A stretch of DNA of 43,865 nucleotides. It comes from a virus. Each line of letters opens with the position of its first letter. Positions within the stretch are counted from its first letter, which is position 1. The stretch covers positions 1 to 43,865 of IMG/VR virus record IMGVR_UViG_3300048759_000087. One strand, given 5' to 3'. The position numbers were made by a program, and so were the translations under genes. Positions 1-43,865 of the stretch are shown here, in pieces. The notes under the pieces are model-generated. The model ran no database searches. It saw nothing but the letters and a program-made list of their open reading frames with translations, and had not been told where the DNA came from.

Positions 1-157
1 TGCCGTCGAAGATCGGGCGCTTTTTGACGCTGCTTTCCGTCTCGAGGTACTCCACCACTTCCCAGCCGTTGACCTTGGCGAAAGCCCGGCACTCGTCGAG
101 CTGCATGTCCTGCTTTTGCTGTTTGGTGGACACGCGGGCGTAGATGGCTGCTCTCAT
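1..157 (-). CDS. Serine site-specific recombinase, N-terminal part (cut by window edge)
   Basis: The 52 visible residues start MRAAIYARVST and continue with a glutamine-rich helix and QLDECR. This is the start of the resolvase/invertase catalytic domain: the Ser in ARVST is the expected nucleophile and the first Arg of ARVS is an active-site residue. Such enzymes cut and rejoin DNA through a 5' phosphoserine link. The rest lies beyond the left edge, so it cannot be told whether this is a small resolvase, a large serine integrase or a transposase. The ATG at 157 overlaps the TAA of the preceding gene (TAATG). No Shine-Dalgarno sequence is seen; the recurrent element at 159-173 sits directly in front instead. 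The family call is firm, the biological role is not. Confidence 0.85.
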   Translation of the reverse strand, partial: MRAAIYARVSTKQQKQDMQLDECRAFAKVNGWEVVEYLETESSVKKRPIFDG

Positions 158-357
158 TACCGGGCTTTTCGCCACGGGTCATCCTGCCTGAAGTACGGGC
201 GGGCCGGCTCCGGTCCAGCCAGGGCTTCGATCCGGGTGACATTCGATCCCGGACACCGCCGCAATGGCAGGCTCCTGCCGGTGTGCCATACCATGACCTC
301 CGGCGCTTCCTGCCAGGTCTCGACCTCGCGCTTACAAACCGGGCAGGTGACTTTCAT
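157..357 (-). CDS. Small CxxC zinc-ribbon-like protein
   Basis: This is a 66-residue protein beginning MKVTCPVCKREVE, with one clear CxxC pair and a further Cys near residue 35 (RRCPGSN). That suggests a metal-binding knuckle, but a full four-Cys set is not present. Its ATG overlaps the stop of the upstream gene (ATGA at 354-357) and its TAA overlaps the recombinase ATG. It therefore sits translationally coupled in the middle of a short operon ending in the serine recombinase. No function is recognised. The tight coupling and CxxC argue that it is real. Confidence 0.6.
   Translation of the reverse strand: MKVTCPVCKREVETWQEAPEVMVWHTGRSLPLRRCPGSNVTRIEALAGPEPARPYFRQDDPWRKAR
159..173 (-). promoter_or_regulatory. 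Recurrent start-proximal element, copy a
   Basis: The minus strand reads GGCGAAAAGCCCGGT, ending one base before the recombinase ATG at 157. GGC-GAAAA-GCC can fold into a three-pair hairpin. It is nearly identical to copies d (10780) and g (22717). Confidence 0.5.
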
Positions 358-575
358 TCTGTCCCCTTATCCCGCAGGCGAGTGACAATCACCGCCCTGG
401 TGCCTGCCCAGTACTTTTTCATGCGCGCGGAGACTTCCTGCCGTTCGTCGGCGCCCATCGATTTCCGGCCGCGCTTGCCCTTCCCATCCCGCACGCGCTC
501 CAGCCGGCGGATCGCGGTGTCGATGGCGCGGAGCTCGTCGTGCAATTCGCGGAGCATCCTCTCGGTATTCATCAT
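354..575 (-). CDS. Small basic protein with RGRKS and ERxxVSxRMKxYW motifs
   Basis: This is a 73-residue protein. The start at 575 is chosen because a GAGGGG Shine-Dalgarno lies four bases upstream; a longer frame opens at 605 without one. Residues 1-30 are a probable helix (ELHDELRAIDTAIRRLERV). They are followed by a basic KGKRGRKSMG stretch resembling an AT-hook, then ERQEVSARMKKYWAG. The last motif resembles the TPEQRxEQGRKxALKRW and LEQRSERARRMANARW tails of two other small proteins here (1409-1579 and 38625-38813). Binding to nucleic acid is a guess from the charge. Start and stop both overlap neighbours by ATGA. Confidence 0.65.
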   Translation of the reverse strand: MMNTERMLRELHDELRAIDTAIRRLERVRDGKGKRGRKSMGADERQEVSARMKKYWAGTRAVIVTRLRDKGTE

Positions 576-676
576 TTGCCCCTCGTCCGATGGAACGCGT
601 ACCATAGCAGGCGCGCCCCAAGAAACACGTCGGCCGCGTAGATCGCGAGCAGCACTCCGGCGCCGATCTCCCGCAT
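572..676 (-). CDS. 34-residue single-span membrane protein
   Basis: The ATG at 676 follows the stop of the upstream gene directly (TGAATG), and its TGA at 574-572 overlaps the next ATG. Translation gives a short start (MREIG), one hydrophobic span at about residues 5-25 (VLLAIYAADVFLGARLLWYAF) and a basic tail HRTRGK, so an N-out or signal-anchor topology is likely. It has no good Shine-Dalgarno and would depend on coupling. No function is recognised. Phages often carry such peptides as lysis or exclusion factors, but nothing here shows that. The exact packing between two coupled genes is the main support. Confidence 0.5.
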   Translation of the reverse strand: MREIGAGVLLAIYAADVFLGARLLWYAFHRTRGK

Positions 677-1306
677 TCAGCGCCCCGCTTTCTTCGGCGC
701 CGCGGCCGCCTGAACCAGCCCGAGGACCGTTTGCGCGCTAACCTGGTCGCCGTATTCCTTGCGAGCGTACGACAGGGTGAACCAAAAGACGTCCACCAGC
801 TGCCGGCACTGCGAGAGCAATGCCAGCGATTCGGGACTCATCATCTGCTGCGCTGCCGGCGCCGCCGCGGCGATCGGCGGTGCCTGCGCAGCCGATTCCA
901 CCCGTTGAATCATCTTGTCCTCCAGTCTACGATCGTTCCACTTGTCGCCGTTCGCCCTGGCGTCCGATTGCGCCCTCCGGAGCTCCGAGTCCGTCGATAG
1001 CCAGGCCGTCCACTCGCGCGGATCCCCGCGCTTCCCGCTCCACTGCATGCACACGCAAATCTTTTCACCCGCCCGCGCGCCCAGTGCCGCGATCTTCGCC
1101 GCCGGCTCCGGATCCAGGAACATCACCCGCCCGTCGACCAGTGAGAACATCACTCTCTCTCCGGTCCGCGTGTTCACCGTCTTGCCCTGCGAGTACTTCA
1201 ACGCCATCTCGACCGGCTTGTTTGGCTCGAATTCCACCGGCTCTCTCAGTCCACTGATCGGCTTCGACTCGATCGGTCTCGGGCTCACCATGTACGCCGC
1301 GCTCAT
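677..1306 (-). CDS. Conserved-looking phage protein of unknown function
   Basis: This is 209 residues from the ATG at 1306, which has AGGAGG eight bases upstream; ATGs at 1312 and 1351 are worse placed. The N-terminal half looks like a folded, strand-rich domain (GKTVNTRTGERVMFSLVD, then GRVMFLDPEP, then GEKICVCMQWSG). An Ala/Pro/Gln-rich linker near residues 135-160 and a C-terminal helical part (CRQLVDVFWFTLSYARKEYG) follow. A small beta-barrel nucleic-acid binder would fit the N-terminal half, but no family was recognised. It is the first gene of the minus cassette that ends in the serine recombinase. Confidence 0.7.
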   Translation of the reverse strand: MSAAYMVSPRPIESKPISGLREPVEFEPNKPVEMALKYSQGKTVNTRTGERVMFSLVDGRVMFLDPEPAAKIAALGARAGEKICVCMQWSGKRGDPREWTAWLSTDSELRRAQSDARANGDKWNDRRLEDKMIQRVESAAQAPPIAAAAPAAQQMMSPESLALLSQCRQLVDVFWFTLSYARKEYGDQVSAQTVLGLVQAAAAPKKAGR

Positions 1307-1408
1307 TCGCATTGCCTCCTGAAACCAGAATAGCTTAAGCAGCTTAAACAATCAAGAGAAAACAGCACCGGCGTTGCAAAAAAGGTTTTAACGGCTTAAG
1401 GTAGACTT
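1307..1408. promoter_or_regulatory. Divergent promoter region with GCTTAA repeats
   Basis: This is the gap between the minus cassette (start 1306) and the plus cassette (start 1409), and it is more AT-rich than its surroundings. GCTTAA occurs at 1333-1338 and 1342-1347 (nine bases apart, the first inside the palindrome GCTTAAGC) and again at 1394-1399. A possible plus-strand -35 is TTGCAA at 1375-1380. The repeats could be binding sites for one regulator controlling both directions; this is inference from the spacing. Confidence 0.45.
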
Positions 1409-1579
1409 ATGGCTAAGCAGGACGTCATCAGCGAATACCTAGCTACGATCGGAGCCAAGGGCGGCGCCGCGCGCGTCCCAAAGGGCACATCAGCCCTCAC
1501 CCCTGAGCAACGCAAAGAGCAGGGCAGAAAGGGCGCGCTCAAACGCTGGGGGAACAAAAGAAAGAAGGCCGCCAAATGA
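1409..1579 (+). CDS. 56-residue basic protein with TPEQRxxQGRKGALKRW motif
   Basis: The ATG at 1409 opens a short frame ending TGA at 1577-1579, which overlaps the ATG of the next gene (ATGA). The first 15 residues (MAKQDVISEYLATIG) may form a helix. A Gly/Ala turn follows (KGGAARVPKG), then TPEQRKEQGRKGALKRWGNK and a Lys-rich end. The motif is shared in outline with the proteins at 354-575 and 38625-38813, a type of very small basic protein that is often repeated in genomes of soil bacteria. Function is unknown; DNA or RNA binding is only suggested by charge. No strong Shine-Dalgarno is visible. Confidence 0.6.
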   Translation: MAKQDVISEYLATIGAKGGAARVPKGTSALTPEQRKEQGRKGALKRWGNKRKKAAK

Positions 1580-1971
1580 GAGTACTCCTAGTGCTCGCCG
1601 CAGTCTGCGCGGTATTCGCCGCGGCGCCCAAGCGGGAGTGGAAACCCGGAACTATCATCGAGACTGCTCACGCTCTGCAACGCGAGCCGCCTGTGGCAAT
1701 GTTCGGCAGCCTCCCCGACCCCGCAGCCGCCGGGCCTTCCCTCTCACTCAATTTCAGCCCCACGGCTTGGCTCGGTCTGCGGATCGAGACGCCGGGCCTC
1801 GTCTACCAGGTCATGTGCGCCGCGCGAGGCGGCCACACGCCGGATGTCACGTTGCACGGCTCCGTGAAGTATGCGCTCGTGAAGGGTAAGTTCTACCTGC
1901 TCGACAACTCGGGCAAAGAATGGCAGATGACAGTGCTCGAAAAGGTCCTGCTCACGGGCGCGCAAAATTAA
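1576..1971 (+). CDS. Secreted or periplasmic small protein (Sec signal peptide)
   Basis: This 131-residue protein begins with a clear signal peptide (MRVLLVLAAVCAVFAAAPK), with likely cleavage after an Ala near residue 16-18. The mature part is about 113 residues and looks strand-rich, ending with GKFYLLDNSGKEWQMTVLEKVL, and has one Cys near residue 80. The gene is coupled to the small basic protein before it (ATGA). Its last four bases overlap the end of the convergent gene at 1968-2162. It lies outside the late operon and on the other strand, so it looks like a moron carried for the lysogen. The family was not recognised; an envelope role such as exclusion of other phages is possible but not shown. 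Confidence 0.65.
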   Translation: MRVLLVLAAVCAVFAAAPKREWKPGTIIETAHALQREPPVAMFGSLPDPAAAGPSLSLNFSPTAWLGLRIETPGLVYQVMCAARGGHTPDVTLHGSVKYALVKGKFYLLDNSGKEWQMTVLEKVLLTGAQN

Positions 1972-2162
1972 GAGCTCTCGCGCACCAGCGCCGACATCTC
2001 CGCCGCACAGACGTCTTTGCGCTTATAGGTGAGGGCCACCTCGGAGAGTATTCGCGTCTCTGACTCGAGCACGGAGTTCCGCAGCTTCAGATTCAGATAC
2101 ACGTTCACCAGTTGGCCTGCGATCGCCAAAAACGCCACCACCGCCGAAATCCACCCCGCCAT
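1968..2162 (-). CDS. 64-residue single-span membrane protein
   Basis: The ATG at 2162 is preceded by GAGGGG six bases upstream, which decides the start; longer frames to 2189 or 2267 lack this. Residues 3-24 form one hydrophobic span (WISAVVAFLAIAGQLVNVYL). A helical, coiled-coil-like segment follows (KLRNSVLESETRILSEVALTYKR) with one Cys near residue 52. It would be the last gene of the long minus operon after the 1913-residue protein, separated from it by the plus-strand Acb2-like gene. A role in lysis (small spanin or holin partner) or in exclusion is possible; no family is recognised. Confidence 0.6.
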   Translation of the reverse strand: MAGWISAVVAFLAIAGQLVNVYLNLKLRNSVLESETRILSEVALTYKRKDVCAAEMSALVRESS

Positions 2163-2176
2163 GTTCCCCTCTGAGT

Positions 2177-2187
2177 GGTAATTCGCC
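2177..2187 (-). promoter_or_regulatory. Recurrent element, copy b
   Basis: The minus strand reads GGCGAATTACC, followed by ACTCAG and then the GAGGGG Shine-Dalgarno of the gene starting at 2162. The run GGCGAATWACCACTCAG is shared with copy h at 25384. On the plus strand it lies about 12 bases upstream of the Acb2-like ATG. Confidence 0.45.
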
Positions 2188-2199
2188 ATACTTGAAGGC

Positions 2200-2487
2200 A
2201 TGACACCACAACAACTCTCCGAGCCTGCCGTCCCCAAGGTGGACATCACGCGCGCAACAACACTCACTCCAGCCGTCGAAGCCGCGGTGTTCGATGCCTT
2301 CGACTACCACGCGTGGACCCCGGAACAAATCGAAGCGGGCAGCCGCGTACGCCAGGTATTAGCCCAGGCCGTCTGCCAGATCATTTCTGACGTCCCACCA
2401 GGCCCCGACCGCGCCGTCGCCATACGGAAGATCCGCGAGGCGCGCATGGATGCCAACTCGGCGATCACCCACGGCGGGAAATACTAG
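2200..2487 (+). CDS. Acb2/Tad1-like hairpin-domain protein (candidate anti-CBASS/anti-Thoeris)
   Basis: This 95-residue protein has a flexible first third (to about residue 32), then a compact helical hairpin: FDYHAWTPEQIEAGSRVRQ opens helix 1, a short turn follows at SDVPPGPDR, and helix 2 ends with EARMDANSAIT. The Y-H-x-P/W-x-x-x-Q-I entry, the PxxDRxxAIxKIxEA turn and the closing M.ANxAI are the recognisable features of the Acb2/Tad1 hairpin family. Known members are phage proteins of about 90 residues. Acb2 soaks up cyclic nucleotides made by CBASS, and Tad1 soaks up the Thoeris signal. This protein would act in the cytoplasm to blunt host signalling defence. It lies on the plus strand against the late operon, and its stop TAG shares the CTAG palindrome with the stop of the convergent gene. 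Homology is likely; which signal it binds cannot be read from sequence. Confidence 0.7.
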   Translation: MTPQQLSEPAVPKVDITRATTLTPAVEAAVFDAFDYHAWTPEQIEAGSRVRQVLAQAVCQIISDVPPGPDRAVAIRKIREARMDANSAITHGGKY

Positions 2488-5400
2488 CGCTTGCCCGAAA
2501 CGATTTCATCCCAGATCGACCGATTCGCCGGCGGCTCGTACTCTTCGAGCTCGCCGTGTCTCATCCGCATGCCACCTGAGGGGACGTGCCGCGGCGCCGT
2601 TCCAGCGAAGGGAACCGTCAGAAACTCCGGCACACTGTACTGATCCGCTTTCGGACCGATCAGCATGTCCTTCCAGTTCGTCAGAGTGAGCGGAGTGGGC
2701 GCGACGCCTTTAGCCGCTTCCCAGAGTCCGCGCGCCGTCGACGCCACCGGATTCATGCCCTTCGGAATCAGCTCGCGGTGCAGGAAGTCCTCGTTGTTCG
2801 CCAGCTCCATCCCGGTCCGGATGAACGGGGCGCCCTTCCCAGCCATGAACCGGATCGGCCCCTGCACTCCGCCGTAGTCGAGCGTGTCGTGCACAAAGTT
2901 GACGACGTCGCCCCCGGCGCCCTTGAAAAACACGTTCTGGTAGATGTCTTTTCCGTCCTTGTCGTGCCCCATGTACACCTGCGTGGGATCCTTCGACAGT
3001 CTCCCGCCCAGCATTAGGCTAGTGGCCTCCGTCAGAGCGATCCCGCCCACCAGTTGGCGGATCCAGAACATACGCGCGAGCTTCCCAGCCTCTGTACCGC
3101 GTTCGAACGAGTACTTGAGATTGAACACGTTACTGATCGTCCAATCGGGCGCCAATAACAGCGCGCGCGTGACCTCGACGCTCATGTGGTTGATCCCAAG
3201 ATTCTCCCAGTTCAGCCCACCGTAGACCGCGTTAATCTCTTTACTGATCGAGCCCATGGCCGCCCGCGTCTCCATCTGCGTCGCGTTCGGGTGGTCCGCC
3301 AGCCAGGCCGCCTTATGGAGTCCGTAATCGGTGACCTTGAACTGACGCTGGATCTTGCCGAAAGTGAATTCCGTGATTTTGCCGGCGAGATGGTCGACCT
3401 CGCGCACCACCGGAGCGCTCTTCCAAATATCCCCCCAGGTCGGAATCAGCCCGGGCTCGAGCGCTTTGTACGCTTCCACCGTGCGCCCGAGCACCGAGGT
3501 GGTACCGCCGTGCCCGATGAACTCCCGCTCCGCCTTCAGGAAGTCGGCGCTATCGCGATCGGCACGTAGGCCTTGCCACCAACCCTTTGGCCCCATGTTG
3601 GCCAGAGCCATATAGTTCTCGGTGGTCACGTGGAAGAACGAGAGACCCAACTGTACGGCCTTCAGATATGCCTGCGTGTGTCGCAATTGCGCGAAGCCCG
3701 GCAACCGGTTCATGTAATCCGGATCCGTGATCGGCCGCAGAGCCTGGTCGATAACTTTGGGGACATAGAGCTGCTGCTCCGCGAGTACCTTTTCTCCCGT
3801 CACTGGGTCTACATACTCGCCATCCTGTGAGAACAAGCGAGAATGGCGCGCGGCCGCGACCCAGCCCTCCGGAATCCGGCGGTCCGAACCGGCGAACCAT
3901 TTAGCGGCGCCGTTGGCGTACCCTCCGACTCCCGGACGCCGCAGGGCCTCGATCAGTAAGTGAGTCGCGCGCGCCGTGGCGAAAGCGTCGCCGTGAATCG
4001 CAAACGCTACGAACGGGTCGAGGGTCTTCGGCTTCACATTGTCCGCGATCGCATCGAGCACGGTGGGATATTCGCGCCTCGCCGAGAACGCGTACTCCCG
4101 ACCGATCTTGCCGCCGAGCGCCTTTCCCATTCGCTCTCCGATCGGCACCGGCACCGGCGCTTCGCCCTTCGGAAATAACAGGTGGGTGAAGTACCGCTCC
4201 GAGTTCAATTCTCGAGGGATGAATCCCAACCGATGCCCCTCGGCGAATGACGCCTCAGCGATCGTGGTCAGCACCTTATCCGCATCGAGCATACGTTTCG
4301 TGGGGTGCAGCGCCTGCAGGATTGCCGGCCGCAACTCCTGGATCCGATCCATCGCAGTCTTTAGATCGGCGCCGCTGAGCGTCCGCAAATTGACGTGGGT
4401 ACCGTTGAGCCACTGCTGCAGCTCGCCGGGCCGTGTCTTGAAATCACGGTAGATGGCGATGCCCTGCCGCTCCACCGCTCCCGGCACCAGGGCCTTGAGC
4501 CGATCGAGCACCTGGTTGACGCGCGTGACCCACATGTCACGCTCGCCCGTGTAGTATTCGACCAGCCGCTGCCCGAAAGCCTTCTCCGCGGGATCGGCGG
4601 CCGCCTTCTTCACCGCGGCCAGGCCCGCGTCCCTCTTCGCCTTCAGTTCCTTTACCGCCTTGAGATCCGCCCGCAGAAATGAGTCCGCCACGCCGCCGCC
4701 GCTTTTCGCCTTGAACGAAAAACTCCCGCGCTCGTCGCCTGCGAACAGACTCAAGCTCTCCCGCTCCGCCCGCGGCAGATCCTCGGCTGCGAACAGGTTG
4801 CCGCTCTCCGGCCCTTCCTCGTCGAACAGACTCCGCGACTGCGCCGCCTTCAACTTCGAAGCCTTGACCCGCCCGCCGGATTTCATCTGAGCGGTAAGCC
4901 GATCGTGCAGCAGCGCCTCCGGAGTGAATCCGCCGGGCTCCGGCGCCGCCGGCCGCTCCGCGAAAAGATCGTCCTGCGCCTGCGCCCGCGTCTTGGCCGC
5001 AAGGTATGCTTTCCGCAGTAGCGGGCGCACAGTGTCGCCGTACTCTGCCACCATGGCCTTGACATATTCCACGAAGGCATCGCCGGCGCGGTGGATGTAG
5101 TCCCCCGCCACCAGCACCATGTCGTCGAAATCCTGCTTGCTGAAGAGTCCCTGGCCGGCTTCCGAGTCCCGCTGTGAGAAACTGCCGCGCTCGAGTCGCT
5201 TCTTTCTGGCTTTGAGGCGGGCTTTGGCTGCCTCGACGAGTTTGTCATGCTCTGCGCGCGCGGCTTCGACCTGGCGCTCGAGGTCGGACTTAGGGGATTC
5301 CGCGGCCGGCGCGGGCTGCGGTTCGACTACCGGGGCTTGATCGTGTTGCCCGGCGCGAGCTTCACTGTCCCCTGCTGGTAGGCTTCCACTAACTCGTCGA

Positions 5401-8225
5401 GCATCTCCCTCCGGAATTCCGGAGAGTTGACGGATCTGCTGCGCGAGATAGTCTCGGGTCTCTCGGTAGGCTTGCTCTTTGGCGTCATTGGCGTTTTCTC
5501 CATTGGCAAGTCGCTGCGCTGCACGGTCGAGAATGCCATCGATCGGTCCGGCTGAAGTGCTCAGCTTATCGTACAGCGAAATGCCCTGATTTGCACCCTC
5601 GGCTTTGGCCGCATTGGTACTGGTTTGGATAACGTTACCGGCCTCCCCTAAACGCTCCGCGGCCGCTTGGGAAGACACCGCCCCGAAAAGTTTCCTCTCC
5701 GCTTTCAGCTGCGACCGCACATAGTCGGAAACGATGGCCTTCTCCGGCAGCAGTGAGCGCGTCATCTCCTCTTCGCCGAACATGGAGGCCTGCGCCTGGT
5801 CCGCCGTGCTCTCTGTGATCTTCGGCGCCCGGCTGTTCATCCGGATCAACTCTTCGAGCTGATCGTTTGTAAGCCGCTTACCTCCGCGCTCCATCTTGCG
5901 GACGATGTCGTACAAGGCAATCTGGTCCGCGTGGTTGGGAACTCCCGCACCAATTACGGCGCCGCGCGCTGGCGTGAGCTCGCCCGCAGTTACATCGTCG
6001 AAGATGGGCTGCGCTAGTTTCGAGAGCGCGAATCCTTCTTTCGCGAGCTTTCCTTTCATGGCGATCCGGCCATCGGCCGCGATCTCTTCCTCGGTCATGC
6101 CGGAGTCGCGAAACACCTTCGCCGCGTCGATCGAGCTGGCCGTCTGCGAGGCCTCGGCGATATTAATAATGGCGCCCTTGAGCCGCGCCTCCTGCGCCGT
6201 CGCGGCTTTCAGGTACCGCACGCTCAGCTCGGGAACGCCCAGGCGTTGCGCCATCTCGAGGCGGTGATGCCCATTGACCACGTACGTCTTCCCGTCCGCC
6301 GGATCGAGCCACACCGAGACCGTGCCGCCCATCTCCGGGTCCCACTTCGTCACATCCCGGAAAGTCTCGCCGGCGCCGCCCTGGCCTACGTTCTGTTTGA
6401 ATTGGAATCGCACGGGGTCGGCGTGGATCTCGGACGTGGGAATATTGCCGATGAACCCCGGCCCGCGCGGTGTTACACTTTCCTGCGGTGGCGGCGGCCC
6501 CATTGAAGCATCACCCACGACGACACGGGGTGCAATCCCTCGCCCTTTTCCGTCGCCACTACTATCAGGGCTCGGGTTCCAAATCGTATCTTCGTGCGTG
6601 ATGAAATGCTGCTTACCCGGCTCGACGGCCTCCACCGCTTTCATGCCCTGCGGAGTCCATTGGTATAATTGACCCGTCGCGATTTCCTGCTCCGGATGTC
6701 CGCCGGCGATCGCGATCGCACGCCCCGACGTCACATTCAAAACCTTATCGCCCGGTTCGATGCCGGCGCGCTGCCGTGCCGCCCCGGTAATCAGGCGATC
6801 GCGCGCGGTCCGGAACGATTCCCCCGCCTCTCCTGAGTGCGGACTGACCCCCGGTTTCTTGTCGGGGTTGCGCATCAAATCGTCGATGATCGGCTGCGCA
6901 CCTGGGAGGGGCTTGCCTTCGTGCTCTCCCAGCCTCCACGGTTCCAGCCATGCGGCCGGCTTGGCCCGATCGCTGGCGATCTGCCCGGTCTGTTCGCTCC
7001 GCCGATTCGGCGCGTGGAAGACTTGCGTGTCCGGATCGACGTCGATCTTGGCGGCGTGCCTCTCTCCTTGCTTGGTGAGAGGCAGGTCCGCCGACCCCGT
7101 CACTCTCCGAGTATTCTCACCGACACTCCCGGGATGAGATTGAGGTTCACCATCGCCAGGTCCGCCTCCGCCCGGTCGCGGTAGTCCAGGTATCGGCTGC
7201 TGTCCGTCCCCTTCTCGTACAGCCGGTGGCGTCCCACCAGTTGCTCTACCTCGCGGAGCTGGGCCTGGTGCGCCCTGATTACGAGCGTCGTCACCCGCAT
7301 GGGTTACCTCCGTTTGCGCGGCGGGATGGCCTGCGGTACCGGCATCGACCGCGGCCGGTTGGTTGCCGCGTTCAGCCGGTCGAGCAGGCTGCCCGGCGGC
7401 TGCGATTGGCCGCGCTTGGGGGCTGGCCGCTTCATGCTCGGCGCTCTGGCCGGGCTTTTCTTCGGTGGGAACATTGGTGGTCTCCTTGGGTCCTTTCGCC
7501 GCGTGCGTCGCCGCAAGTCCTGCCATACCGCCCGACAGCGTGATACGAGTTAAGTCTGCACGAACGTTGGGCCAGTCCTGTTTGTTCCAGTGCTCGCGCA
7601 ACGCTGGCACCTGGTCGTAGGCACTTTTTAACATCTGCCCCGAAAAGCCGGCCGATACCAGCCGTGTTACCAGGCTCTTGCCGAGTTGCTTCTCCAGAGC
7701 CCCCAATCCTCCGGTACCTGCCATCAGCAGGAGATTCTCCGGCGTCGTCAATCCGCTGCCGAATTGCAGCGCCGCCTTGGTTACACCGGGCCCCACGTCC
7801 GGAGCCGCGGCATCGAGCTTCAGCAGGGGATTGCTGGGATCTTCCTCGCGCGCGCCGGCGGTTTCGCTGCTCATGTGAGTAGCGCGCCCGAAGGCACCCT
7901 CGCGGATCGGCGCCCAGAGGCGCTCTAAGACTCCGGGGTGATATGCCCCGATGGTCTGGTCCGGCGGCCTCGTGGCTGCCTCTGCGATCACCCTGGCGTG
8001 CTGGGTGGCATCCTGTACGACCTGGTTGGGCTGTGGGAGTTGCTGAGAAGGTTTGAGCGGTGCTTGTGCGGGCGGAGCTGCCCCGATTGTCGTCTTCGCC
8101 CCAGGAGTTGGAGTTGCAGGTTTGGCCGTAAAGTCGAAGTCCGCCGGCAGAGTATCCGGAGGTGCGGAGCTCGCGACCTGCTGTTGTTGATCGAAGAAAT
8201 CCGCCGGTAAAGTGTCGGGCCCCAT
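2484..8225 (-). CDS. Very large polyvalent internal virion protein (1913 aa)
   Basis: The ATG at 8225 has no Shine-Dalgarno; element copy c is in front. Residues 1-35 hold two PDTLPADF repeats, and 250-365 are disordered Pro/Gly/Ala-rich sequence. About 360-550 resembles the histidine phosphatase fold (DLPLTKQGERHA, GEHEGK, GES near 468), but the usual RHG is SHPG and the second catalytic His is Ser (NVTSGRA), so it is probably inactive. About 590-710 resembles the ParB/sulfiredoxin N-terminal domain (VVNGHHRLEMAQRLG). Around 1030-1085 is a segment common in phage polyvalent proteins (DYIHRAGDAFVEYVKAM). The C-terminal 700 residues are alpha-helical. Such proteins are packaged in podovirus heads and ejected into the host. 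The position after the other internal proteins fits. Enzyme activities are inference. Confidence 0.75.
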   Translation of the reverse strand: MGPDTLPADFFDQQQQVASSAPPDTLPADFDFTAKPATPTPGAKTTIGAAPPAQAPLKPSQQLPQPNQVVQDATQHARVIAEAATRPPDQTIGAYHPGVLERLWAPIREGAFGRATHMSSETAGAREEDPSNPLLKLDAAAPDVGPGVTKAALQFGSGLTTPENLLLMAGTGGLGALEKQLGKSLVTRLVSAGFSGQMLKSAYDQVPALREHWNKQDWPNVRADLTRITLSGGMAGLAATHAAKGPKETTNVPTEEKPGQSAEHEAASPQARPIAAAGQPARPAERGNQPAAVDAGTAGHPAAQTEVTHAGDDARNQGAPGPAPRGRATGGTPPAVREGDGQQPIPGLPRPGGGGPGDGEPQSHPGSVGENTRRVTGSADLPLTKQGERHAAKIDVDPDTQVFHAPNRRSEQTGQIASDRAKPAAWLEPWRLGEHEGKPLPGAQPIIDDLMRNPDKKPGVSPHSGEAGESFRTARDRLITGAARQRAGIEPGDKVLNVTSGRAIAIAGGHPEQEIATGQLYQWTPQGMKAVEAVEPGKQHFITHEDTIWNPSPDSSGDGKGRGIAPRVVVGDASMGPPPPQESVTPRGPGFIGNIPTSEIHADPVRFQFKQNVGQGGAGETFRDVTKWDPEMGGTVSVWLDPADGKTYVVNGHHRLEMAQRLGVPELSVRYLKAATAQEARLKGAIINIAEASQTASSIDAAKVFRDSGMTEEEIAADGRIAMKGKLAKEGFALSKLAQPIFDDVTAGELTPARGAVIGAGVPNHADQIALYDIVRKMERGGKRLTNDQLEELIRMNSRAPKITESTADQAQASMFGEEEMTRSLLPEKAIVSDYVRSQLKAERKLFGAVSSQAAAERLGEAGNVIQTSTNAAKAEGANQGISLYDKLSTSAGPIDGILDRAAQRLANGENANDAKEQAYRETRDYLAQQIRQLSGIPEGDARRVSGSLPAGDSEARAGQHDQAPVVEPQPAPAAESPKSDLERQVEAARAEHDKLVEAAKARLKARKKRLERGSFSQRDSEAGQGLFSKQDFDDMVLVAGDYIHRAGDAFVEYVKAMVAEYGDTVRPLLRKAYLAAKTRAQAQDDLFAERPAAPEPGGFTPEALLHDRLTAQMKSGGRVKASKLKAAQSRSLFDEEGPESGNLFAAEDLPRAERESLSLFAGDERGSFSFKAKSGGGVADSFLRADLKAVKELKAKRDAGLAAVKKAAADPAEKAFGQRLVEYYTGERDMWVTRVNQVLDRLKALVPGAVERQGIAIYRDFKTRPGELQQWLNGTHVNLRTLSGADLKTAMDRIQELRPAILQALHPTKRMLDADKVLTTIAEASFAEGHRLGFIPRELNSERYFTHLLFPKGEAPVPVPIGERMGKALGGKIGREYAFSARREYPTVLDAIADNVKPKTLDPFVAFAIHGDAFATARATHLLIEALRRPGVGGYANGAAKWFAGSDRRIPEGWVAAARHSRLFSQDGEYVDPVTGEKVLAEQQLYVPKVIDQALRPITDPDYMNRLPGFAQLRHTQAYLKAVQLGLSFFHVTTENYMALANMGPKGWWQGLRADRDSADFLKAEREFIGHGGTTSVLGRTVEAYKALEPGLIPTWGDIWKSAPVVREVDHLAGKITEFTFGKIQRQFKVTDYGLHKAAWLADHPNATQMETRAAMGSISKEINAVYGGLNWENLGINHMSVEVTRALLLAPDWTISNVFNLKYSFERGTEAGKLARMFWIRQLVGGIALTEATSLMLGGRLSKDPTQVYMGHDKDGKDIYQNVFFKGAGGDVVNFVHDTLDYGGVQGPIRFMAGKGAPFIRTGMELANNEDFLHRELIPKGMNPVASTARGLWEAAKGVAPTPLTLTNWKDMLIGPKADQYSVPEFLTVPFAGTAPRHVPSGGMRMRHGELEEYEPPANRSIWDEIVSGKR

Positions 8226-8231
8226 CTATGG

Positions 8232-8242
8232 GGTAATTCGAC
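8232..8242 (-). promoter_or_regulatory. Recurrent element, copy c
   Basis: The minus strand reads GTCGAATTACC. It lies in the 17-base gap between the TAA of the 504-residue gene and the ATG at 8225. The gap holds nothing else that could start translation, and no Shine-Dalgarno is present. Confidence 0.45.
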
Positions 8243-9757
8243 TTATTGCCCCACCCACACCTTGCCGTTGAAAACGTAATCCCGCCCCTGGTGGTGCTCC
8301 CGGTCTCCCTGAGACGGCGGTAGCTTCCGGTTGATACCGATCGGTCTTGAGGAAACGCTGGTAGGTTGCCGCTGTGCTCCCTGACCAGGCGCGGCGGTAG
8401 GGCCAGGAGTCTGTCCGGCGCGAGTCGGCGGTCCGCCAGCTGGGGCCGGGGCCTGTTGTCCCTGCGGGGTCCGCTTCGCCTGGCGAGACTCAATCTGTTT
8501 CGAGTAATCCGCCCCTTGCTTCGCCAAATCGTCGGCCTTGGTCTTGTACCGCATGTAGGCCTGTGCCATGGCGGTGCGTTTCTCCGGGGTCATGATCTTC
8601 GGCGTCCGGGTCTTATCCATCGGGTCGATATACTTTTCCCCGTTGGCGACTCCCACCGCAGAGTTGTAGGAGTCCGCCAGCTGGCGATACTGGTCCTCGT
8701 CGGTCTTCGACTTGTCGACCTTGGTTTGCAGGGCTTCCGTCGCGCGGTCGATTCTGTCGGATTCGCGTCCATCGCGGTTCGCCCTCCGCTCCGCCTCGGC
8801 GGTATCGAACTCACTCTTGCGCGCCTTCTGCTCTTCCGTCAGGGCGGGCTTCGATCCCGCCGGCAGATCGAGCTCGTTCACCTTCCCGGTCTTCGTATCG
8901 CGCACCAGGGGGCCGCCTTTCGGCCCCACATACCCAGGCAGCGGATTCTGTGTGTCCTGTTTCTCCGGACCGCTGGCCGACTTGAACGCCTCCGAAACTG
9001 TCTCGTGCGGCAGCTTGACCCCAATGAGAGCATCCTCCGGCAGTCCCGCATGCTTCGCCGCGGCGCGCGCGAGCGAATCGGGCAGCACCCATCCCTCCGC
9101 GTCCTGCATCGCCGAGGCCTGGCTCGTCTTCTCGCGGAGCGCTTGCTCCGATTTCTCCGCGTCGGTCGGCATGTACAATTGCTTGCCGCCCGCGGAGAAT
9201 GCCGTCCCCGGCTGATCCGACACCGGGAGATTTACCCCGGACCGCGCCTCCGGTACCAGCTGACTCTGTGCGTTCGGATCGTTCGGATCCGCCGTCTCCA
9301 ACATGCGGGGAATATCGCCATTCTGCTGCACGGTGCCTGCCGGATCCATCGCGCTCGGCGAGACCGGCCGCGCGCCTTCCCTCAGCGCGCTGAGTAAGTC
9401 GCCGGTGCTCTGGTGCTGCTGGGTGTTCTGCTGCTCGGGAGTGAGCTGCGATTTATCCGGCATCACCCACTGGCGGCCGTCCCGCATGGTGACGATCCGG
9501 CTGCGATCGATATCCTGCTGTGCGGGGTTCGGGCTGCGGCGGGTGAGCGAATGTGGATCCGCATTAGGTTGAGCCTTCAGCGGCTCGTACGGCACCGCGC
9601 CAGCTTTGCGCAGCTCGAGCTCGTCCTGGAAGTCCTGCTGCTGTTGCTGGGCGGCCAGCTTCGCCTGTTGCGCCGCGGCCGTCCGCAGATTCTGCGCCAG
9701 GTTGATGCTGACCCCGCCCTGTCCCGGGCTCCCGAGCGTTGCCTGCCAGCCGCCCAT
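8243..9757 (-). CDS. Low-complexity internal virion-type protein
   Basis: This is 504 residues starting at the ATG at 9757 behind GGAGGGG. The N-terminus is a Gln/Ala-rich helix (RTAAAQQAKLAAQQQQQDF). Long Pro/Asp/Gln-rich stretches follow, then a charged coiled coil around residues 310-370 (TAEAERRANRDGRESDRIDRA) and a Pro/Gly/Gln-rich segment before a short ordered end (GRDYVFNGKVWVGQ). No catalytic motif is visible. Its place between a small Ser/Gly-rich virion protein and the giant polyvalent protein matches the internal-core or ejection proteins of podoviruses. The function is inferred from position and composition only. Confidence 0.65.
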   Translation of the reverse strand: MGGWQATLGSPGQGGVSINLAQNLRTAAAQQAKLAAQQQQQDFQDELELRKAGAVPYEPLKAQPNADPHSLTRRSPNPAQQDIDRSRIVTMRDGRQWVMPDKSQLTPEQQNTQQHQSTGDLLSALREGARPVSPSAMDPAGTVQQNGDIPRMLETADPNDPNAQSQLVPEARSGVNLPVSDQPGTAFSAGGKQLYMPTDAEKSEQALREKTSQASAMQDAEGWVLPDSLARAAAKHAGLPEDALIGVKLPHETVSEAFKSASGPEKQDTQNPLPGYVGPKGGPLVRDTKTGKVNELDLPAGSKPALTEEQKARKSEFDTAEAERRANRDGRESDRIDRATEALQTKVDKSKTDEDQYRQLADSYNSAVGVANGEKYIDPMDKTRTPKIMTPEKRTAMAQAYMRYKTKADDLAKQGADYSKQIESRQAKRTPQGQQAPAPAGGPPTRAGQTPGPTAAPGQGAQRQPTSVSSRPIGINRKLPPSQGDREHHQGRDYVFNGKVWVGQ

Positions 9758-9758
9758 G

Positions 9759-10298
9759 TTAGTCCCCTCCGCCTCCGCCGAACGTCAGATTGAGGCCGCC
9801 GCCGCCGGACGAACTGCTTCCCGTCCCGTAGACGTTCGAATAATTCTGGCTGTTCGCCGTGGCCGTGCTGCCCATCGACGTGAAGGCCGCCGCCAACGAA
9901 TCCGACAGGAGGCTCTGATCGAAGCTCAGCTGAGTGCCGCTGGCGGCACTAGCGTTTGCTCCCAGCGCGCTTGCGCGGCCGAGTTGGGTTTGCTCGGCCG
10001 CTTCTCCCATGGTTCCCGACTTTCCGAATCCTCTGGCCGCCAGGTACCGGTTCATCTGCGTGCCCACGCTTTGCGAGTTTTCGTTGATCTGGTTGGCGTT
10101 GGCCGTCTCCATGTTCTGCACATTCGGGGAGAGTCCCCCGTTCGCCGTCGCCGGCAGCATCGACGCGAATGCCTGCATCAGCTGGTTTTGGAGGCTCGAC
10201 TGGGCCGTGCTGTACGAGTTCGTGTTCGAGCCCGCCGAGTTCTGCGTCGCGTTCGTTAGCGTGTCGTTTTGCGTGCTGCTGCCCATCGCGTATCCCAT
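9759..10298 (-). CDS. Ser/Gly/Asn-rich small virion protein
   Basis: This is 179 residues with a strong GAGGGAGGA Shine-Dalgarno seven bases before the ATG at 10298. It is rich in Ser, Asn, Gln and Gly. A helical middle (SSLQNQLMQAFASMLPA, QMNRYLAARGFGKSG) leads to an Ala-rich helix (GRASALGANASAASG). It ends in a glycine-rich tail with GGGG runs. Similar small proteins sit next to acetyltransferase and internal virion genes in podoviruses, where they are thought to be ejected with the DNA. The gene overlaps the 3' part of the acetyltransferase frame by 350 bases. Confidence 0.65.
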   Translation of the reverse strand: MGYAMGSSTQNDTLTNATQNSAGSNTNSYSTAQSSLQNQLMQAFASMLPATANGGLSPNVQNMETANANQINENSQSVGTQMNRYLAARGFGKSGTMGEAAEQTQLGRASALGANASAASGTQLSFDQSLLSDSLAAAFTSMGSTATANSQNYSNVYGTGSSSSGGGGLNLTFGGGGGD

Positions 10299-10779
10299 CG
10301 AATTCCTCCCTCGTGATCCCCACCGCCACCGCGTTCACCGGCTTGCCGTCGACGGTGGTGTGGTGCCGCAGAAGCCCCTCCACCTTGCCGCCGCCGCGCA
10401 GCGCTAAAGCCAGCGCGAGCCGGTTGTGTTCCGGAACCAGGCCCAAAATCTTGACTACCCCAGTCGACTCAAAAATTCGGCGGCAGGCCTGACGCGATGC
10501 CTCAGCCGCGCTGCGATGATCCCAGAATCGCCGGCTATACAAAACGTGCATGATAGCCATCGCTCCGGAAATCTCAAAGAGCAGAGCCCCTCCGATCTGC
10601 CCGTCTTTCAGCGCCGCGAAAGTCCGCCAGGACCCTGCCACCCTACTGTGTAATTCGACAAATTCTTCCGGCGTCTTCGGCGAAAAGTCGTCGCATACCA
10701 TGTGCCGGTGTTTTTCGAGCCAGGCCCAAGCCATGGGCCAGGCGTAAGGGGGGAACGGCTCGATTATTTCGATGGGCAT
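9949..10779 (-). CDS. GNAT-like acetyltransferase-type virion module protein, with overlapping 3' extension
   Basis: Residues 1-162 look like a compact GNAT-type fold: strands at FAALKDGQIGGALLFEI and IMHVLYSRRFW, a helix AAEASRQACRRIFES, then a pairing strand KILGLVPEHNRLALALALR with the pattern of the GNAT cofactor-binding and C-terminal region. The end VAVGITREEFDGI is typical for phage members. Podoviruses of the T7 type also keep such a gene among internal virion genes. After residue 162 the frame runs another 114 codons over the next gene and is Arg/Glu-rich, unlike a folded domain. Either the stop was lost or the tail is a true overlap. The start at 10779 lacks a Shine-Dalgarno and is preceded by element copy d. 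Confidence 0.6.
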   Translation of the reverse strand: MPIEIIEPFPPYAWPMAWAWLEKHRHMVCDDFSPKTPEEFVELHSRVAGSWRTFAALKDGQIGGALLFEISGAMAIMHVLYSRRFWDHRSAAEASRQACRRIFESTGVVKILGLVPEHNRLALALALRGGGKVEGLLRHHTTVDGKPVNAVAVGITREEFDGIRDGQQHAKRHANERDAELGGLEHELVQHGPVEPPKPADAGIRVDAAGDGERGTLPECAEHGDGQRQPDQRKLAKRGHADEPVPGGQRIRKVGNHGRSGRANPTRPRKRAGSKR

Positions 10780-10794
10780 ACCGGGCTTTTCGCC
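10780..10794 (-). promoter_or_regulatory. Recurrent element, copy d
   Basis: The minus strand reads GGCGAAAAGCCCGGT, touching the ATG at 10779. The whole 17-base gap after the stop of the upstream gene consists of GG plus this element. It is identical to copy a. Confidence 0.5.
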
Positions 10795-10796
10795 CC

Positions 10797-11651
10797 CTAC
10801 ACGTTGTAGAACGGGAACTTGACCTTGGTCCCGTTGAAATAGCCGGCCAGGAATCCGGTGGGGTTCGAAGGCAGCGTGCCGCCGCCGGGGCTCGCCGTAC
10901 TGGCAAACTCCGGCACTAGGCGCAAAGAGGAGTTCCCGGGGCCCAGCAGATACAACTGGCCCTCGTACCCGCCGAGTGCATTCTGCCCCATCGTGAGCTG
11001 GGCCTGGCCCCCTGTCAGTAGCACGATCAGGCCGTCATTGTTGATTACTGCCTGCATCTGCACCTGGCTCGGAAGAGGCTCAAACACCAGCGTCTGCGAA
11101 GCGGGGGGCGCGAGCGTATAGAAGGTGGCACTGGCCACGGAGCCGCTTGGCGGCGAGTAGTTGTTGGCAAAGAACTGCCCCAGCGCAACCTGGACCCACC
11201 AGCCAGTCGAGGCCAATGGGGTGAGAATATTCTGGGTGGTGCTACCTGGGAGCCCTAAGAAGATTTGATTGGCGTTGCTCGTGAGTCCGAAAACCCCCAT
11301 AAAGAGGCCGGCCGGCTCGGAGGGGTTGAACAGCCACACGCCCACAGTGGCGCCCGCCAGGTTCGTCCCCAGCACGTTGGCACTGACCACGGTGTGCAGG
11401 GCTCCGGCCTGGTCCTGCCACTGCCTCTGGTAGTCAGGGGCAGTGTTTGCCAGCGTCGACGCGTCCAGAGCCGAGACGCGCGAGATCACGGGGGCCGGGC
11501 CCGAGTTCCCGGTCGACTGATTCACTACCGCCGCGGTAGCCGGCGAGCTCGCCGCGGCCACCGCTGTGTTAATCCTCCGTAGCCGATCGTTGATCGCGAG
11601 GATGAGATCCGCCAGACTCAGGCCTGACGGAATCGGAGGGATCGCGCTCAT
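10797..11651 (-). CDS. Tail-fibre or virion surface protein
   Basis: This is 284 residues. The first 40 are helical (SGLSLADLILAINDRLRRINTAVAAA) and may attach it to the tail. The rest is Ser/Thr/Gly-rich beta sequence with many hydrophobic strands (VGVWLFNPSEPAGLFMGVFGL, GYEGQLYLLG) and ends GYFNGTKVKFPFYNV, a closing strand seen in many phage tail-associated proteins. The ATG at 11651 overlaps the stop of the big tail protein (ATGA), so the two are coupled. A role in receptor contact is inferred from position and composition. No enzyme motif is visible. Confidence 0.6.
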   Translation of the reverse strand: MSAIPPIPSGLSLADLILAINDRLRRINTAVAAASSPATAAVVNQSTGNSGPAPVISRVSALDASTLANTAPDYQRQWQDQAGALHTVVSANVLGTNLAGATVGVWLFNPSEPAGLFMGVFGLTSNANQIFLGLPGSTTQNILTPLASTGWWVQVALGQFFANNYSPPSGSVASATFYTLAPPASQTLVFEPLPSQVQMQAVINNDGLIVLLTGGQAQLTMGQNALGGYEGQLYLLGPGNSSLRLVPEFASTASPGGGTLPSNPTGFLAGYFNGTKVKFPFYNV

Positions 11652-14600
11652 TTACCCTGGACCTCGAAGGGCACGTCGATCCATTGCCACAGGTCCGGAG
11701 TCTCCTCCACCGATAAAAACTTGCCCCAGATCCACTGCGCCGGATCGTTGATCGCGCTCGGCGGCGTGGGGTTCACCGGAAACGGCGCCCACTGCCAATC
11801 CGGAGGCGTGGCAGCTACCGGCATCTCGGCCATCGTGAACGCCGGCGGCGTGGCATCCACCGCCAGGTCGGCCCAGGCCGGCAGCACGTCGCTCTGCTCG
11901 AGCGGATACTCTTCCCAACTCCACTGCGCGTTAGGCTCGTTGAGCGGCCGCGTCCACACCCGCAGGTGGTAGACGCGCGCCGGACCGCCTGTGATGACGA
12001 TCCGGAACAGGCGCCCGCGCACCCCCGGAGGCAGGATGATAGTCTGCGCCTGGCGTCCGCTCGATGCCACCGACGCCTGGTAAACCCAGTTCACCGTGCC
12101 CCCGCCCTGGCTGGTGTAAACCGTCAGACTCACGGGCTGGTCGGCGCGCAGGTCGACCTCGATCCGCTTGTACATCTTCGGCCGCTCGGATTGAAAGTCG
12201 AAGTCGAGCGTATTGAAGGAGTCGCTGCCGGCCGGCGAGGTGGCCGCCAGGTATCGCCCCACCTTGAAGTGCCTGACCTGCGCTTTGTAGATGCGGAACC
12301 CGGCGCCGCCCGTGGCCACCAGGCGGATCGATCGGCCCTCCGGGTCGGAAAACGGCCCGAGTAGCGGCGGCCCAAGTAGCGGCACGGTCGCCCAGTGCCG
12401 CGAGGTGGGGCCCGTCGTGAGGGAGTAGGTTCCTTTTGAGCTGAAAACCTCGCCAGGCAGGTCCGTGTAGACGGTCACCTGGGAACTGCCGTCGCTGTCC
12501 ATCTCGAAGCGCACCTGGTCGAAGGTTTTCTCGGCCGGGCTACCGAGGTCCGCCGGCGTCGAGTCCCACACCGCCGCCGGGCTGGCCGTGGCTTCGTAGC
12601 TCTCGATGTACACCCCGATCGGACGGAAGTCGATCCGCGCGCTGAACAACTTAAACGCTCCGGAGCTCGTGATTGTCACCCGCACCAGGCGCCCGAAGAG
12701 ATAGTTGTCCGGTACCGAGCCCTGTGCCATGGGGATACGCACCCGCGTCCGCCCGGTAGTCGCGCCCTGGCTGAAGGTGGCCTGCGAGGTCATCCCGACT
12801 GTGCCGCCCAGCCGGTTCGGCAGGTCGCAATAGACGGTGACTGTGTAGGCCGCGTATGCCCAGATGTCGAGGTCGAGCTCGCGGAACTGTTTGACCTTGG
12901 GCGTGCCCAGGTCGATATCGGTGGTGTCCCACAGCGCTCCGCCCGCGGTCTCCGAGGCCTGCAGGTATTGACCGAATGCCCGCGCTTTGACGCGCGCGCC
13001 GTACAGCCGGAAGGCGTTCGTTCCGGAGATGAGCAGCTGCAGCAGCCGGCCTTCGACAAATTGCTCCGTGGCCGCGTTGACGGTCAGAGGCAGCATGACC
13101 TTCTGCCGCCCGGTGGTGCTCACGCTGCCGAATGTTTGAGTGGCCGAGATATCGCTCAGCAGTTGCACGGTCACGCTGCCGGTGGTCTCGATGTCTAACT
13201 CGAGCTCGCGGCATTCCTTCACCGCCGGCGTCCCGCCGTCCTGCGCTCGTGAGTCGTACATCGCCCCGCCGGCCGCCTCGTAGGCTTCGATGTAGAGACC
13301 GATCGGCAGCAGCTCCACCGCGGCCGAGTACAGGATGAACTTCGAAGCTCCGCCCAGCTGCAGACGGCACAGCCGCCCCTCGATCGCCGTGTTGGTTCCC
13401 TGCGGCAGAGGGATGTGCACGTATCGCCGGCCGGCCCCCGCCGTGTTGATCGTGCCTGTTTGGCGCGAGGCCTGCGCGTTCCCTGGAAGATCCGTCAAGA
13501 AGGCGTAGGTAACGTTGCCTCCGAAGGTCTCGATTTCGATGGAGAGCGTCCGGAAGCGTTTGATCGGCACCGCCGAAAGAGCCACCGCGAAGCTGCGCGG
13601 GATCTTGGTAATAGCACTCTCGAAGCTGTGCTCCATCGAGTCCCACACGAAGCCGTTGGCCGCCTCGTAGGCCTGAACGTAAGTGCCCATCTGCCGCATC
13701 AGCAGGCGCGCGGCATAGAGACGGAAGGGATTACTGTTCAGCCCGGTGAGCGCGATGCGCCACAGATAGCCCTCCGTCACGGAAAACGGGAAATTGATGG
13801 GCGAACGGCCGTAGCCTTGCGCCACCGTGAGGCTGTGCTGTACCGCCAGCTGGTTGCTGGGCAGGTCGGAATAGAGATTGACGGACACCGGTCCGCGCGA
13901 GGCGTCGATGTCGAGCTGCAGCTCCTTGCACTGTTTCACCTTGGGACTGCCCAGGTCGACCGGAATGGTGCTCGCCGACATCGCCAGGCGCGCTTCCTCG
14001 TAGTAATACAGATAAACGTTGTGGAGGACGATGCCGAAGTTGGACTGGCAATCGATCGCCACCGAAATATTCTTGGCCAGCACACCGTCCTGCCCGAGCG
14101 GGAATGAGACCTGCGCCCGAGACGTGCCCGCGGGCAGCTGCCCTATGCTCGTGAGCGCCCGCGTGCCGCCGTCGTAGGCCACCCACACCGTGGCGTTGTC
14201 GCCGGCGGGCTCCCAGTCGATCACCACCTCGAGCCAGTTTTTCTGATTGTCGGGCGCGCCCACGTCTTCGAAGTGCGACTGCCACACGCACTCGATCGCG
14301 GCATTGATGGAATCCTGGGTATAGTGCCCCTGGAAGTCGTCGAGCGAAAACAGAAAGAACGAGTTGCCGTCGCCGGTCAGGCCCACCATGTTGACGCCAT
14401 CGAACACGAAACCTTTGAACCCCACCAGGTCGCCGGCGTCCGATGCGGTGCGGTGGTAGAACCACTTGCCGCTCGCCTCATGCATGACCAGCATCGGGCA
14501 GTGGGTTTGCGCGATGGAGCTCTCCTCCATGAATGCCACGTACAGCTTACCCATGGCGTAGCCCAGCGCCACGCCGTAGCAGTTGAGCGAGTTCGAAAAG

Positions 14601-15889
14601 TAGTTCGGGCCCGGCGCGATCGATCCCAGGCGCGTGAGAGGCCCCGCGTTCTGGTAGGTGGTGTCGAACAGCGGCCGGATCGGGTCGGTGATGTCGGTCG
14701 CGCGGTCCAGGTCGAATTTGTAGAGGCCGTTGGGCGCGACGAAATAATCGTGCTGCCCGGCCGACGTCACCGCAAACGCGCTCACCAGGCCGACGCCTTC
14801 CACCACCTGCTCGAGCGTGCCCGTGTCCGGATCTCCCACCAGGCGCCAGATCGATCGCTCTTTGTAGATCACCAGCACGTTGGTGTGCATGGTGCACCAC
14901 ACGATCGCCTCTCCATCGGAGCCCACGTCGACCCAGTTGCCCACCGCCGGGTCCGATGCGCCCGGCCAGTACACCTCATCCGGATCAGTCCACCACAGGC
15001 GATTGGGATTGGTGAGCGTATTACACGCGATCAGCCGCGCAAAGTAAGGCCCCACCATCACCGCCGCGGGCGGCGGCGGATCGTTCTGGATGGGCATGAC
15101 GATGCCCTCGTCGGTAGCCGAAAGATCGTTCCACGGCGCCAGCAGGGCGGATCCGGGAGTCGCCGTCTGGTCGGCTAGGTTGAACGCGGCCGACGTCGTC
15201 GTATTGTCGTTGATCGCGCCGACGAGGTAGGGCTGCCCCAGCGTCCCTCCGGTGGCGTAGATGTTCCGGATGCCGACATTCGCCGCGGTGCTGATCGGTA
15301 TGTTTGTGAGAATGACGTCCTGGCCGCTCAACACCACAGGCGCCGAAACCGGTCCCGGATTGGTCTCCTGGCTCTCGTCGGTAGTTTCGTAGGTGACGTA
15401 GAACTGGTAGGTGCCGTTCGGTCCGCTGGCGTCCGCCGTCCCCGCGGCCGCTTTGAGTGCCGTGGTGGGAGGCGAAAGGACCGTCCAGGGCTGATAGCCG
15501 AGCGCCGGCGTGTGCTTCCCCTGCGCCCCCTGGTTCATGAAATACATGGCGCCGTCGAACGGCACCATGCCCACGCGGTTGCCGTCGTAGCCGCCGGCTA
15601 TATAACTGAAGTTGCCGCCGGCGAACCAGAGCCCACCCCCGCCCTGGGGCAGGTTGGCGGCCACGTACCAGTTGCCCTCGACGCCCCCGTAAATCGCCGC
15701 CGAGTGCGCAAACGTCGCGCCGGCGTAATTGCCCTTGAGGGAGTAGCCGAACCTGGTCACCAGCCGGCCAAGGCGATCGACCCGCCAGTTCTGCGCCAGC
15801 AGATAGTCGGTGATCGGGATCTTGTCGACCGGTGGTAGCAGGTTCAGGCTGCCGCCCAATATCTGGATTTCTTTTCGCTGGTACCCCAC
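11648..15889 (-). CDS. Large tail protein: propeller-like N-terminus plus tandem beta-sandwich repeats
   Basis: The proposed start is the GTG at 15889 (1413 aa). The frame runs on to 16024, but the extra 45 codons are Arg-rich, overlap the region upstream of the methylase, and include element copy e. Residues 1-600 are beta-rich with the style of podovirus tail-knob/DNA-stabilisation proteins (ITDYLLAQNWRVDRLGRL, NRLWWTDPDEVYWPGAS, YFVAPNGLYKFDLDR). From about 640 to 1350 six or so modules of about 130 residues recur. Each opens with a G.Y[IL]EAYEAAGG-type strand, continues with D.G.P.VK..REL.LDI, VTV..YSDLP and GRL.RL.I, and closes with an FRLY.ARV strand. The end is Trp/Pro-rich. It likely forms the tail hub and carries host-binding modules. 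Confidence 0.7.
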   Translation of the reverse strand: MGYQRKEIQILGGSLNLLPPVDKIPITDYLLAQNWRVDRLGRLVTRFGYSLKGNYAGATFAHSAAIYGGVEGNWYVAANLPQGGGGLWFAGGNFSYIAGGYDGNRVGMVPFDGAMYFMNQGAQGKHTPALGYQPWTVLSPPTTALKAAAGTADASGPNGTYQFYVTYETTDESQETNPGPVSAPVVLSGQDVILTNIPISTAANVGIRNIYATGGTLGQPYLVGAINDNTTTSAAFNLADQTATPGSALLAPWNDLSATDEGIVMPIQNDPPPPAAVMVGPYFARLIACNTLTNPNRLWWTDPDEVYWPGASDPAVGNWVDVGSDGEAIVWCTMHTNVLVIYKERSIWRLVGDPDTGTLEQVVEGVGLVSAFAVTSAGQHDYFVAPNGLYKFDLDRATDITDPIRPLFDTTYQNAGPLTRLGSIAPGPNYFSNSLNCYGVALGYAMGKLYVAFMEESSIAQTHCPMLVMHEASGKWFYHRTASDAGDLVGFKGFVFDGVNMVGLTGDGNSFFLFSLDDFQGHYTQDSINAAIECVWQSHFEDVGAPDNQKNWLEVVIDWEPAGDNATVWVAYDGGTRALTSIGQLPAGTSRAQVSFPLGQDGVLAKNISVAIDCQSNFGIVLHNVYLYYYEEARLAMSASTIPVDLGSPKVKQCKELQLDIDASRGPVSVNLYSDLPSNQLAVQHSLTVAQGYGRSPINFPFSVTEGYLWRIALTGLNSNPFRLYAARLLMRQMGTYVQAYEAANGFVWDSMEHSFESAITKIPRSFAVALSAVPIKRFRTLSIEIETFGGNVTYAFLTDLPGNAQASRQTGTINTAGAGRRYVHIPLPQGTNTAIEGRLCRLQLGGASKFILYSAAVELLPIGLYIEAYEAAGGAMYDSRAQDGGTPAVKECRELELDIETTGSVTVQLLSDISATQTFGSVSTTGRQKVMLPLTVNAATEQFVEGRLLQLLISGTNAFRLYGARVKARAFGQYLQASETAGGALWDTTDIDLGTPKVKQFRELDLDIWAYAAYTVTVYCDLPNRLGGTVGMTSQATFSQGATTGRTRVRIPMAQGSVPDNYLFGRLVRVTITSSGAFKLFSARIDFRPIGVYIESYEATASPAAVWDSTPADLGSPAEKTFDQVRFEMDSDGSSQVTVYTDLPGEVFSSKGTYSLTTGPTSRHWATVPLLGPPLLGPFSDPEGRSIRLVATGGAGFRIYKAQVRHFKVGRYLAATSPAGSDSFNTLDFDFQSERPKMYKRIEVDLRADQPVSLTVYTSQGGGTVNWVYQASVASSGRQAQTIILPPGVRGRLFRIVITGGPARVYHLRVWTRPLNEPNAQWSWEEYPLEQSDVLPAWADLAVDATPPAFTMAEMPVAATPPDWQWAPFPVNPTPPSAINDPAQWIWGKFLSVEETPDLWQWIDVPFEVQGK

Positions 15890-15894
15890 TGCGG

Positions 15895-15905
15895 GGTTAT
15901 TCGCC
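15895..15905 (-). promoter_or_regulatory. Recurrent element, copy e
   Basis: The minus strand reads GGCGAATAACC followed by CCGCA and the proposed GTG start at 15889. No Shine-Dalgarno is present. Its spacing matches copy f and supports the GTG over the longer frame. Confidence 0.5.
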
Positions 15906-16043
15906 GGGGGCGGTCTCCGGAGGCTGTTGCGCAGCGTCCACTTGGCGATTGATCTCCTACGCGATCGCGATCGAGACGCCGCCCGAAGCGAAGGGTCTTT
16001 CGGCGGCCTTGACTTTCTCGGCAAAGTCGCCGATGCTCGAGCT

Positions 16044-16865
16044 ATGGGCTACCCAGGAGGAAAGTCCGGGCCCGGCGTCTACCATCGTTTGATCAACCTG
16101 ATGCCGCCCCACCGGACCTATATCGAGGCCTTCCTCGGCGGCGGCGCAGTGATGCGGCTGAAGCGGCCGGCGGATTACAACATCGGCATAGACCTGGACG
16201 TCGGCGTGATCGAGCGATGGCGATCGCACCAAGGCGAATCCGCCGATTTCTCCGGGAACATCGGCGTTCCTGCAGGAACGGTGAAAGCGCCGCTGGCCGT
16301 TCGCGGAGAATCCGCCGATCCGCGCCGGCGCCGCTCGGCTGTCTCGCCGATTGCGGATCCGCGCCGCTTCCGCTTCCTGCGCGGCGACGCGCTCACATTT
16401 CTTGCCTCCTACCCCCTGGGCCCTGACGATCTCATCTACCTCGATCCGCCCTACCTGATGGAAACGCGTTCCTCTGGCCGTCTCTACAACCACGAATTCA
16501 GCGACGCCCAACACGCCGAGTTGCTGTCGACCATCGGCGGCCTGCCCTGTAGGATCCTGGTTTCCGGGTATTGGTCGGAGATGTACGCCGAAGCGCTCCG
16601 GAGCTGGACCTCCATTCACTTCGAAGCCATGACGCGCGGCGGGATGGCTACAGAGTGGGTGTGGTTCAATTTCGAACCTCCCACCGTCCTGCACGACTAT
16701 AGGTATCTCGGCGACGACTTCCGCAAGAGACAGGATCTCAAGCGCCAGGTGGCCAGCTGGACCCGCAAGCTGCGCGACATGCCCACCCTGAAAAGGCAGG
16801 CGCTGCTCTCCGCGGTCGCCAGCCTCGGCAACGGCGACGATACCACCAGGTCGGTCGACTATTGA
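16044..16865 (+). CDS. DNA adenine-N6 methylase, Dam/D12 class
   Basis: This is 273 residues from the ATG at 16044; the open frame begins at 15810 but its first part is Arg-rich and non-homologous. The AdoMet site is YPGGKS near residue 3 and FLGGGAV near 29. The catalytic motif IV is LIYLDPPYL near residue 130. The middle (ILVSGYWSEMYAEAL) and the WVWFN strand also fit the family. It transfers a methyl group to adenine N6 in a short target, perhaps to protect phage DNA or alter gene control. It sits alone on the plus strand inside the minus tail operon and ends seven bases into the convergent neighbour. A 45-residue, repeat-rich, palindrome-rich insertion splits the AdoMet and catalytic halves. 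There is no strong Shine-Dalgarno. Confidence 0.85.
   Translation: MGYPGGKSGPGVYHRLINLMPPHRTYIEAFLGGGAVMRLKRPADYNIGIDLDVGVIERWRSHQGESADFSGNIGVPAGTVKAPLAVRGESADPRRRRSAVSPIADPRRFRFLRGDALTFLASYPLGPDDLIYLDPPYLMETRSSGRLYNHEFSDAQHAELLSTIGGLPCRILVSGYWSEMYAEALRSWTSIHFEAMTRGGMATEWVWFNFEPPTVLHDYRYLGDDFRKRQDLKRQVASWTRKLRDMPTLKRQALLSAVASLGNGDDTTRSVDY
16233..16372 (+). repeat. Palindrome-rich in-frame insertion within the adenine methylase
   Basis: GAATCCGCCGAT occurs at 16236-16247 and again at 16308-16319, 72 bases apart and in frame. Hairpin arms GCCGAT/ATCGGC lie at 16242-16247 and 16260-16265. Perfect palindromes are GTTCCTGCAGGAAC (16266-16279), GCGCCGGCGC (16322-16331) and GCGGATCCGC (16353-16362). 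It encodes a charged, Ser/Ala/Arg-rich linker between conserved methylase parts. Confidence 0.55.
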
Positions 16866-17548
16866 CCTGCGCCCCACAAGTGCTCAACGATCTGCCCGTA
16901 CAGATCGCACCGCGATTGGAAGTGGGCCGCCATGTCCGGCATCGCCGCCTCCGATTCCTTCCCCCTCGCCCCCGCCAGCATGCAGTAACTGAAGTAGTCC
17001 TGCAAAACCACGGATAGCGGTACCAGGGTGAAGCCTTGGCTGATCCCCGGGCTCGGGAACTCCTGGCAGACCTGGCCGAGCGTTCCCCCTGATCCCGCGA
17101 TCGGGACCGGATAGAGCGTGATCGTCCCCACGCCGCCGGCGTCGAGCGAACAACGATTGGGGCTCCCTGTCGTCGTCGGCCAGTTGGCATCGAGCGCCCA
17201 CAAATTCCGCACCGCGGTAGGACGTAGGAGCTGGGGCGCGCCTGTGGTCCCGTCGATGAGCACAGCCAGCACCGTGAAGACGTGAGTCGCCGGCAGCGCG
17301 TAGACCGCCGTGCCAGGCGTCACACTGACGCTGGTGTCGTAGTTTTGAAAGACCCCGCTTTCGTACGCAATCTTCTTGGCCCCATCGTCGGCGAACTGGT
17401 ACAGCTCCGCCACGTTGGTGTAGGCCTCGGCATCGGAGATCAAGTCCGACAGGCTTGCGAACCCCAGCCGGTACGCCACGTCCGCGAGCGACTTGGAGAC
17501 GTCGAGCGTGTAGTTCGCAGACGCGCCGGTGAAAAGCAGGAGAAGCAT
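16859..17548 (-). CDS. Head-tail adaptor / tail-tube-type protein (second copy type)
   Basis: This is 229 residues from the ATG at 17548, nine bases after the stop of the upstream gene with GAGAG just before. The N-terminus is helical (DVSKSLADVAYRLGFASLSDLISDAEAYTNVA), followed by a strand pair around VTPGTAVYALPATHVFTVLAVLI and TITLYPVPIAGSG. A C-terminal helical part follows (VLQDYFSYCMLAGARGKESEA, AHFQSRCDLYGQIVEHL). This helix-sandwich-helix order is that of podovirus adaptor proteins that sit under the portal. It resembles in layout the proteins at 18856-19572 and 19575-20552. Which ring position each fills cannot be told. Confidence 0.6.
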   Translation of the reverse strand: MLLLLFTGASANYTLDVSKSLADVAYRLGFASLSDLISDAEAYTNVAELYQFADDGAKKIAYESGVFQNYDTSVSVTPGTAVYALPATHVFTVLAVLIDGTTGAPQLLRPTAVRNLWALDANWPTTTGSPNRCSLDAGGVGTITLYPVPIAGSGGTLGQVCQEFPSPGISQGFTLVPLSVVLQDYFSYCMLAGARGKESEAAMPDMAAHFQSRCDLYGQIVEHLWGAGQ

Positions 17549-17556
17549 TGGACTCT

Positions 17557-18852
17557 CTACCCGTCGTAGCCCCACGCGGTAATCAGGCAGGTGACCGTGC
17601 CTGTGCCGGTGATGTCGGCCTTGAGGACGTTATTAATCCCACTGGATGGTATCGGGCGAGAGGGAGTGACCACGTACGTACCCTGGCCGAGCGCCTGGAA
17701 GACGACGTTGGCGGCAGCGTTTGTGTTGTCATAGATCGTCACTGTATAGGTGCCGCTGCCCTGGATGCAGATGACCAGGCCTTCGATGCAATAGCCTTTC
17801 CCGGAGGCCGGGGTGTGGATCGCGTTCCCGGTGGTGATCGCAGAGATGCTGATTCCGGACTTCCAGGCGGACGCGGCCCCGGGGTTGTACCCGATATTCT
17901 GTGTGGTCATGGAGGGCGAGTTCCACGTAAGCCACGGATAGGGGCCATTGGCAAGGCCGTCGTTTCCGTTCCCCTGGTTCAGGACGCTGGTAAAGTACAC
18001 CGGAATGCTGCCCGCCGCGCTGGCAATCTGCAGCGGATTGGTCGACGTGCCCAGTTCCGTGCCGTCATTGCGCCGCAGATTGATGTGCAGCGCGCGAAAT
18101 CCCGTGATCCTCGCCGCCGCCGTCTGCCCGCTTCCCGGAGAGGCGATGGAGTCGTTGTACACTCCGCCGAACACGTCGGTGGGAGTGGTGCCCGCCGCGA
18201 ACGCCGAGCCGTCTGCCTGCGAGAATCCGCCGCCCACCTGCGCCAGCACTTTCACCGGCAGCGCGTAAACCGAGCTCACGTTCTGCATGGCCAGCACGTT
18301 GGTGCCGTCCGTCACTTTGATCGGCCAGGCGTTAGACGTGGCCGCCGGCGTCCCCTGGTTGTCCGTTACCGTGCCCGTGATGGTCGACGTGCCCGTGATC
18401 GAGACCGAGCCCGCGACCGTTACCGGGTTGGTGATGGTGGCGACCGTGCCGACGTTCCACGTCCCCGACTGCACCACCGAGGGCGTGCCCGAGATGGCCA
18501 CCGTACCCGTCACAGTCACCGCGTTGGTGATGGTGGCCACCGTGCCGATGTTCCAGGTGCCAGCCTGGTTCACCGAGGGAGCATTGCTGATTGTGACGGC
18601 GCCGGCGACGGTTGCCGTCCCGACTACCGCGACATTGAGATTCTGCGCGGTAACGTTGGTGATGGGGATGGAAGTCGCCGTACACGTGCCGATGTTGACC
18701 AGCAGGCCGGTACTCGCCGACGCCGGCACCAGGTTGTTCGATCCCAGGACCGACTCGGCGATCTTGATCACCTGCATGTCGCCGCCGCTCGACGTATCGA
18801 CCGTGATATTTGTGCCGCTGCCCTGCGTGATTGCAACCGTCGAAATAGCCAT
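17557..18852 (-). CDS. Beta-repeat virion protein, tail-spike or fibre type
   Basis: This is 431 residues with GGAGG before the ATG at 18852. Residues 60-165 consist of short Thr/Val/Gly repeats; GTWNIGTVATITN and GTWNVGTVATITN are two near-copies about 42 residues apart, each followed by VTVxG. This suggests a beta-helix or stacked fibre. The C-terminal half is a globular beta domain (GKGYCIEGLVICIQGSG, VTIYDNTNAAANVVFQ). It lies between two adaptor-type genes. A surface-exposed or structural role is likely; no enzyme motif is seen. Confidence 0.6.
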   Translation of the reverse strand: MAISTVAITQGSGTNITVDTSSGGDMQVIKIAESVLGSNNLVPASASTGLLVNIGTCTATSIPITNVTAQNLNVAVVGTATVAGAVTISNAPSVNQAGTWNIGTVATITNAVTVTGTVAISGTPSVVQSGTWNVGTVATITNPVTVAGSVSITGTSTITGTVTDNQGTPAATSNAWPIKVTDGTNVLAMQNVSSVYALPVKVLAQVGGGFSQADGSAFAAGTTPTDVFGGVYNDSIASPGSGQTAAARITGFRALHINLRRNDGTELGTSTNPLQIASAAGSIPVYFTSVLNQGNGNDGLANGPYPWLTWNSPSMTTQNIGYNPGAASAWKSGISISAITTGNAIHTPASGKGYCIEGLVICIQGSGTYTVTIYDNTNAAANVVFQALGQGTYVVTPSRPIPSSGINNVLKADITGTGTVTCLITAWGYDG

Positions 18853-18855
18853 GAC

Positions 18856-19572
18856 TCACACCTCCGCCGGTTTGTTGCCCGGCAATAGATCTTTGCGCAG
18901 CTTCAGCAGCTGCGATAAATCGAAACGCTCTAGCTCAAACGGCACTTTGTCGTACCTGGATCCGATATTCCGCGCCCGGACGTATGCCGCGTAGTGCTGG
19001 GCGCCTTCGAAGAAGCTGGCGAAGAACGGCAGCCCCTTCTGAAACTCCTGCCCGCCTTCCACTTGCCGCATGCGATAGACGCCATAGTCGACCAGGCGCG
19101 GATGGTACTCGGCCGGCGACTGCGGCACGTCGGTGTCCTGCACCAGAGGGACGGGCGCCTGCGCGTAGGTGACGTTCACTGTCGTATTGACGGTCGGCTG
19201 CCCATAGATCGCCAGCAGGTCTCCCCCGATGACGCAATAGCGCTGCGGGTTGCCGATCTGCGGCGAGGCGATCCACCCGCTGTTGAGCGAGCATAGATCC
19301 TCCAGCCGTGAGGGTCTTACGCGCGAGCCGTCCAGGTTCGAGATCCGGAGCGGCGCGATCCAGTCGGGGAAAGCCGTCAGCATGTGAAAGAACGTCGTAT
19401 TGGCTGAGATGGTCCATGGCGCGGTGTTTTCCAGGCCCAGCGTGAGCAGGACGAAGAAGCGCTCCGCCTCATTCAGCGCGGCGATCATTTCGCTCTTGGG
19501 ATAAAACACGGGCCCGCTGGCGCCTTCGTTGAGGCGTTGCGACACCAGGCCGTACATCGTCGCGAGCGTCAT
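18856..19572 (-). CDS. Phage adaptor protein (head-tail connector type)
   Basis: This is 238 residues. The ATG at 19572 lies two bases after the stop of the upstream gene; the frame is open to 19734 but that part is a shadow of the neighbour. It begins MTLATMYGLVSQRLNEG, then a helix for packing (KSEMIAALNEAERFFVLLTLG), a beta-rich middle (ISNLDGSRVRPSRLEDLCSLN, GDLLAIYGQPTVNTTVNVTY) and a C-terminal helix with EFQKGLPFFASFFEGAQHYAAYV. This is the arrangement of phage adaptor proteins that dock to the portal ring. It is tightly coupled to another adaptor-like gene upstream. Confidence 0.65.
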   Translation of the reverse strand: MTLATMYGLVSQRLNEGASGPVFYPKSEMIAALNEAERFFVLLTLGLENTAPWTISANTTFFHMLTAFPDWIAPLRISNLDGSRVRPSRLEDLCSLNSGWIASPQIGNPQRYCVIGGDLLAIYGQPTVNTTVNVTYAQAPVPLVQDTDVPQSPAEYHPRLVDYGVYRMRQVEGGQEFQKGLPFFASFFEGAQHYAAYVRARNIGSRYDKVPFELERFDLSQLLKLRKDLLPGNKPAEV

Positions 19573-19574
19573 GG

Positions 19575-20552
19575 CTAGTTCGGCCCGCCGGCTCCGGGTC
19601 CCCACGCATTCCGGAAGCCGCGGCAGACGCGGAACACGCGATGCCGGGTGAACCTGGAGGCCATCTGCATCGGCACTTTCTTGCGTTTCTGGGTGAACTC
19701 CACCAGGAGCAGCCGGTTGATCTCGACCGCCCACTCCGCGGCGTAGGTCTTGGCTGCATTGAGATGCGCCGCAAATGCCTGCCCTTCGCTCTGCGAGGCG
19801 AGGTAGGTCTCAATCGAGCAACGGCAGCCCGCCAGGAGCGAACTCTGGGAGATCCACGGCAGGGGCGATGCGCTGGTGTTGCCGCCGTCGAATCCGCTGG
19901 CGGTGTGGATGTACTCGATCTTGATCCCGCGGGCGTAGAGCGGAGGAGGAAAGAGTCGGATCTGGTGCGCTACCGGTGGACTCGACTCGTTGGTGTCGTC
20001 GACGATCGCCCAGGTAGTCGGGTCCTGCACCAGGGTGCGCTGTCCGCAAGAAGCGTCCATTTCCGCCGAGCTCATCTTGCCGAGCGCATAGCCCGTGATC
20101 GGATCCAGGGCGTACTCGACGCTTCGTACGTCCGAGGGCAGCTGGTAGACGTCCTGCATGAAGACATAGGCAGCCGCGGTGTAGAGCGTCCCGGGTGCGT
20201 CGGTGCCGACGCCCTCATAGGGCCGGTCGAGCGTCCCGCTGGTTCCCGACACCCAGGTGAAGGTGTAGATCACCGTGTCCCCGGGCCGGTAGAAGTTCAT
20301 GCCGTTGGTGTTCGCCGAGGTCCATGCAGTGCCGACTCCCGTCACCGCTGTCGAGCCCACCGTGAGGTTCACCGTGTCTGTCGTCGACTGGTACGCCGCG
20401 GTTGTCTGGATCGTGGCGGGATACCGCAGGCCCTGCCAGTTGGTGGCCTCGAGGAGTTGCTCGTAGCGCGAGTTGAGAAACTCGTCGAGGAGGTCGGCCG
20501 AGACGCCCGGCGCGCCGGTCTGTAGCTGAAATCTGAGTTGTCCCCACGTCAC
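19575..20552 (-). CDS. Adaptor / tail accessory factor-like protein
   Basis: This is 325 residues with a GTG start at 20552. There is no Shine-Dalgarno; element copy f ends five bases upstream. The first 45 residues (TWGQLRFQLQTG, LLDEFLNSRYEQLLEATNWQ) match the N-terminus of gp4-like tail accessory proteins, where the helix inserts between portal subunits. A beta insertion follows (DTVNLTVGSTAVTGVGTAW, GDTVIYTFTWVSGTSG). A C-terminal helical half contains HLNAAKTYAAEWAVEINRLL and a basic end. It probably closes the portal vertex after packaging. The assignment rests on layout and neighbours. Confidence 0.6.
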   Translation of the reverse strand: MTWGQLRFQLQTGAPGVSADLLDEFLNSRYEQLLEATNWQGLRYPATIQTTAAYQSTTDTVNLTVGSTAVTGVGTAWTSANTNGMNFYRPGDTVIYTFTWVSGTSGTLDRPYEGVGTDAPGTLYTAAAYVFMQDVYQLPSDVRSVEYALDPITGYALGKMSSAEMDASCGQRTLVQDPTTWAIVDDTNESSPPVAHQIRLFPPPLYARGIKIEYIHTASGFDGGNTSASPLPWISQSSLLAGCRCSIETYLASQSEGQAFAAHLNAAKTYAAEWAVEINRLLLVEFTQKRKKVPMQMASRFTRHRVFRVCRGFRNAWGPGAGGPN

Positions 20553-20556
20553 GTAG

Positions 20557-20567
20557 GGTTATTCGCC
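20557..20567 (-). promoter_or_regulatory. Recurrent element, copy f
   Basis: The minus strand reads GGCGAATAACC, followed by CTAC and the GTG start at 20552. No Shine-Dalgarno is present. TCAAG lies 16 bases upstream, a weak match to a sigma28 -35. The rest of the gap 20568-20680 shows no further gene or clear terminator. Confidence 0.5.
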
Positions 20568-20680
20568 AGGCGTCATTTATGGCTTGAAACTCAAAATCCC
20601 ACCGTCCCCACCGCGGAGCCGTTCGATGCGGATTGGACGATCAGCTTCGCACACCGACACTAGCAATAAGATAACCCGCT

Positions 20681-21409
20681 TCATTTAAAGGCCACCTGAA
20701 TTGCCCCCAATAACTCGGCATCTGCCTGAGACCAAGTAGGGTTGATTGCCGCTCCCGTTCCTTGCACAAGATATGCAAGACCCCCATATGCGAACCCAGT
20801 GTTGGTGCTGCCGGAATCTGTTACTGTGAATCCCGAGTTGATGGTGGACGACCCTGTCCCAGACCCGTTATACGCCAAATCCCCGGTGACTATCAATGAT
20901 CCGTTGGATACCGGCGTGATAGAACCGGGCTGCAACGTTGCCGCTGGTGACCCTCCACCTGTAGTTCCGTTGGTTGCAGCCGTGCAGGGAGAGGAAGTTA
21001 AGCCGCTGAACGACGCCACGTAGATGCTGGAATACGATGTCGGACCGCTTAAGCCAATACCATGACTGGTGCCCACTGTTGCGTGGGCCGCATACCATAT
21101 CCCGATGTGGAAGTTGTTATTGGCGATGCTGATGTAGTCGGACCCGCATTGCGCCCAAGTGTTCGAGTTGCTGTCTGATGGGGCCACGGTAGCGTTCTGG
21201 TAAAGGGTCTCCAGAACTACAATGAAGTTCGCACCGGTGGAATTGATGGTGACCCAGCCTGGGGTAACAATCGCCCCGCCACTGTTTATGTACCCGTGAG
21301 AGACGAGGGCAATGCTGCTGCCCCCCATAGGCATTCCAGGTCCTGGATAAATCTGTGCGCCGGCTGCCAAGGCCAGGCAAGCTGCTGTGAGGACTAGACG
21401 CTTCATCAT
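20681..21409 (-). CDS. Secreted beta-rich protein with signal peptide, lower GC
   Basis: This is 242 residues from the ATG at 21409, which overlaps the stop of the upstream gene. A second in-frame ATG at 21406 gives MKRLVLTAACLALAAGAQ, a classic Sec signal peptide. The mature part is Gly/Ser/Thr-rich with aromatic strands (IALVSHGYINSGG, FIVVLETLYQNATV, IGIWYAAHATVGTSHGIGL), suggesting a jelly-roll or carbohydrate-binding-like fold. It has two Cys (QCGSD, SPCTAAT). The base composition is visibly lower in GC than its neighbours, which hints at separate acquisition. An exported protein in a tail module is unusual. No family name can be given. Confidence 0.6.
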   Translation of the reverse strand: MMKRLVLTAACLALAAGAQIYPGPGMPMGGSSIALVSHGYINSGGAIVTPGWVTINSTGANFIVVLETLYQNATVAPSDSNSNTWAQCGSDYISIANNNFHIGIWYAAHATVGTSHGIGLSGPTSYSSIYVASFSGLTSSPCTAATNGTTGGGSPAATLQPGSITPVSNGSLIVTGDLAYNGSGTGSSTINSGFTVTDSGSTNTGFAYGGLAYLVQGTGAAINPTWSQADAELLGAIQVAFK

Positions 21410-22716
21410 TGGGCACTCCAATTCAGGGTGGCCGCGCTGGGGGTGATCGAGCTGGCCGTGTTGTTGCAGACCTTAAAGTTCGCGTTCCCGGCTGTGGGGT
21501 ATGAAATGATCGACAACATCGCTCCCGGCAGGTAGCCCGCGCTGGATGTCGGGTCTCCATTGAAAGTGGCTGAGATGACGTTGGTGGTAGCGATGGCCGC
21601 GTTGGCGACGGTAACCGGGGCCGCGCACGCACCGCTCGCGATTGCAGAAGTCCCGAGCGTTGCCGTGCCGCTGGCGACCGTTCGCGCGCCCACTGCCCAA
21701 TTGAGCGTGATGGCCCCGGGAGTGATGGCTGCCGAGGTGTTGTTGCACACCTTCACGTTGACGGTGTTGGCTGTAGGAAAAGGGATGAACGACAACATCG
21801 ACGGGGCGATATAGCCAGTGGTGGATGTTGGGTCCGCGCTGAAGCTGATGGCGATCGTGTCGGAAGTGGCGATGCCGGTGCCGGTAACTGGCGTCGCCGC
21901 CAGGCAGGCCCCGCTAGCCAGCAGGCTCGTAGGGAGGGAGATGGTTCCCTTCAGCGACGATCCGCCTCCACCGCCGCCGATCGCCGCGCATCCGGTGGCA
22001 TCGCCATTTGCCAGCACGCCGGTGGGCGCGTTGCCCGTGCTGCAAAGCGATGGCGCCGATGCCAGGGCGGTGGCCGTGCCCGCATTGCCCGTGGTGGCGT
22101 TGGCGATGGCCGTCGCGCCGGGGGGCAACATCGTCCAGTCGTTGCCGCTCGCATCGACGCACACCAGGGCAGACGATGCCAGGAAGACACAACTGACGCT
22201 CCCCGATGCCGGCGTACTCGGCAGAGAGCCAACCTCCCCCGTCATCTGGAAAGGCCCGCTGCCCGTAACGCTGAGAGTTTTCTTCCAGGCGTTGGTGGCA
22301 TAGCACCACCACTCATCGTTGTTGGTGCTGTCTAGATAGACAGCCAGGTTCGACGTCGATGGCGCCGTACAGTTCGCCGAGGGCGCTCCCGATCCCGTCG
22401 TCAAGACCACGTTGCCCGAGCCGCCGCTGCCCGGCAGCGCGATCCACCAGAGCGGCGCCGCCGCCGGATTGTTGCCCGTGTTGAGCGCCTGCAGGCTGAT
22501 GTAACTCGCCCCGCTATAGAGTGCCAGGTCCTGGGAGTTGTAAGTCGTCGAGCTCGACCAGGCGCCGGCGTAGTGCACCTTGTTGAAGTACAGGTAAGCG
22601 GTCGAGACATTGGTCTGAAACGGATTGCTGCTGGGCGAGCCGGGGTTACTGATGGCCTGGCCGAATGCGCCGGCGGCGATCGCTAGGAGCAGGAGGGGTG
22701 CGGAGCGAATCCTCAT
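21406..22716 (-). CDS. Secreted or fibre-like protein with signal peptide and tandem C-terminal domains
   Basis: This is 436 residues from the ATG at 22716; the longer frame to 22869 is Arg/Pro-rich and contains element copy g. Residues 1-20 are a signal peptide (MRIRSAPLLLLAIAAGAFGQ). Residues 45-95 (YAGAWSSSTTYNSQDLALY, ending in PLWWIAL) look like a small carbohydrate-binding fold. A Ser/Ala-rich stalk with GGGGGG near 295 follows. The C-terminus holds two tandem domains of about 85 residues, each with SGAC, FxxDPTSxxGY, MLSxIxxPTA, KVCNN and a closing TLNW strand. These domains occur in phage tail fibres. The paired Cys may form a disulfide outside the cytoplasm. Confidence 0.65.
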   Translation of the reverse strand: MRIRSAPLLLLAIAAGAFGQAISNPGSPSSNPFQTNVSTAYLYFNKVHYAGAWSSSTTYNSQDLALYSGASYISLQALNTGNNPAAAPLWWIALPGSGGSGNVVLTTGSGAPSANCTAPSTSNLAVYLDSTNNDEWWCYATNAWKKTLSVTGSGPFQMTGEVGSLPSTPASGSVSCVFLASSALVCVDASGNDWTMLPPGATAIANATTGNAGTATALASAPSLCSTGNAPTGVLANGDATGCAAIGGGGGGSSLKGTISLPTSLLASGACLAATPVTGTGIATSDTIAISFSADPTSTTGYIAPSMLSFIPFPTANTVNVKVCNNTSAAITPGAITLNWAVGARTVASGTATLGTSAIASGACAAPVTVANAAIATTNVISATFNGDPTSSAGYLPGAMLSIISYPTAGNANFKVCNNTASSITPSAATLNWSAQ

Positions 22717-22731
22717 ACCTGGCTTTTCGCC
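22717..22731 (-). promoter_or_regulatory. Recurrent element, copy g
   Basis: The minus strand reads GGCGAAAAGCCAGGT and touches the ATG at 22716. It differs from copies a and d by one base. No Shine-Dalgarno is present. Confidence 0.5.
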
Positions 22732-22748
22732 GGCGCGCCCAGGGACTA

Positions 22749-22764
22749 GCCGCCCATGGGCGGC
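22749..22764. other. Perfect 16-base palindrome (possible hairpin)
   Basis: GCCGCCCATGGGCGGC lies in the gap between the genes at 22772 and 22716. It can fold as a six-pair GC stem with a CATG loop. There is no U-run after it, so it is not a standard intrinsic terminator; it may pause or protect the transcript. Confidence 0.5.
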
Positions 22765-22771
22765 CGTTCCA

Positions 22772-23215
22772 TTAGGGCAGAATCTCGGCGTCGATCGCGA
22801 TGGTGGCCGCGCCGCCGGTACCGAGCGCGATCTTGATCTGCCATTGCAACGGAATCGAGATGGCCACAATGCCGCCGGCGAACGTCACCGCGCTACCGGT
22901 GCCAGGAGGCACCTGCGAAGTGGTGGAGCCGGGATAGAAATCGAAGACGTAAGTTCCCGCCACGGTCAGGTTGCCGCCGGCAGTAGGACCGGAGAGCGTG
23001 GCGATCGGCACCGCGGCGCCGCCGTTCGGAGGCATCGCGCAAAGAGATATCGAGTCCGGAGCGGTCGAGAGAGTCACCAGCGAAGTGGTGATGTACAGCC
23101 GGATGCCCTTCCCCACGGTCGATTTGTGAGTGACGGAGAAGTAGGGCCCCCCGGCGGCCGTGCAGGCCGTCGAGGGGAAGACATTCCGTTGCTGAATTCT
23201 GAGGTCGAAAGGCAT
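22772..23215 (-). CDS. Small beta-rich virion protein
   Basis: This is 147 residues; the ATG at 23215 is preceded by AAGGGGG four bases upstream. It begins PFDLRIQQRNVFPSTAC and continues as alternating strands (KGIRLYITTSLVTLS, GTYVFDFYPGS, GGIVAISIPLQWQIKIALG). It is of the size and composition of phage head or tail decoration proteins and lies just downstream of the capsid group. No homologous family is recognised. The proposal that it decorates the virion is inference from place. Confidence 0.55.
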   Translation of the reverse strand: MPFDLRIQQRNVFPSTACTAAGGPYFSVTHKSTVGKGIRLYITTSLVTLSTAPDSISLCAMPPNGGAAVPIATLSGPTAGGNLTVAGTYVFDFYPGSTTSQVPPGTGSAVTFAGGIVAISIPLQWQIKIALGTGGAATIAIDAEILP

Positions 23216-23224
23216 TCAACCCCC

Positions 23225-23752
23225 TTAATAAATCGGATTCGGATCGCTGCACAGGTTCGTGAAGCGCGAAACGAACAGCGTAGGGAGGTACGCCGCCGGC
23301 GTCGATAGAGTGCCTGCGGTGTTGTTGTACAGCAGCATCCCGAGATCGTATGGGCCGGTCCCGAGGACATAGATGCCCAGGCAGAGCAGCCCGGAGTTGG
23401 TCAATGCGTCGGTGGTGGCGCCGTTCACGTTGTCCTGGCTGAGGAATTCCCAGATGTCGCCGGGGAAGTAGTCGGGCGCGTGGCCGGCCTCGCTTGCCGT
23501 GATATTCCACATGGCGAGCGAGTGCGTGGTGATGCCGGTTAACTGGGTGGGGGCCGCCGCTGGCGAGTAGGTCGCGGTAAGAATGCAGTCGACCATCTGC
23601 ACCTGGTTGTTCGAAGTGTTGGTGCTCTTGTTGGCGGGGTTGGGCGCGCACATCGCCAGGATGGACCGGTCTTTCGGTACCCGCGTGGGTCCGATGCGCT
23701 CCCGCGTGACGTTGGTCGACGCGGGGCGCGTTTTCTGAGGAATGAGAGCCAT
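23225..23752 (-). CDS. Virion-associated protein next to the capsid gene
   Basis: This is 175 residues with AAGGAG before the ATG at 23752. A basic N-terminus (IPQKTRPASTNVTRERIGPTR) is followed by a beta-rich domain with four Cys residues and many aromatic positions (PDYFPGDIWEFLSQDNVNG, LLCLGIYVLGTGPYDLGMLLY). It lies directly after the major capsid gene. Minor head or head-tail joining proteins are common here. No precise family is recognised. Confidence 0.55.
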   Translation of the reverse strand: MALIPQKTRPASTNVTRERIGPTRVPKDRSILAMCAPNPANKSTNTSNNQVQMVDCILTATYSPAAAPTQLTGITTHSLAMWNITASEAGHAPDYFPGDIWEFLSQDNVNGATTDALTNSGLLCLGIYVLGTGPYDLGMLLYNNTAGTLSTPAAYLPTLFVSRFTNLCSDPNPIY

Positions 23753-23781
23753 GGATTCTCCTTAGCGGCTGCCCCTGGCCC

Positions 23782-24714
23782 TTATTGGCTGGGGACTCCG
23801 TAAATGCCGTAGAAGCCGTTAAAGCCCACGCTGAAGCGCATCCAGCCGGCCGTCTTGACCGAACGCGAATCGAAATCGATGTCGTGCACGGTGTGGAAGG
23901 CCTCGCGCTCGTAGAAGCGCAGCTCGGTGTCCGACTTCTCGCCCTCGAGGAACCAGGCGTGCGGGTCGGTCAAATAGTCCCACACCATCCAGGAGTCGAA
24001 GCTGGGCATGCCCGAGCGGTGCCGGAAAGCGTTGATGGTGCGGTTGGCCGTGTCGGCGCGGTCCGAACCGCCCAACAGTTCCGCTCCCACGAATTCCAGA
24101 GTGGGCGGAAAGATGGCTTTCTTCGAGGGGATCCGCAGCCGCTTGCCGCGGTGATCGACCGTCTGCCGCATATCCGTCAACGCCAACTGAATGCTGGTGA
24201 CGTCGGGATCGGTGGCATAAGAGAGCTTGTTGGTCTGCGTTCCGCCGCCGATGAGCGGGTGGGCGGTGGAGAACAGGGGCTGGCCGTCCGGTCCGTTGGT
24301 AGTTCCGGTGTCGTAGGAGAAGCCCGAATTGAACACGTTGGCCGCGGTGACTTCCTTGGTTTCCTTGGCCGAGCGCCCGAGTTCGGTCGCGAGCTTGCGC
24401 GTCACGCCAAACTTGTCGTCGTCCAGGGACACTTTCGACATCTTGAAGCCCAGGCCGTACTGCGCATGGACGTAGGTCTTGTTGAACCCTGGCAACGCGT
24501 CGTCGTAGCGCGTGGTGTCGTTTTCCGGGATGAGCGCGAACTGCCCGAAGCCCGTGACTTCCGTGGTCTGCTCGATGGAGCGCGAGCTGGACTCCATGCG
24601 GAAAACGTCGACGAACTCGTCGGGGAAGCGGGAGTACTTCGTCATGACAACTTCGTCGATCGCCGGGAGCATGCTCTGCAGGAACAGGTCCGGGAATAAC
24701 GTTCTGATAAACAT
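23782..24714 (-). CDS. Major capsid protein, HK97 fold (gpT-like)
   Basis: This is 310 residues with GGAGGGG eight bases before the ATG at 24714. The pattern is that of Mu gpT-like and related major head subunits. It opens with MFIRTLFPDLFL, then an E-loop-like region (YDDALPGFNKTYVHAQYGLGFKM), then KLATELGRSAKETKEVTAANVFNSGF and DGQPLFSTAHPLIGGG, which is highly typical. A P-domain follows (KKAIFPPTLEFVGAELL) and the end is GFNGFYGIYG. Many copies of it build the icosahedral shell around the scaffold encoded at 26326-27105. The order scaffold, cement protein, capsid is typical of tailed phages. Confidence 0.85.
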   Translation of the reverse strand: MFIRTLFPDLFLQSMLPAIDEVVMTKYSRFPDEFVDVFRMESSSRSIEQTTEVTGFGQFALIPENDTTRYDDALPGFNKTYVHAQYGLGFKMSKVSLDDDKFGVTRKLATELGRSAKETKEVTAANVFNSGFSYDTGTTNGPDGQPLFSTAHPLIGGGTQTNKLSYATDPDVTSIQLALTDMRQTVDHRGKRLRIPSKKAIFPPTLEFVGAELLGGSDRADTANRTINAFRHRSGMPSFDSWMVWDYLTDPHAWFLEGEKSDTELRFYEREAFHTVHDIDFDSRSVKTAGWMRFSVGFNGFYGIYGVPSQ

Positions 24715-24736
24715 CTAAAGCCCCTCCGAAACTTTC

Positions 24737-24769
24737 GGGCGGCGCCTGCTCTCTGGCCGGCTGCCGCCC
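24737..24769. other. GC-rich hairpin before the major capsid gene
   Basis: Arms GGGCGGC (24737-24743) and GCCGCCC (24763-24769) enclose an inner GCC/GGC pair (24744-24746, 24755-24757). It lies in the 72-base gap between the cement and capsid genes. It lacks a U-run and could act as an attenuator or as a 5' stabiliser of the capsid message. Confidence 0.5.
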
Positions 24770-24786
24770 TCTCAAAACCTCTGCTA

Positions 24787-25359
24787 CTAGACGCCCACCG
24801 AACCCTGAGCGAACTGGTGCTTGTTGATCAGGCACTCGACAATCGCGTTGGTGCCTTCCAGGTTCGGCGTGATCATCGACACGCGCGTCAACCTCAGATC
24901 GAGGGTCGCGGTGGTCGCAATGCCGGTGGTGTTCACGGTCATGCCCGACTGTTTGGTCGACAGGCTCCCCGTGTTGTAAGCGATATTGATGTTGGCGTTT
25001 TTGCCGATGTACGAGGCAGTCGTCATCGGATTGGTGGCGTCGCACATCGCCATGTAGATGACATCCTGCTCATCGGTCACCATGTGCACGGTGAGAGTCG
25101 AGAGTAGGCCGTAGTTGAGCGCAGCCCCCAGCCAGAGCGTAGTCCCCGGCGTGCCGTTGTATCCGGTCTGGCAGGTCGGGACGTTGTACCCGATAGGAGA
25201 CTCGGGGATCGCGACCGCGCCGGTGACTTTCTGGACGATGTCGAAAGCGAAGAGCGTATGCGTGTCGGTTGCGGGCTTGCCGTATTCCGTGCAACTGAAC
25301 GGCGCGCCGCCGAAACGACTGATCGGCCGGAAGCCGAACGGGTTGTTAGGATTTGCCAC
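24787..25359 (-). CDS. Head cement/decoration-type protein
   Basis: This is 190 residues with a GTG start at 25359 and GGGGGG about nine bases upstream. The N-terminus (ANPNNPFGFRPISRFGG) is the recognisable beginning of a family of small phage head proteins that lie next to the capsid gene in many podoviruses. The rest is a beta-sandwich-like sequence (LFAFDIVQKVTGAVAIPE, TLTVHMVTDEQDVIYMAM, ATLDLRLTRVSMI). It probably stabilises the shell after expansion. Transcription may start at the sigma28-like promoter just upstream (25384-25412). Confidence 0.7.
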   Translation of the reverse strand: MANPNNPFGFRPISRFGGAPFSCTEYGKPATDTHTLFAFDIVQKVTGAVAIPESPIGYNVPTCQTGYNGTPGTTLWLGAALNYGLLSTLTVHMVTDEQDVIYMAMCDATNPMTTASYIGKNANINIAYNTGSLSTKQSGMTVNTTGIATTATLDLRLTRVSMITPNLEGTNAIVECLINKHQFAQGSVGV

Positions 25360-25383
25360 TTAGAAAAGTCCCCCCTGCTGAGT

Positions 25384-25412
25384 GGTTATTCGCCCAACAG
25401 GAGGAAACTTTT
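25384..25412 (-). promoter_or_regulatory. Recurrent element copy h with a sigma28-like -35 box
   Basis: The minus strand reads AAAAGTTT (25412-25405), then ten bases, then GGCGAATAACC (25394-25384). The sigma28/FliA consensus is TAAAGTTT, eleven bases, GCCGATAA, so this is a good match in both boxes and spacing. It lies 25 bases before the GTG of the cement gene. This is the only copy of the element with a convincing -35. The flanks (AAAAGT and ACTTTT) can also pair, putting the element in a loop. Confidence 0.5.
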
Positions 25413-26326
25413 TACGGCTTGTCGGAAAAGTGGATGCCCATCGAGAGATCCGCGCCCACCAGTTCCTGTCTCTCGCTGGCGTTGCCGTGGATCACTTCAT
25501 TGGCGCGCAAGGGTCTCGAACCCGCGCCCACGCGCCCCGCAGAGGCGAGGAGCTGCTCGGTCTTCGCCATGTACTCGTCTTCCGCGTCCCTCACCAGCTG
25601 CTGCGATTGGTCGCGGTAGTGGCGCGCGCGCCCCGCCGCGATCGCCGCCGGGATCTCGGCCAGCAGGAGAGTGCCGGCCTTGGCGAGCTCGCCTTTTTCG
25701 TCTTTCACCAGGGTGTACCCGCGCATGCCCAGGACTGCGATACACCGCTCCGACATAAAGCGGTAGCTCATGCCCGGACGGTTGCCGTGCTTCATCACCA
25801 CCTCGCGGAGGACGTTGCCGCCCAGCAAGAGCGGGTCTCCGAATTCCTCCGGGCCGGTCTCGTACTCCACTTGCTTGCGCGGGATCTGGAGGATCTGATC
25901 GGCGAAGGCCTGCGCGACTTTCTCCACGCCGAAGCGTTTGATGCCGTGGAAAATGCCGCGGCGGAGGATCTCGTCGCCGACTGCCTCATGCTGCTTGAGC
26001 AGGATCGTCTTGCGGAAGAGTTCCGCGGTCGCTTCCAATCCCTCGCGCTCTACCAGCGCAAGCATGTGTGGGCAGCCGTCGATCAACGGACTTGGGCCGT
26101 AGACCCACCGTACGGTCGTAGTCGCCGGGTTGCCGAATGCCTGTTTGTCCCACGTGTCGAGCCCCGCAAAGAACTCGTTAGCGTCCTTGGGGCCTTCGTC
26201 CTTCAGGCCGAGTCCCAGGTCCGGGATTTCTTTCATCTGTGCGTCGAGTCGCGCCTGGCGATCGGCGAGTACTTTCTCGTTGGCGGCCTGCGCCGGATCG
26301 GGCGCTCTTCGTGTAGGTCTCGGCAT
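25412..26326 (-). CDS. Phage protein of unknown function in the head gene cluster
   Basis: This is 304 residues. It starts with a basic, Pro-rich segment and a coiled coil (AQAANEKVLADRQARLDAQMKEI), then a long alpha-rich domain (HMLALVEREGLEATAELFRKTILLKQHEA, KRFGVEKVAQAFADQILQIPRK). It ends in a charged helix near AEIPAAIAAGRARHYRDQSQQLV. The ATG meets the stop of the scaffold gene. Genes of this size between scaffold and cement protein may code for minor head proteins or scaffold partners. No family or motif is recognised. Confidence 0.55.
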   Translation of the reverse strand: MPRPTRRAPDPAQAANEKVLADRQARLDAQMKEIPDLGLGLKDEGPKDANEFFAGLDTWDKQAFGNPATTTVRWVYGPSPLIDGCPHMLALVEREGLEATAELFRKTILLKQHEAVGDEILRRGIFHGIKRFGVEKVAQAFADQILQIPRKQVEYETGPEEFGDPLLLGGNVLREVVMKHGNRPGMSYRFMSERCIAVLGMRGYTLVKDEKGELAKAGTLLLAEIPAAIAAGRARHYRDQSQQLVRDAEDEYMAKTEQLLASAGRVGAGSRPLRANEVIHGNASERQELVGADLSMGIHFSDKP

Positions 26327-27105
26327 TATTTGAGCCTCATTGCCACGCCTTTAGTAGCGCGGGCCTTATACTTCTCGATGGCCTGTTCGGGTGTCGTGTC
26401 GTCGTCCACCAGCATGCGGATGGCGATCTGCTTTTGCTCGTCCGTCATTTCGGTGTCTTCTTCGTCGGGCCGTTCTGCCGCGCGGTGGTTGCGATCGCCG
26501 GCGCCGGCGGCGGCCCGTGTGCGCCTGGCCTCTTCCTTGTCGGATTGAATCTGCGCCGGCGTCTTGGTCTTGCCCTCGCGCAGGAAGCGGAGCTCGACCC
26601 GCTCGGCGGCCATTTCCATAGCGAGCGCTTCGCCGACGCCCTGCTTTTTGAGGGAGCCGTATTCGAGCGCGGTGGACTTAAAAAACTCGGAATCGTTTTT
26701 TTTGAGGTCGGGATACTTGGCGACGAGCTCGCCTTGCTTGGCCAGCTCCTGGGCTTTCTGCGAGATGGCCTGGGCCATCTCGTCTCCCTTGACGAAACCG
26801 GCCTTTTTGGCCCAAGTCTCCATGTAGCGCTCGAAGGCCTTGCCGCCTTTCGTCGCCAGGTCGAGGACGTCGACCTCGGGCTCCGTTTCGGCGGCCGGTG
26901 TCGACGCCGCCGCGGGGGCCGGCTTTTCGGTGGCCTTGTTATACCAGAATTCCGCGGTACGTTTGCTTTCCGCGGCCGCGGTTTTCAGATCGTCGATCTG
27001 CTGCTGCAGCGCCGCGGCGTCGACCGTGGGTGTCTGGGGAGTTCCCGCGGCGAGCGGTGCCGCGGCCGGGGAAACGGTGGTAGGGGCTACGGGTTCGGTT
27101 GTCAT
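26326..27105 (-). CDS. Capsid scaffolding protein
   Basis: This is 259 residues, highly charged and helical, flanked by disordered Ala/Pro/Thr-rich ends. An N-terminal coiled coil (ALQQQIDDLKTAAAESKRTAEFWYNK) and a central helical region (ELAKQGELVAKYPDLKKND, EALAMEMAAERVELRFL) lead to a basic C-terminal helix (TPEQAIEKYKARATKGVAMRLK). Basic C-termini of scaffolds bind the inner face of the capsid. Size, composition and its place just before the cement and capsid genes all fit. Its start overlaps the stop of the 96-residue gene (ATGA). Confidence 0.7.
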   Translation of the reverse strand: MTTEPVAPTTVSPAAAPLAAGTPQTPTVDAAALQQQIDDLKTAAAESKRTAEFWYNKATEKPAPAAASTPAAETEPEVDVLDLATKGGKAFERYMETWAKKAGFVKGDEMAQAISQKAQELAKQGELVAKYPDLKKNDSEFFKSTALEYGSLKKQGVGEALAMEMAAERVELRFLREGKTKTPAQIQSDKEEARRTRAAAGAGDRNHRAAERPDEEDTEMTDEQKQIAIRMLVDDDTTPEQAIEKYKARATKGVAMRLK

Positions 27106-27392
27106 AGAATTTGCTTCGGCTCAGAGGACTCCGGGTGCTCGGAGCAGTAGTCCGGAAGGTCATCCGCTCCGGATGCCCGGCATTCACAGGCGTAGATTTT
27201 GCCCCCAACGCGTTTCACCACCTGAGCGGCGTTGATCGCCGAGACTGTCGTCTTGGTTGTGTACGGCGGCATTGGGTAATCGAGCTGGACCTCGCAGGTG
27301 CAATAGTCGCCCGGTCGTACCGACAGCACTGTGCCTGGAATGTTCACCAGGTCTCCCGGTTTCAGTAGATTTCCGTTCGCATCGTGTGGCAT
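27102..27392 (-). CDS. Small beta-barrel-like protein with C-terminal cysteines
   Basis: This is 96 residues. The N-terminal part (GNLLKPGDLVNIPGTVLSVRPGDYCTCEVQLDY) has the LxxGDxVxIPGxV pattern of small SH3-like barrels. The C-terminal part carries CECRASG and a further Cys (DYCSEH) that could bind metal. It is coupled to the scaffold gene (ATGA at 27102-27105). No function is known to me; a small regulatory or nucleic-acid-binding role would fit. Confidence 0.55.
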   Translation of the reverse strand: MPHDANGNLLKPGDLVNIPGTVLSVRPGDYCTCEVQLDYPMPPYTTKTTVSAINAAQVVKRVGGKIYACECRASGADDLPDYCSEHPESSEPKQIL

Positions 27393-27404
27393 AGAATTTT
27401 CCTC

Positions 27405-27758
27405 TCAAAGTAACTTTAAAGTCTCGGCGCCGAATTGCGTCCCCTTATAGAGCTCGGAGGTCTTCGGCAGGTATGGCTTGACGCACGCCTTGCAAAGCAG
27501 CTGATAGATGCCGTCCTTGGGGACGACGTACATCCGCACCTGTTCGCCCGGCGTCTCGGCGCTCAGTTGCCCCCAGGTCTTCACGCATCCCTGGCACCCG
27601 CGCGGCGTCTCGCCGGCGAGCACGTCGAGGGCGTGCTGCTGCCAGTCGAGGCAATAGTCGCAGATGATTTGTTTCGAGTGCAAACGGTGGATCCGGAACT
27701 TGGGCCGAGAGCGTTGGCACCAGTTGCAGACAAACGTCTCGATGAAGGCCGGGGTCAT
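27405..27758 (-). CDS. Cys-rich zinc-ribbon protein
   Basis: This is 117 residues from the ATG at 27758, which overlaps the stop of the upstream gene (ATGA) and has GGAAGA nearby; the longer frame to 27920 is a shadow. Four CxxC pairs appear in order: CNWC, CDYC, CQGC and CKAC (the last in LLCKACVKPYLPKTSEL). This suggests two zinc ribbons or one double zinc site. Such proteins may bind DNA, RNA or a host enzyme. It lies between the endolysin group and the scaffold group. The exact function is unknown. Confidence 0.65.
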   Translation of the reverse strand: MTPAFIETFVCNWCQRSRPKFRIHRLHSKQIICDYCLDWQQHALDVLAGETPRGCQGCVKTWGQLSAETPGEQVRMYVVPKDGIYQLLCKACVKPYLPKTSELYKGTQFGAETLKLL

Positions 27759-27967
27759 TCGAAGTCTTCCATTAGTCCGGTCAAAGGAAAGCGCTCCGGG
27801 TGCTCCCGCCGACCGGTCAGGCGCAGCGATTCGCCGGTCAGGTAAAACTCGACCGTCTCCGCTTCGGCGGAATACGCAGCTCCGGTAACAGTGATGCCCT
27901 CGCGTAAATGCAGGAGACACCGGAGCGCCTCAAGCGAGAGGCAAATGGTGCCGCGGCGTTTCTTCAC
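27755..27967 (-). CDS. Small phage protein, GTG start coupled to the endolysin
   Basis: This is 70 residues from the GTG at 27967, whose GTGA overlaps the endolysin stop. It begins VKKRRGTICLSLEALRCLLHLREG, followed by a beta hairpin (ITVTGAAYSAEAETVEFYLTGESL) and a charged end. The longer frame to 28051 only shadows the endolysin. No domain is recognised. The gene order suggests a late role; the start choice rests on the overlap. Confidence 0.55.
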   Translation of the reverse strand: MKKRRGTICLSLEALRCLLHLREGITVTGAAYSAEAETVEFYLTGESLRLTGRREHPERFPLTGLMEDFE

Positions 27968-28407
27968 GCTGCCTCCCCGAGGAACATGGCCCGCTCTGCA
28001 GCGCGCCTGGTAACGAGGCCAGGCAGTACTCGGCCATCGGCATGGCACCACTTCGGGAACTCATCGGCCGCCGCCGTGAAGTTGCCTTCATTGACCATCC
28101 GAACCAGGGTCGAATTCTGCCATCCCGCGCAGTTGTATGCGAAACTCACCAGGGCGTCGAACTGCCCTTGAGTGAGAGGCGCGCGGTGGACTGCCGCCAG
28201 GACCAGGCCCTCCTTGGCCAGCACATCGCTATCGAAGAGCTCATCCGCGATTGCCTGGCCGATCTTCAGCCCGCGGACTACGTCGGGGCCGGTGTGCCCC
28301 CAGCCGATGGTCGGCAGCTTCCACCCTACGCCGGGGTCGGGATACGCTTCGAGTTTGCAGCTTTCAGCCGCTTGGATCAGGGCGCGGCCGGCCGGCGAGG
28401 TTCTCAT
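27964..28407 (-). CDS. Endolysin, T4-type lysozyme (GH24)
   Basis: This is 147 residues. The GH24 pattern is plain: catalytic Glu in AAESCKLEAYPDPG, followed by LPTIGWGHTGPDV, the muramidase signature with the Asp/Thr positions. Later come LTQGQFDALVSFAYNCAGW and the closing LPGLVTRRAAERAMFLG. It hydrolyses the MurNAc-GlcNAc bond of peptidoglycan in the periplasm. There is no signal peptide, so it should be released by the holin. Its ATG overlaps the stop of the small membrane gene at 28404-28595 by ATGA, the usual holin-endolysin pairing. Confidence 0.85.
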   Translation of the reverse strand: MRTSPAGRALIQAAESCKLEAYPDPGVGWKLPTIGWGHTGPDVVRGLKIGQAIADELFDSDVLAKEGLVLAAVHRAPLTQGQFDALVSFAYNCAGWQNSTLVRMVNEGNFTAAADEFPKWCHADGRVLPGLVTRRAAERAMFLGEAA

Positions 28408-28595
28408 GTTGGTTTATTGGCTCCCATCGACCTGGCGAGCACTCCCATTCCGAAAACGACCAGGTCGTGCCCCACCTGTGCCCGTTGCGATGGGTCCATA
28501 AAGCGCACGCCGGCGCTGATCACCGCGAGCGAGATCAGGCAGTATCCGGCCTCACGCTCGAGGCACGCGGCGATGGTGAGCATGAAGCCGGACAT
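28404..28595 (-). CDS. Holin-like small membrane protein
   Basis: This is 63 residues with two possible membrane segments: MSGFMLTIAACLE with YCLISLAVISAGVRF in the first half, and LVVFGMGVLARSMG near the end. A polar turn (MDPSQRAQVGHD) separates them. The last codons overlap the endolysin start (ATGA). Small size, two hydrophobic stretches and pairing with a lysozyme that lacks a signal peptide make a holin likely. An antiholin or another membrane factor remains possible. Confidence 0.65.
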   Translation of the reverse strand: MSGFMLTIAACLEREAGYCLISLAVISAGVRFMDPSQRAQVGHDLVVFGMGVLARSMGANKPT

Positions 28596-28599
28596 AAAT

Positions 28600-28941
28600 T
28601 TAGCTTTTGAGCGCGGCCGTAACGGTGGCCACCGTGGGGTGCGTCTTCAGTAGCGTGGAGACCGACTGCACCGCCGGCAGGGCATCGCCTAACAAGGCGG
28701 TGAGGCTGGAGGTGTTCGCGGTGTCCTGCGCGGCCGCGGCAACCTTGGCCATTACCACTTCCTCCAGAGAATCGAACGAAGTGACCGCCGCGGCGGGAAC
28801 GCCGGCAGCCACGGCCACGGCGCTGCCTTCAGCGATGGCGCCCTGGATCGTGGCGCTGTTCTGGTTCAGAAAGGAATCGACCTTGGCGGCGCCGGCCTTG
28901 AGGTCTTTCCATGCTGTGGTGAATGCGTTTGTGATCGTCAT
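28600..28941 (-). CDS. Ala-rich helical protein of the lysis region
   Basis: This is 113 residues, almost all helical, with Ala/Val-rich stretches (AIAEGSAVAVAAGVPAAAV, VAAAAQDTANTSSL). The N-terminus is amphipathic (TITNAFTTAWKDLKAGAAKVDSFL). Hydrophobic runs are short and not clear membrane spans. It lies four bases upstream of the holin-like gene. It could be a lysis timing factor or a structural protein; nothing in the sequence decides this. Confidence 0.5.
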   Translation of the reverse strand: MTITNAFTTAWKDLKAGAAKVDSFLNQNSATIQGAIAEGSAVAVAAGVPAAAVTSFDSLEEVVMAKVAAAAQDTANTSSLTALLGDALPAVQSVSTLLKTHPTVATVTAALKS

Positions 28942-28956
28942 GAGTGTTTGTTCCTT

Positions 28957-29742
28957 TTACAAAAAGAATCCGATGCACCGGCTGATAATCAGCAGCCAGC
29001 TTTTGAAGCCTTGCCAGAATGTTTGGGGTTTAGTCAGTGAGGCGGCCTCTTTCGCCACCGATTGCGAAATGCCCTCCGCCGAGGTGCTCACCCCGGGCGC
29101 CGCCTTGCCGATGGCGATCATGGTGTTTTCGAAAGCCTTGCTCGCACCCTGGTAGCGGTTGAACACGCAATCCGGGTTGCCGCCTATGGGGCTGCCCGAG
29201 TCGTCTAGATATGCGCAGTCCGTGAACGGCGGTAAAGCATCGTCGATGTGCGTGGCGATGTCTGAGGCCTTCCCTGTGGCCGTGGCCAGGTTCTGTAGCG
29301 TGGGGCGTAACTGCATCTGTATGCCATCGAGGTCCATGCGCGCGCTGTCCAGATCGCGCACTGTCGAATTAGTGAGCTTGTCGAGATCCTTTTGGGCCGG
29401 ATCGAGCTTGCCGAGCGCTTCCAGGGTACGAGCGTTGAAGACGTCCACAGTGGTGCTGAGCTGGGTCATAACATCCGTGCGGATGCCCGTGATCTGTTTG
29501 CTCGCGTCCTGCCGAATCCCGCTGGCTTGTTTATCGATCAGCTTGAGCGAGTCGGCCTCAAGCGTCGTCAGTTGCTGCAGGGTGGCTTGCCGAATGGCCG
29601 TCATCTGGTGCGGCACTTGGTTTACTGTCGTCGCCAGACAGAGGATGAACCAGCAGAGGGCCGCTGAGATCGCGATCGCGCAGAGAATCAGCGCGGCGGG
29701 GACAAGCGAAGCACATCTTGCGCCGTCGCTTATAGTTTTCAC
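28957..29742 (-). CDS. Membrane-anchored coiled-coil protein
   Basis: This is 261 residues from the GTG at 29742, which has AAGGA about ten bases upstream; a longer TTG frame to 29799 contains element copy i. Residues 12-38 form a strong membrane span (LVPAALILCAIAISAALCWF). A long coiled coil follows to about residue 180, with KQASGIRQDASKQITGIRTD repeats and LDxAxxDLD heptads. A second hydrophobic segment (FKSWLLIISRCIGFFL) closes the protein. Two Cys flank a short loop (DCAYLDDSGSP). It might cross the envelope like a spanin or form a DNA-entry channel. No family match is known to me. Confidence 0.55.
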   Translation of the reverse strand: MKTISDGARCASLVPAALILCAIAISAALCWFILCLATTVNQVPHQMTAIRQATLQQLTTLEADSLKLIDKQASGIRQDASKQITGIRTDVMTQLSTTVDVFNARTLEALGKLDPAQKDLDKLTNSTVRDLDSARMDLDGIQMQLRPTLQNLATATGKASDIATHIDDALPPFTDCAYLDDSGSPIGGNPDCVFNRYQGASKAFENTMIAIGKAAPGVSTSAEGISQSVAKEAASLTKPQTFWQGFKSWLLIISRCIGFFL

Positions 29743-29786
29743 AACACCATTCCTTGAAGGGCACGGGCTCCCATGGCTGTCCGTGG

Positions 29787-29797
29787 GGTTATTCGGC
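29787..29797 (-). promoter_or_regulatory. Recurrent element, copy i
   Basis: The minus strand reads GCCGAATAACC. It includes the stop codon of the 108-residue gene and lies about 45 bases before the GTG at 29742. ACAAGTCC lies nine bases upstream, a partial sigma28 -35 match. Confidence 0.35.
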
Positions 29798-30115
29798 AAC
29801 GGGAGCGGACTTGTGCGGCTTGTGAGCGGCGTGCGCCGCCGGCGCCGGGATATGGAAGTACCGCAGGATGTCGGCGGCGTCCTGGCCGGTGAAGTCCAGC
29901 AGCTCGTTACCGGCGGAGATCAGGACTCTCTGGCAGTCGCTGCCGTCGATGTAAGCCATATTGTCGACGTTGATGGCGACACTGCCGACGATCACCAGGT
30001 GAGGGCCTGCAGATTCGCGTTTTGTTTTCTTGCGAGGAGCCCACGAGAAGAGCACCCCGAACACGAGAACGAAGAGCAGAGCAACCGCGACGTATAGCAG
30101 ATAGGAAGGGATCAT
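29789..30115 (-). CDS. Single-span membrane protein with cytoplasmic/periplasmic domain
   Basis: This is 108 residues: one N-terminal membrane span (YLLYVAVALLFVLVFGVLFSW), a basic stop-transfer (PRKKTKRES), a small beta-rich domain (HLVIVGSVAINVDNMAYID, QRVLISAGNELLDF) and a His/Ala/Pro-rich tail. The ATG overlaps the stop of the 87-residue gene (ATGA). It is one of four small membrane proteins between portal and scaffold. No family is recognised. Confidence 0.6.
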   Translation of the reverse strand: MIPSYLLYVAVALLFVLVFGVLFSWAPRKKTKRESAGPHLVIVGSVAINVDNMAYIDGSDCQRVLISAGNELLDFTGQDAADILRYFHIPAPAAHAAHKPHKSAPVAE

Positions 30116-30375
30116 GTTGGGCTATTCGGCTTTTTTTTCATCTCCGAAAGCAGGGTCTTCGGCATATCGAGCACGGCAGACAGGTACTGCACCCCGCCTT
30201 GCGCGCGCCGTAGGTTCACCTCGTCGTCTACCGTGGCGCAGGACTCGAGCAGACGGCCGCGCATTTGAATCAGCCGTCTCTCGTAAATACCCCAGGATTT
30301 CGAGGCGAGCATCTGTTCGAACTCGCGCGCGTCCAGATCGTCGAGGCGGGTGGATGGATGGATAGACGTTTTCAT
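30112..30375 (-). CDS. Small helical phage head-region protein
   Basis: This is 87 residues, all helical: DLDAREFEQMLASKSWGIYERRLIQM, then RGRLLESCATVDDEVNLRRAQG and GVQYLSAVLDMPKTLLSEMK. AGGCG lies six bases before the ATG at 30375. Proteins with this pattern of W..YE.RL followed by LRRxQGxxxxLxxVLxxP are common next to portal genes in phages, with no settled role. Its stop overlaps the next ATG. Confidence 0.6.
   Translation of the reverse strand: MKTSIHPSTRLDDLDAREFEQMLASKSWGIYERRLIQMRGRLLESCATVDDEVNLRRAQGGVQYLSAVLDMPKTLLSEMKKKPNSPT
30120..30130 (-). promoter_or_regulatory. Recurrent element, copy j
   Basis: The minus strand reads GCCGAATAGCC, four bases before the ATG at 30115. It is also coding for the last residues of the 87-residue gene, so conservation here could be chance. 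Confidence 0.3.
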
Positions 30376-30386
30376 GTTTTGACGCC

Positions 30387-30974
30387 TTAGCGGGGATGGC
30401 GCTCGATTCCGAGTCCGGTGCTCGATCTCAGGGGCAGAGCGGCCTCAGTGCCCACGGGCTTGCCGTCGAAGTACACGAAGAGCGGGTAGAGCGCGTAGGG
30501 CCTCACTTCCGCATAATAGCGTCCGAGCGTCTCTTCGATCCGATAGACGCTGTGAAAGAACGTGCCCCTGTCGACGCCAGATTGCCGCCACTCGGCGCCG
30601 AGCACATAGTGGCGGCGGAAGATCTCAAAGTCCACGTCATTGAGCATTCGTCTGGCTAGGAGGCAGAAATCCGCCACGAATTCCTCGCGCTTCCGCCCGT
30701 AGCGATGCCGCCCGCTGGGCGCTCCGCCGCCCCCCCCATACCAGACTCCCGATGTGTTCCCTTGCGCGGACACGCACTCCCGGAAGCGCCGGTAACACTG
30801 GCGGAACACCTCCCGAAGGACGCATGGGCAGGGAGACTCCTCAATGCGGCCCTTGTGGAGGGTCGAGACCAGGCCGTACCCGCGGCAGTGAACGCAGGAG
30901 ACTTTCGCCATGCCCAGCACCGCCGACCGGCTCCATAGCGGTTCGTCGATAGCCTCCATCGCCAGTGCCGCCAT
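30387..30974 (-). CDS. Phage protein with Cys motif, sigma-factor-like helical end
   Basis: This is 195 residues. CVHCRGYG and CPCV near residues 27-51 may bind zinc. A Gly-rich loop (YGGGGGAPSGRHRYG) separates this from a helical part. DFCLLARRMLNDVDFEIFRRHYV and GTFFHSVYRIEETLGRYYAEVRPYALYPLFVYF resemble the helix-turn-helix ends of phage late regulators that accompany terminase or portal genes. The start is uncertain; ATGs at 30974, 30959 and 30911 are all possible and none has a good Shine-Dalgarno. Confidence 0.55.
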   Translation of the reverse strand: MAALAMEAIDEPLWSRSAVLGMAKVSCVHCRGYGLVSTLHKGRIEESPCPCVLREVFRQCYRRFRECVSAQGNTSGVWYGGGGGAPSGRHRYGRKREEFVADFCLLARRMLNDVDFEIFRRHYVLGAEWRQSGVDRGTFFHSVYRIEETLGRYYAEVRPYALYPLFVYFDGKPVGTEAALPLRSSTGLGIERHPR

Positions 30975-30983
30975 CTGGACTAT

Positions 30984-33212
30984 TTACGCTGCCTTTCTTG
31001 CCTGCTCGCCGGCGTCGTACGGGCTCGGCCCGCTTGCTGCCGGATCGCCGGCGGGAATCTGAGGCGCGTTACCGAAGAGCCCGTTCGGGAACTTCAAGGC
31101 ACCGCTTTGGGCGAGGCGGCTGGCCGCCTGCACCGCCTGCTCCACGATGGCCTGCTGCAGCTTCTTCTGCTGCAACTGGGCGATATGGTCGCGGTAGTGC
31201 TTCATAAGCTTCTGGATGGCGTCCGGATCTGCGGTGGCGCCGCTGGTGTCGTCTTCGGCCCTCTGCAGGTCCTTCATATGGCGGATCAGGTGGAGCTGGT
31301 CGTTATCCTGCGGGTTGACCTGGACGTCCTCCCCGTGGAGGAGGTTGACCCATTCCGTCTTTGGATCCACCGGAATGTCCGGCTGCGGCGGCCGCGGCAC
31401 CAGGTCGGCGAAGTTGGGATCGCCGAGAGCTTCGTGGGCCTTGTTGGTGACTTCCCACAGCGCCAGCGGGTTCGACATTATCAGCGGATTCTGCAGGTCC
31501 AGCTGGTAGCGTGCCAGGCTCTGTTCTTTCTTGGCCTCGCGCGAGTAGACCGAGTTCGCGAACTGCAGGCGGAAATCGTAGCGGCCGTCGCGGTCCTCGA
31601 GGGTCAGCATGGCGCCGCCGTTGTTCACCGCAAACATGCCGTCTGCGTCCTCTTCGGTAACCCGGAAAAAGATCTGGGGCCCGGAGAACATATACTCCAG
31701 GTCCCAGAAATGGCCGAGAACGGCGGACATGTCCTCACGCAGCACCTTGGTGTCGAGCGAGATCCTGACGTTACCCTCCTCGAGCAGCTGCTGGGTCTGT
31801 ACGCCCGTCCTGGGAGCGTTGGGGCGGTCCGACTGCCGGCCGAGGTGCATATCGCTCATACCGGTCAGCCGTTCGCCGTAGGCCAGCAGAACCTGTTCTT
31901 TCCATTGCGCGATCGACATATCCGCTTTGATCTGAAACTGGAAAATGTCGTTTTTCGGATCGTTAAGCGGAATCGCCAGGCCGGGTTCGACGCGGAAGGT
32001 CTGCGGATCGAAACCGGAGGCGGGCTTAAACCCGAGCGGCGGATTCATGGCCAGCTGTCCGGCTTCCGTCGCCTGGTTGTGGTTCGCCTTTAAATCGTCT
32101 TCGAGGTCGCAGAGCAGCTCCGGCAGCCCCGGAGACCAGTAGGTTCCGTCCGCCATCATGGCCGACTCCACGAAGGGCCGGCGGTCTTTCTTCAGCGGAT
32201 ACAGTTCGGCGAGAGACTGGCAGCCGATCACCAGGCGCAGGTCCCACAGAAATCGGACCACGAAATCCTGCTGGTGCATCTCGCGCTTGTCGAAGTCCCA
32301 CTCCGAAGCGCTCGGCATGCCGCCGCGGGGTCCGCGCTTGAGCGGCCGCCAGCGTCCGTACCACTCGATCACCATCAGCCACTCGCCGGAGGACATGGGG
32401 CGCTCGTACATCACTCCCTCGGCTTCGTCCTTCTCGCGCTTGATTTCCTCGCCGTCGTATTCGCGCTGCGAGCCGTGCTGAGCCAGGGCGACGATGGTCT
32501 TCCAGTTCTTGGTGATGTTCTGGTAGCGCCCTTCCTCCTCGCCCTGCAGGAGCTGCTCGGGTGTCACTCGGTAACGCCGGATCACATGCGAGAACTCATG
32601 AAGCGATCGCACTTCCTCCGCCGGCACAATGAAGTCGTCGGGCCAGAGCGGATCGAAGTCGGGTCCCTCGTAGTCCACCACGCGATAGCCGCCGTCGTCT
32701 TCCTCGCTGTCTTTGAGATACCCCTTTTTCACTGCCTGCTCGGTGTCCTCCGTTGGCGGTACGACGAAGGTGTCGCGCTTCCAGGGCGAATAGGCTACCG
32801 ATCGGCCAAAGATGATTTTGCGGAGCACGAACTCGCAGAAACGCTTGGTCAGCTTCATCGAGTTGAACACGCGCCAACTCATGTATTTGGAGATTTTCTG
32901 GTCGCGTTTGTAGTTACTGGGTCCGACCGGAACTGCCACAATCTCGGCGTCGTCGCCAAAGAGCGAGTCCATTTCCTTGGCCCACTTGGTCATGCAGTTC
33001 CAGCGGGTGTAGGGTACCGGCAGGTTGGAGGCGGTCTCCTCTCCCTCGTTGGGGCTGTCCACCAGGCCGCGCCAGCGGCGGTAGTAGCCGCGCCAGCGAT
33101 CGATTCTCCGGTTGTGATCGGCGATGTCGGCGCGGTAGTCCGTTTCGACCCGGTTGCCGATGCGGTCGAGCTCGGACTGCGGCCACTTCAGCTGATAGTC
33201 TTTCTGGGTCAT
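30984..33212 (-). CDS. Portal protein
   Basis: This is 742 residues. The ATG at 33212 overlaps the stop of the 67-residue gene; GAGGCGG lies about eight bases upstream, so the longer frame to 33245 is not used. The order of motifs is that of large P22-type portals. An N-terminal helical part includes DHNRRIDRWRGYYRRWRG. The wing region includes EYDGEEIKREKDEA and WLMVIEWYGRWRPL. The stem includes GLPELLCDLEDDLKANHNQAT. A C-terminal coiled barrel segment holds IAQLQQKKLQQAIVEQAVQ. Twelve copies should form the DNA entry ring. It is the next large gene after the terminase. Confidence 0.8.
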   Translation of the reverse strand: MTQKDYQLKWPQSELDRIGNRVETDYRADIADHNRRIDRWRGYYRRWRGLVDSPNEGEETASNLPVPYTRWNCMTKWAKEMDSLFGDDAEIVAVPVGPSNYKRDQKISKYMSWRVFNSMKLTKRFCEFVLRKIIFGRSVAYSPWKRDTFVVPPTEDTEQAVKKGYLKDSEEDDGGYRVVDYEGPDFDPLWPDDFIVPAEEVRSLHEFSHVIRRYRVTPEQLLQGEEEGRYQNITKNWKTIVALAQHGSQREYDGEEIKREKDEAEGVMYERPMSSGEWLMVIEWYGRWRPLKRGPRGGMPSASEWDFDKREMHQQDFVVRFLWDLRLVIGCQSLAELYPLKKDRRPFVESAMMADGTYWSPGLPELLCDLEDDLKANHNQATEAGQLAMNPPLGFKPASGFDPQTFRVEPGLAIPLNDPKNDIFQFQIKADMSIAQWKEQVLLAYGERLTGMSDMHLGRQSDRPNAPRTGVQTQQLLEEGNVRISLDTKVLREDMSAVLGHFWDLEYMFSGPQIFFRVTEEDADGMFAVNNGGAMLTLEDRDGRYDFRLQFANSVYSREAKKEQSLARYQLDLQNPLIMSNPLALWEVTNKAHEALGDPNFADLVPRPPQPDIPVDPKTEWVNLLHGEDVQVNPQDNDQLHLIRHMKDLQRAEDDTSGATADPDAIQKLMKHYRDHIAQLQQKKLQQAIVEQAVQAASRLAQSGALKFPNGLFGNAPQIPAGDPAASGPSPYDAGEQARKAA

Positions 33213-33412
33213 CGTCGCACCGCCTCGCTGTATTTCTTCACGCACTCGTCGAGGTAAAACCGCGCCAGGCGAGCATCCCCGAACTCGACCGCCATACCGT
33301 AGTCGGTGAGCAGCTCCGCGAAGAAATGCTCATCGGCCTCGGCTTCGCTGTGTGTCGGCGTGCGCCGTAGCCGCGCGCGTTGTTGCGGTGTGTTATCGGC
33401 GCAGTTTGACAA
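33209..33412 (-). CDS. Small protein between terminase and portal
   Basis: This is 67 residues. The basic N-terminus overlaps the last 20 bases of the terminase gene. The rest is one or two helices (EADEHFFAELLTDYGMAVEFGDARLARFYLDECVKKYSEAVRR). It shares ATGA with the portal start. No function is recognised. Its position suggests a packaging or head assembly role. Confidence 0.55.
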   Translation of the reverse strand: MSNCADNTPQQRARLRRTPTHSEAEADEHFFAELLTDYGMAVEFGDARLARFYLDECVKKYSEAVRR

Positions 33413-35138
33413 GTTGGCCCCTGCTGTCTCTTTCGACTTTCTGGCCGTACTTCTGCAACTGCGGCGCTGTCAGCGAGGCAGGGATGACCGGGCGCGGCAT
33501 GCGCGCCATCACCACCACCATCAGAGCCAGGGCGATCACGCAATCGTCATGCCCGCCCGCCTGGGCTTCCGGCTTGCCTCGCGGGTTAATGACGAAGGTG
33601 AGCAGCTCGCGGATCGTGATCGGATCGTGGACGAAGATCGACGGAGCCCGCAGCGCGTCGTCGAGTAGCGAGATCAGCTGCTGGCGACTCACCTCGTCGG
33701 TTTGCCAGCCGATCTTGTCGGACCGCACCTCGGGGTCCTGATCGGTAGCCACCGCGCGGTGGTAGATGAGCGAGGTTGGGTAGTTCTCGTTGAGCAGCGC
33801 CTCGAGGGAGCCGACTCCGGCGCCGGTTCTCTCGAGAGCCACTTGGCCATTGTTGAACCAGCGCAGCAGCCGGTAGACCTGGCGGCCGAACTCTCCCGGC
33901 ATGCACCGCAGGCGTAACGTGGCGCACTGCTCGCCGGTGTCGCGATCGCCGATCTGTGCCACCGCCCAATCGGGATCCGCCGTGCCTTTGCCCAGGTTGG
34001 CATCGGCGCCGCCGGAGGGATCGGCGCCGCATGCGTACAGCCTGCCTCGCTCCGGCATGCGGTAGATTGTGAGCGGCCCTGTTTCGTTCGGCAGGAACAC
34101 CAGGCGCTTCTCGGCGCCGATCTCGTCGTAAGCCAGCTCGCCGGCGACGGCATTTCTTTGGATCGGCATCCGGTTGATATGGGGGATGGAGAACCGGTTG
34201 CGCGACGAAGCGCTGAACGCCTCCTCGGGAGTGGCGGGATGCTCGCGTTTGAACCCCTGCGGGTCGTTGGGGAACTCGGAGCCGATCTTGTAGCGGCGCC
34301 AGGCGAGCTGCGGCAGGTCGAGGTTGTACCTGCCCATCAGTTCGCGCTCTTCGCGTGTCAGCGACTCCTGGAAGCGGTCCGGAGGCACGGAGAGGGGCAT
34401 CCGGTTGAGCGGGTGCTCCCACCAGCCCATGAACAGGAACACCCACTCGCCGCGGTGCTCGAGCGCCTCCAGGCAAATATGCTGAAAAGTGTCGCCGATG
34501 GTCTTCGCGGTTCCCTCGATCACTACCGAGGTATCGGGCAGGGCAGGGACCGCCGACATCACCGCGCGCATAGTGGCCGCCGGATCCGGATAATAAGGGA
34601 ATTCCGAAAAGTGGGCGTTGGTGAACCGCGTGCCGCGCCCGAAGTTCTCGCTGCCGGCGGTGTGGATCTTGATGTAACTCGACTCGGGATCGCCGCCGTG
34701 TTCCCAGTAGATCTCGCTCGCAAGGGCGCGCGACGGGCCCATAGTGATGGCGTAGTCGTCTTTGCCCGGTGGGGGCGGATCCTCACTCAGACCGAAGGGC
34801 AGGTATTTCTGGTAAAAGCGCTTATAGATCGGGAAGATCTCTTTGACCGCGTCGTCGGTGTGCGCCATCACCAGGGTGTGTACGCCGGCGTCGAATGCGG
34901 TGGTGCGAAAGAACTCCGCCGCGGTGCCTGTGGTGGCCATAATGCGGCGCGATTTCAGGTAGACGATCCGGACCGGCCTTCCGGCTTTGCGTTCCTTGTC
35001 GATGGCTTCCCGCAGACGGACCTGGCCAGGCTGCAGGATCATAGGCACAATCCGCCGGCGTTCGTTCTCGACTACCAGCGATTCCCGGCAGAATCGGGCG
35101 TGATCGGCGAAGGCGCGCTGCAGCTCCTGGTATTTCAC
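33393..35138 (-). CDS. Terminase large subunit
   Basis: This is 581 residues from the GTG at 35138, whose GTGA overlaps the stop of the HTH gene; the longer frame to 35231 shadows that gene. The ATPase region has the terminase-type P-loop variant (YLKSRRIMATTGTAAEFF, near residues 60-80) and a Walker B-type segment near VVIEGTA. The RNase-H-like nuclease half has the expected acidic residues at ACGADPSGG, VALERTGAGVGS and GHDDCVIALAL. It cuts concatemeric DNA and drives it through the portal. No split or frameshift is visible. Confidence 0.85.
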   Translation of the reverse strand: MKYQELQRAFADHARFCRESLVVENERRRIVPMILQPGQVRLREAIDKERKAGRPVRIVYLKSRRIMATTGTAAEFFRTTAFDAGVHTLVMAHTDDAVKEIFPIYKRFYQKYLPFGLSEDPPPPGKDDYAITMGPSRALASEIYWEHGGDPESSYIKIHTAGSENFGRGTRFTNAHFSEFPYYPDPAATMRAVMSAVPALPDTSVVIEGTAKTIGDTFQHICLEALEHRGEWVFLFMGWWEHPLNRMPLSVPPDRFQESLTREERELMGRYNLDLPQLAWRRYKIGSEFPNDPQGFKREHPATPEEAFSASSRNRFSIPHINRMPIQRNAVAGELAYDEIGAEKRLVFLPNETGPLTIYRMPERGRLYACGADPSGGADANLGKGTADPDWAVAQIGDRDTGEQCATLRLRCMPGEFGRQVYRLLRWFNNGQVALERTGAGVGSLEALLNENYPTSLIYHRAVATDQDPEVRSDKIGWQTDEVSRQQLISLLDDALRAPSIFVHDPITIRELLTFVINPRGKPEAQAGGHDDCVIALALMVVVMARMPRPVIPASLTAPQLQKYGQKVERDSRGQLVKLRR

Positions 35139-35440
35139 GCGGCCTGCGCCCTTGCCCGCTTCATGAGCTCGGTGAGGGTGGTTCGCTTCATCCCGACCAT
35201 CCGGGCGGCTTTGGAAATGTTGTACTCGCAAATCTCCATAGCCTCGCGGATTTTACGGTCGCGGTCTGCCAGCAGTTCCTCCCGAAGGTTCCGCGGCGCC
35301 ACCGGTGGAGCAGAGACCGAGGTGCGCGAGCGCGAGAACGCCATTAACGCCTCGGCTTTTTCAACTGCCCCGGCCAGCGACACTCCGCCCGGCGCCGCCA
35401 GGATGCAGGCTCCCAGGAAAATGAGGTCGTCGCGGCTCAT
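35135..35440 (-). CDS. Fis-type helix-turn-helix protein, possible packaging or regulatory factor
   Basis: This is 101 residues. The last 40 form a Fis-family helix-turn-helix: RKIREAMEICEYNISKAARMVG followed by KRTTLTELMKRAR. The pattern A...LGIxRxTLxxLMKR is preserved. The N-terminal half has a hydrophobic stretch (LIFLGACILAAPGGVSLAGAV). It lies directly before the large terminase and is coupled to it by GTGA. It could be the small terminase or a late regulator; the HTH protein at 36461-36898 is a competing candidate for the former. Confidence 0.6.
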   Translation of the reverse strand: MSRDDLIFLGACILAAPGGVSLAGAVEKAEALMAFSRSRTSVSAPPVAPRNLREELLADRDRKIREAMEICEYNISKAARMVGMKRTTLTELMKRARAQAA

Positions 35441-35769
35441 AGCGAGGAGCGTTTGTGCAAGGCAGAATGGAACTCACAGCGGAGATCGCCGGCCAGCGCG
35501 TTATCGCGACACCAGACATCGCAACATTTGTAGGCCCGCGGTTTACACAGCGACCGCTTGCCTATCTTGCCGTGCAATCCCCACCTCAGCGGGCGCCGGC
35601 AGATCTTGCAGTGGGCCGGGATCGCCTCGATGTAGATACAGATCGTAAATGGCCCTAGATTGAGCCCTAGGGCCCGGCAGGCGCCATCCGGCAGGGTGAA
35701 CCCCACCAGGAACCCCTTGACCCACAGGAGCTCCCACACGAGGCGGAAAAGACGGATCTGCAGGATCAT
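35437..35769 (-). CDS. Cys-rich small protein
   Basis: This is 110 residues from the ATG at 35769, which overlaps the sigma factor stop (ATGA). The N-terminus is hydrophobic (ILQIRLFRLVWELLWVKGFLVGF). Then come nine Cys residues, including CKICRRPLRW and CCDVWCRDN and a final CEFH. The spacing suggests one or two zinc sites. It may be a membrane-bound or amphipathic zinc protein. No family is recognised. Confidence 0.55.
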   Translation of the reverse strand: MILQIRLFRLVWELLWVKGFLVGFTLPDGACRALGLNLGPFTICIYIEAIPAHCKICRRPLRWGLHGKIGKRSLCKPRAYKCCDVWCRDNALAGDLRCEFHSALHKRSSL

Positions 35770-36464
35770 GCCACTCTCCTTTGGACTTCCGCGGCTACCT
35801 TCACTCGCGCCGCGTTCAGCTTCGCCCTTGCCCACAGCGGCGATTGCCGGTGAGCTCGGGCTATCTCCGTGACATTCTTGCCAGCGAGAGCTTCCCGGAT
35901 CACGTCGCGCTCTTCGTCCGGGAGCACCCGGTTAATCACGGCCACCAGCAGGCGCGCCTTTTCCTGCCCACCGGCGAGCTCGTCGGGGAGGGCGGAACGG
36001 TCCGCGATTTCACGGGTATGTTTCTCGCCTCCTTGCACCCACTCTTCGAACGAGACCGGCAGCAGTTCCTGGTACGCCTGCCGGCGGTGGGCGTCGATGA
36101 TCGCACCCCGCACCCGGAAGTAGCAGTACTTGGCGAAGTCGCCTTTGCTCGGTTCCCAGCGGCCGGCCGCCTCCACCAGGCCGACATATGCCGATGAGAG
36201 CATGTCCTCGAAACTGATCCTGTTGCTGCCCGAAGCCGCGGCATGCCGGAAACTGTGAAACACCTGGCGGGCGATAGCGCGCGCCACGTGCATGTGGTCG
36301 ACGATGATCCGCTCGCGTTGCTGCCTGAGCCGGTTCTCTGCCGCGGCACGCACGGCCTTTGCCTTCACCTGGTGAAGATACTCGGCCCAGAGTCGCTTGC
36401 TGAGTCGTATCACGGGCATCTTAGGCGGCCTTTCGCCATCTCGTGGTTTGCCGGCCTGTTTCAC
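35766..36464 (-). CDS. Phage-encoded sigma-70 family factor, FliA/WhiG (sigma28) type
   Basis: This is 232 residues from the GTG at 36464, whose GTGA overlaps the upstream stop; an alternative start is the ATG at 36419 (217 aa), which has element copy k in front. Region 2 is clear: IIVDHMHVARAIARQVFHSF, then FEDMLSSAYVGLVEAAGRWEPS and FAKYCYFRVRGAIIDAHRR, the last being the RIRGAMxDxxR signature of sigma28-type factors. Region 4 is weaker (LLVAVINRVLPDEERDVIREA, then KNVTEIARAH). It would redirect host RNA polymerase to phage promoters; the sigma28 -10 box is GCCGATAA, close to the recurrent element GGCGAATAACC found across this operon. It lies four genes before the portal, in the head of the late operon. 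Confidence 0.7.
   Translation of the reverse strand: MKQAGKPRDGERPPKMPVIRLSKRLWAEYLHQVKAKAVRAAAENRLRQQRERIIVDHMHVARAIARQVFHSFRHAAASGSNRISFEDMLSSAYVGLVEAAGRWEPSKGDFAKYCYFRVRGAIIDAHRRQAYQELLPVSFEEWVQGGEKHTREIADRSALPDELAGGQEKARLLVAVINRVLPDEERDVIREALAGKNVTEIARAHRQSPLWARAKLNAARVKVAAEVQRRVA
36427..36437 (-). promoter_or_regulatory. Recurrent element, copy k (variant)
   Basis: The minus strand reads GGCGAAAGGCC, eight bases before the ATG at 36419. It is inside the sigma factor frame if the GTG at 36464 is used. It is the least similar copy. Confidence 0.3.
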
Positions 36465-36898
36465 TCGACTACCTCCCTGCGTTGTTTGCCGATCAGAATG
36501 AATTCTTGCCACGTCACCAGATGCCGGCCGGCATCGGCGTCCTTGCCCAGGTAACGGGTATCTCCCGCCGCCAACTCCAGCAGATCGCCGTAACGCTCCA
36601 CCGCCTTGAGCTGGGTAAAATGGTCCGCCTTATCGGTCTTCCTGGCGACGAAAGCGCGATCCACCGCGCGCACCGCTTTGCCGGCCATCTTGCGCAGTTG
36701 CTCGCGGTACGGAGACAGGGCGTTGGCGATGATAAATTTCGTCTCTGTCTCGGCCGCCAGGCGCAGAGCGTGCCGCTCGCTGCAATTGGCATCCTTGGCG
36801 ATCTCCGAGGTGCGCTTGCCCGTTATGGCGCCGGCGGCCACAATGCGGCGTTTGACGTCTTTCTGCGACCGAGTGCCTTTAGTTCCCTTCGCGGGCAT
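36461..36898 (-). CDS. Helix-turn-helix protein, candidate terminase small subunit
   Basis: This is 145 residues from the ATG at 36898 (an ATG at 36934 and a frame to 37045 are alternatives). Basic N-terminus, then RRIVAAGAITGKRTSEIAKDANCSERHALRLAAE, a helix-turn-helix. A long helical region follows (REQLRKMAGKAVRAVDRAFVARK, then ADHFTQLKAVERYGDLLELAAG). The HTH plus oligomerising helices and the phrase TDxADHxxxLxAVxRYxxLLxLA are those of small terminases that recognise packaging sites. It lies three genes before the large terminase. It overlaps the upstream Cys-rich gene by about 20 bases. Confidence 0.6.
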   Translation of the reverse strand: MPAKGTKGTRSQKDVKRRIVAAGAITGKRTSEIAKDANCSERHALRLAAETETKFIIANALSPYREQLRKMAGKAVRAVDRAFVARKTDKADHFTQLKAVERYGDLLELAAGDTRYLGKDADAGRHLVTWQEFILIGKQRREVVE

Positions 36899-37124
36899 TT
36901 TGCCAAGCTCTTTCCATGTCCTCGCACTCGGCATCGCCGCACGTACCTTTGCATCGAGTGCGTACGGGAACCGGCTCGCCGCACGTACCTTTGCATCGAG
37001 TGCGTACGGGAACCGGCTCGGGCCGATGGCGACACCATTCGGCATGACCGCCGCGGCCGAACGCGCAGGCCTCGCAGCAGAGATCCGGCGACGGATTGTA
37101 AGGCCGCGATTGTAGATCGGCCAT
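36879..37124 (-). CDS. Small Cys-rich protein with a tandem 14-residue repeat
   Basis: This is 81 residues from the ATG at 37124, which overlaps the stop of the preceding gene (TGATG). CCEACAFGRGGHAEWC near residues 15-30 looks like a zinc site. The segment EPVPVRTRCKGTCG occurs twice in a row, encoded by a perfect 42-base tandem duplication. This adds two more Cys per copy. DAECEDMERAWQNAREGN closes the protein. No family is recognised. The duplication is recent, as both copies are identical. Confidence 0.6.
   Translation of the reverse strand: MADLQSRPYNPSPDLCCEACAFGRGGHAEWCRHRPEPVPVRTRCKGTCGEPVPVRTRCKGTCGDAECEDMERAWQNAREGN
36935..37018. repeat. Perfect 42-base tandem duplication
   Basis: Two identical units at 36935-36976 and 36977-37018. 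Unit length is 14 codons, so no frame is disturbed. It lies inside the Cys-rich gene at 36879-37124 and just upstream of the HTH gene start. Confidence 0.9.
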
Positions 37125-37354
37125 CAGGCTGTCCTCTGTCGGCGCTTGGCCTGGCGCCGCATCGCGATCCAGGCCAGGTGCGGGCCGCGGTACCGCACAC
37201 CCCTGGGGCTGTCCCAGGTGAAGCCCTTGTCGGTCGTTTTCCAGCCCGCCAGGATCAGGAACACGGCCTTGTCCTCTGCGCACTTGCCCCGCCCCTTCGA
37301 GATGGTTACGATCACGGCCTCCTCAAGATCGGCGCCGCTGGCTAGTTCGAGCAT
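37124..37354 (-). CDS. Small phage protein of unknown function
   Basis: This is 76 residues. A beta-type N-terminal part (ADLEEAVIVTISKGRGKC, DKAVFLILAGWKTTDKG) is followed by an unusual RGVRYRGPHLAWIAMRRQAKRRQ basic end. It starts 13 bases inside the end of the upstream gene and its stop overlaps the next ATG. Seems real by position and coupling. No function is known. Confidence 0.55.
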   Translation of the reverse strand: MLELASGADLEEAVIVTISKGRGKCAEDKAVFLILAGWKTTDKGFTWDSPRGVRYRGPHLAWIAMRRQAKRRQRTA

Positions 37355-37527
37355 GACTGCGCCGACTCGAAAGCGCCGATCAGGAATTCCACCCGCGCCT
37401 TGCGCTCTTTGAGGCTCGCCAGTTGCTGCGACCGTAGCCGCTCGATCTCCAGCCGCTGCCGGGCGATCTTGTCCGCCATGCGATCGCGGATCACGTCCCT
37501 GATATCGCGCGCCAGTAGGTTTGCCAT
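37342..37527 (-). CDS. Small basic coiled-coil protein
   Basis: This is 61 residues from the ATG at 37527, one base after the upstream stop. It is one charged helix (ARDIRDVIRDRMADKIARQR, then EIERLRSQQLASLKERKAR) and is likely to dimerise. Position near the start of the late operon suggests DNA binding or a regulatory adaptor role. No family is recognised. Confidence 0.55.
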   Translation of the reverse strand: MANLLARDIRDVIRDRMADKIARQRLEIERLRSQQLASLKERKARVEFLIGAFESAQSCSN

Positions 37528-37528
37528 G

Positions 37529-37975
37529 TCAGGCCGCCTTAGCGCCCTGCGGACGCCTGGCAACCAACTTGAACGTGCGGTAGCCGCTCCGTTCGTCGTT
37601 AATCAGATTCTTGCTGGCACTCTCCGGCAGGTTCTTGTCGACCGTACCGAGGGAGATATCGATCACTGCCAGCAGGCCTTCGAAGCCGAGGGCTTTCTTC
37701 AGAAGGCCGAACACCTTCTTCTTGTCGACGATCGTGCGCTCGCGCCGTTTGGTCCCAAGCTGGACCTGGTAGGAGTCGCCGTCGGCAACCTGGGGCTTGT
37801 CGGCCGGCGCCTCGCCGAAGTGGTCGGCGATTTCTTTTTTGAGGGCCTCGTACTCGTCGACCGCGGGGGCGACGAGCTGGATCTGACGGTCCAACTCCCC
37901 GGCGCGGTCGATTTTCTGTCTGAGGGAGGACTCACTGAGGCATGGCCTTTTAGGCAGTTCGATAAAAGGAGGCAT
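37529..37975 (-). CDS. First gene of the minus operon, charged helical protein
   Basis: This is 148 residues. ESSLRQKIDRAGELDRQIQ and AVDEYEALKKEIADHFGEAPA are helical. The middle has a beta hairpin (GDSYQVQLGTKRRERTIVDKK), followed by KKVFGLLKKALGFEGLLAVI and a basic end. It might bind DNA. There is no Shine-Dalgarno near the ATG at 37975; a good promoter lies just upstream. No family is recognised. Confidence 0.6.
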   Translation of the reverse strand: MPPFIELPKRPCLSESSLRQKIDRAGELDRQIQLVAPAVDEYEALKKEIADHFGEAPADKPQVADGDSYQVQLGTKRRERTIVDKKKVFGLLKKALGFEGLLAVIDISLGTVDKNLPESASKNLINDERSGYRTFKLVARRPQGAKAA

Positions 37976-37984
37976 CTATCGGAA

Positions 37985-38013
37985 ATCATAGGAGCGAAGT
38001 TACAATGGAACAA
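37985..38013 (-). promoter_or_regulatory. Sigma70-type promoter for the minus operon
   Basis: The minus strand reads TTGTTC (38013-38008), 17 bases, then TATGAT (37990-37985). The -10 matches at five of six positions, spacing is ideal and the -35 is weak. This would start transcription about 5-10 bases before the ATG at 37975, giving a very short leader. Confidence 0.5.
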
Positions 38014-38060
38014 TCCCGTAAAACTGCGGGCGGCAATCCACACGTAGCCAAAAGTTAGCC

Positions 38061-38366
38061 ATGCAGACCGACCGGGAGGGGCGAATCAGGCTGTCGGTAA
38101 GAGAAGGCCAGATCCTTCGCATCCTCTGCGACTTCCATTCCGATCACACCACCAAAGCCATCGCCGCCACCCTCCGCCTCGCCGAAAGCACGGCTGCCGG
38201 CTACATCGACGATCTCAACCGCTGCCTGGGAACTCACGGGCGCGATCGCCTGACCCTCTGGGCTCTCCACCATCCGGAAGCCATGCTCGGGGAATGGTGC
38301 TTCCGGGGGGTCCATCCTCCGGGCTGCACGTGTGGCGCTGGGTTGTGTGCGCTCCTGGGGGCTTAG
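38061..38366 (+). CDS. LuxR/GerE-type helix-turn-helix regulator
   Basis: This is 101 residues. Residues 10-75 fit a GerE-type HTH: LSVREGQILRILCDFHSDHTT, KAIAATLRLAESTAAGYIDDL, then LGTHGRDRLTLWALHHPEAM, which matches the LTxRExEIL, IAxxLxxSxxTVxxHIxxI and LGxxxRxxLxxWA pattern. The C-terminus is Gly/Cys-rich (PGCTCGAGLCALLG). It lacks a receiver domain, so is probably a free DNA binder. It faces the late operon across an 85-base gap with TAGCC repeats at 38045-38049 and 38056-38060, a possible self-binding site. It may control the lysis-lysogeny choice; that is inference. Confidence 0.65.
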   Translation: MQTDREGRIRLSVREGQILRILCDFHSDHTTKAIAATLRLAESTAAGYIDDLNRCLGTHGRDRLTLWALHHPEAMLGEWCFRGVHPPGCTCGAGLCALLGA

Positions 38367-38375
38367 GCTGCGGCA

Positions 38376-38427
38376 CGTCGTCGTCGTTCTTGTTCCGGCC
38401 CTCTAAAGCGGGAACACGACGACGACG
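38376..38427. other. Long inverted repeat (17-pair hairpin with bulge)
   Basis: CGTCGTCGTCGT (38376-38387) pairs with ACGACGACGACG (38416-38427). After a four-base bulge, GTTCC (38392-38396) pairs with GGAAC (38411-38415). The loop is 14 bases. No U-run follows on either strand. The remaining part of this 258-base gap (38428-38624) shows no convincing gene. It could be a transcription barrier or a small-RNA or protein-binding site near the integrase. Confidence 0.7.
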
Positions 38428-38624
38428 GGATTGTGTCGATTCCACTCTCAAAGAAGGGGGCCGGTGGGTCTCCTATCTGTACTCTCTATATGTATTCTCA
38501 ATACGCTGGACTGGAGAGCCTACTGCGTTCGTTCCGGGGCGGCTACTGGCGGTAGACTTCCGGAGGCTACCTTGAAATTTCTGTTGCATTCCAGCTATGC
38601 ATGGGACTATCATTCGGAGTAATC

Positions 38625-38813
38625 ATGCGCAAATCGGAAATTCGCAGAGTGATGGCGGTCATAGGGAAGCGAGGGGCCAAAGCGGCCAAGCGCAAGCGAA
38701 TAGAGACCATGACTCTTGAGCAACGCTCTGAGCGCGCGCGCCGCATGGCGAACGCCCGCTGGCATCCGCCAGTCGCCGACAGTAAGCCGGCAGCCGACAC
38801 TGCAGAGGTATGA
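38625..38813 (+). CDS. Small basic protein with MTLEQRSERARRMANARW motif
   Basis: This is 62 residues from the ATG at 38625, which has CGGAG six bases upstream. It begins MRKSEIRRVMAVIGKRGAKAAKRK and has TLEQRSERARRMANARWH, the third member in this window of a small family with the LxxEQR...RW pattern (see 354-575 and 1409-1579). It ends two bases before the convergent integrase stop. Highly basic, so DNA or RNA binding is plausible. No experimentally known relative comes to mind. Confidence 0.6.
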   Translation: MRKSEIRRVMAVIGKRGAKAAKRKRIETMTLEQRSERARRMANARWHPPVADSKPAADTAEV

Positions 38814-38815
38814 AC

Positions 38816-39760
38816 TCACAGCCCCAGCATCGCGCCAGCGTTGCCGCGAAACAGGTCTTGCGGCCGGAAGTAGCGCCGCAAAACCGCCATCGAGCGGTGT
38901 CCCGTTTGCTTGGCAATCTGCAACTCGCCCACGCTGGCGAGTCCAGCCTCGGTGATGAATCCGGCGCGCAGCGAGTGGGCTCCATACTGCTTGGCATCCA
39001 GGCCGATCATTCGAACGCAGGTTTTCACGATGCGTGTTACCGAGTCGCCGTCCAAGCAACCGGCGTCCCTCCGCTGCCGCGGAAACAACGGACCGGGCAT
39101 CTCCCCGCGGCGCTTGAGCCAGTCTCGCATCGTCCGTACCGGACAAGTGGCCCGGTGATGTCCGCGGGGCGCTCCCAACAGGCGCCCATGGCCCTGCTGA
39201 TCGTTTTTCTCGCGGCCTACGCCGATCGCCAGCCCCTCCTTGCGGAACTCAATATCGGCCAGGCGCAAGGCTGCGAGGTTAGAGCGGCGCAAGGCGGAGG
39301 CGAAGCCCAGCACCAGCAGCGCACGGTCCCGCCAGGCGGTGAATTTATTGAGCCTTTCCAGTTGTCCGCTCATTTCGGACAACTGCCCGACTGTGATCGG
39401 AACCATCTGCCGCGGCTTCTCGGCCATCAATCTCTGCGCGCCGCAGAGCATCCTTTTCACTTCCTGAGTAACTGGGGAGTCGGTTCCCCGGAGGCGATGT
39501 TCGTAGGCGATGGCGCACTTACGCCGGTTGGCTGTGGTGAGCTTCTTTCCCTGGTGGATCAGATCGGTGAGGTACAACAGAACCGTTTCCGGGTCTGCGG
39601 GGAAGGGCACGCGACTGTACTGGCGACACCAGCTCTCGAACATAGCCCAGTCGTAGCGGTAGCCGACGACTGTGTTCCGTGCGACCGTCCCCTGAGTCAA
39701 CCTCTTGCTCTCTTCTCGGAGAGTGCGGAGGTAAGTCTCCTGGGGGCTCATTCGGAGCAC
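38816..39760 (-). CDS. Tyrosine site-specific recombinase (phage integrase)
   Basis: This is 314 residues from a GTG at 39760, or 311 from the ATG at 39751; neither has a strong Shine-Dalgarno. The N-terminal SAM-like domain (GTVARNTVVGYRYDWAMFESW) is followed by the catalytic domain. Arg I is in ASALRRSNLAAL, the beta-hairpin Lys in GREKNDQQG, HxxR in YGAHSLRAGF, the second His in KQTGHRSM, and the nucleophile Tyr in VLRRYFRPQ. All catalytic residues are present. It joins attP and attB through a 3' phosphotyrosine, making this a temperate phage or integrated element. The neighbouring gap 39761-40041 may hold the attachment site. Confidence 0.85.
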   Translation of the reverse strand: MLRMSPQETYLRTLREESKRLTQGTVARNTVVGYRYDWAMFESWCRQYSRVPFPADPETVLLYLTDLIHQGKKLTTANRRKCAIAYEHRLRGTDSPVTQEVKRMLCGAQRLMAEKPRQMVPITVGQLSEMSGQLERLNKFTAWRDRALLVLGFASALRRSNLAALRLADIEFRKEGLAIGVGREKNDQQGHGRLLGAPRGHHRATCPVRTMRDWLKRRGEMPGPLFPRQRRDAGCLDGDSVTRIVKTCVRMIGLDAKQYGAHSLRAGFITEAGLASVGELQIAKQTGHRSMAVLRRYFRPQDLFRGNAGAMLGL

Positions 39761-39811
39761 TTATCGGCGCGTCTGGGCTGCTTTCTAGGGTGGTCGGTAC
39801 TGGGTGGGTTT

Positions 39812-39843
39812 CGATTACAGCAAGATTATTGTAATCGATCTTG
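39812..39843. promoter_or_regulatory. Nested inverted repeats, operator or attachment site
   Basis: CGATTACA (39812-39819) and TGTAATCG (39830-39837) form an 8-base inverted repeat with a 10-base gap. CAAGAT (39821-39826) and ATCTTG (39838-39843) form a second, shifted one. Both lie in the AT-rich 281-base gap between the integrase and the replication gene. No other structure is evident in that gap, except the possible AGGA Shine-Dalgarno before 40042. A repressor operator or integrase core site would fit. Confidence 0.6.
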
Positions 39844-40041
39844 CCATGCCGCACTCAGCAGCCGTGGAAGGTCTCCCCCCGATACCCTGAATTTTCCTCG
39901 AAACGCGTTCCCGTCGAAAGTTGCGCGCGCCGAGGCTGAACTTTAGAACGCCGGAAGGAGTCGGCTCTCCTCAATTCTGCCACAGAGCTTCTCTTTTCCC
40001 AAGCGTAAACCTGCAACGTTTTGTAACCCAGGATCAGAAGC

Positions 40042-41739
40042 ATGGCTAAGCGGATAAAAGAGAAGGCCCGCCACAAGGACACCCCGCCTCATATCGTGGC
40101 ACAGGGCCTCTACGACGGCGAGTGGGGCACTAATAGCCGGCTTCCATTGCGAGCGCTCATCCGGCCGGAAATCGTGCCGCTCAAGGTCAACGTGCTGGGT
40201 GTGCTGTTCATCCACACCTTTCCTTTCGAGACCGAGCTGGCCGTGGTGATGCGCAAGCTGAAGCGCTTCGAGGTCTTCGAAGAGAGTCCCACACTCCACC
40301 GGAAGTACGACAAGCGCGCGGAGGAGCACGGCACTCCGTTGGTTACGGAGGTGATGACGTCGAACAGCATTGCGGTGAAGCTCTTCGAGTATTGGATGGA
40401 GGACTATGCCGATTCCGCCTATCAGCCCTCGAAGCAACAACTCGCGGAGATGAAGAAGGCGCGCCAGCAACTGCGCAAGGTCTTTGAAACCCTGGAAGCG
40501 GACGGCTGGATCGAAAGGGCGCGGCTGGAGTGCTTGCCCCAGAATCTGCTCGGCCTGGGGTACGAAAAGGCCGTGGAACTAAAACTCCTCACGCCGCTGC
40601 ATACGCTGCCTGCAGAAGAGCGCCGCAAACTCGGCCAGACCGGCAGGGGCATCCGCGTCGGCATATTTCTCCTGGCTCGGCCAAAGCCGGCGAAGACATA
40701 CCGACAGAGGGGGGCTGTAGCCGACTTTGACTACAGGTCCGACGATAAGTCCAATGCTTCCAACAACGCGTTCACCCCGGACCAGCTATTTTTGACCTGG
40801 GGTAACGAATTCGGGGTCGATCCTGAGATATTCCGCGCCCACCCGAAGATGCAGGTCCAGGTGCGTCAACTCACGCGTCTGGATCAAGTGCGCCAGAAAG
40901 ACCAGCAGCGCCAGCAGAAAGACCAACTCGCTTATGAGCGCCAGATACTCCGGGCACGCTCCATGGCGGAGCTGATCGCACGGGAGGCCGGATCGCCAAC
41001 CATCGCCGGCATTCAGGGGCCTCTGTTCAGCGTCACGCCCCAACCAGTTTCGGCGTCTCTAAATCCCCCCGTTGAAGGGCTTCCGTCAGCACCATCCGCC
41101 GGTAGAGGCGCCGAATATTCCCATTCCGCGAATCCGGCTGACGCCGGGAGCGAACTCGTCTCCCAGCCCCGGAAGAAAGAAACTCCAATGTACGGACCTG
41201 AAGCCTATCAACTAATGGACACGTTGCGAGGCCATGTGAATGCCGACGTGGAAGGCTGCGACATGATCATCCGGCGATCCCGCATGGGCTCTCCGAAGGC
41301 CACCATAGCGCAGATCGCTGCCATGGCTGAAGCGATGGTGAAGGAAGCGCGCAAGAAGGGTTCACCCTTCGCGTGGCTGATCAAATACCTGCCTAAGAAG
41401 TTCCACGACAATCCCGTTGAACGGCCGACATCGGCGAATCCGACGCGGATGGAGGTGGTCGATTGGGAAAAAGGCGCGCCGCTCATCGAGCCGGACAGCG
41501 AAGAGGTCCGGGGAGTGCGCGAACTGCTGCGCAAGGTCCGCGATGCCATCGTCTGCGCCACCAAAGACCTGCAGGACGCCGGGACATCGTCGATCGCCAC
41601 TACGCGCGCCAAGGCCAAGCTACAGCGCTTGAGGGAAGACGAAGAGCATCTCCTGGCGCAACTTGAGGACTTGCAAAATCGCAAGCCGGTCGACAGCGAA
41701 GAAGGCCAGGCCAGAGCGGAGGCCGCCCATGGCGACTAG
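40042..41739 (+). CDS. Putative replication initiator / replisome organiser-like protein
   Basis: This is 565 residues with AGGA eight bases before the ATG at 40042. The N-terminal 230 residues look like two winged-helix units (LFIHTFPFETELAVVMRKL, then QLRKVFETLEADGWIERARL), of the kind found in phage and plasmid initiators. From 240 to 330 is a Gln/Lys-rich coiled coil (QVRQKDQQRQQKDQLAYERQ). A Pro/Ser-rich linker follows, then a helical C-terminal domain (SPFAWLIKYLPKKFHDNPV) and a final coiled coil. No primase or helicase motif is visible. The leading position of the early operon supports a replication role, but a transcriptional one is not excluded. Confidence 0.45.
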   Translation: MAKRIKEKARHKDTPPHIVAQGLYDGEWGTNSRLPLRALIRPEIVPLKVNVLGVLFIHTFPFETELAVVMRKLKRFEVFEESPTLHRKYDKRAEEHGTPLVTEVMTSNSIAVKLFEYWMEDYADSAYQPSKQQLAEMKKARQQLRKVFETLEADGWIERARLECLPQNLLGLGYEKAVELKLLTPLHTLPAEERRKLGQTGRGIRVGIFLLARPKPAKTYRQRGAVADFDYRSDDKSNASNNAFTPDQLFLTWGNEFGVDPEIFRAHPKMQVQVRQLTRLDQVRQKDQQRQQKDQLAYERQILRARSMAELIAREAGSPTIAGIQGPLFSVTPQPVSASLNPPVEGLPSAPSAGRGAEYSHSANPADAGSELVSQPRKKETPMYGPEAYQLMDTLRGHVNADVEGCDMIIRRSRMGSPKATIAQIAAMAEAMVKEARKKGSPFAWLIKYLPKKFHDNPVERPTSANPTRMEVVDWEKGAPLIEPDSEEVRGVRELLRKVRDAIVCATKDLQDAGTSSIATTRAKAKLQRLREDEEHLLAQLEDLQNRKPVDSEEGQARAEAAHGD

Positions 41740-42265
41740 TCCACGGGGAGATAGAGAGGCCGTTTTGAGACAGCTTGCAGAGTGTGGCTCAAAAGCTACG
41801 GTAATTTCGGATTCGGAATTAAAATCCCAGGTTTTGGGGCTGGTGGAAAATGCCGCCATCCTCCACCCGCAGGAGCCGGTGGACGACGTGGTACGGTCGT
41901 TGATTCACGACGATCGCGACCCACTCTTCAGCCCGCTCGACGAATTCGCCAGCGTGCTGCTGATCCGCTTCCTCCAGCGGGCTATCCAGTCCCACCGCCG
42001 GAAAGTGCGCCCCAAGCCGGCGCAGATCGTCCTCTTCCGCGAGCTATCCCATCTGCCGCGGCGAATTCTCACCGCAGAAGGCAAGCGTCCGCTGTTGGCC
42101 AACGCGACGATCAGCCAGGTTCGCTGGTATGTGAAGCTGCTCAATCAGCGGCACTACGAACGCACCCAGGAGCTCAACCAGGTGGTCAAGGCCATGGAGA
42201 AGTACGTCGGCCCCTCCAGGGGTCTCACGGTGTCGGAAGTGGCGAGGATGGAGGACTCCGATTGA
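41729..42265 (+). CDS. Early protein of unknown function
   Basis: This is 179 residues from the ATG at 41729 with GGAGG five bases upstream; it overlaps the previous gene by 11 bases. The frame is open to 41663 without a Shine-Dalgarno. It is largely helical: DDVVRSLIHDDRDPLF, LDEFASVLLIRFLQRAIQSH, then NQRHYERTQELNQVVKAMEKY. Its end overlaps the next start (TTGA). No domain is recognised. Context suggests a replication accessory role. Confidence 0.65.
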   Translation: MATSPRGDREAVLRQLAECGSKATVISDSELKSQVLGLVENAAILHPQEPVDDVVRSLIHDDRDPLFSPLDEFASVLLIRFLQRAIQSHRRKVRPKPAQIVLFRELSHLPRRILTAEGKRPLLANATISQVRWYVKLLNQRHYERTQELNQVVKAMEKYVGPSRGLTVSEVARMEDSD

Positions 42266-42510
42266 GTAATTCTGCTATCGGAATTAAGCTTCAGGACTAC
42301 GCCAACGGGCAGGCGGACTTACTGCTCGCGGTGGACAGACTGCGGCGCCTGCCGCTCGAAGAGATGGCGGAGCACGCCGATGCGCTCGGGATGTTGTCTC
42401 TCGGGGAGATGGCCCGGCGGGCCCGCGCCATGTGCAACTGTGGGCCGCACGGTGCGCCGAAAGCGATTCGCTCGGAGACGCCGGAAGCGACCAGGAGGAC
42501 AGGTTCATGA
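42262..42510 (+). CDS. Small early protein with TTG start
   Basis: This is 82 residues from the TTG at 42262, which overlaps the upstream TGA and has GGAGGA six bases before it. The N-terminus is helical (SNSAIGIKLQDYANGQADLLLAVDRLRRLPLEEMAEHADAL). CNCG near residue 62 could bind a metal. A basic end follows. The strong Shine-Dalgarno plus overlap decide the TTG. No function is recognised. Confidence 0.6.
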   Translation: MSNSAIGIKLQDYANGQADLLLAVDRLRRLPLEEMAEHADALGMLSLGEMARRARAMCNCGPHGAPKAIRSETPEATRRTGS

Positions 42511-42536
42511 TCGTCACAATCCGGATGATTATCTAA
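42507..42536 (+). CDS. Nine-codon mini reading frame, coupled at both ends
   Basis: ATG at 42507 overlaps the preceding stop (ATGA). AGGAGGA lies seven bases upstream, the best Shine-Dalgarno of this operon. The peptide would be MIVTIRMII, with TAA at 42534-42536 overlapping the next ATG (TAATG). It may serve as a coupling leader that delivers ribosomes to the membrane gene downstream. The alternative is a chance short frame. Confidence 0.45.
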   Translation: MIVTIRMII

Positions 42537-42694
42537 TGCGGGTAGCGCTCATCTTCCTCGCCGCCCTGGTCTTGCTCGGATTGATCCGGCGAGTCTTAGG
42601 ATGGCGGGAGTTCTACCACGCGAATTACGATTCCGCACCGCGGGCGCGCCGCGGTAAGGCGAATCTTCCCGGCCGGATGAACTGGGAAGAGTGA
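42536..42694 (+). CDS. 52-residue single-span membrane protein
   Basis: This begins MRVALIFLAALVLLGLIRRVLGW, one strong hydrophobic span near the N-terminus, followed by a basic, aromatic tail (REFYHANYDSAPRARRGKAN). The ATG at 42536 overlaps the stop of the nine-codon frame. It has no Shine-Dalgarno of its own, so coupling is likely. Early membrane proteins of this size often act in exclusion, but no evidence is seen here. Family unknown. Confidence 0.6.
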   Translation: MRVALIFLAALVLLGLIRRVLGWREFYHANYDSAPRARRGKANLPGRMNWEE

Positions 42695-42702
42695 AAAGAG
42701 AA

Positions 42703-42732
42703 AGGGGACCGGATCTCCCGTCGCGGTCCCCT
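42703..42732. other. Perfect nine-pair hairpin
   Basis: AGGGGACCG (42703-42711) and CGGTCCCCT (42724-42732) enclose a 12-base loop. It lies between the membrane gene and the ATG at 42763, without a U-run. It may be a processing or attenuation site. Confidence 0.65.
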
Positions 42733-42762
42733 AGATCTTCACCGGTGAAAGGATCAACGCTT

Positions 42763-43086
42763 ATGATCATCGACGATCAACAGCGCGCTACTATCTTCGC
42801 GCAACTGAGGAAGAAACGGAAGTGGACCGGCCGAAGGAACGGCCACCGCGTCAGAATCTGGACGGACCTCTCTTCTCAGGGGGTTCGAATCAACTATCAG
42901 GTCACACGCAAGAACGTGAACGTCTGCGGGTCTTCCCTCAGTCTTTTACGCTCCATAGCGTGCGTGAACGAGGTCCTGGAGGGTGCGACCCCGGTACCGG
43001 GAGGAGTTCCGTTGTTTTTGCTGAACGTTCCGCCGCCGCCTCCGCCGCCTGTGCGCCAGCAATGGCTGCCGTACAAGGACGACTGA
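42763..43086 (+). CDS. Small early protein with poly-proline tail
   Basis: This is 107 residues from the ATG at 42763, which has AAGGA nine bases upstream. A GTG at 42691 opens a longer frame, but it would have to be read through the 42703-42732 hairpin. A basic N-terminal part (FAQLRKKRKWTGRRNGHRVRIW) and a beta segment (GVRINYQVTRKNVNVCG) are followed by a hydrophobic end with PPPPPPP. It might bind nucleic acid. No family is recognised. Confidence 0.6.
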   Translation: MIIDDQQRATIFAQLRKKRKWTGRRNGHRVRIWTDLSSQGVRINYQVTRKNVNVCGSSLSLLRSIACVNEVLEGATPVPGGVPLFLLNVPPPPPPPVRQQWLPYKDD

Positions 43087-43087
43087 T

Positions 43088-43300
43088 ATGCCAGAGCCAC
43101 TGATTATTTTCACTCCTCAGGCCATCGCCGAGGCCCTGGAACGTTTGAGCGACGAGGAAACCATGGAGCTCGACCATTACGCCAGACAGGGCAGCTGGAA
43201 TCAATACTGCGAGCGAGCCACAGCTTGGCTGCTGGCTCGCGGATTCAGCGGACGGACCCTCCATGTGTCGGCAGGAGGCACCGAGCATGGGCCGTCCTAA
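43088..43300 (+). CDS. Small early protein of unknown function
   Basis: This is 70 residues with AAGGA eight bases upstream, and the gene begins one base after the previous stop. It is mostly helical (PQAIAEALERLSDEETMELDHYARQG, NQYCERATAWLLARGFSG). Its last 14 bases overlap the next gene. No domain is recognised. Confidence 0.6.
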   Translation: MPEPLIIFTPQAIAEALERLSDEETMELDHYARQGSWNQYCERATAWLLARGFSGRTLHVSAGGTEHGPS

Positions 43301-43865
43301 GGATCGCACCTCTCTGCGTTTTATGCCGACCGCCAAGGAGCACCCGAACCTGATTCCCGACACGCGGGCGCGTTTGGTAGCGAGCGGGATTCCCTACTGC
43401 ATCGAGAACGTGGAGGGCGCGCCCCTGGGAGAGTCCGGTTACCTGATTTTGCTCTGCGGCACGATGTTCGGCCTTCAGACGCAAGATGGGCGTGCGGAAC
43501 TGAGGAGGCACCGGCTCTTCGAGACGAGCTTCTCAATCGCCCTGCGGCCGGCGTGCCAGCATGGAGGCGGTTCGGTCGGCTCTTTGTCGATCGCTGGAGA
43601 CTATGCCGAGGTAAACGCGAATCGGAAGGCCTCCCTGACGGTCTGCGGCCACACCCCGGTGGATAACCGGCGCACCACGATTTCAGTCATCGGCCACAGT
43701 GCGCCGGGAATGAGCGATTCGGGGAAAAGGCTAGCAATCAGCGTCACTGGGACCGGCAACGGGACTCGCGGCCGTGGTGGCGCGCGATGTCATGATCGTC
43801 GCGGGAGCACGCCTCAGACGAACACGGACCACAATCGCACGCGCGAGACGTTCACCGTGCAGCAG
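43287..43865 (+). CDS. C-terminal-half C5-cytosine-methyltransferase-like protein (cut by window edge)
   Basis: The ATG at 43287 has AGGAGG eight bases upstream. The frame runs to the window end (193 residues seen). HPNLIPDTRARLVASGIPYCIENVEGAP, with LCGTMFGLQT and LRRHRLFETSF, matches the second half of phage DNA cytosine methyltransferases; IENV is the motif VI region and RRHRxFE the target-recognition entry. PACQH and VCGHTPVDNRRTTISVIGHS also fit the phage type. The AdoMet motif (FxGxGG) and the catalytic PPC loop, normally upstream, are absent. The protein may be a truncated or split methylase, or an unusual rearranged form. Confidence 0.6.
   Translation, partial: MGRPKDRTSLRFMPTAKEHPNLIPDTRARLVASGIPYCIENVEGAPLGESGYLILLCGTMFGLQTQDGRAELRRHRLFETSFSIALRPACQHGGGSVGSLSIAGDYAEVNANRKASLTVCGHTPVDNRRTTISVIGHSAPGMSDSGKRLAISVTGTGNGTRGRGGARCHDRRGSTPQTNTDHNRTRETFTVQQ

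What the first reader, a model, noticed from the sequence alone, without database searches (positions are those of the whole stretch)
2200..2487. Acb2/Tad1-like anti-defence protein in a moron position
The DYHAWTPEQI opening, PPGPDRxxAIRKIREA turn and MDANSAI close fit the Acb2/Tad1 hairpin family (established: sequester CBASS or Thoeris signals). It lies on the plus strand against the late operon, with a shared CTAG stop. This suggests independent expression early in infection or in the lysogen. A phage of this lineage with such a protein would broaden the known range of the family.
Basis: partly seen in the sequence, partly recalled or inferred. Interest (0 to 1): 0.68.

Follow-up and report, generated by a model that had tools for sequence, protein, structure and literature searches.

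The report
Mobile phage sponge protein, Acb2 branch
This small gene of an uncultured soil phage belongs to the Acb2 family of viral proteins that soak up bacterial alarm molecules; it belongs to a distinct branch with altered likely binding-site residues, and it occupies different genome positions in related phages.

Summary
The ORF at 2200-2487 (+, 95 aa) is real, under purifying selection, and a member of the Acb2/Tad1-hairpin family. It passes Pfam PF24729 (28.6 bits, cut-off 27), and all 15 aligned relatives match that model. AlphaFold gives a short N-terminal helix plus a two-helix hairpin, the Acb2 layout; Tad1's N-terminal beta-sheet is absent. Nearly all of the best 18 BFVD structure matches are Acb2/Tad1-hairpin proteins.

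First, the gene is a single-gene moron that occurs at different positions. In phages sharing this structural module it sits in at least five different slots, on either strand. One slot holds a DNA methyltransferase in the window. It also occurs in an unrelated tail operon.

Second, it belongs to a well-supported clade (37 distinct sequences) on a long stem, inside a larger branch where the conserved helix-2 Thr (T68 in T4 Acb2) is Arg. The base-stacking Tyr (T4 Y8) is kept, but R82, D84 and a C-terminal GKY are newly fixed. I infer a nucleotide-signal sponge with a re-tuned pocket. Ligand, oligomer and expression timing are untested. Hosts are probably Bryobacteraceae (Acidobacteriota); 18 of 121 genomes of that group carry a CBASS cyclase domain.

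The parts
2200..2487 (+). Acb2-family sponge-like gene, 95 aa (P0001); alternative GTG start at 2239
2302..2469 (+). Acb2_Tad1_hairpin domain (residues 35-90), two antiparallel helices 41-64 and 69-90
   Evidence: Pfam PF24729; AlphaFold2 mean pLDDT 89
2305..2307 (+). codon of Tyr36, equivalent of T4 Acb2 Tyr8 (needed for cyclic dinucleotide binding in T4 Acb2)
   Evidence: Y in 37/37 relatives; T4 Y8A described in PMC12657218 and PMC12657230
2395..2484 (+). near-invariant C-terminal block PPGPDRAVAIRKIREARMDANSAITHGGKY (residues 66-95), including Arg76 (Thr68 in T4), Arg82, Asp84 (Trp76 in T4)
2484..2487 (.). CTAG shared by the two convergent stop codons
2187..2192 (+). weak -10-like CATACT 7 nt before the ATG; could give a leaderless transcript (speculative)
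   Evidence: sequence; the 37-bp intergenic stretch is well conserved in L001; no consensus promoter found
1968..2162 (-). divergent small gene on the left flank of the slot (one hydrophobic stretch), conserved in L001
2484..8225 (-). 1913-aa late gene on the right flank of the slot; part matches PHROG 21
15996..16865 (+). DNA methyltransferase gene occupying the slot that holds the sponge gene in L004 and L020 (ORF opens at 15810)

Best explanation
The gene encodes a small phage sponge of the Acb2 family. By analogy with Acb2, copies of the helical-hairpin protein assemble (probably into a hexamer) and bind a nucleotide immune signal made by the infected cell in pockets between protomers, lined by Tyr36 and the second helix. 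The signal is trapped without being cut, and the downstream killer protein stays off. The gene travels as a stand-alone moron that recombines into different gaps of phage genomes. Its clade has re-tuned the pocket side of helix 2 (Thr to Arg76, aromatic to Asp84, new Arg82, conserved C-terminal GKY), so its preferred signal probably differs from the cyclic dinucleotides bound by T4 and PaMx33 Acb2; an ADP-ribose-type or other cyclic nucleotide signal is possible. Shown here: family membership, predicted fold, mobility between slots, clade-specific fixed residues, purifying selection. Inferred: oligomer, ligand binding, anti-defence role, specificity shift, expression timing.
For: PF24729 above cut-off, matched by all 15 members of A1. 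A graded series within the same model: T4 Vs.4 71 bits, intermediates 62.6 and 44.6, the sequence of 9ptq 36.5, window 28.6. hhalign E = 1.5e-12 against canonical members. Model: short helix 24-34 and hairpin 41-64/69-90, pLDDT 89. Nearly all of the top 18 BFVD hits are Acb2/Tad1-hairpin proteins, Foldseek probability 0.97-1.00. In the PDB second look 9ptq (Acb2 homolog 43 with 3'cADPR) aligns at 1.6 A over 60 residues. Tyr36 37/37; Arg76, Arg82, Asp84 37/37 against Thr 16/18 and mostly aromatics in canonical members. Clade support 100/100 on a stem of 2.92 changes per column, Arg branch 99/96. Slot map. In T4 Acb2, Y8A and F82C disrupt function, and T68M is described as lowering affinity (PMC12657218, PMC12657230).
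Against: No ligand, oligomer or anti-defence test exists for this clade. The Pfam score is only just above the cut-off, and PDB Z-scores of about 7 are matched by unrelated helical hairpins. T4 Phe82, which stacks on the base, is Thr90 here, and the canonical Thr is replaced, so binding of the usual signals cannot be assumed. The host genome is not held, so co-occurrence with CBASS or Thoeris could not be tested for this phage.
Confidence: 0.72

Rival explanations
1. A canonical Acb2 in function: it binds the same cyclic di- and trinucleotides as T4/PaMx33 Acb2, and the fixed substitutions are neutral or only structural.
For: Same family, base-stacking Tyr kept, same predicted layout; about 15% of host-family genomes (18 of 121) carry a CD-NTase domain.
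Against: Thr68 equivalent is Arg and Phe82 equivalent is Thr in every or nearly every member; long stem branch followed by near-invariance suggests a shift.
Confidence: 0.3
2. [quoted passage not shown]
For: The lowest-rmsd Acb2-family match in the PDB second look, 9ptq, was solved with 3'cADPR; ThsB-type TIR domains occur in 37 of 121 genomes of the host family, including G002, which carries a relative of the gene.
Against: 9ptq keeps the canonical Thr and lacks the Tyr, so its pocket is not the one seen here; the ThsB_TIR model has a low cut-off and also picks up large TIR proteins that need not be Thoeris.
Confidence: 0.25
3. The hairpin fold has been repurposed: this clade no longer sequesters a signal but binds a protein or nucleic acid, for example as a small regulator.
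For: Very long stem branch, strongly basic RKIREAR helix and invariant tail; some copies lie inside tail or head operons.
Against: Base-stacking Tyr and helix-2 core kept in 37/37; single-gene, slot-hopping behaviour with no recurring partner is typical of anti-defence morons.
Confidence: 0.13

Closest known systems
Acb2 (anti-CBASS 2; Pseudomonas phage PaMx33, T4 Vs.4; Pfam PF24729)
   Same: Hairpin domain above the Pfam cut-off, short N-terminal helix plus two long helices, base-stacking Tyr, phage-encoded small protein
   Different: Thr68 is Arg76, Trp76 is Asp84, Phe82 is Thr90 (T4 numbering first), extra Arg82, conserved C-terminal GKY; ligand unknown; only 28.6 bits against 71 for T4 Vs.4
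Acb2 homolog 43 (PDB 9ptq, solved with 3'cADPR)
   Same: Same hairpin, 1.6 A over 60 residues, 22% identity, 'FDxH' opening and P-x-G-R/P-E/D-K/R turn
   Different: Keeps Thr, lacks the Tyr; branch position unsure
Tunturiibacter phage Tunturi_1 gp101 and its IMG/VR relatives
   Same: Same family (44.6 bits) and the same Thr-to-Arg change; also an Acidobacteriota phage; sister set in the tree
   Different: AIRKLRECVMTANASIA signature: Thr at the Asp84 position, Val at Arg82, no GKY tail
Tad1 (CbTad1)
   Same: Shares the C-terminal helical hairpin at family level
   Different: Tad1 has an N-terminal antiparallel beta-sheet; none is predicted here

Membership tests
Acb2/Tad1 hairpin family (PF24729) | Sequence score above the curated Pfam cut-off | tested here: met
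   28.6 bits against 27; all 15 members of A1 match the model
Acb2/Tad1 hairpin family (PF24729) | Antiparallel two-helix hairpin | tested here: met
   helices 41-64 and 69-90, pLDDT mostly above 90; best BFVD matches are family members
[quoted passage not shown]
   H24-34, H41-64, H69-90, no strands
Acb2 | Structural match to solved Acb2 chains that stands above unrelated rows | tested here: inconclusive
   9ptq Z 7.4, 7uq2 7.1, 8h2x 6.5, among unrelated helical hairpins of similar Z
Acb2 | Base-stacking Tyr (T4 Tyr8) | tested here: met
   Tyr36, 37/37
Acb2 of the canonical cyclic-dinucleotide-binding type (T4-like pocket) | Helix-2 Thr (T4 Thr68) and base-stacking Phe82 or an aromatic nearby | tested here: not met
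   Arg76 37/37, Thr90 35/37; therefore not filed as this type
Acb2 | Hexamer that binds and releases intact cyclic di-/trinucleotides | not testable with these tools
   needs purified protein
Tad1 | N-terminal antiparallel beta-sheet (PMC12043709) | tested here: not met
   no strand of 3 or more residues in the model
Phage moron | Single gene present or absent, in different places in related genomes | tested here: met
   five slots among relatives of the same structural module

The most novel reading that the evidence does not exclude
The clade is a sponge with a new specificity, trapping a nucleotide or NAD-derived immune signal that canonical Acb2 does not bind well, and therefore points to a signalling defence active in Acidobacteriota that may not be described yet.
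Probability: 0.2. Interest if true: 0.75.

Novelty: new variant of a known kind. Interest (0 to 1): 0.45.

Why it matters
Sponge proteins report which alarm molecules a phage's hosts use. A widespread sponge branch with fixed changes at likely ligand-contacting positions, in phages linked to poorly studied Acidobacteriota, gives a direct handle on nucleotide signalling in that phylum. The sister branch occurs in an isolated phage with a cultured host (Tunturi_1 on Tunturiibacter), so the question can be tested. The slot map also marks places in this phage lineage where other anti-defence genes may be found.

Tried and rejected
PADLOC and NCBIfam gave no useful match. Plain phmmer against PDB sequences gave only marginal hits; the profile search put 9ptq first but not significantly. 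PDB Foldseek and VIA-align scores alone do not separate Acb2 from unrelated helical hairpins, so I rest on sequence profiles and the BFVD ranking. A conserved leaderless -10 box was considered: window, L001, L005 and L008 have -10-like sequences just before the ATG, but many relatives have a Shine-Dalgarno site instead, so it is not a family trait. A recurring partner gene was sought and not found; the only recurrent neighbours are the opposite frame of the gene itself and the tail genes of one lineage. PaP2 was searched for the solved Acb2; only a weak candidate was found and it was not used. A CBASS check of the two MAGs that carry relatives found no domain over cut-off. No paper in the held library mentions PF24729 by accession.

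Full report
What is there. The plus-strand ORF at 2200-2487 encodes 95 residues. It lies between a small minus-strand gene (1968-2162) and a 1913-codon minus-strand late gene (2484-8225), and overlaps the latter by CTAG, which serves as both stop codons. Against the nearest relative, L001, mismatches by codon position are 21, 12 and 49 of 82 codons, so the frame is a protein under purifying selection. The record is a virus contig of 43,865 bases with terminase, capsid and integrase genes; no host genome is held.

What family. Pfam PF24729 (Acb2_Tad1_hairpin) is matched at 28.6 bits, just above the curated 27. All 15 members of an alignment of relatives match the model too. The low score is explained by distance: T4 Vs.4, a proven Acb2, scores 71, intermediates 62.6 and 44.6, and the solved Acb2 homolog 43 36.5. 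A profile of the window's clade against a profile of canonical members gives 97.7% probability and E = 1.5e-12 over 74 columns. AlphaFold2 predicts helix 24-34 and the hairpin 41-64/69-90 at mean pLDDT 89, the layout reviewed for Acb2 (PMC12043709); the beta-sheet of Tad1 is not predicted. In BFVD nearly all of the best 18 matches are named Acb2/Tad1 hairpin proteins. In the PDB second look, 9ptq, an Acb2 homolog solved with 3'cADPR, aligns at 1.6 A over 60 residues, but unrelated helical hairpins reach similar Z, so this is supportive only.

A moron in several slots. Relatives were found in 50 IMG/VR loci and in contigs of Bryobacteraceae and Solibacteraceae MAGs. Mapping the window's other proteins onto these loci (DNA level) shows phages of the same structural module with the gene in at least five places: slot A, 2163-2487, antisense to the late genes (window, L001); slot B, between homologues of 11648-16024 and 16859-17575, antisense (L004, L020), where the window carries a plus-strand DNA methyltransferase; slot C, between homologues of 24787-25359 and 25412-26326, antisense (L041); slot D, next to the portal-like gene, same sense (L008, L027); slot E, between terminase and portal-like genes, same sense (L043). 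A different lineage (L022, L023, L033, L054) carries it inside what looks like a tail operon. No partner gene recurs. Caution: the L020 copy has lost its N-terminal half or its frame in that contig.

A distinct branch with altered likely binding-site residues. Aligning 37 distinct clade members, 37 proteins found with Tunturi_1 gp101 as query, and 10 known or database members: the base-stacking Tyr (T4 Tyr8) is Tyr36 in 37/37. The helix-2 Thr (T4 Thr68) is Thr in 16 of 18 canonical members but Arg in all 37 clade members and all 29 Tunturi-type proteins (the Tunturi-type set was separated from the canonical set by lacking Thr at this column, so 'all Arg' is informative but the split itself is not). 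T4 Trp76 is Asp84 in 37/37; Arg82, Gly93 and nearly always Tyr95 are specific to the clade; T4 Phe82 is Thr90 in 35/37. In T4 Acb2, Y8A and F82C disrupt nucleotide binding or function, and T68M is described as lowering affinity (PMC12657218, PMC12657230). The tree (62 columns, few for so many rows) puts the Arg proteins together (99/96) and the window clade on a stem of 2.92 changes per column (100/100). A long stem followed by near-invariance fits a change of specificity then strong constraint. That is inference.

Hosts and defences. One MAG contig (L020, Bryobacteraceae) shares a capsid gene at 85% protein identity with the window. Among 121 genomes of the family of the Solibacteraceae/Bryobacteraceae MAG G002, 18 have a CD-NTase (SMODS) domain over cut-off and 37 a ThsB-type TIR domain (the latter cut-off is low and the hits include large TIR proteins). 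The sponge itself was found in 1 of 121, G002 itself, the genome through which the group was chosen. Co-occurrence for this phage is therefore untested.

Expression. No sigma-70 consensus promoter or terminator is found at 1300-2700. A -10-like CATACT (2187-2192) lies 7 nt before the ATG in a 37-bp divergent gap that is well conserved in L001. Leaderless early expression is possible but unproven, and the same-sense copies in L008, L027 and L043 could be expressed with late genes.

Verdict. Membership in the Acb2 hairpin family: about 0.95. Sponge for some nucleotide immune signal: about 0.75. Changed specificity relative to T4 Acb2: about 0.5. The kind is known; the branch, its fixed residues and its slot-to-slot mobility are not described in the papers I could search, although that library is incomplete.

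Noticed in passing
window 15996-16865 (+): A plus-strand DNA methyltransferase (PHROG 56) sits in the late region in the slot that holds the sponge gene in L004 and L020: an anti-restriction moron exchanged for an anti-signalling one.
   Followed up: partly
window 1409-1971 (+): Two plus-strand ORFs (56 aa basic; 131 aa with a signal-peptide-like start) give no tblastn match in L001, where other plus-strand ORFs fill the same gap: a second variable slot beside the sponge.
   Followed up: partly
L035 and L037 (both ends of contig IMGVR_UViG_3300036790_000324): One 45.6-kb viral contig carries two very similar copies of the gene, one near each end, in the same direction; real duplication or assembly effect is not settled.
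   Followed up: no
L056 7980-8195 (Tunturi_1 gp101): An isolated Acidobacteriota phage carries a sister-branch member annotated only as hypothetical; the query drew 64 IMG/VR loci, so the Arg-type branch is large.
   Followed up: yes
L020 3760-3897: The copy in this Bryobacteraceae MAG contig keeps the C-terminal block but not the N-terminal half in frame: pseudogene or sequencing error.
   Followed up: no
window 10299-10779 (-): GNAT-like acetyltransferase (weak PHROG 4470 and Pfam PF13302 matches) inside the late operon.
   Followed up: no
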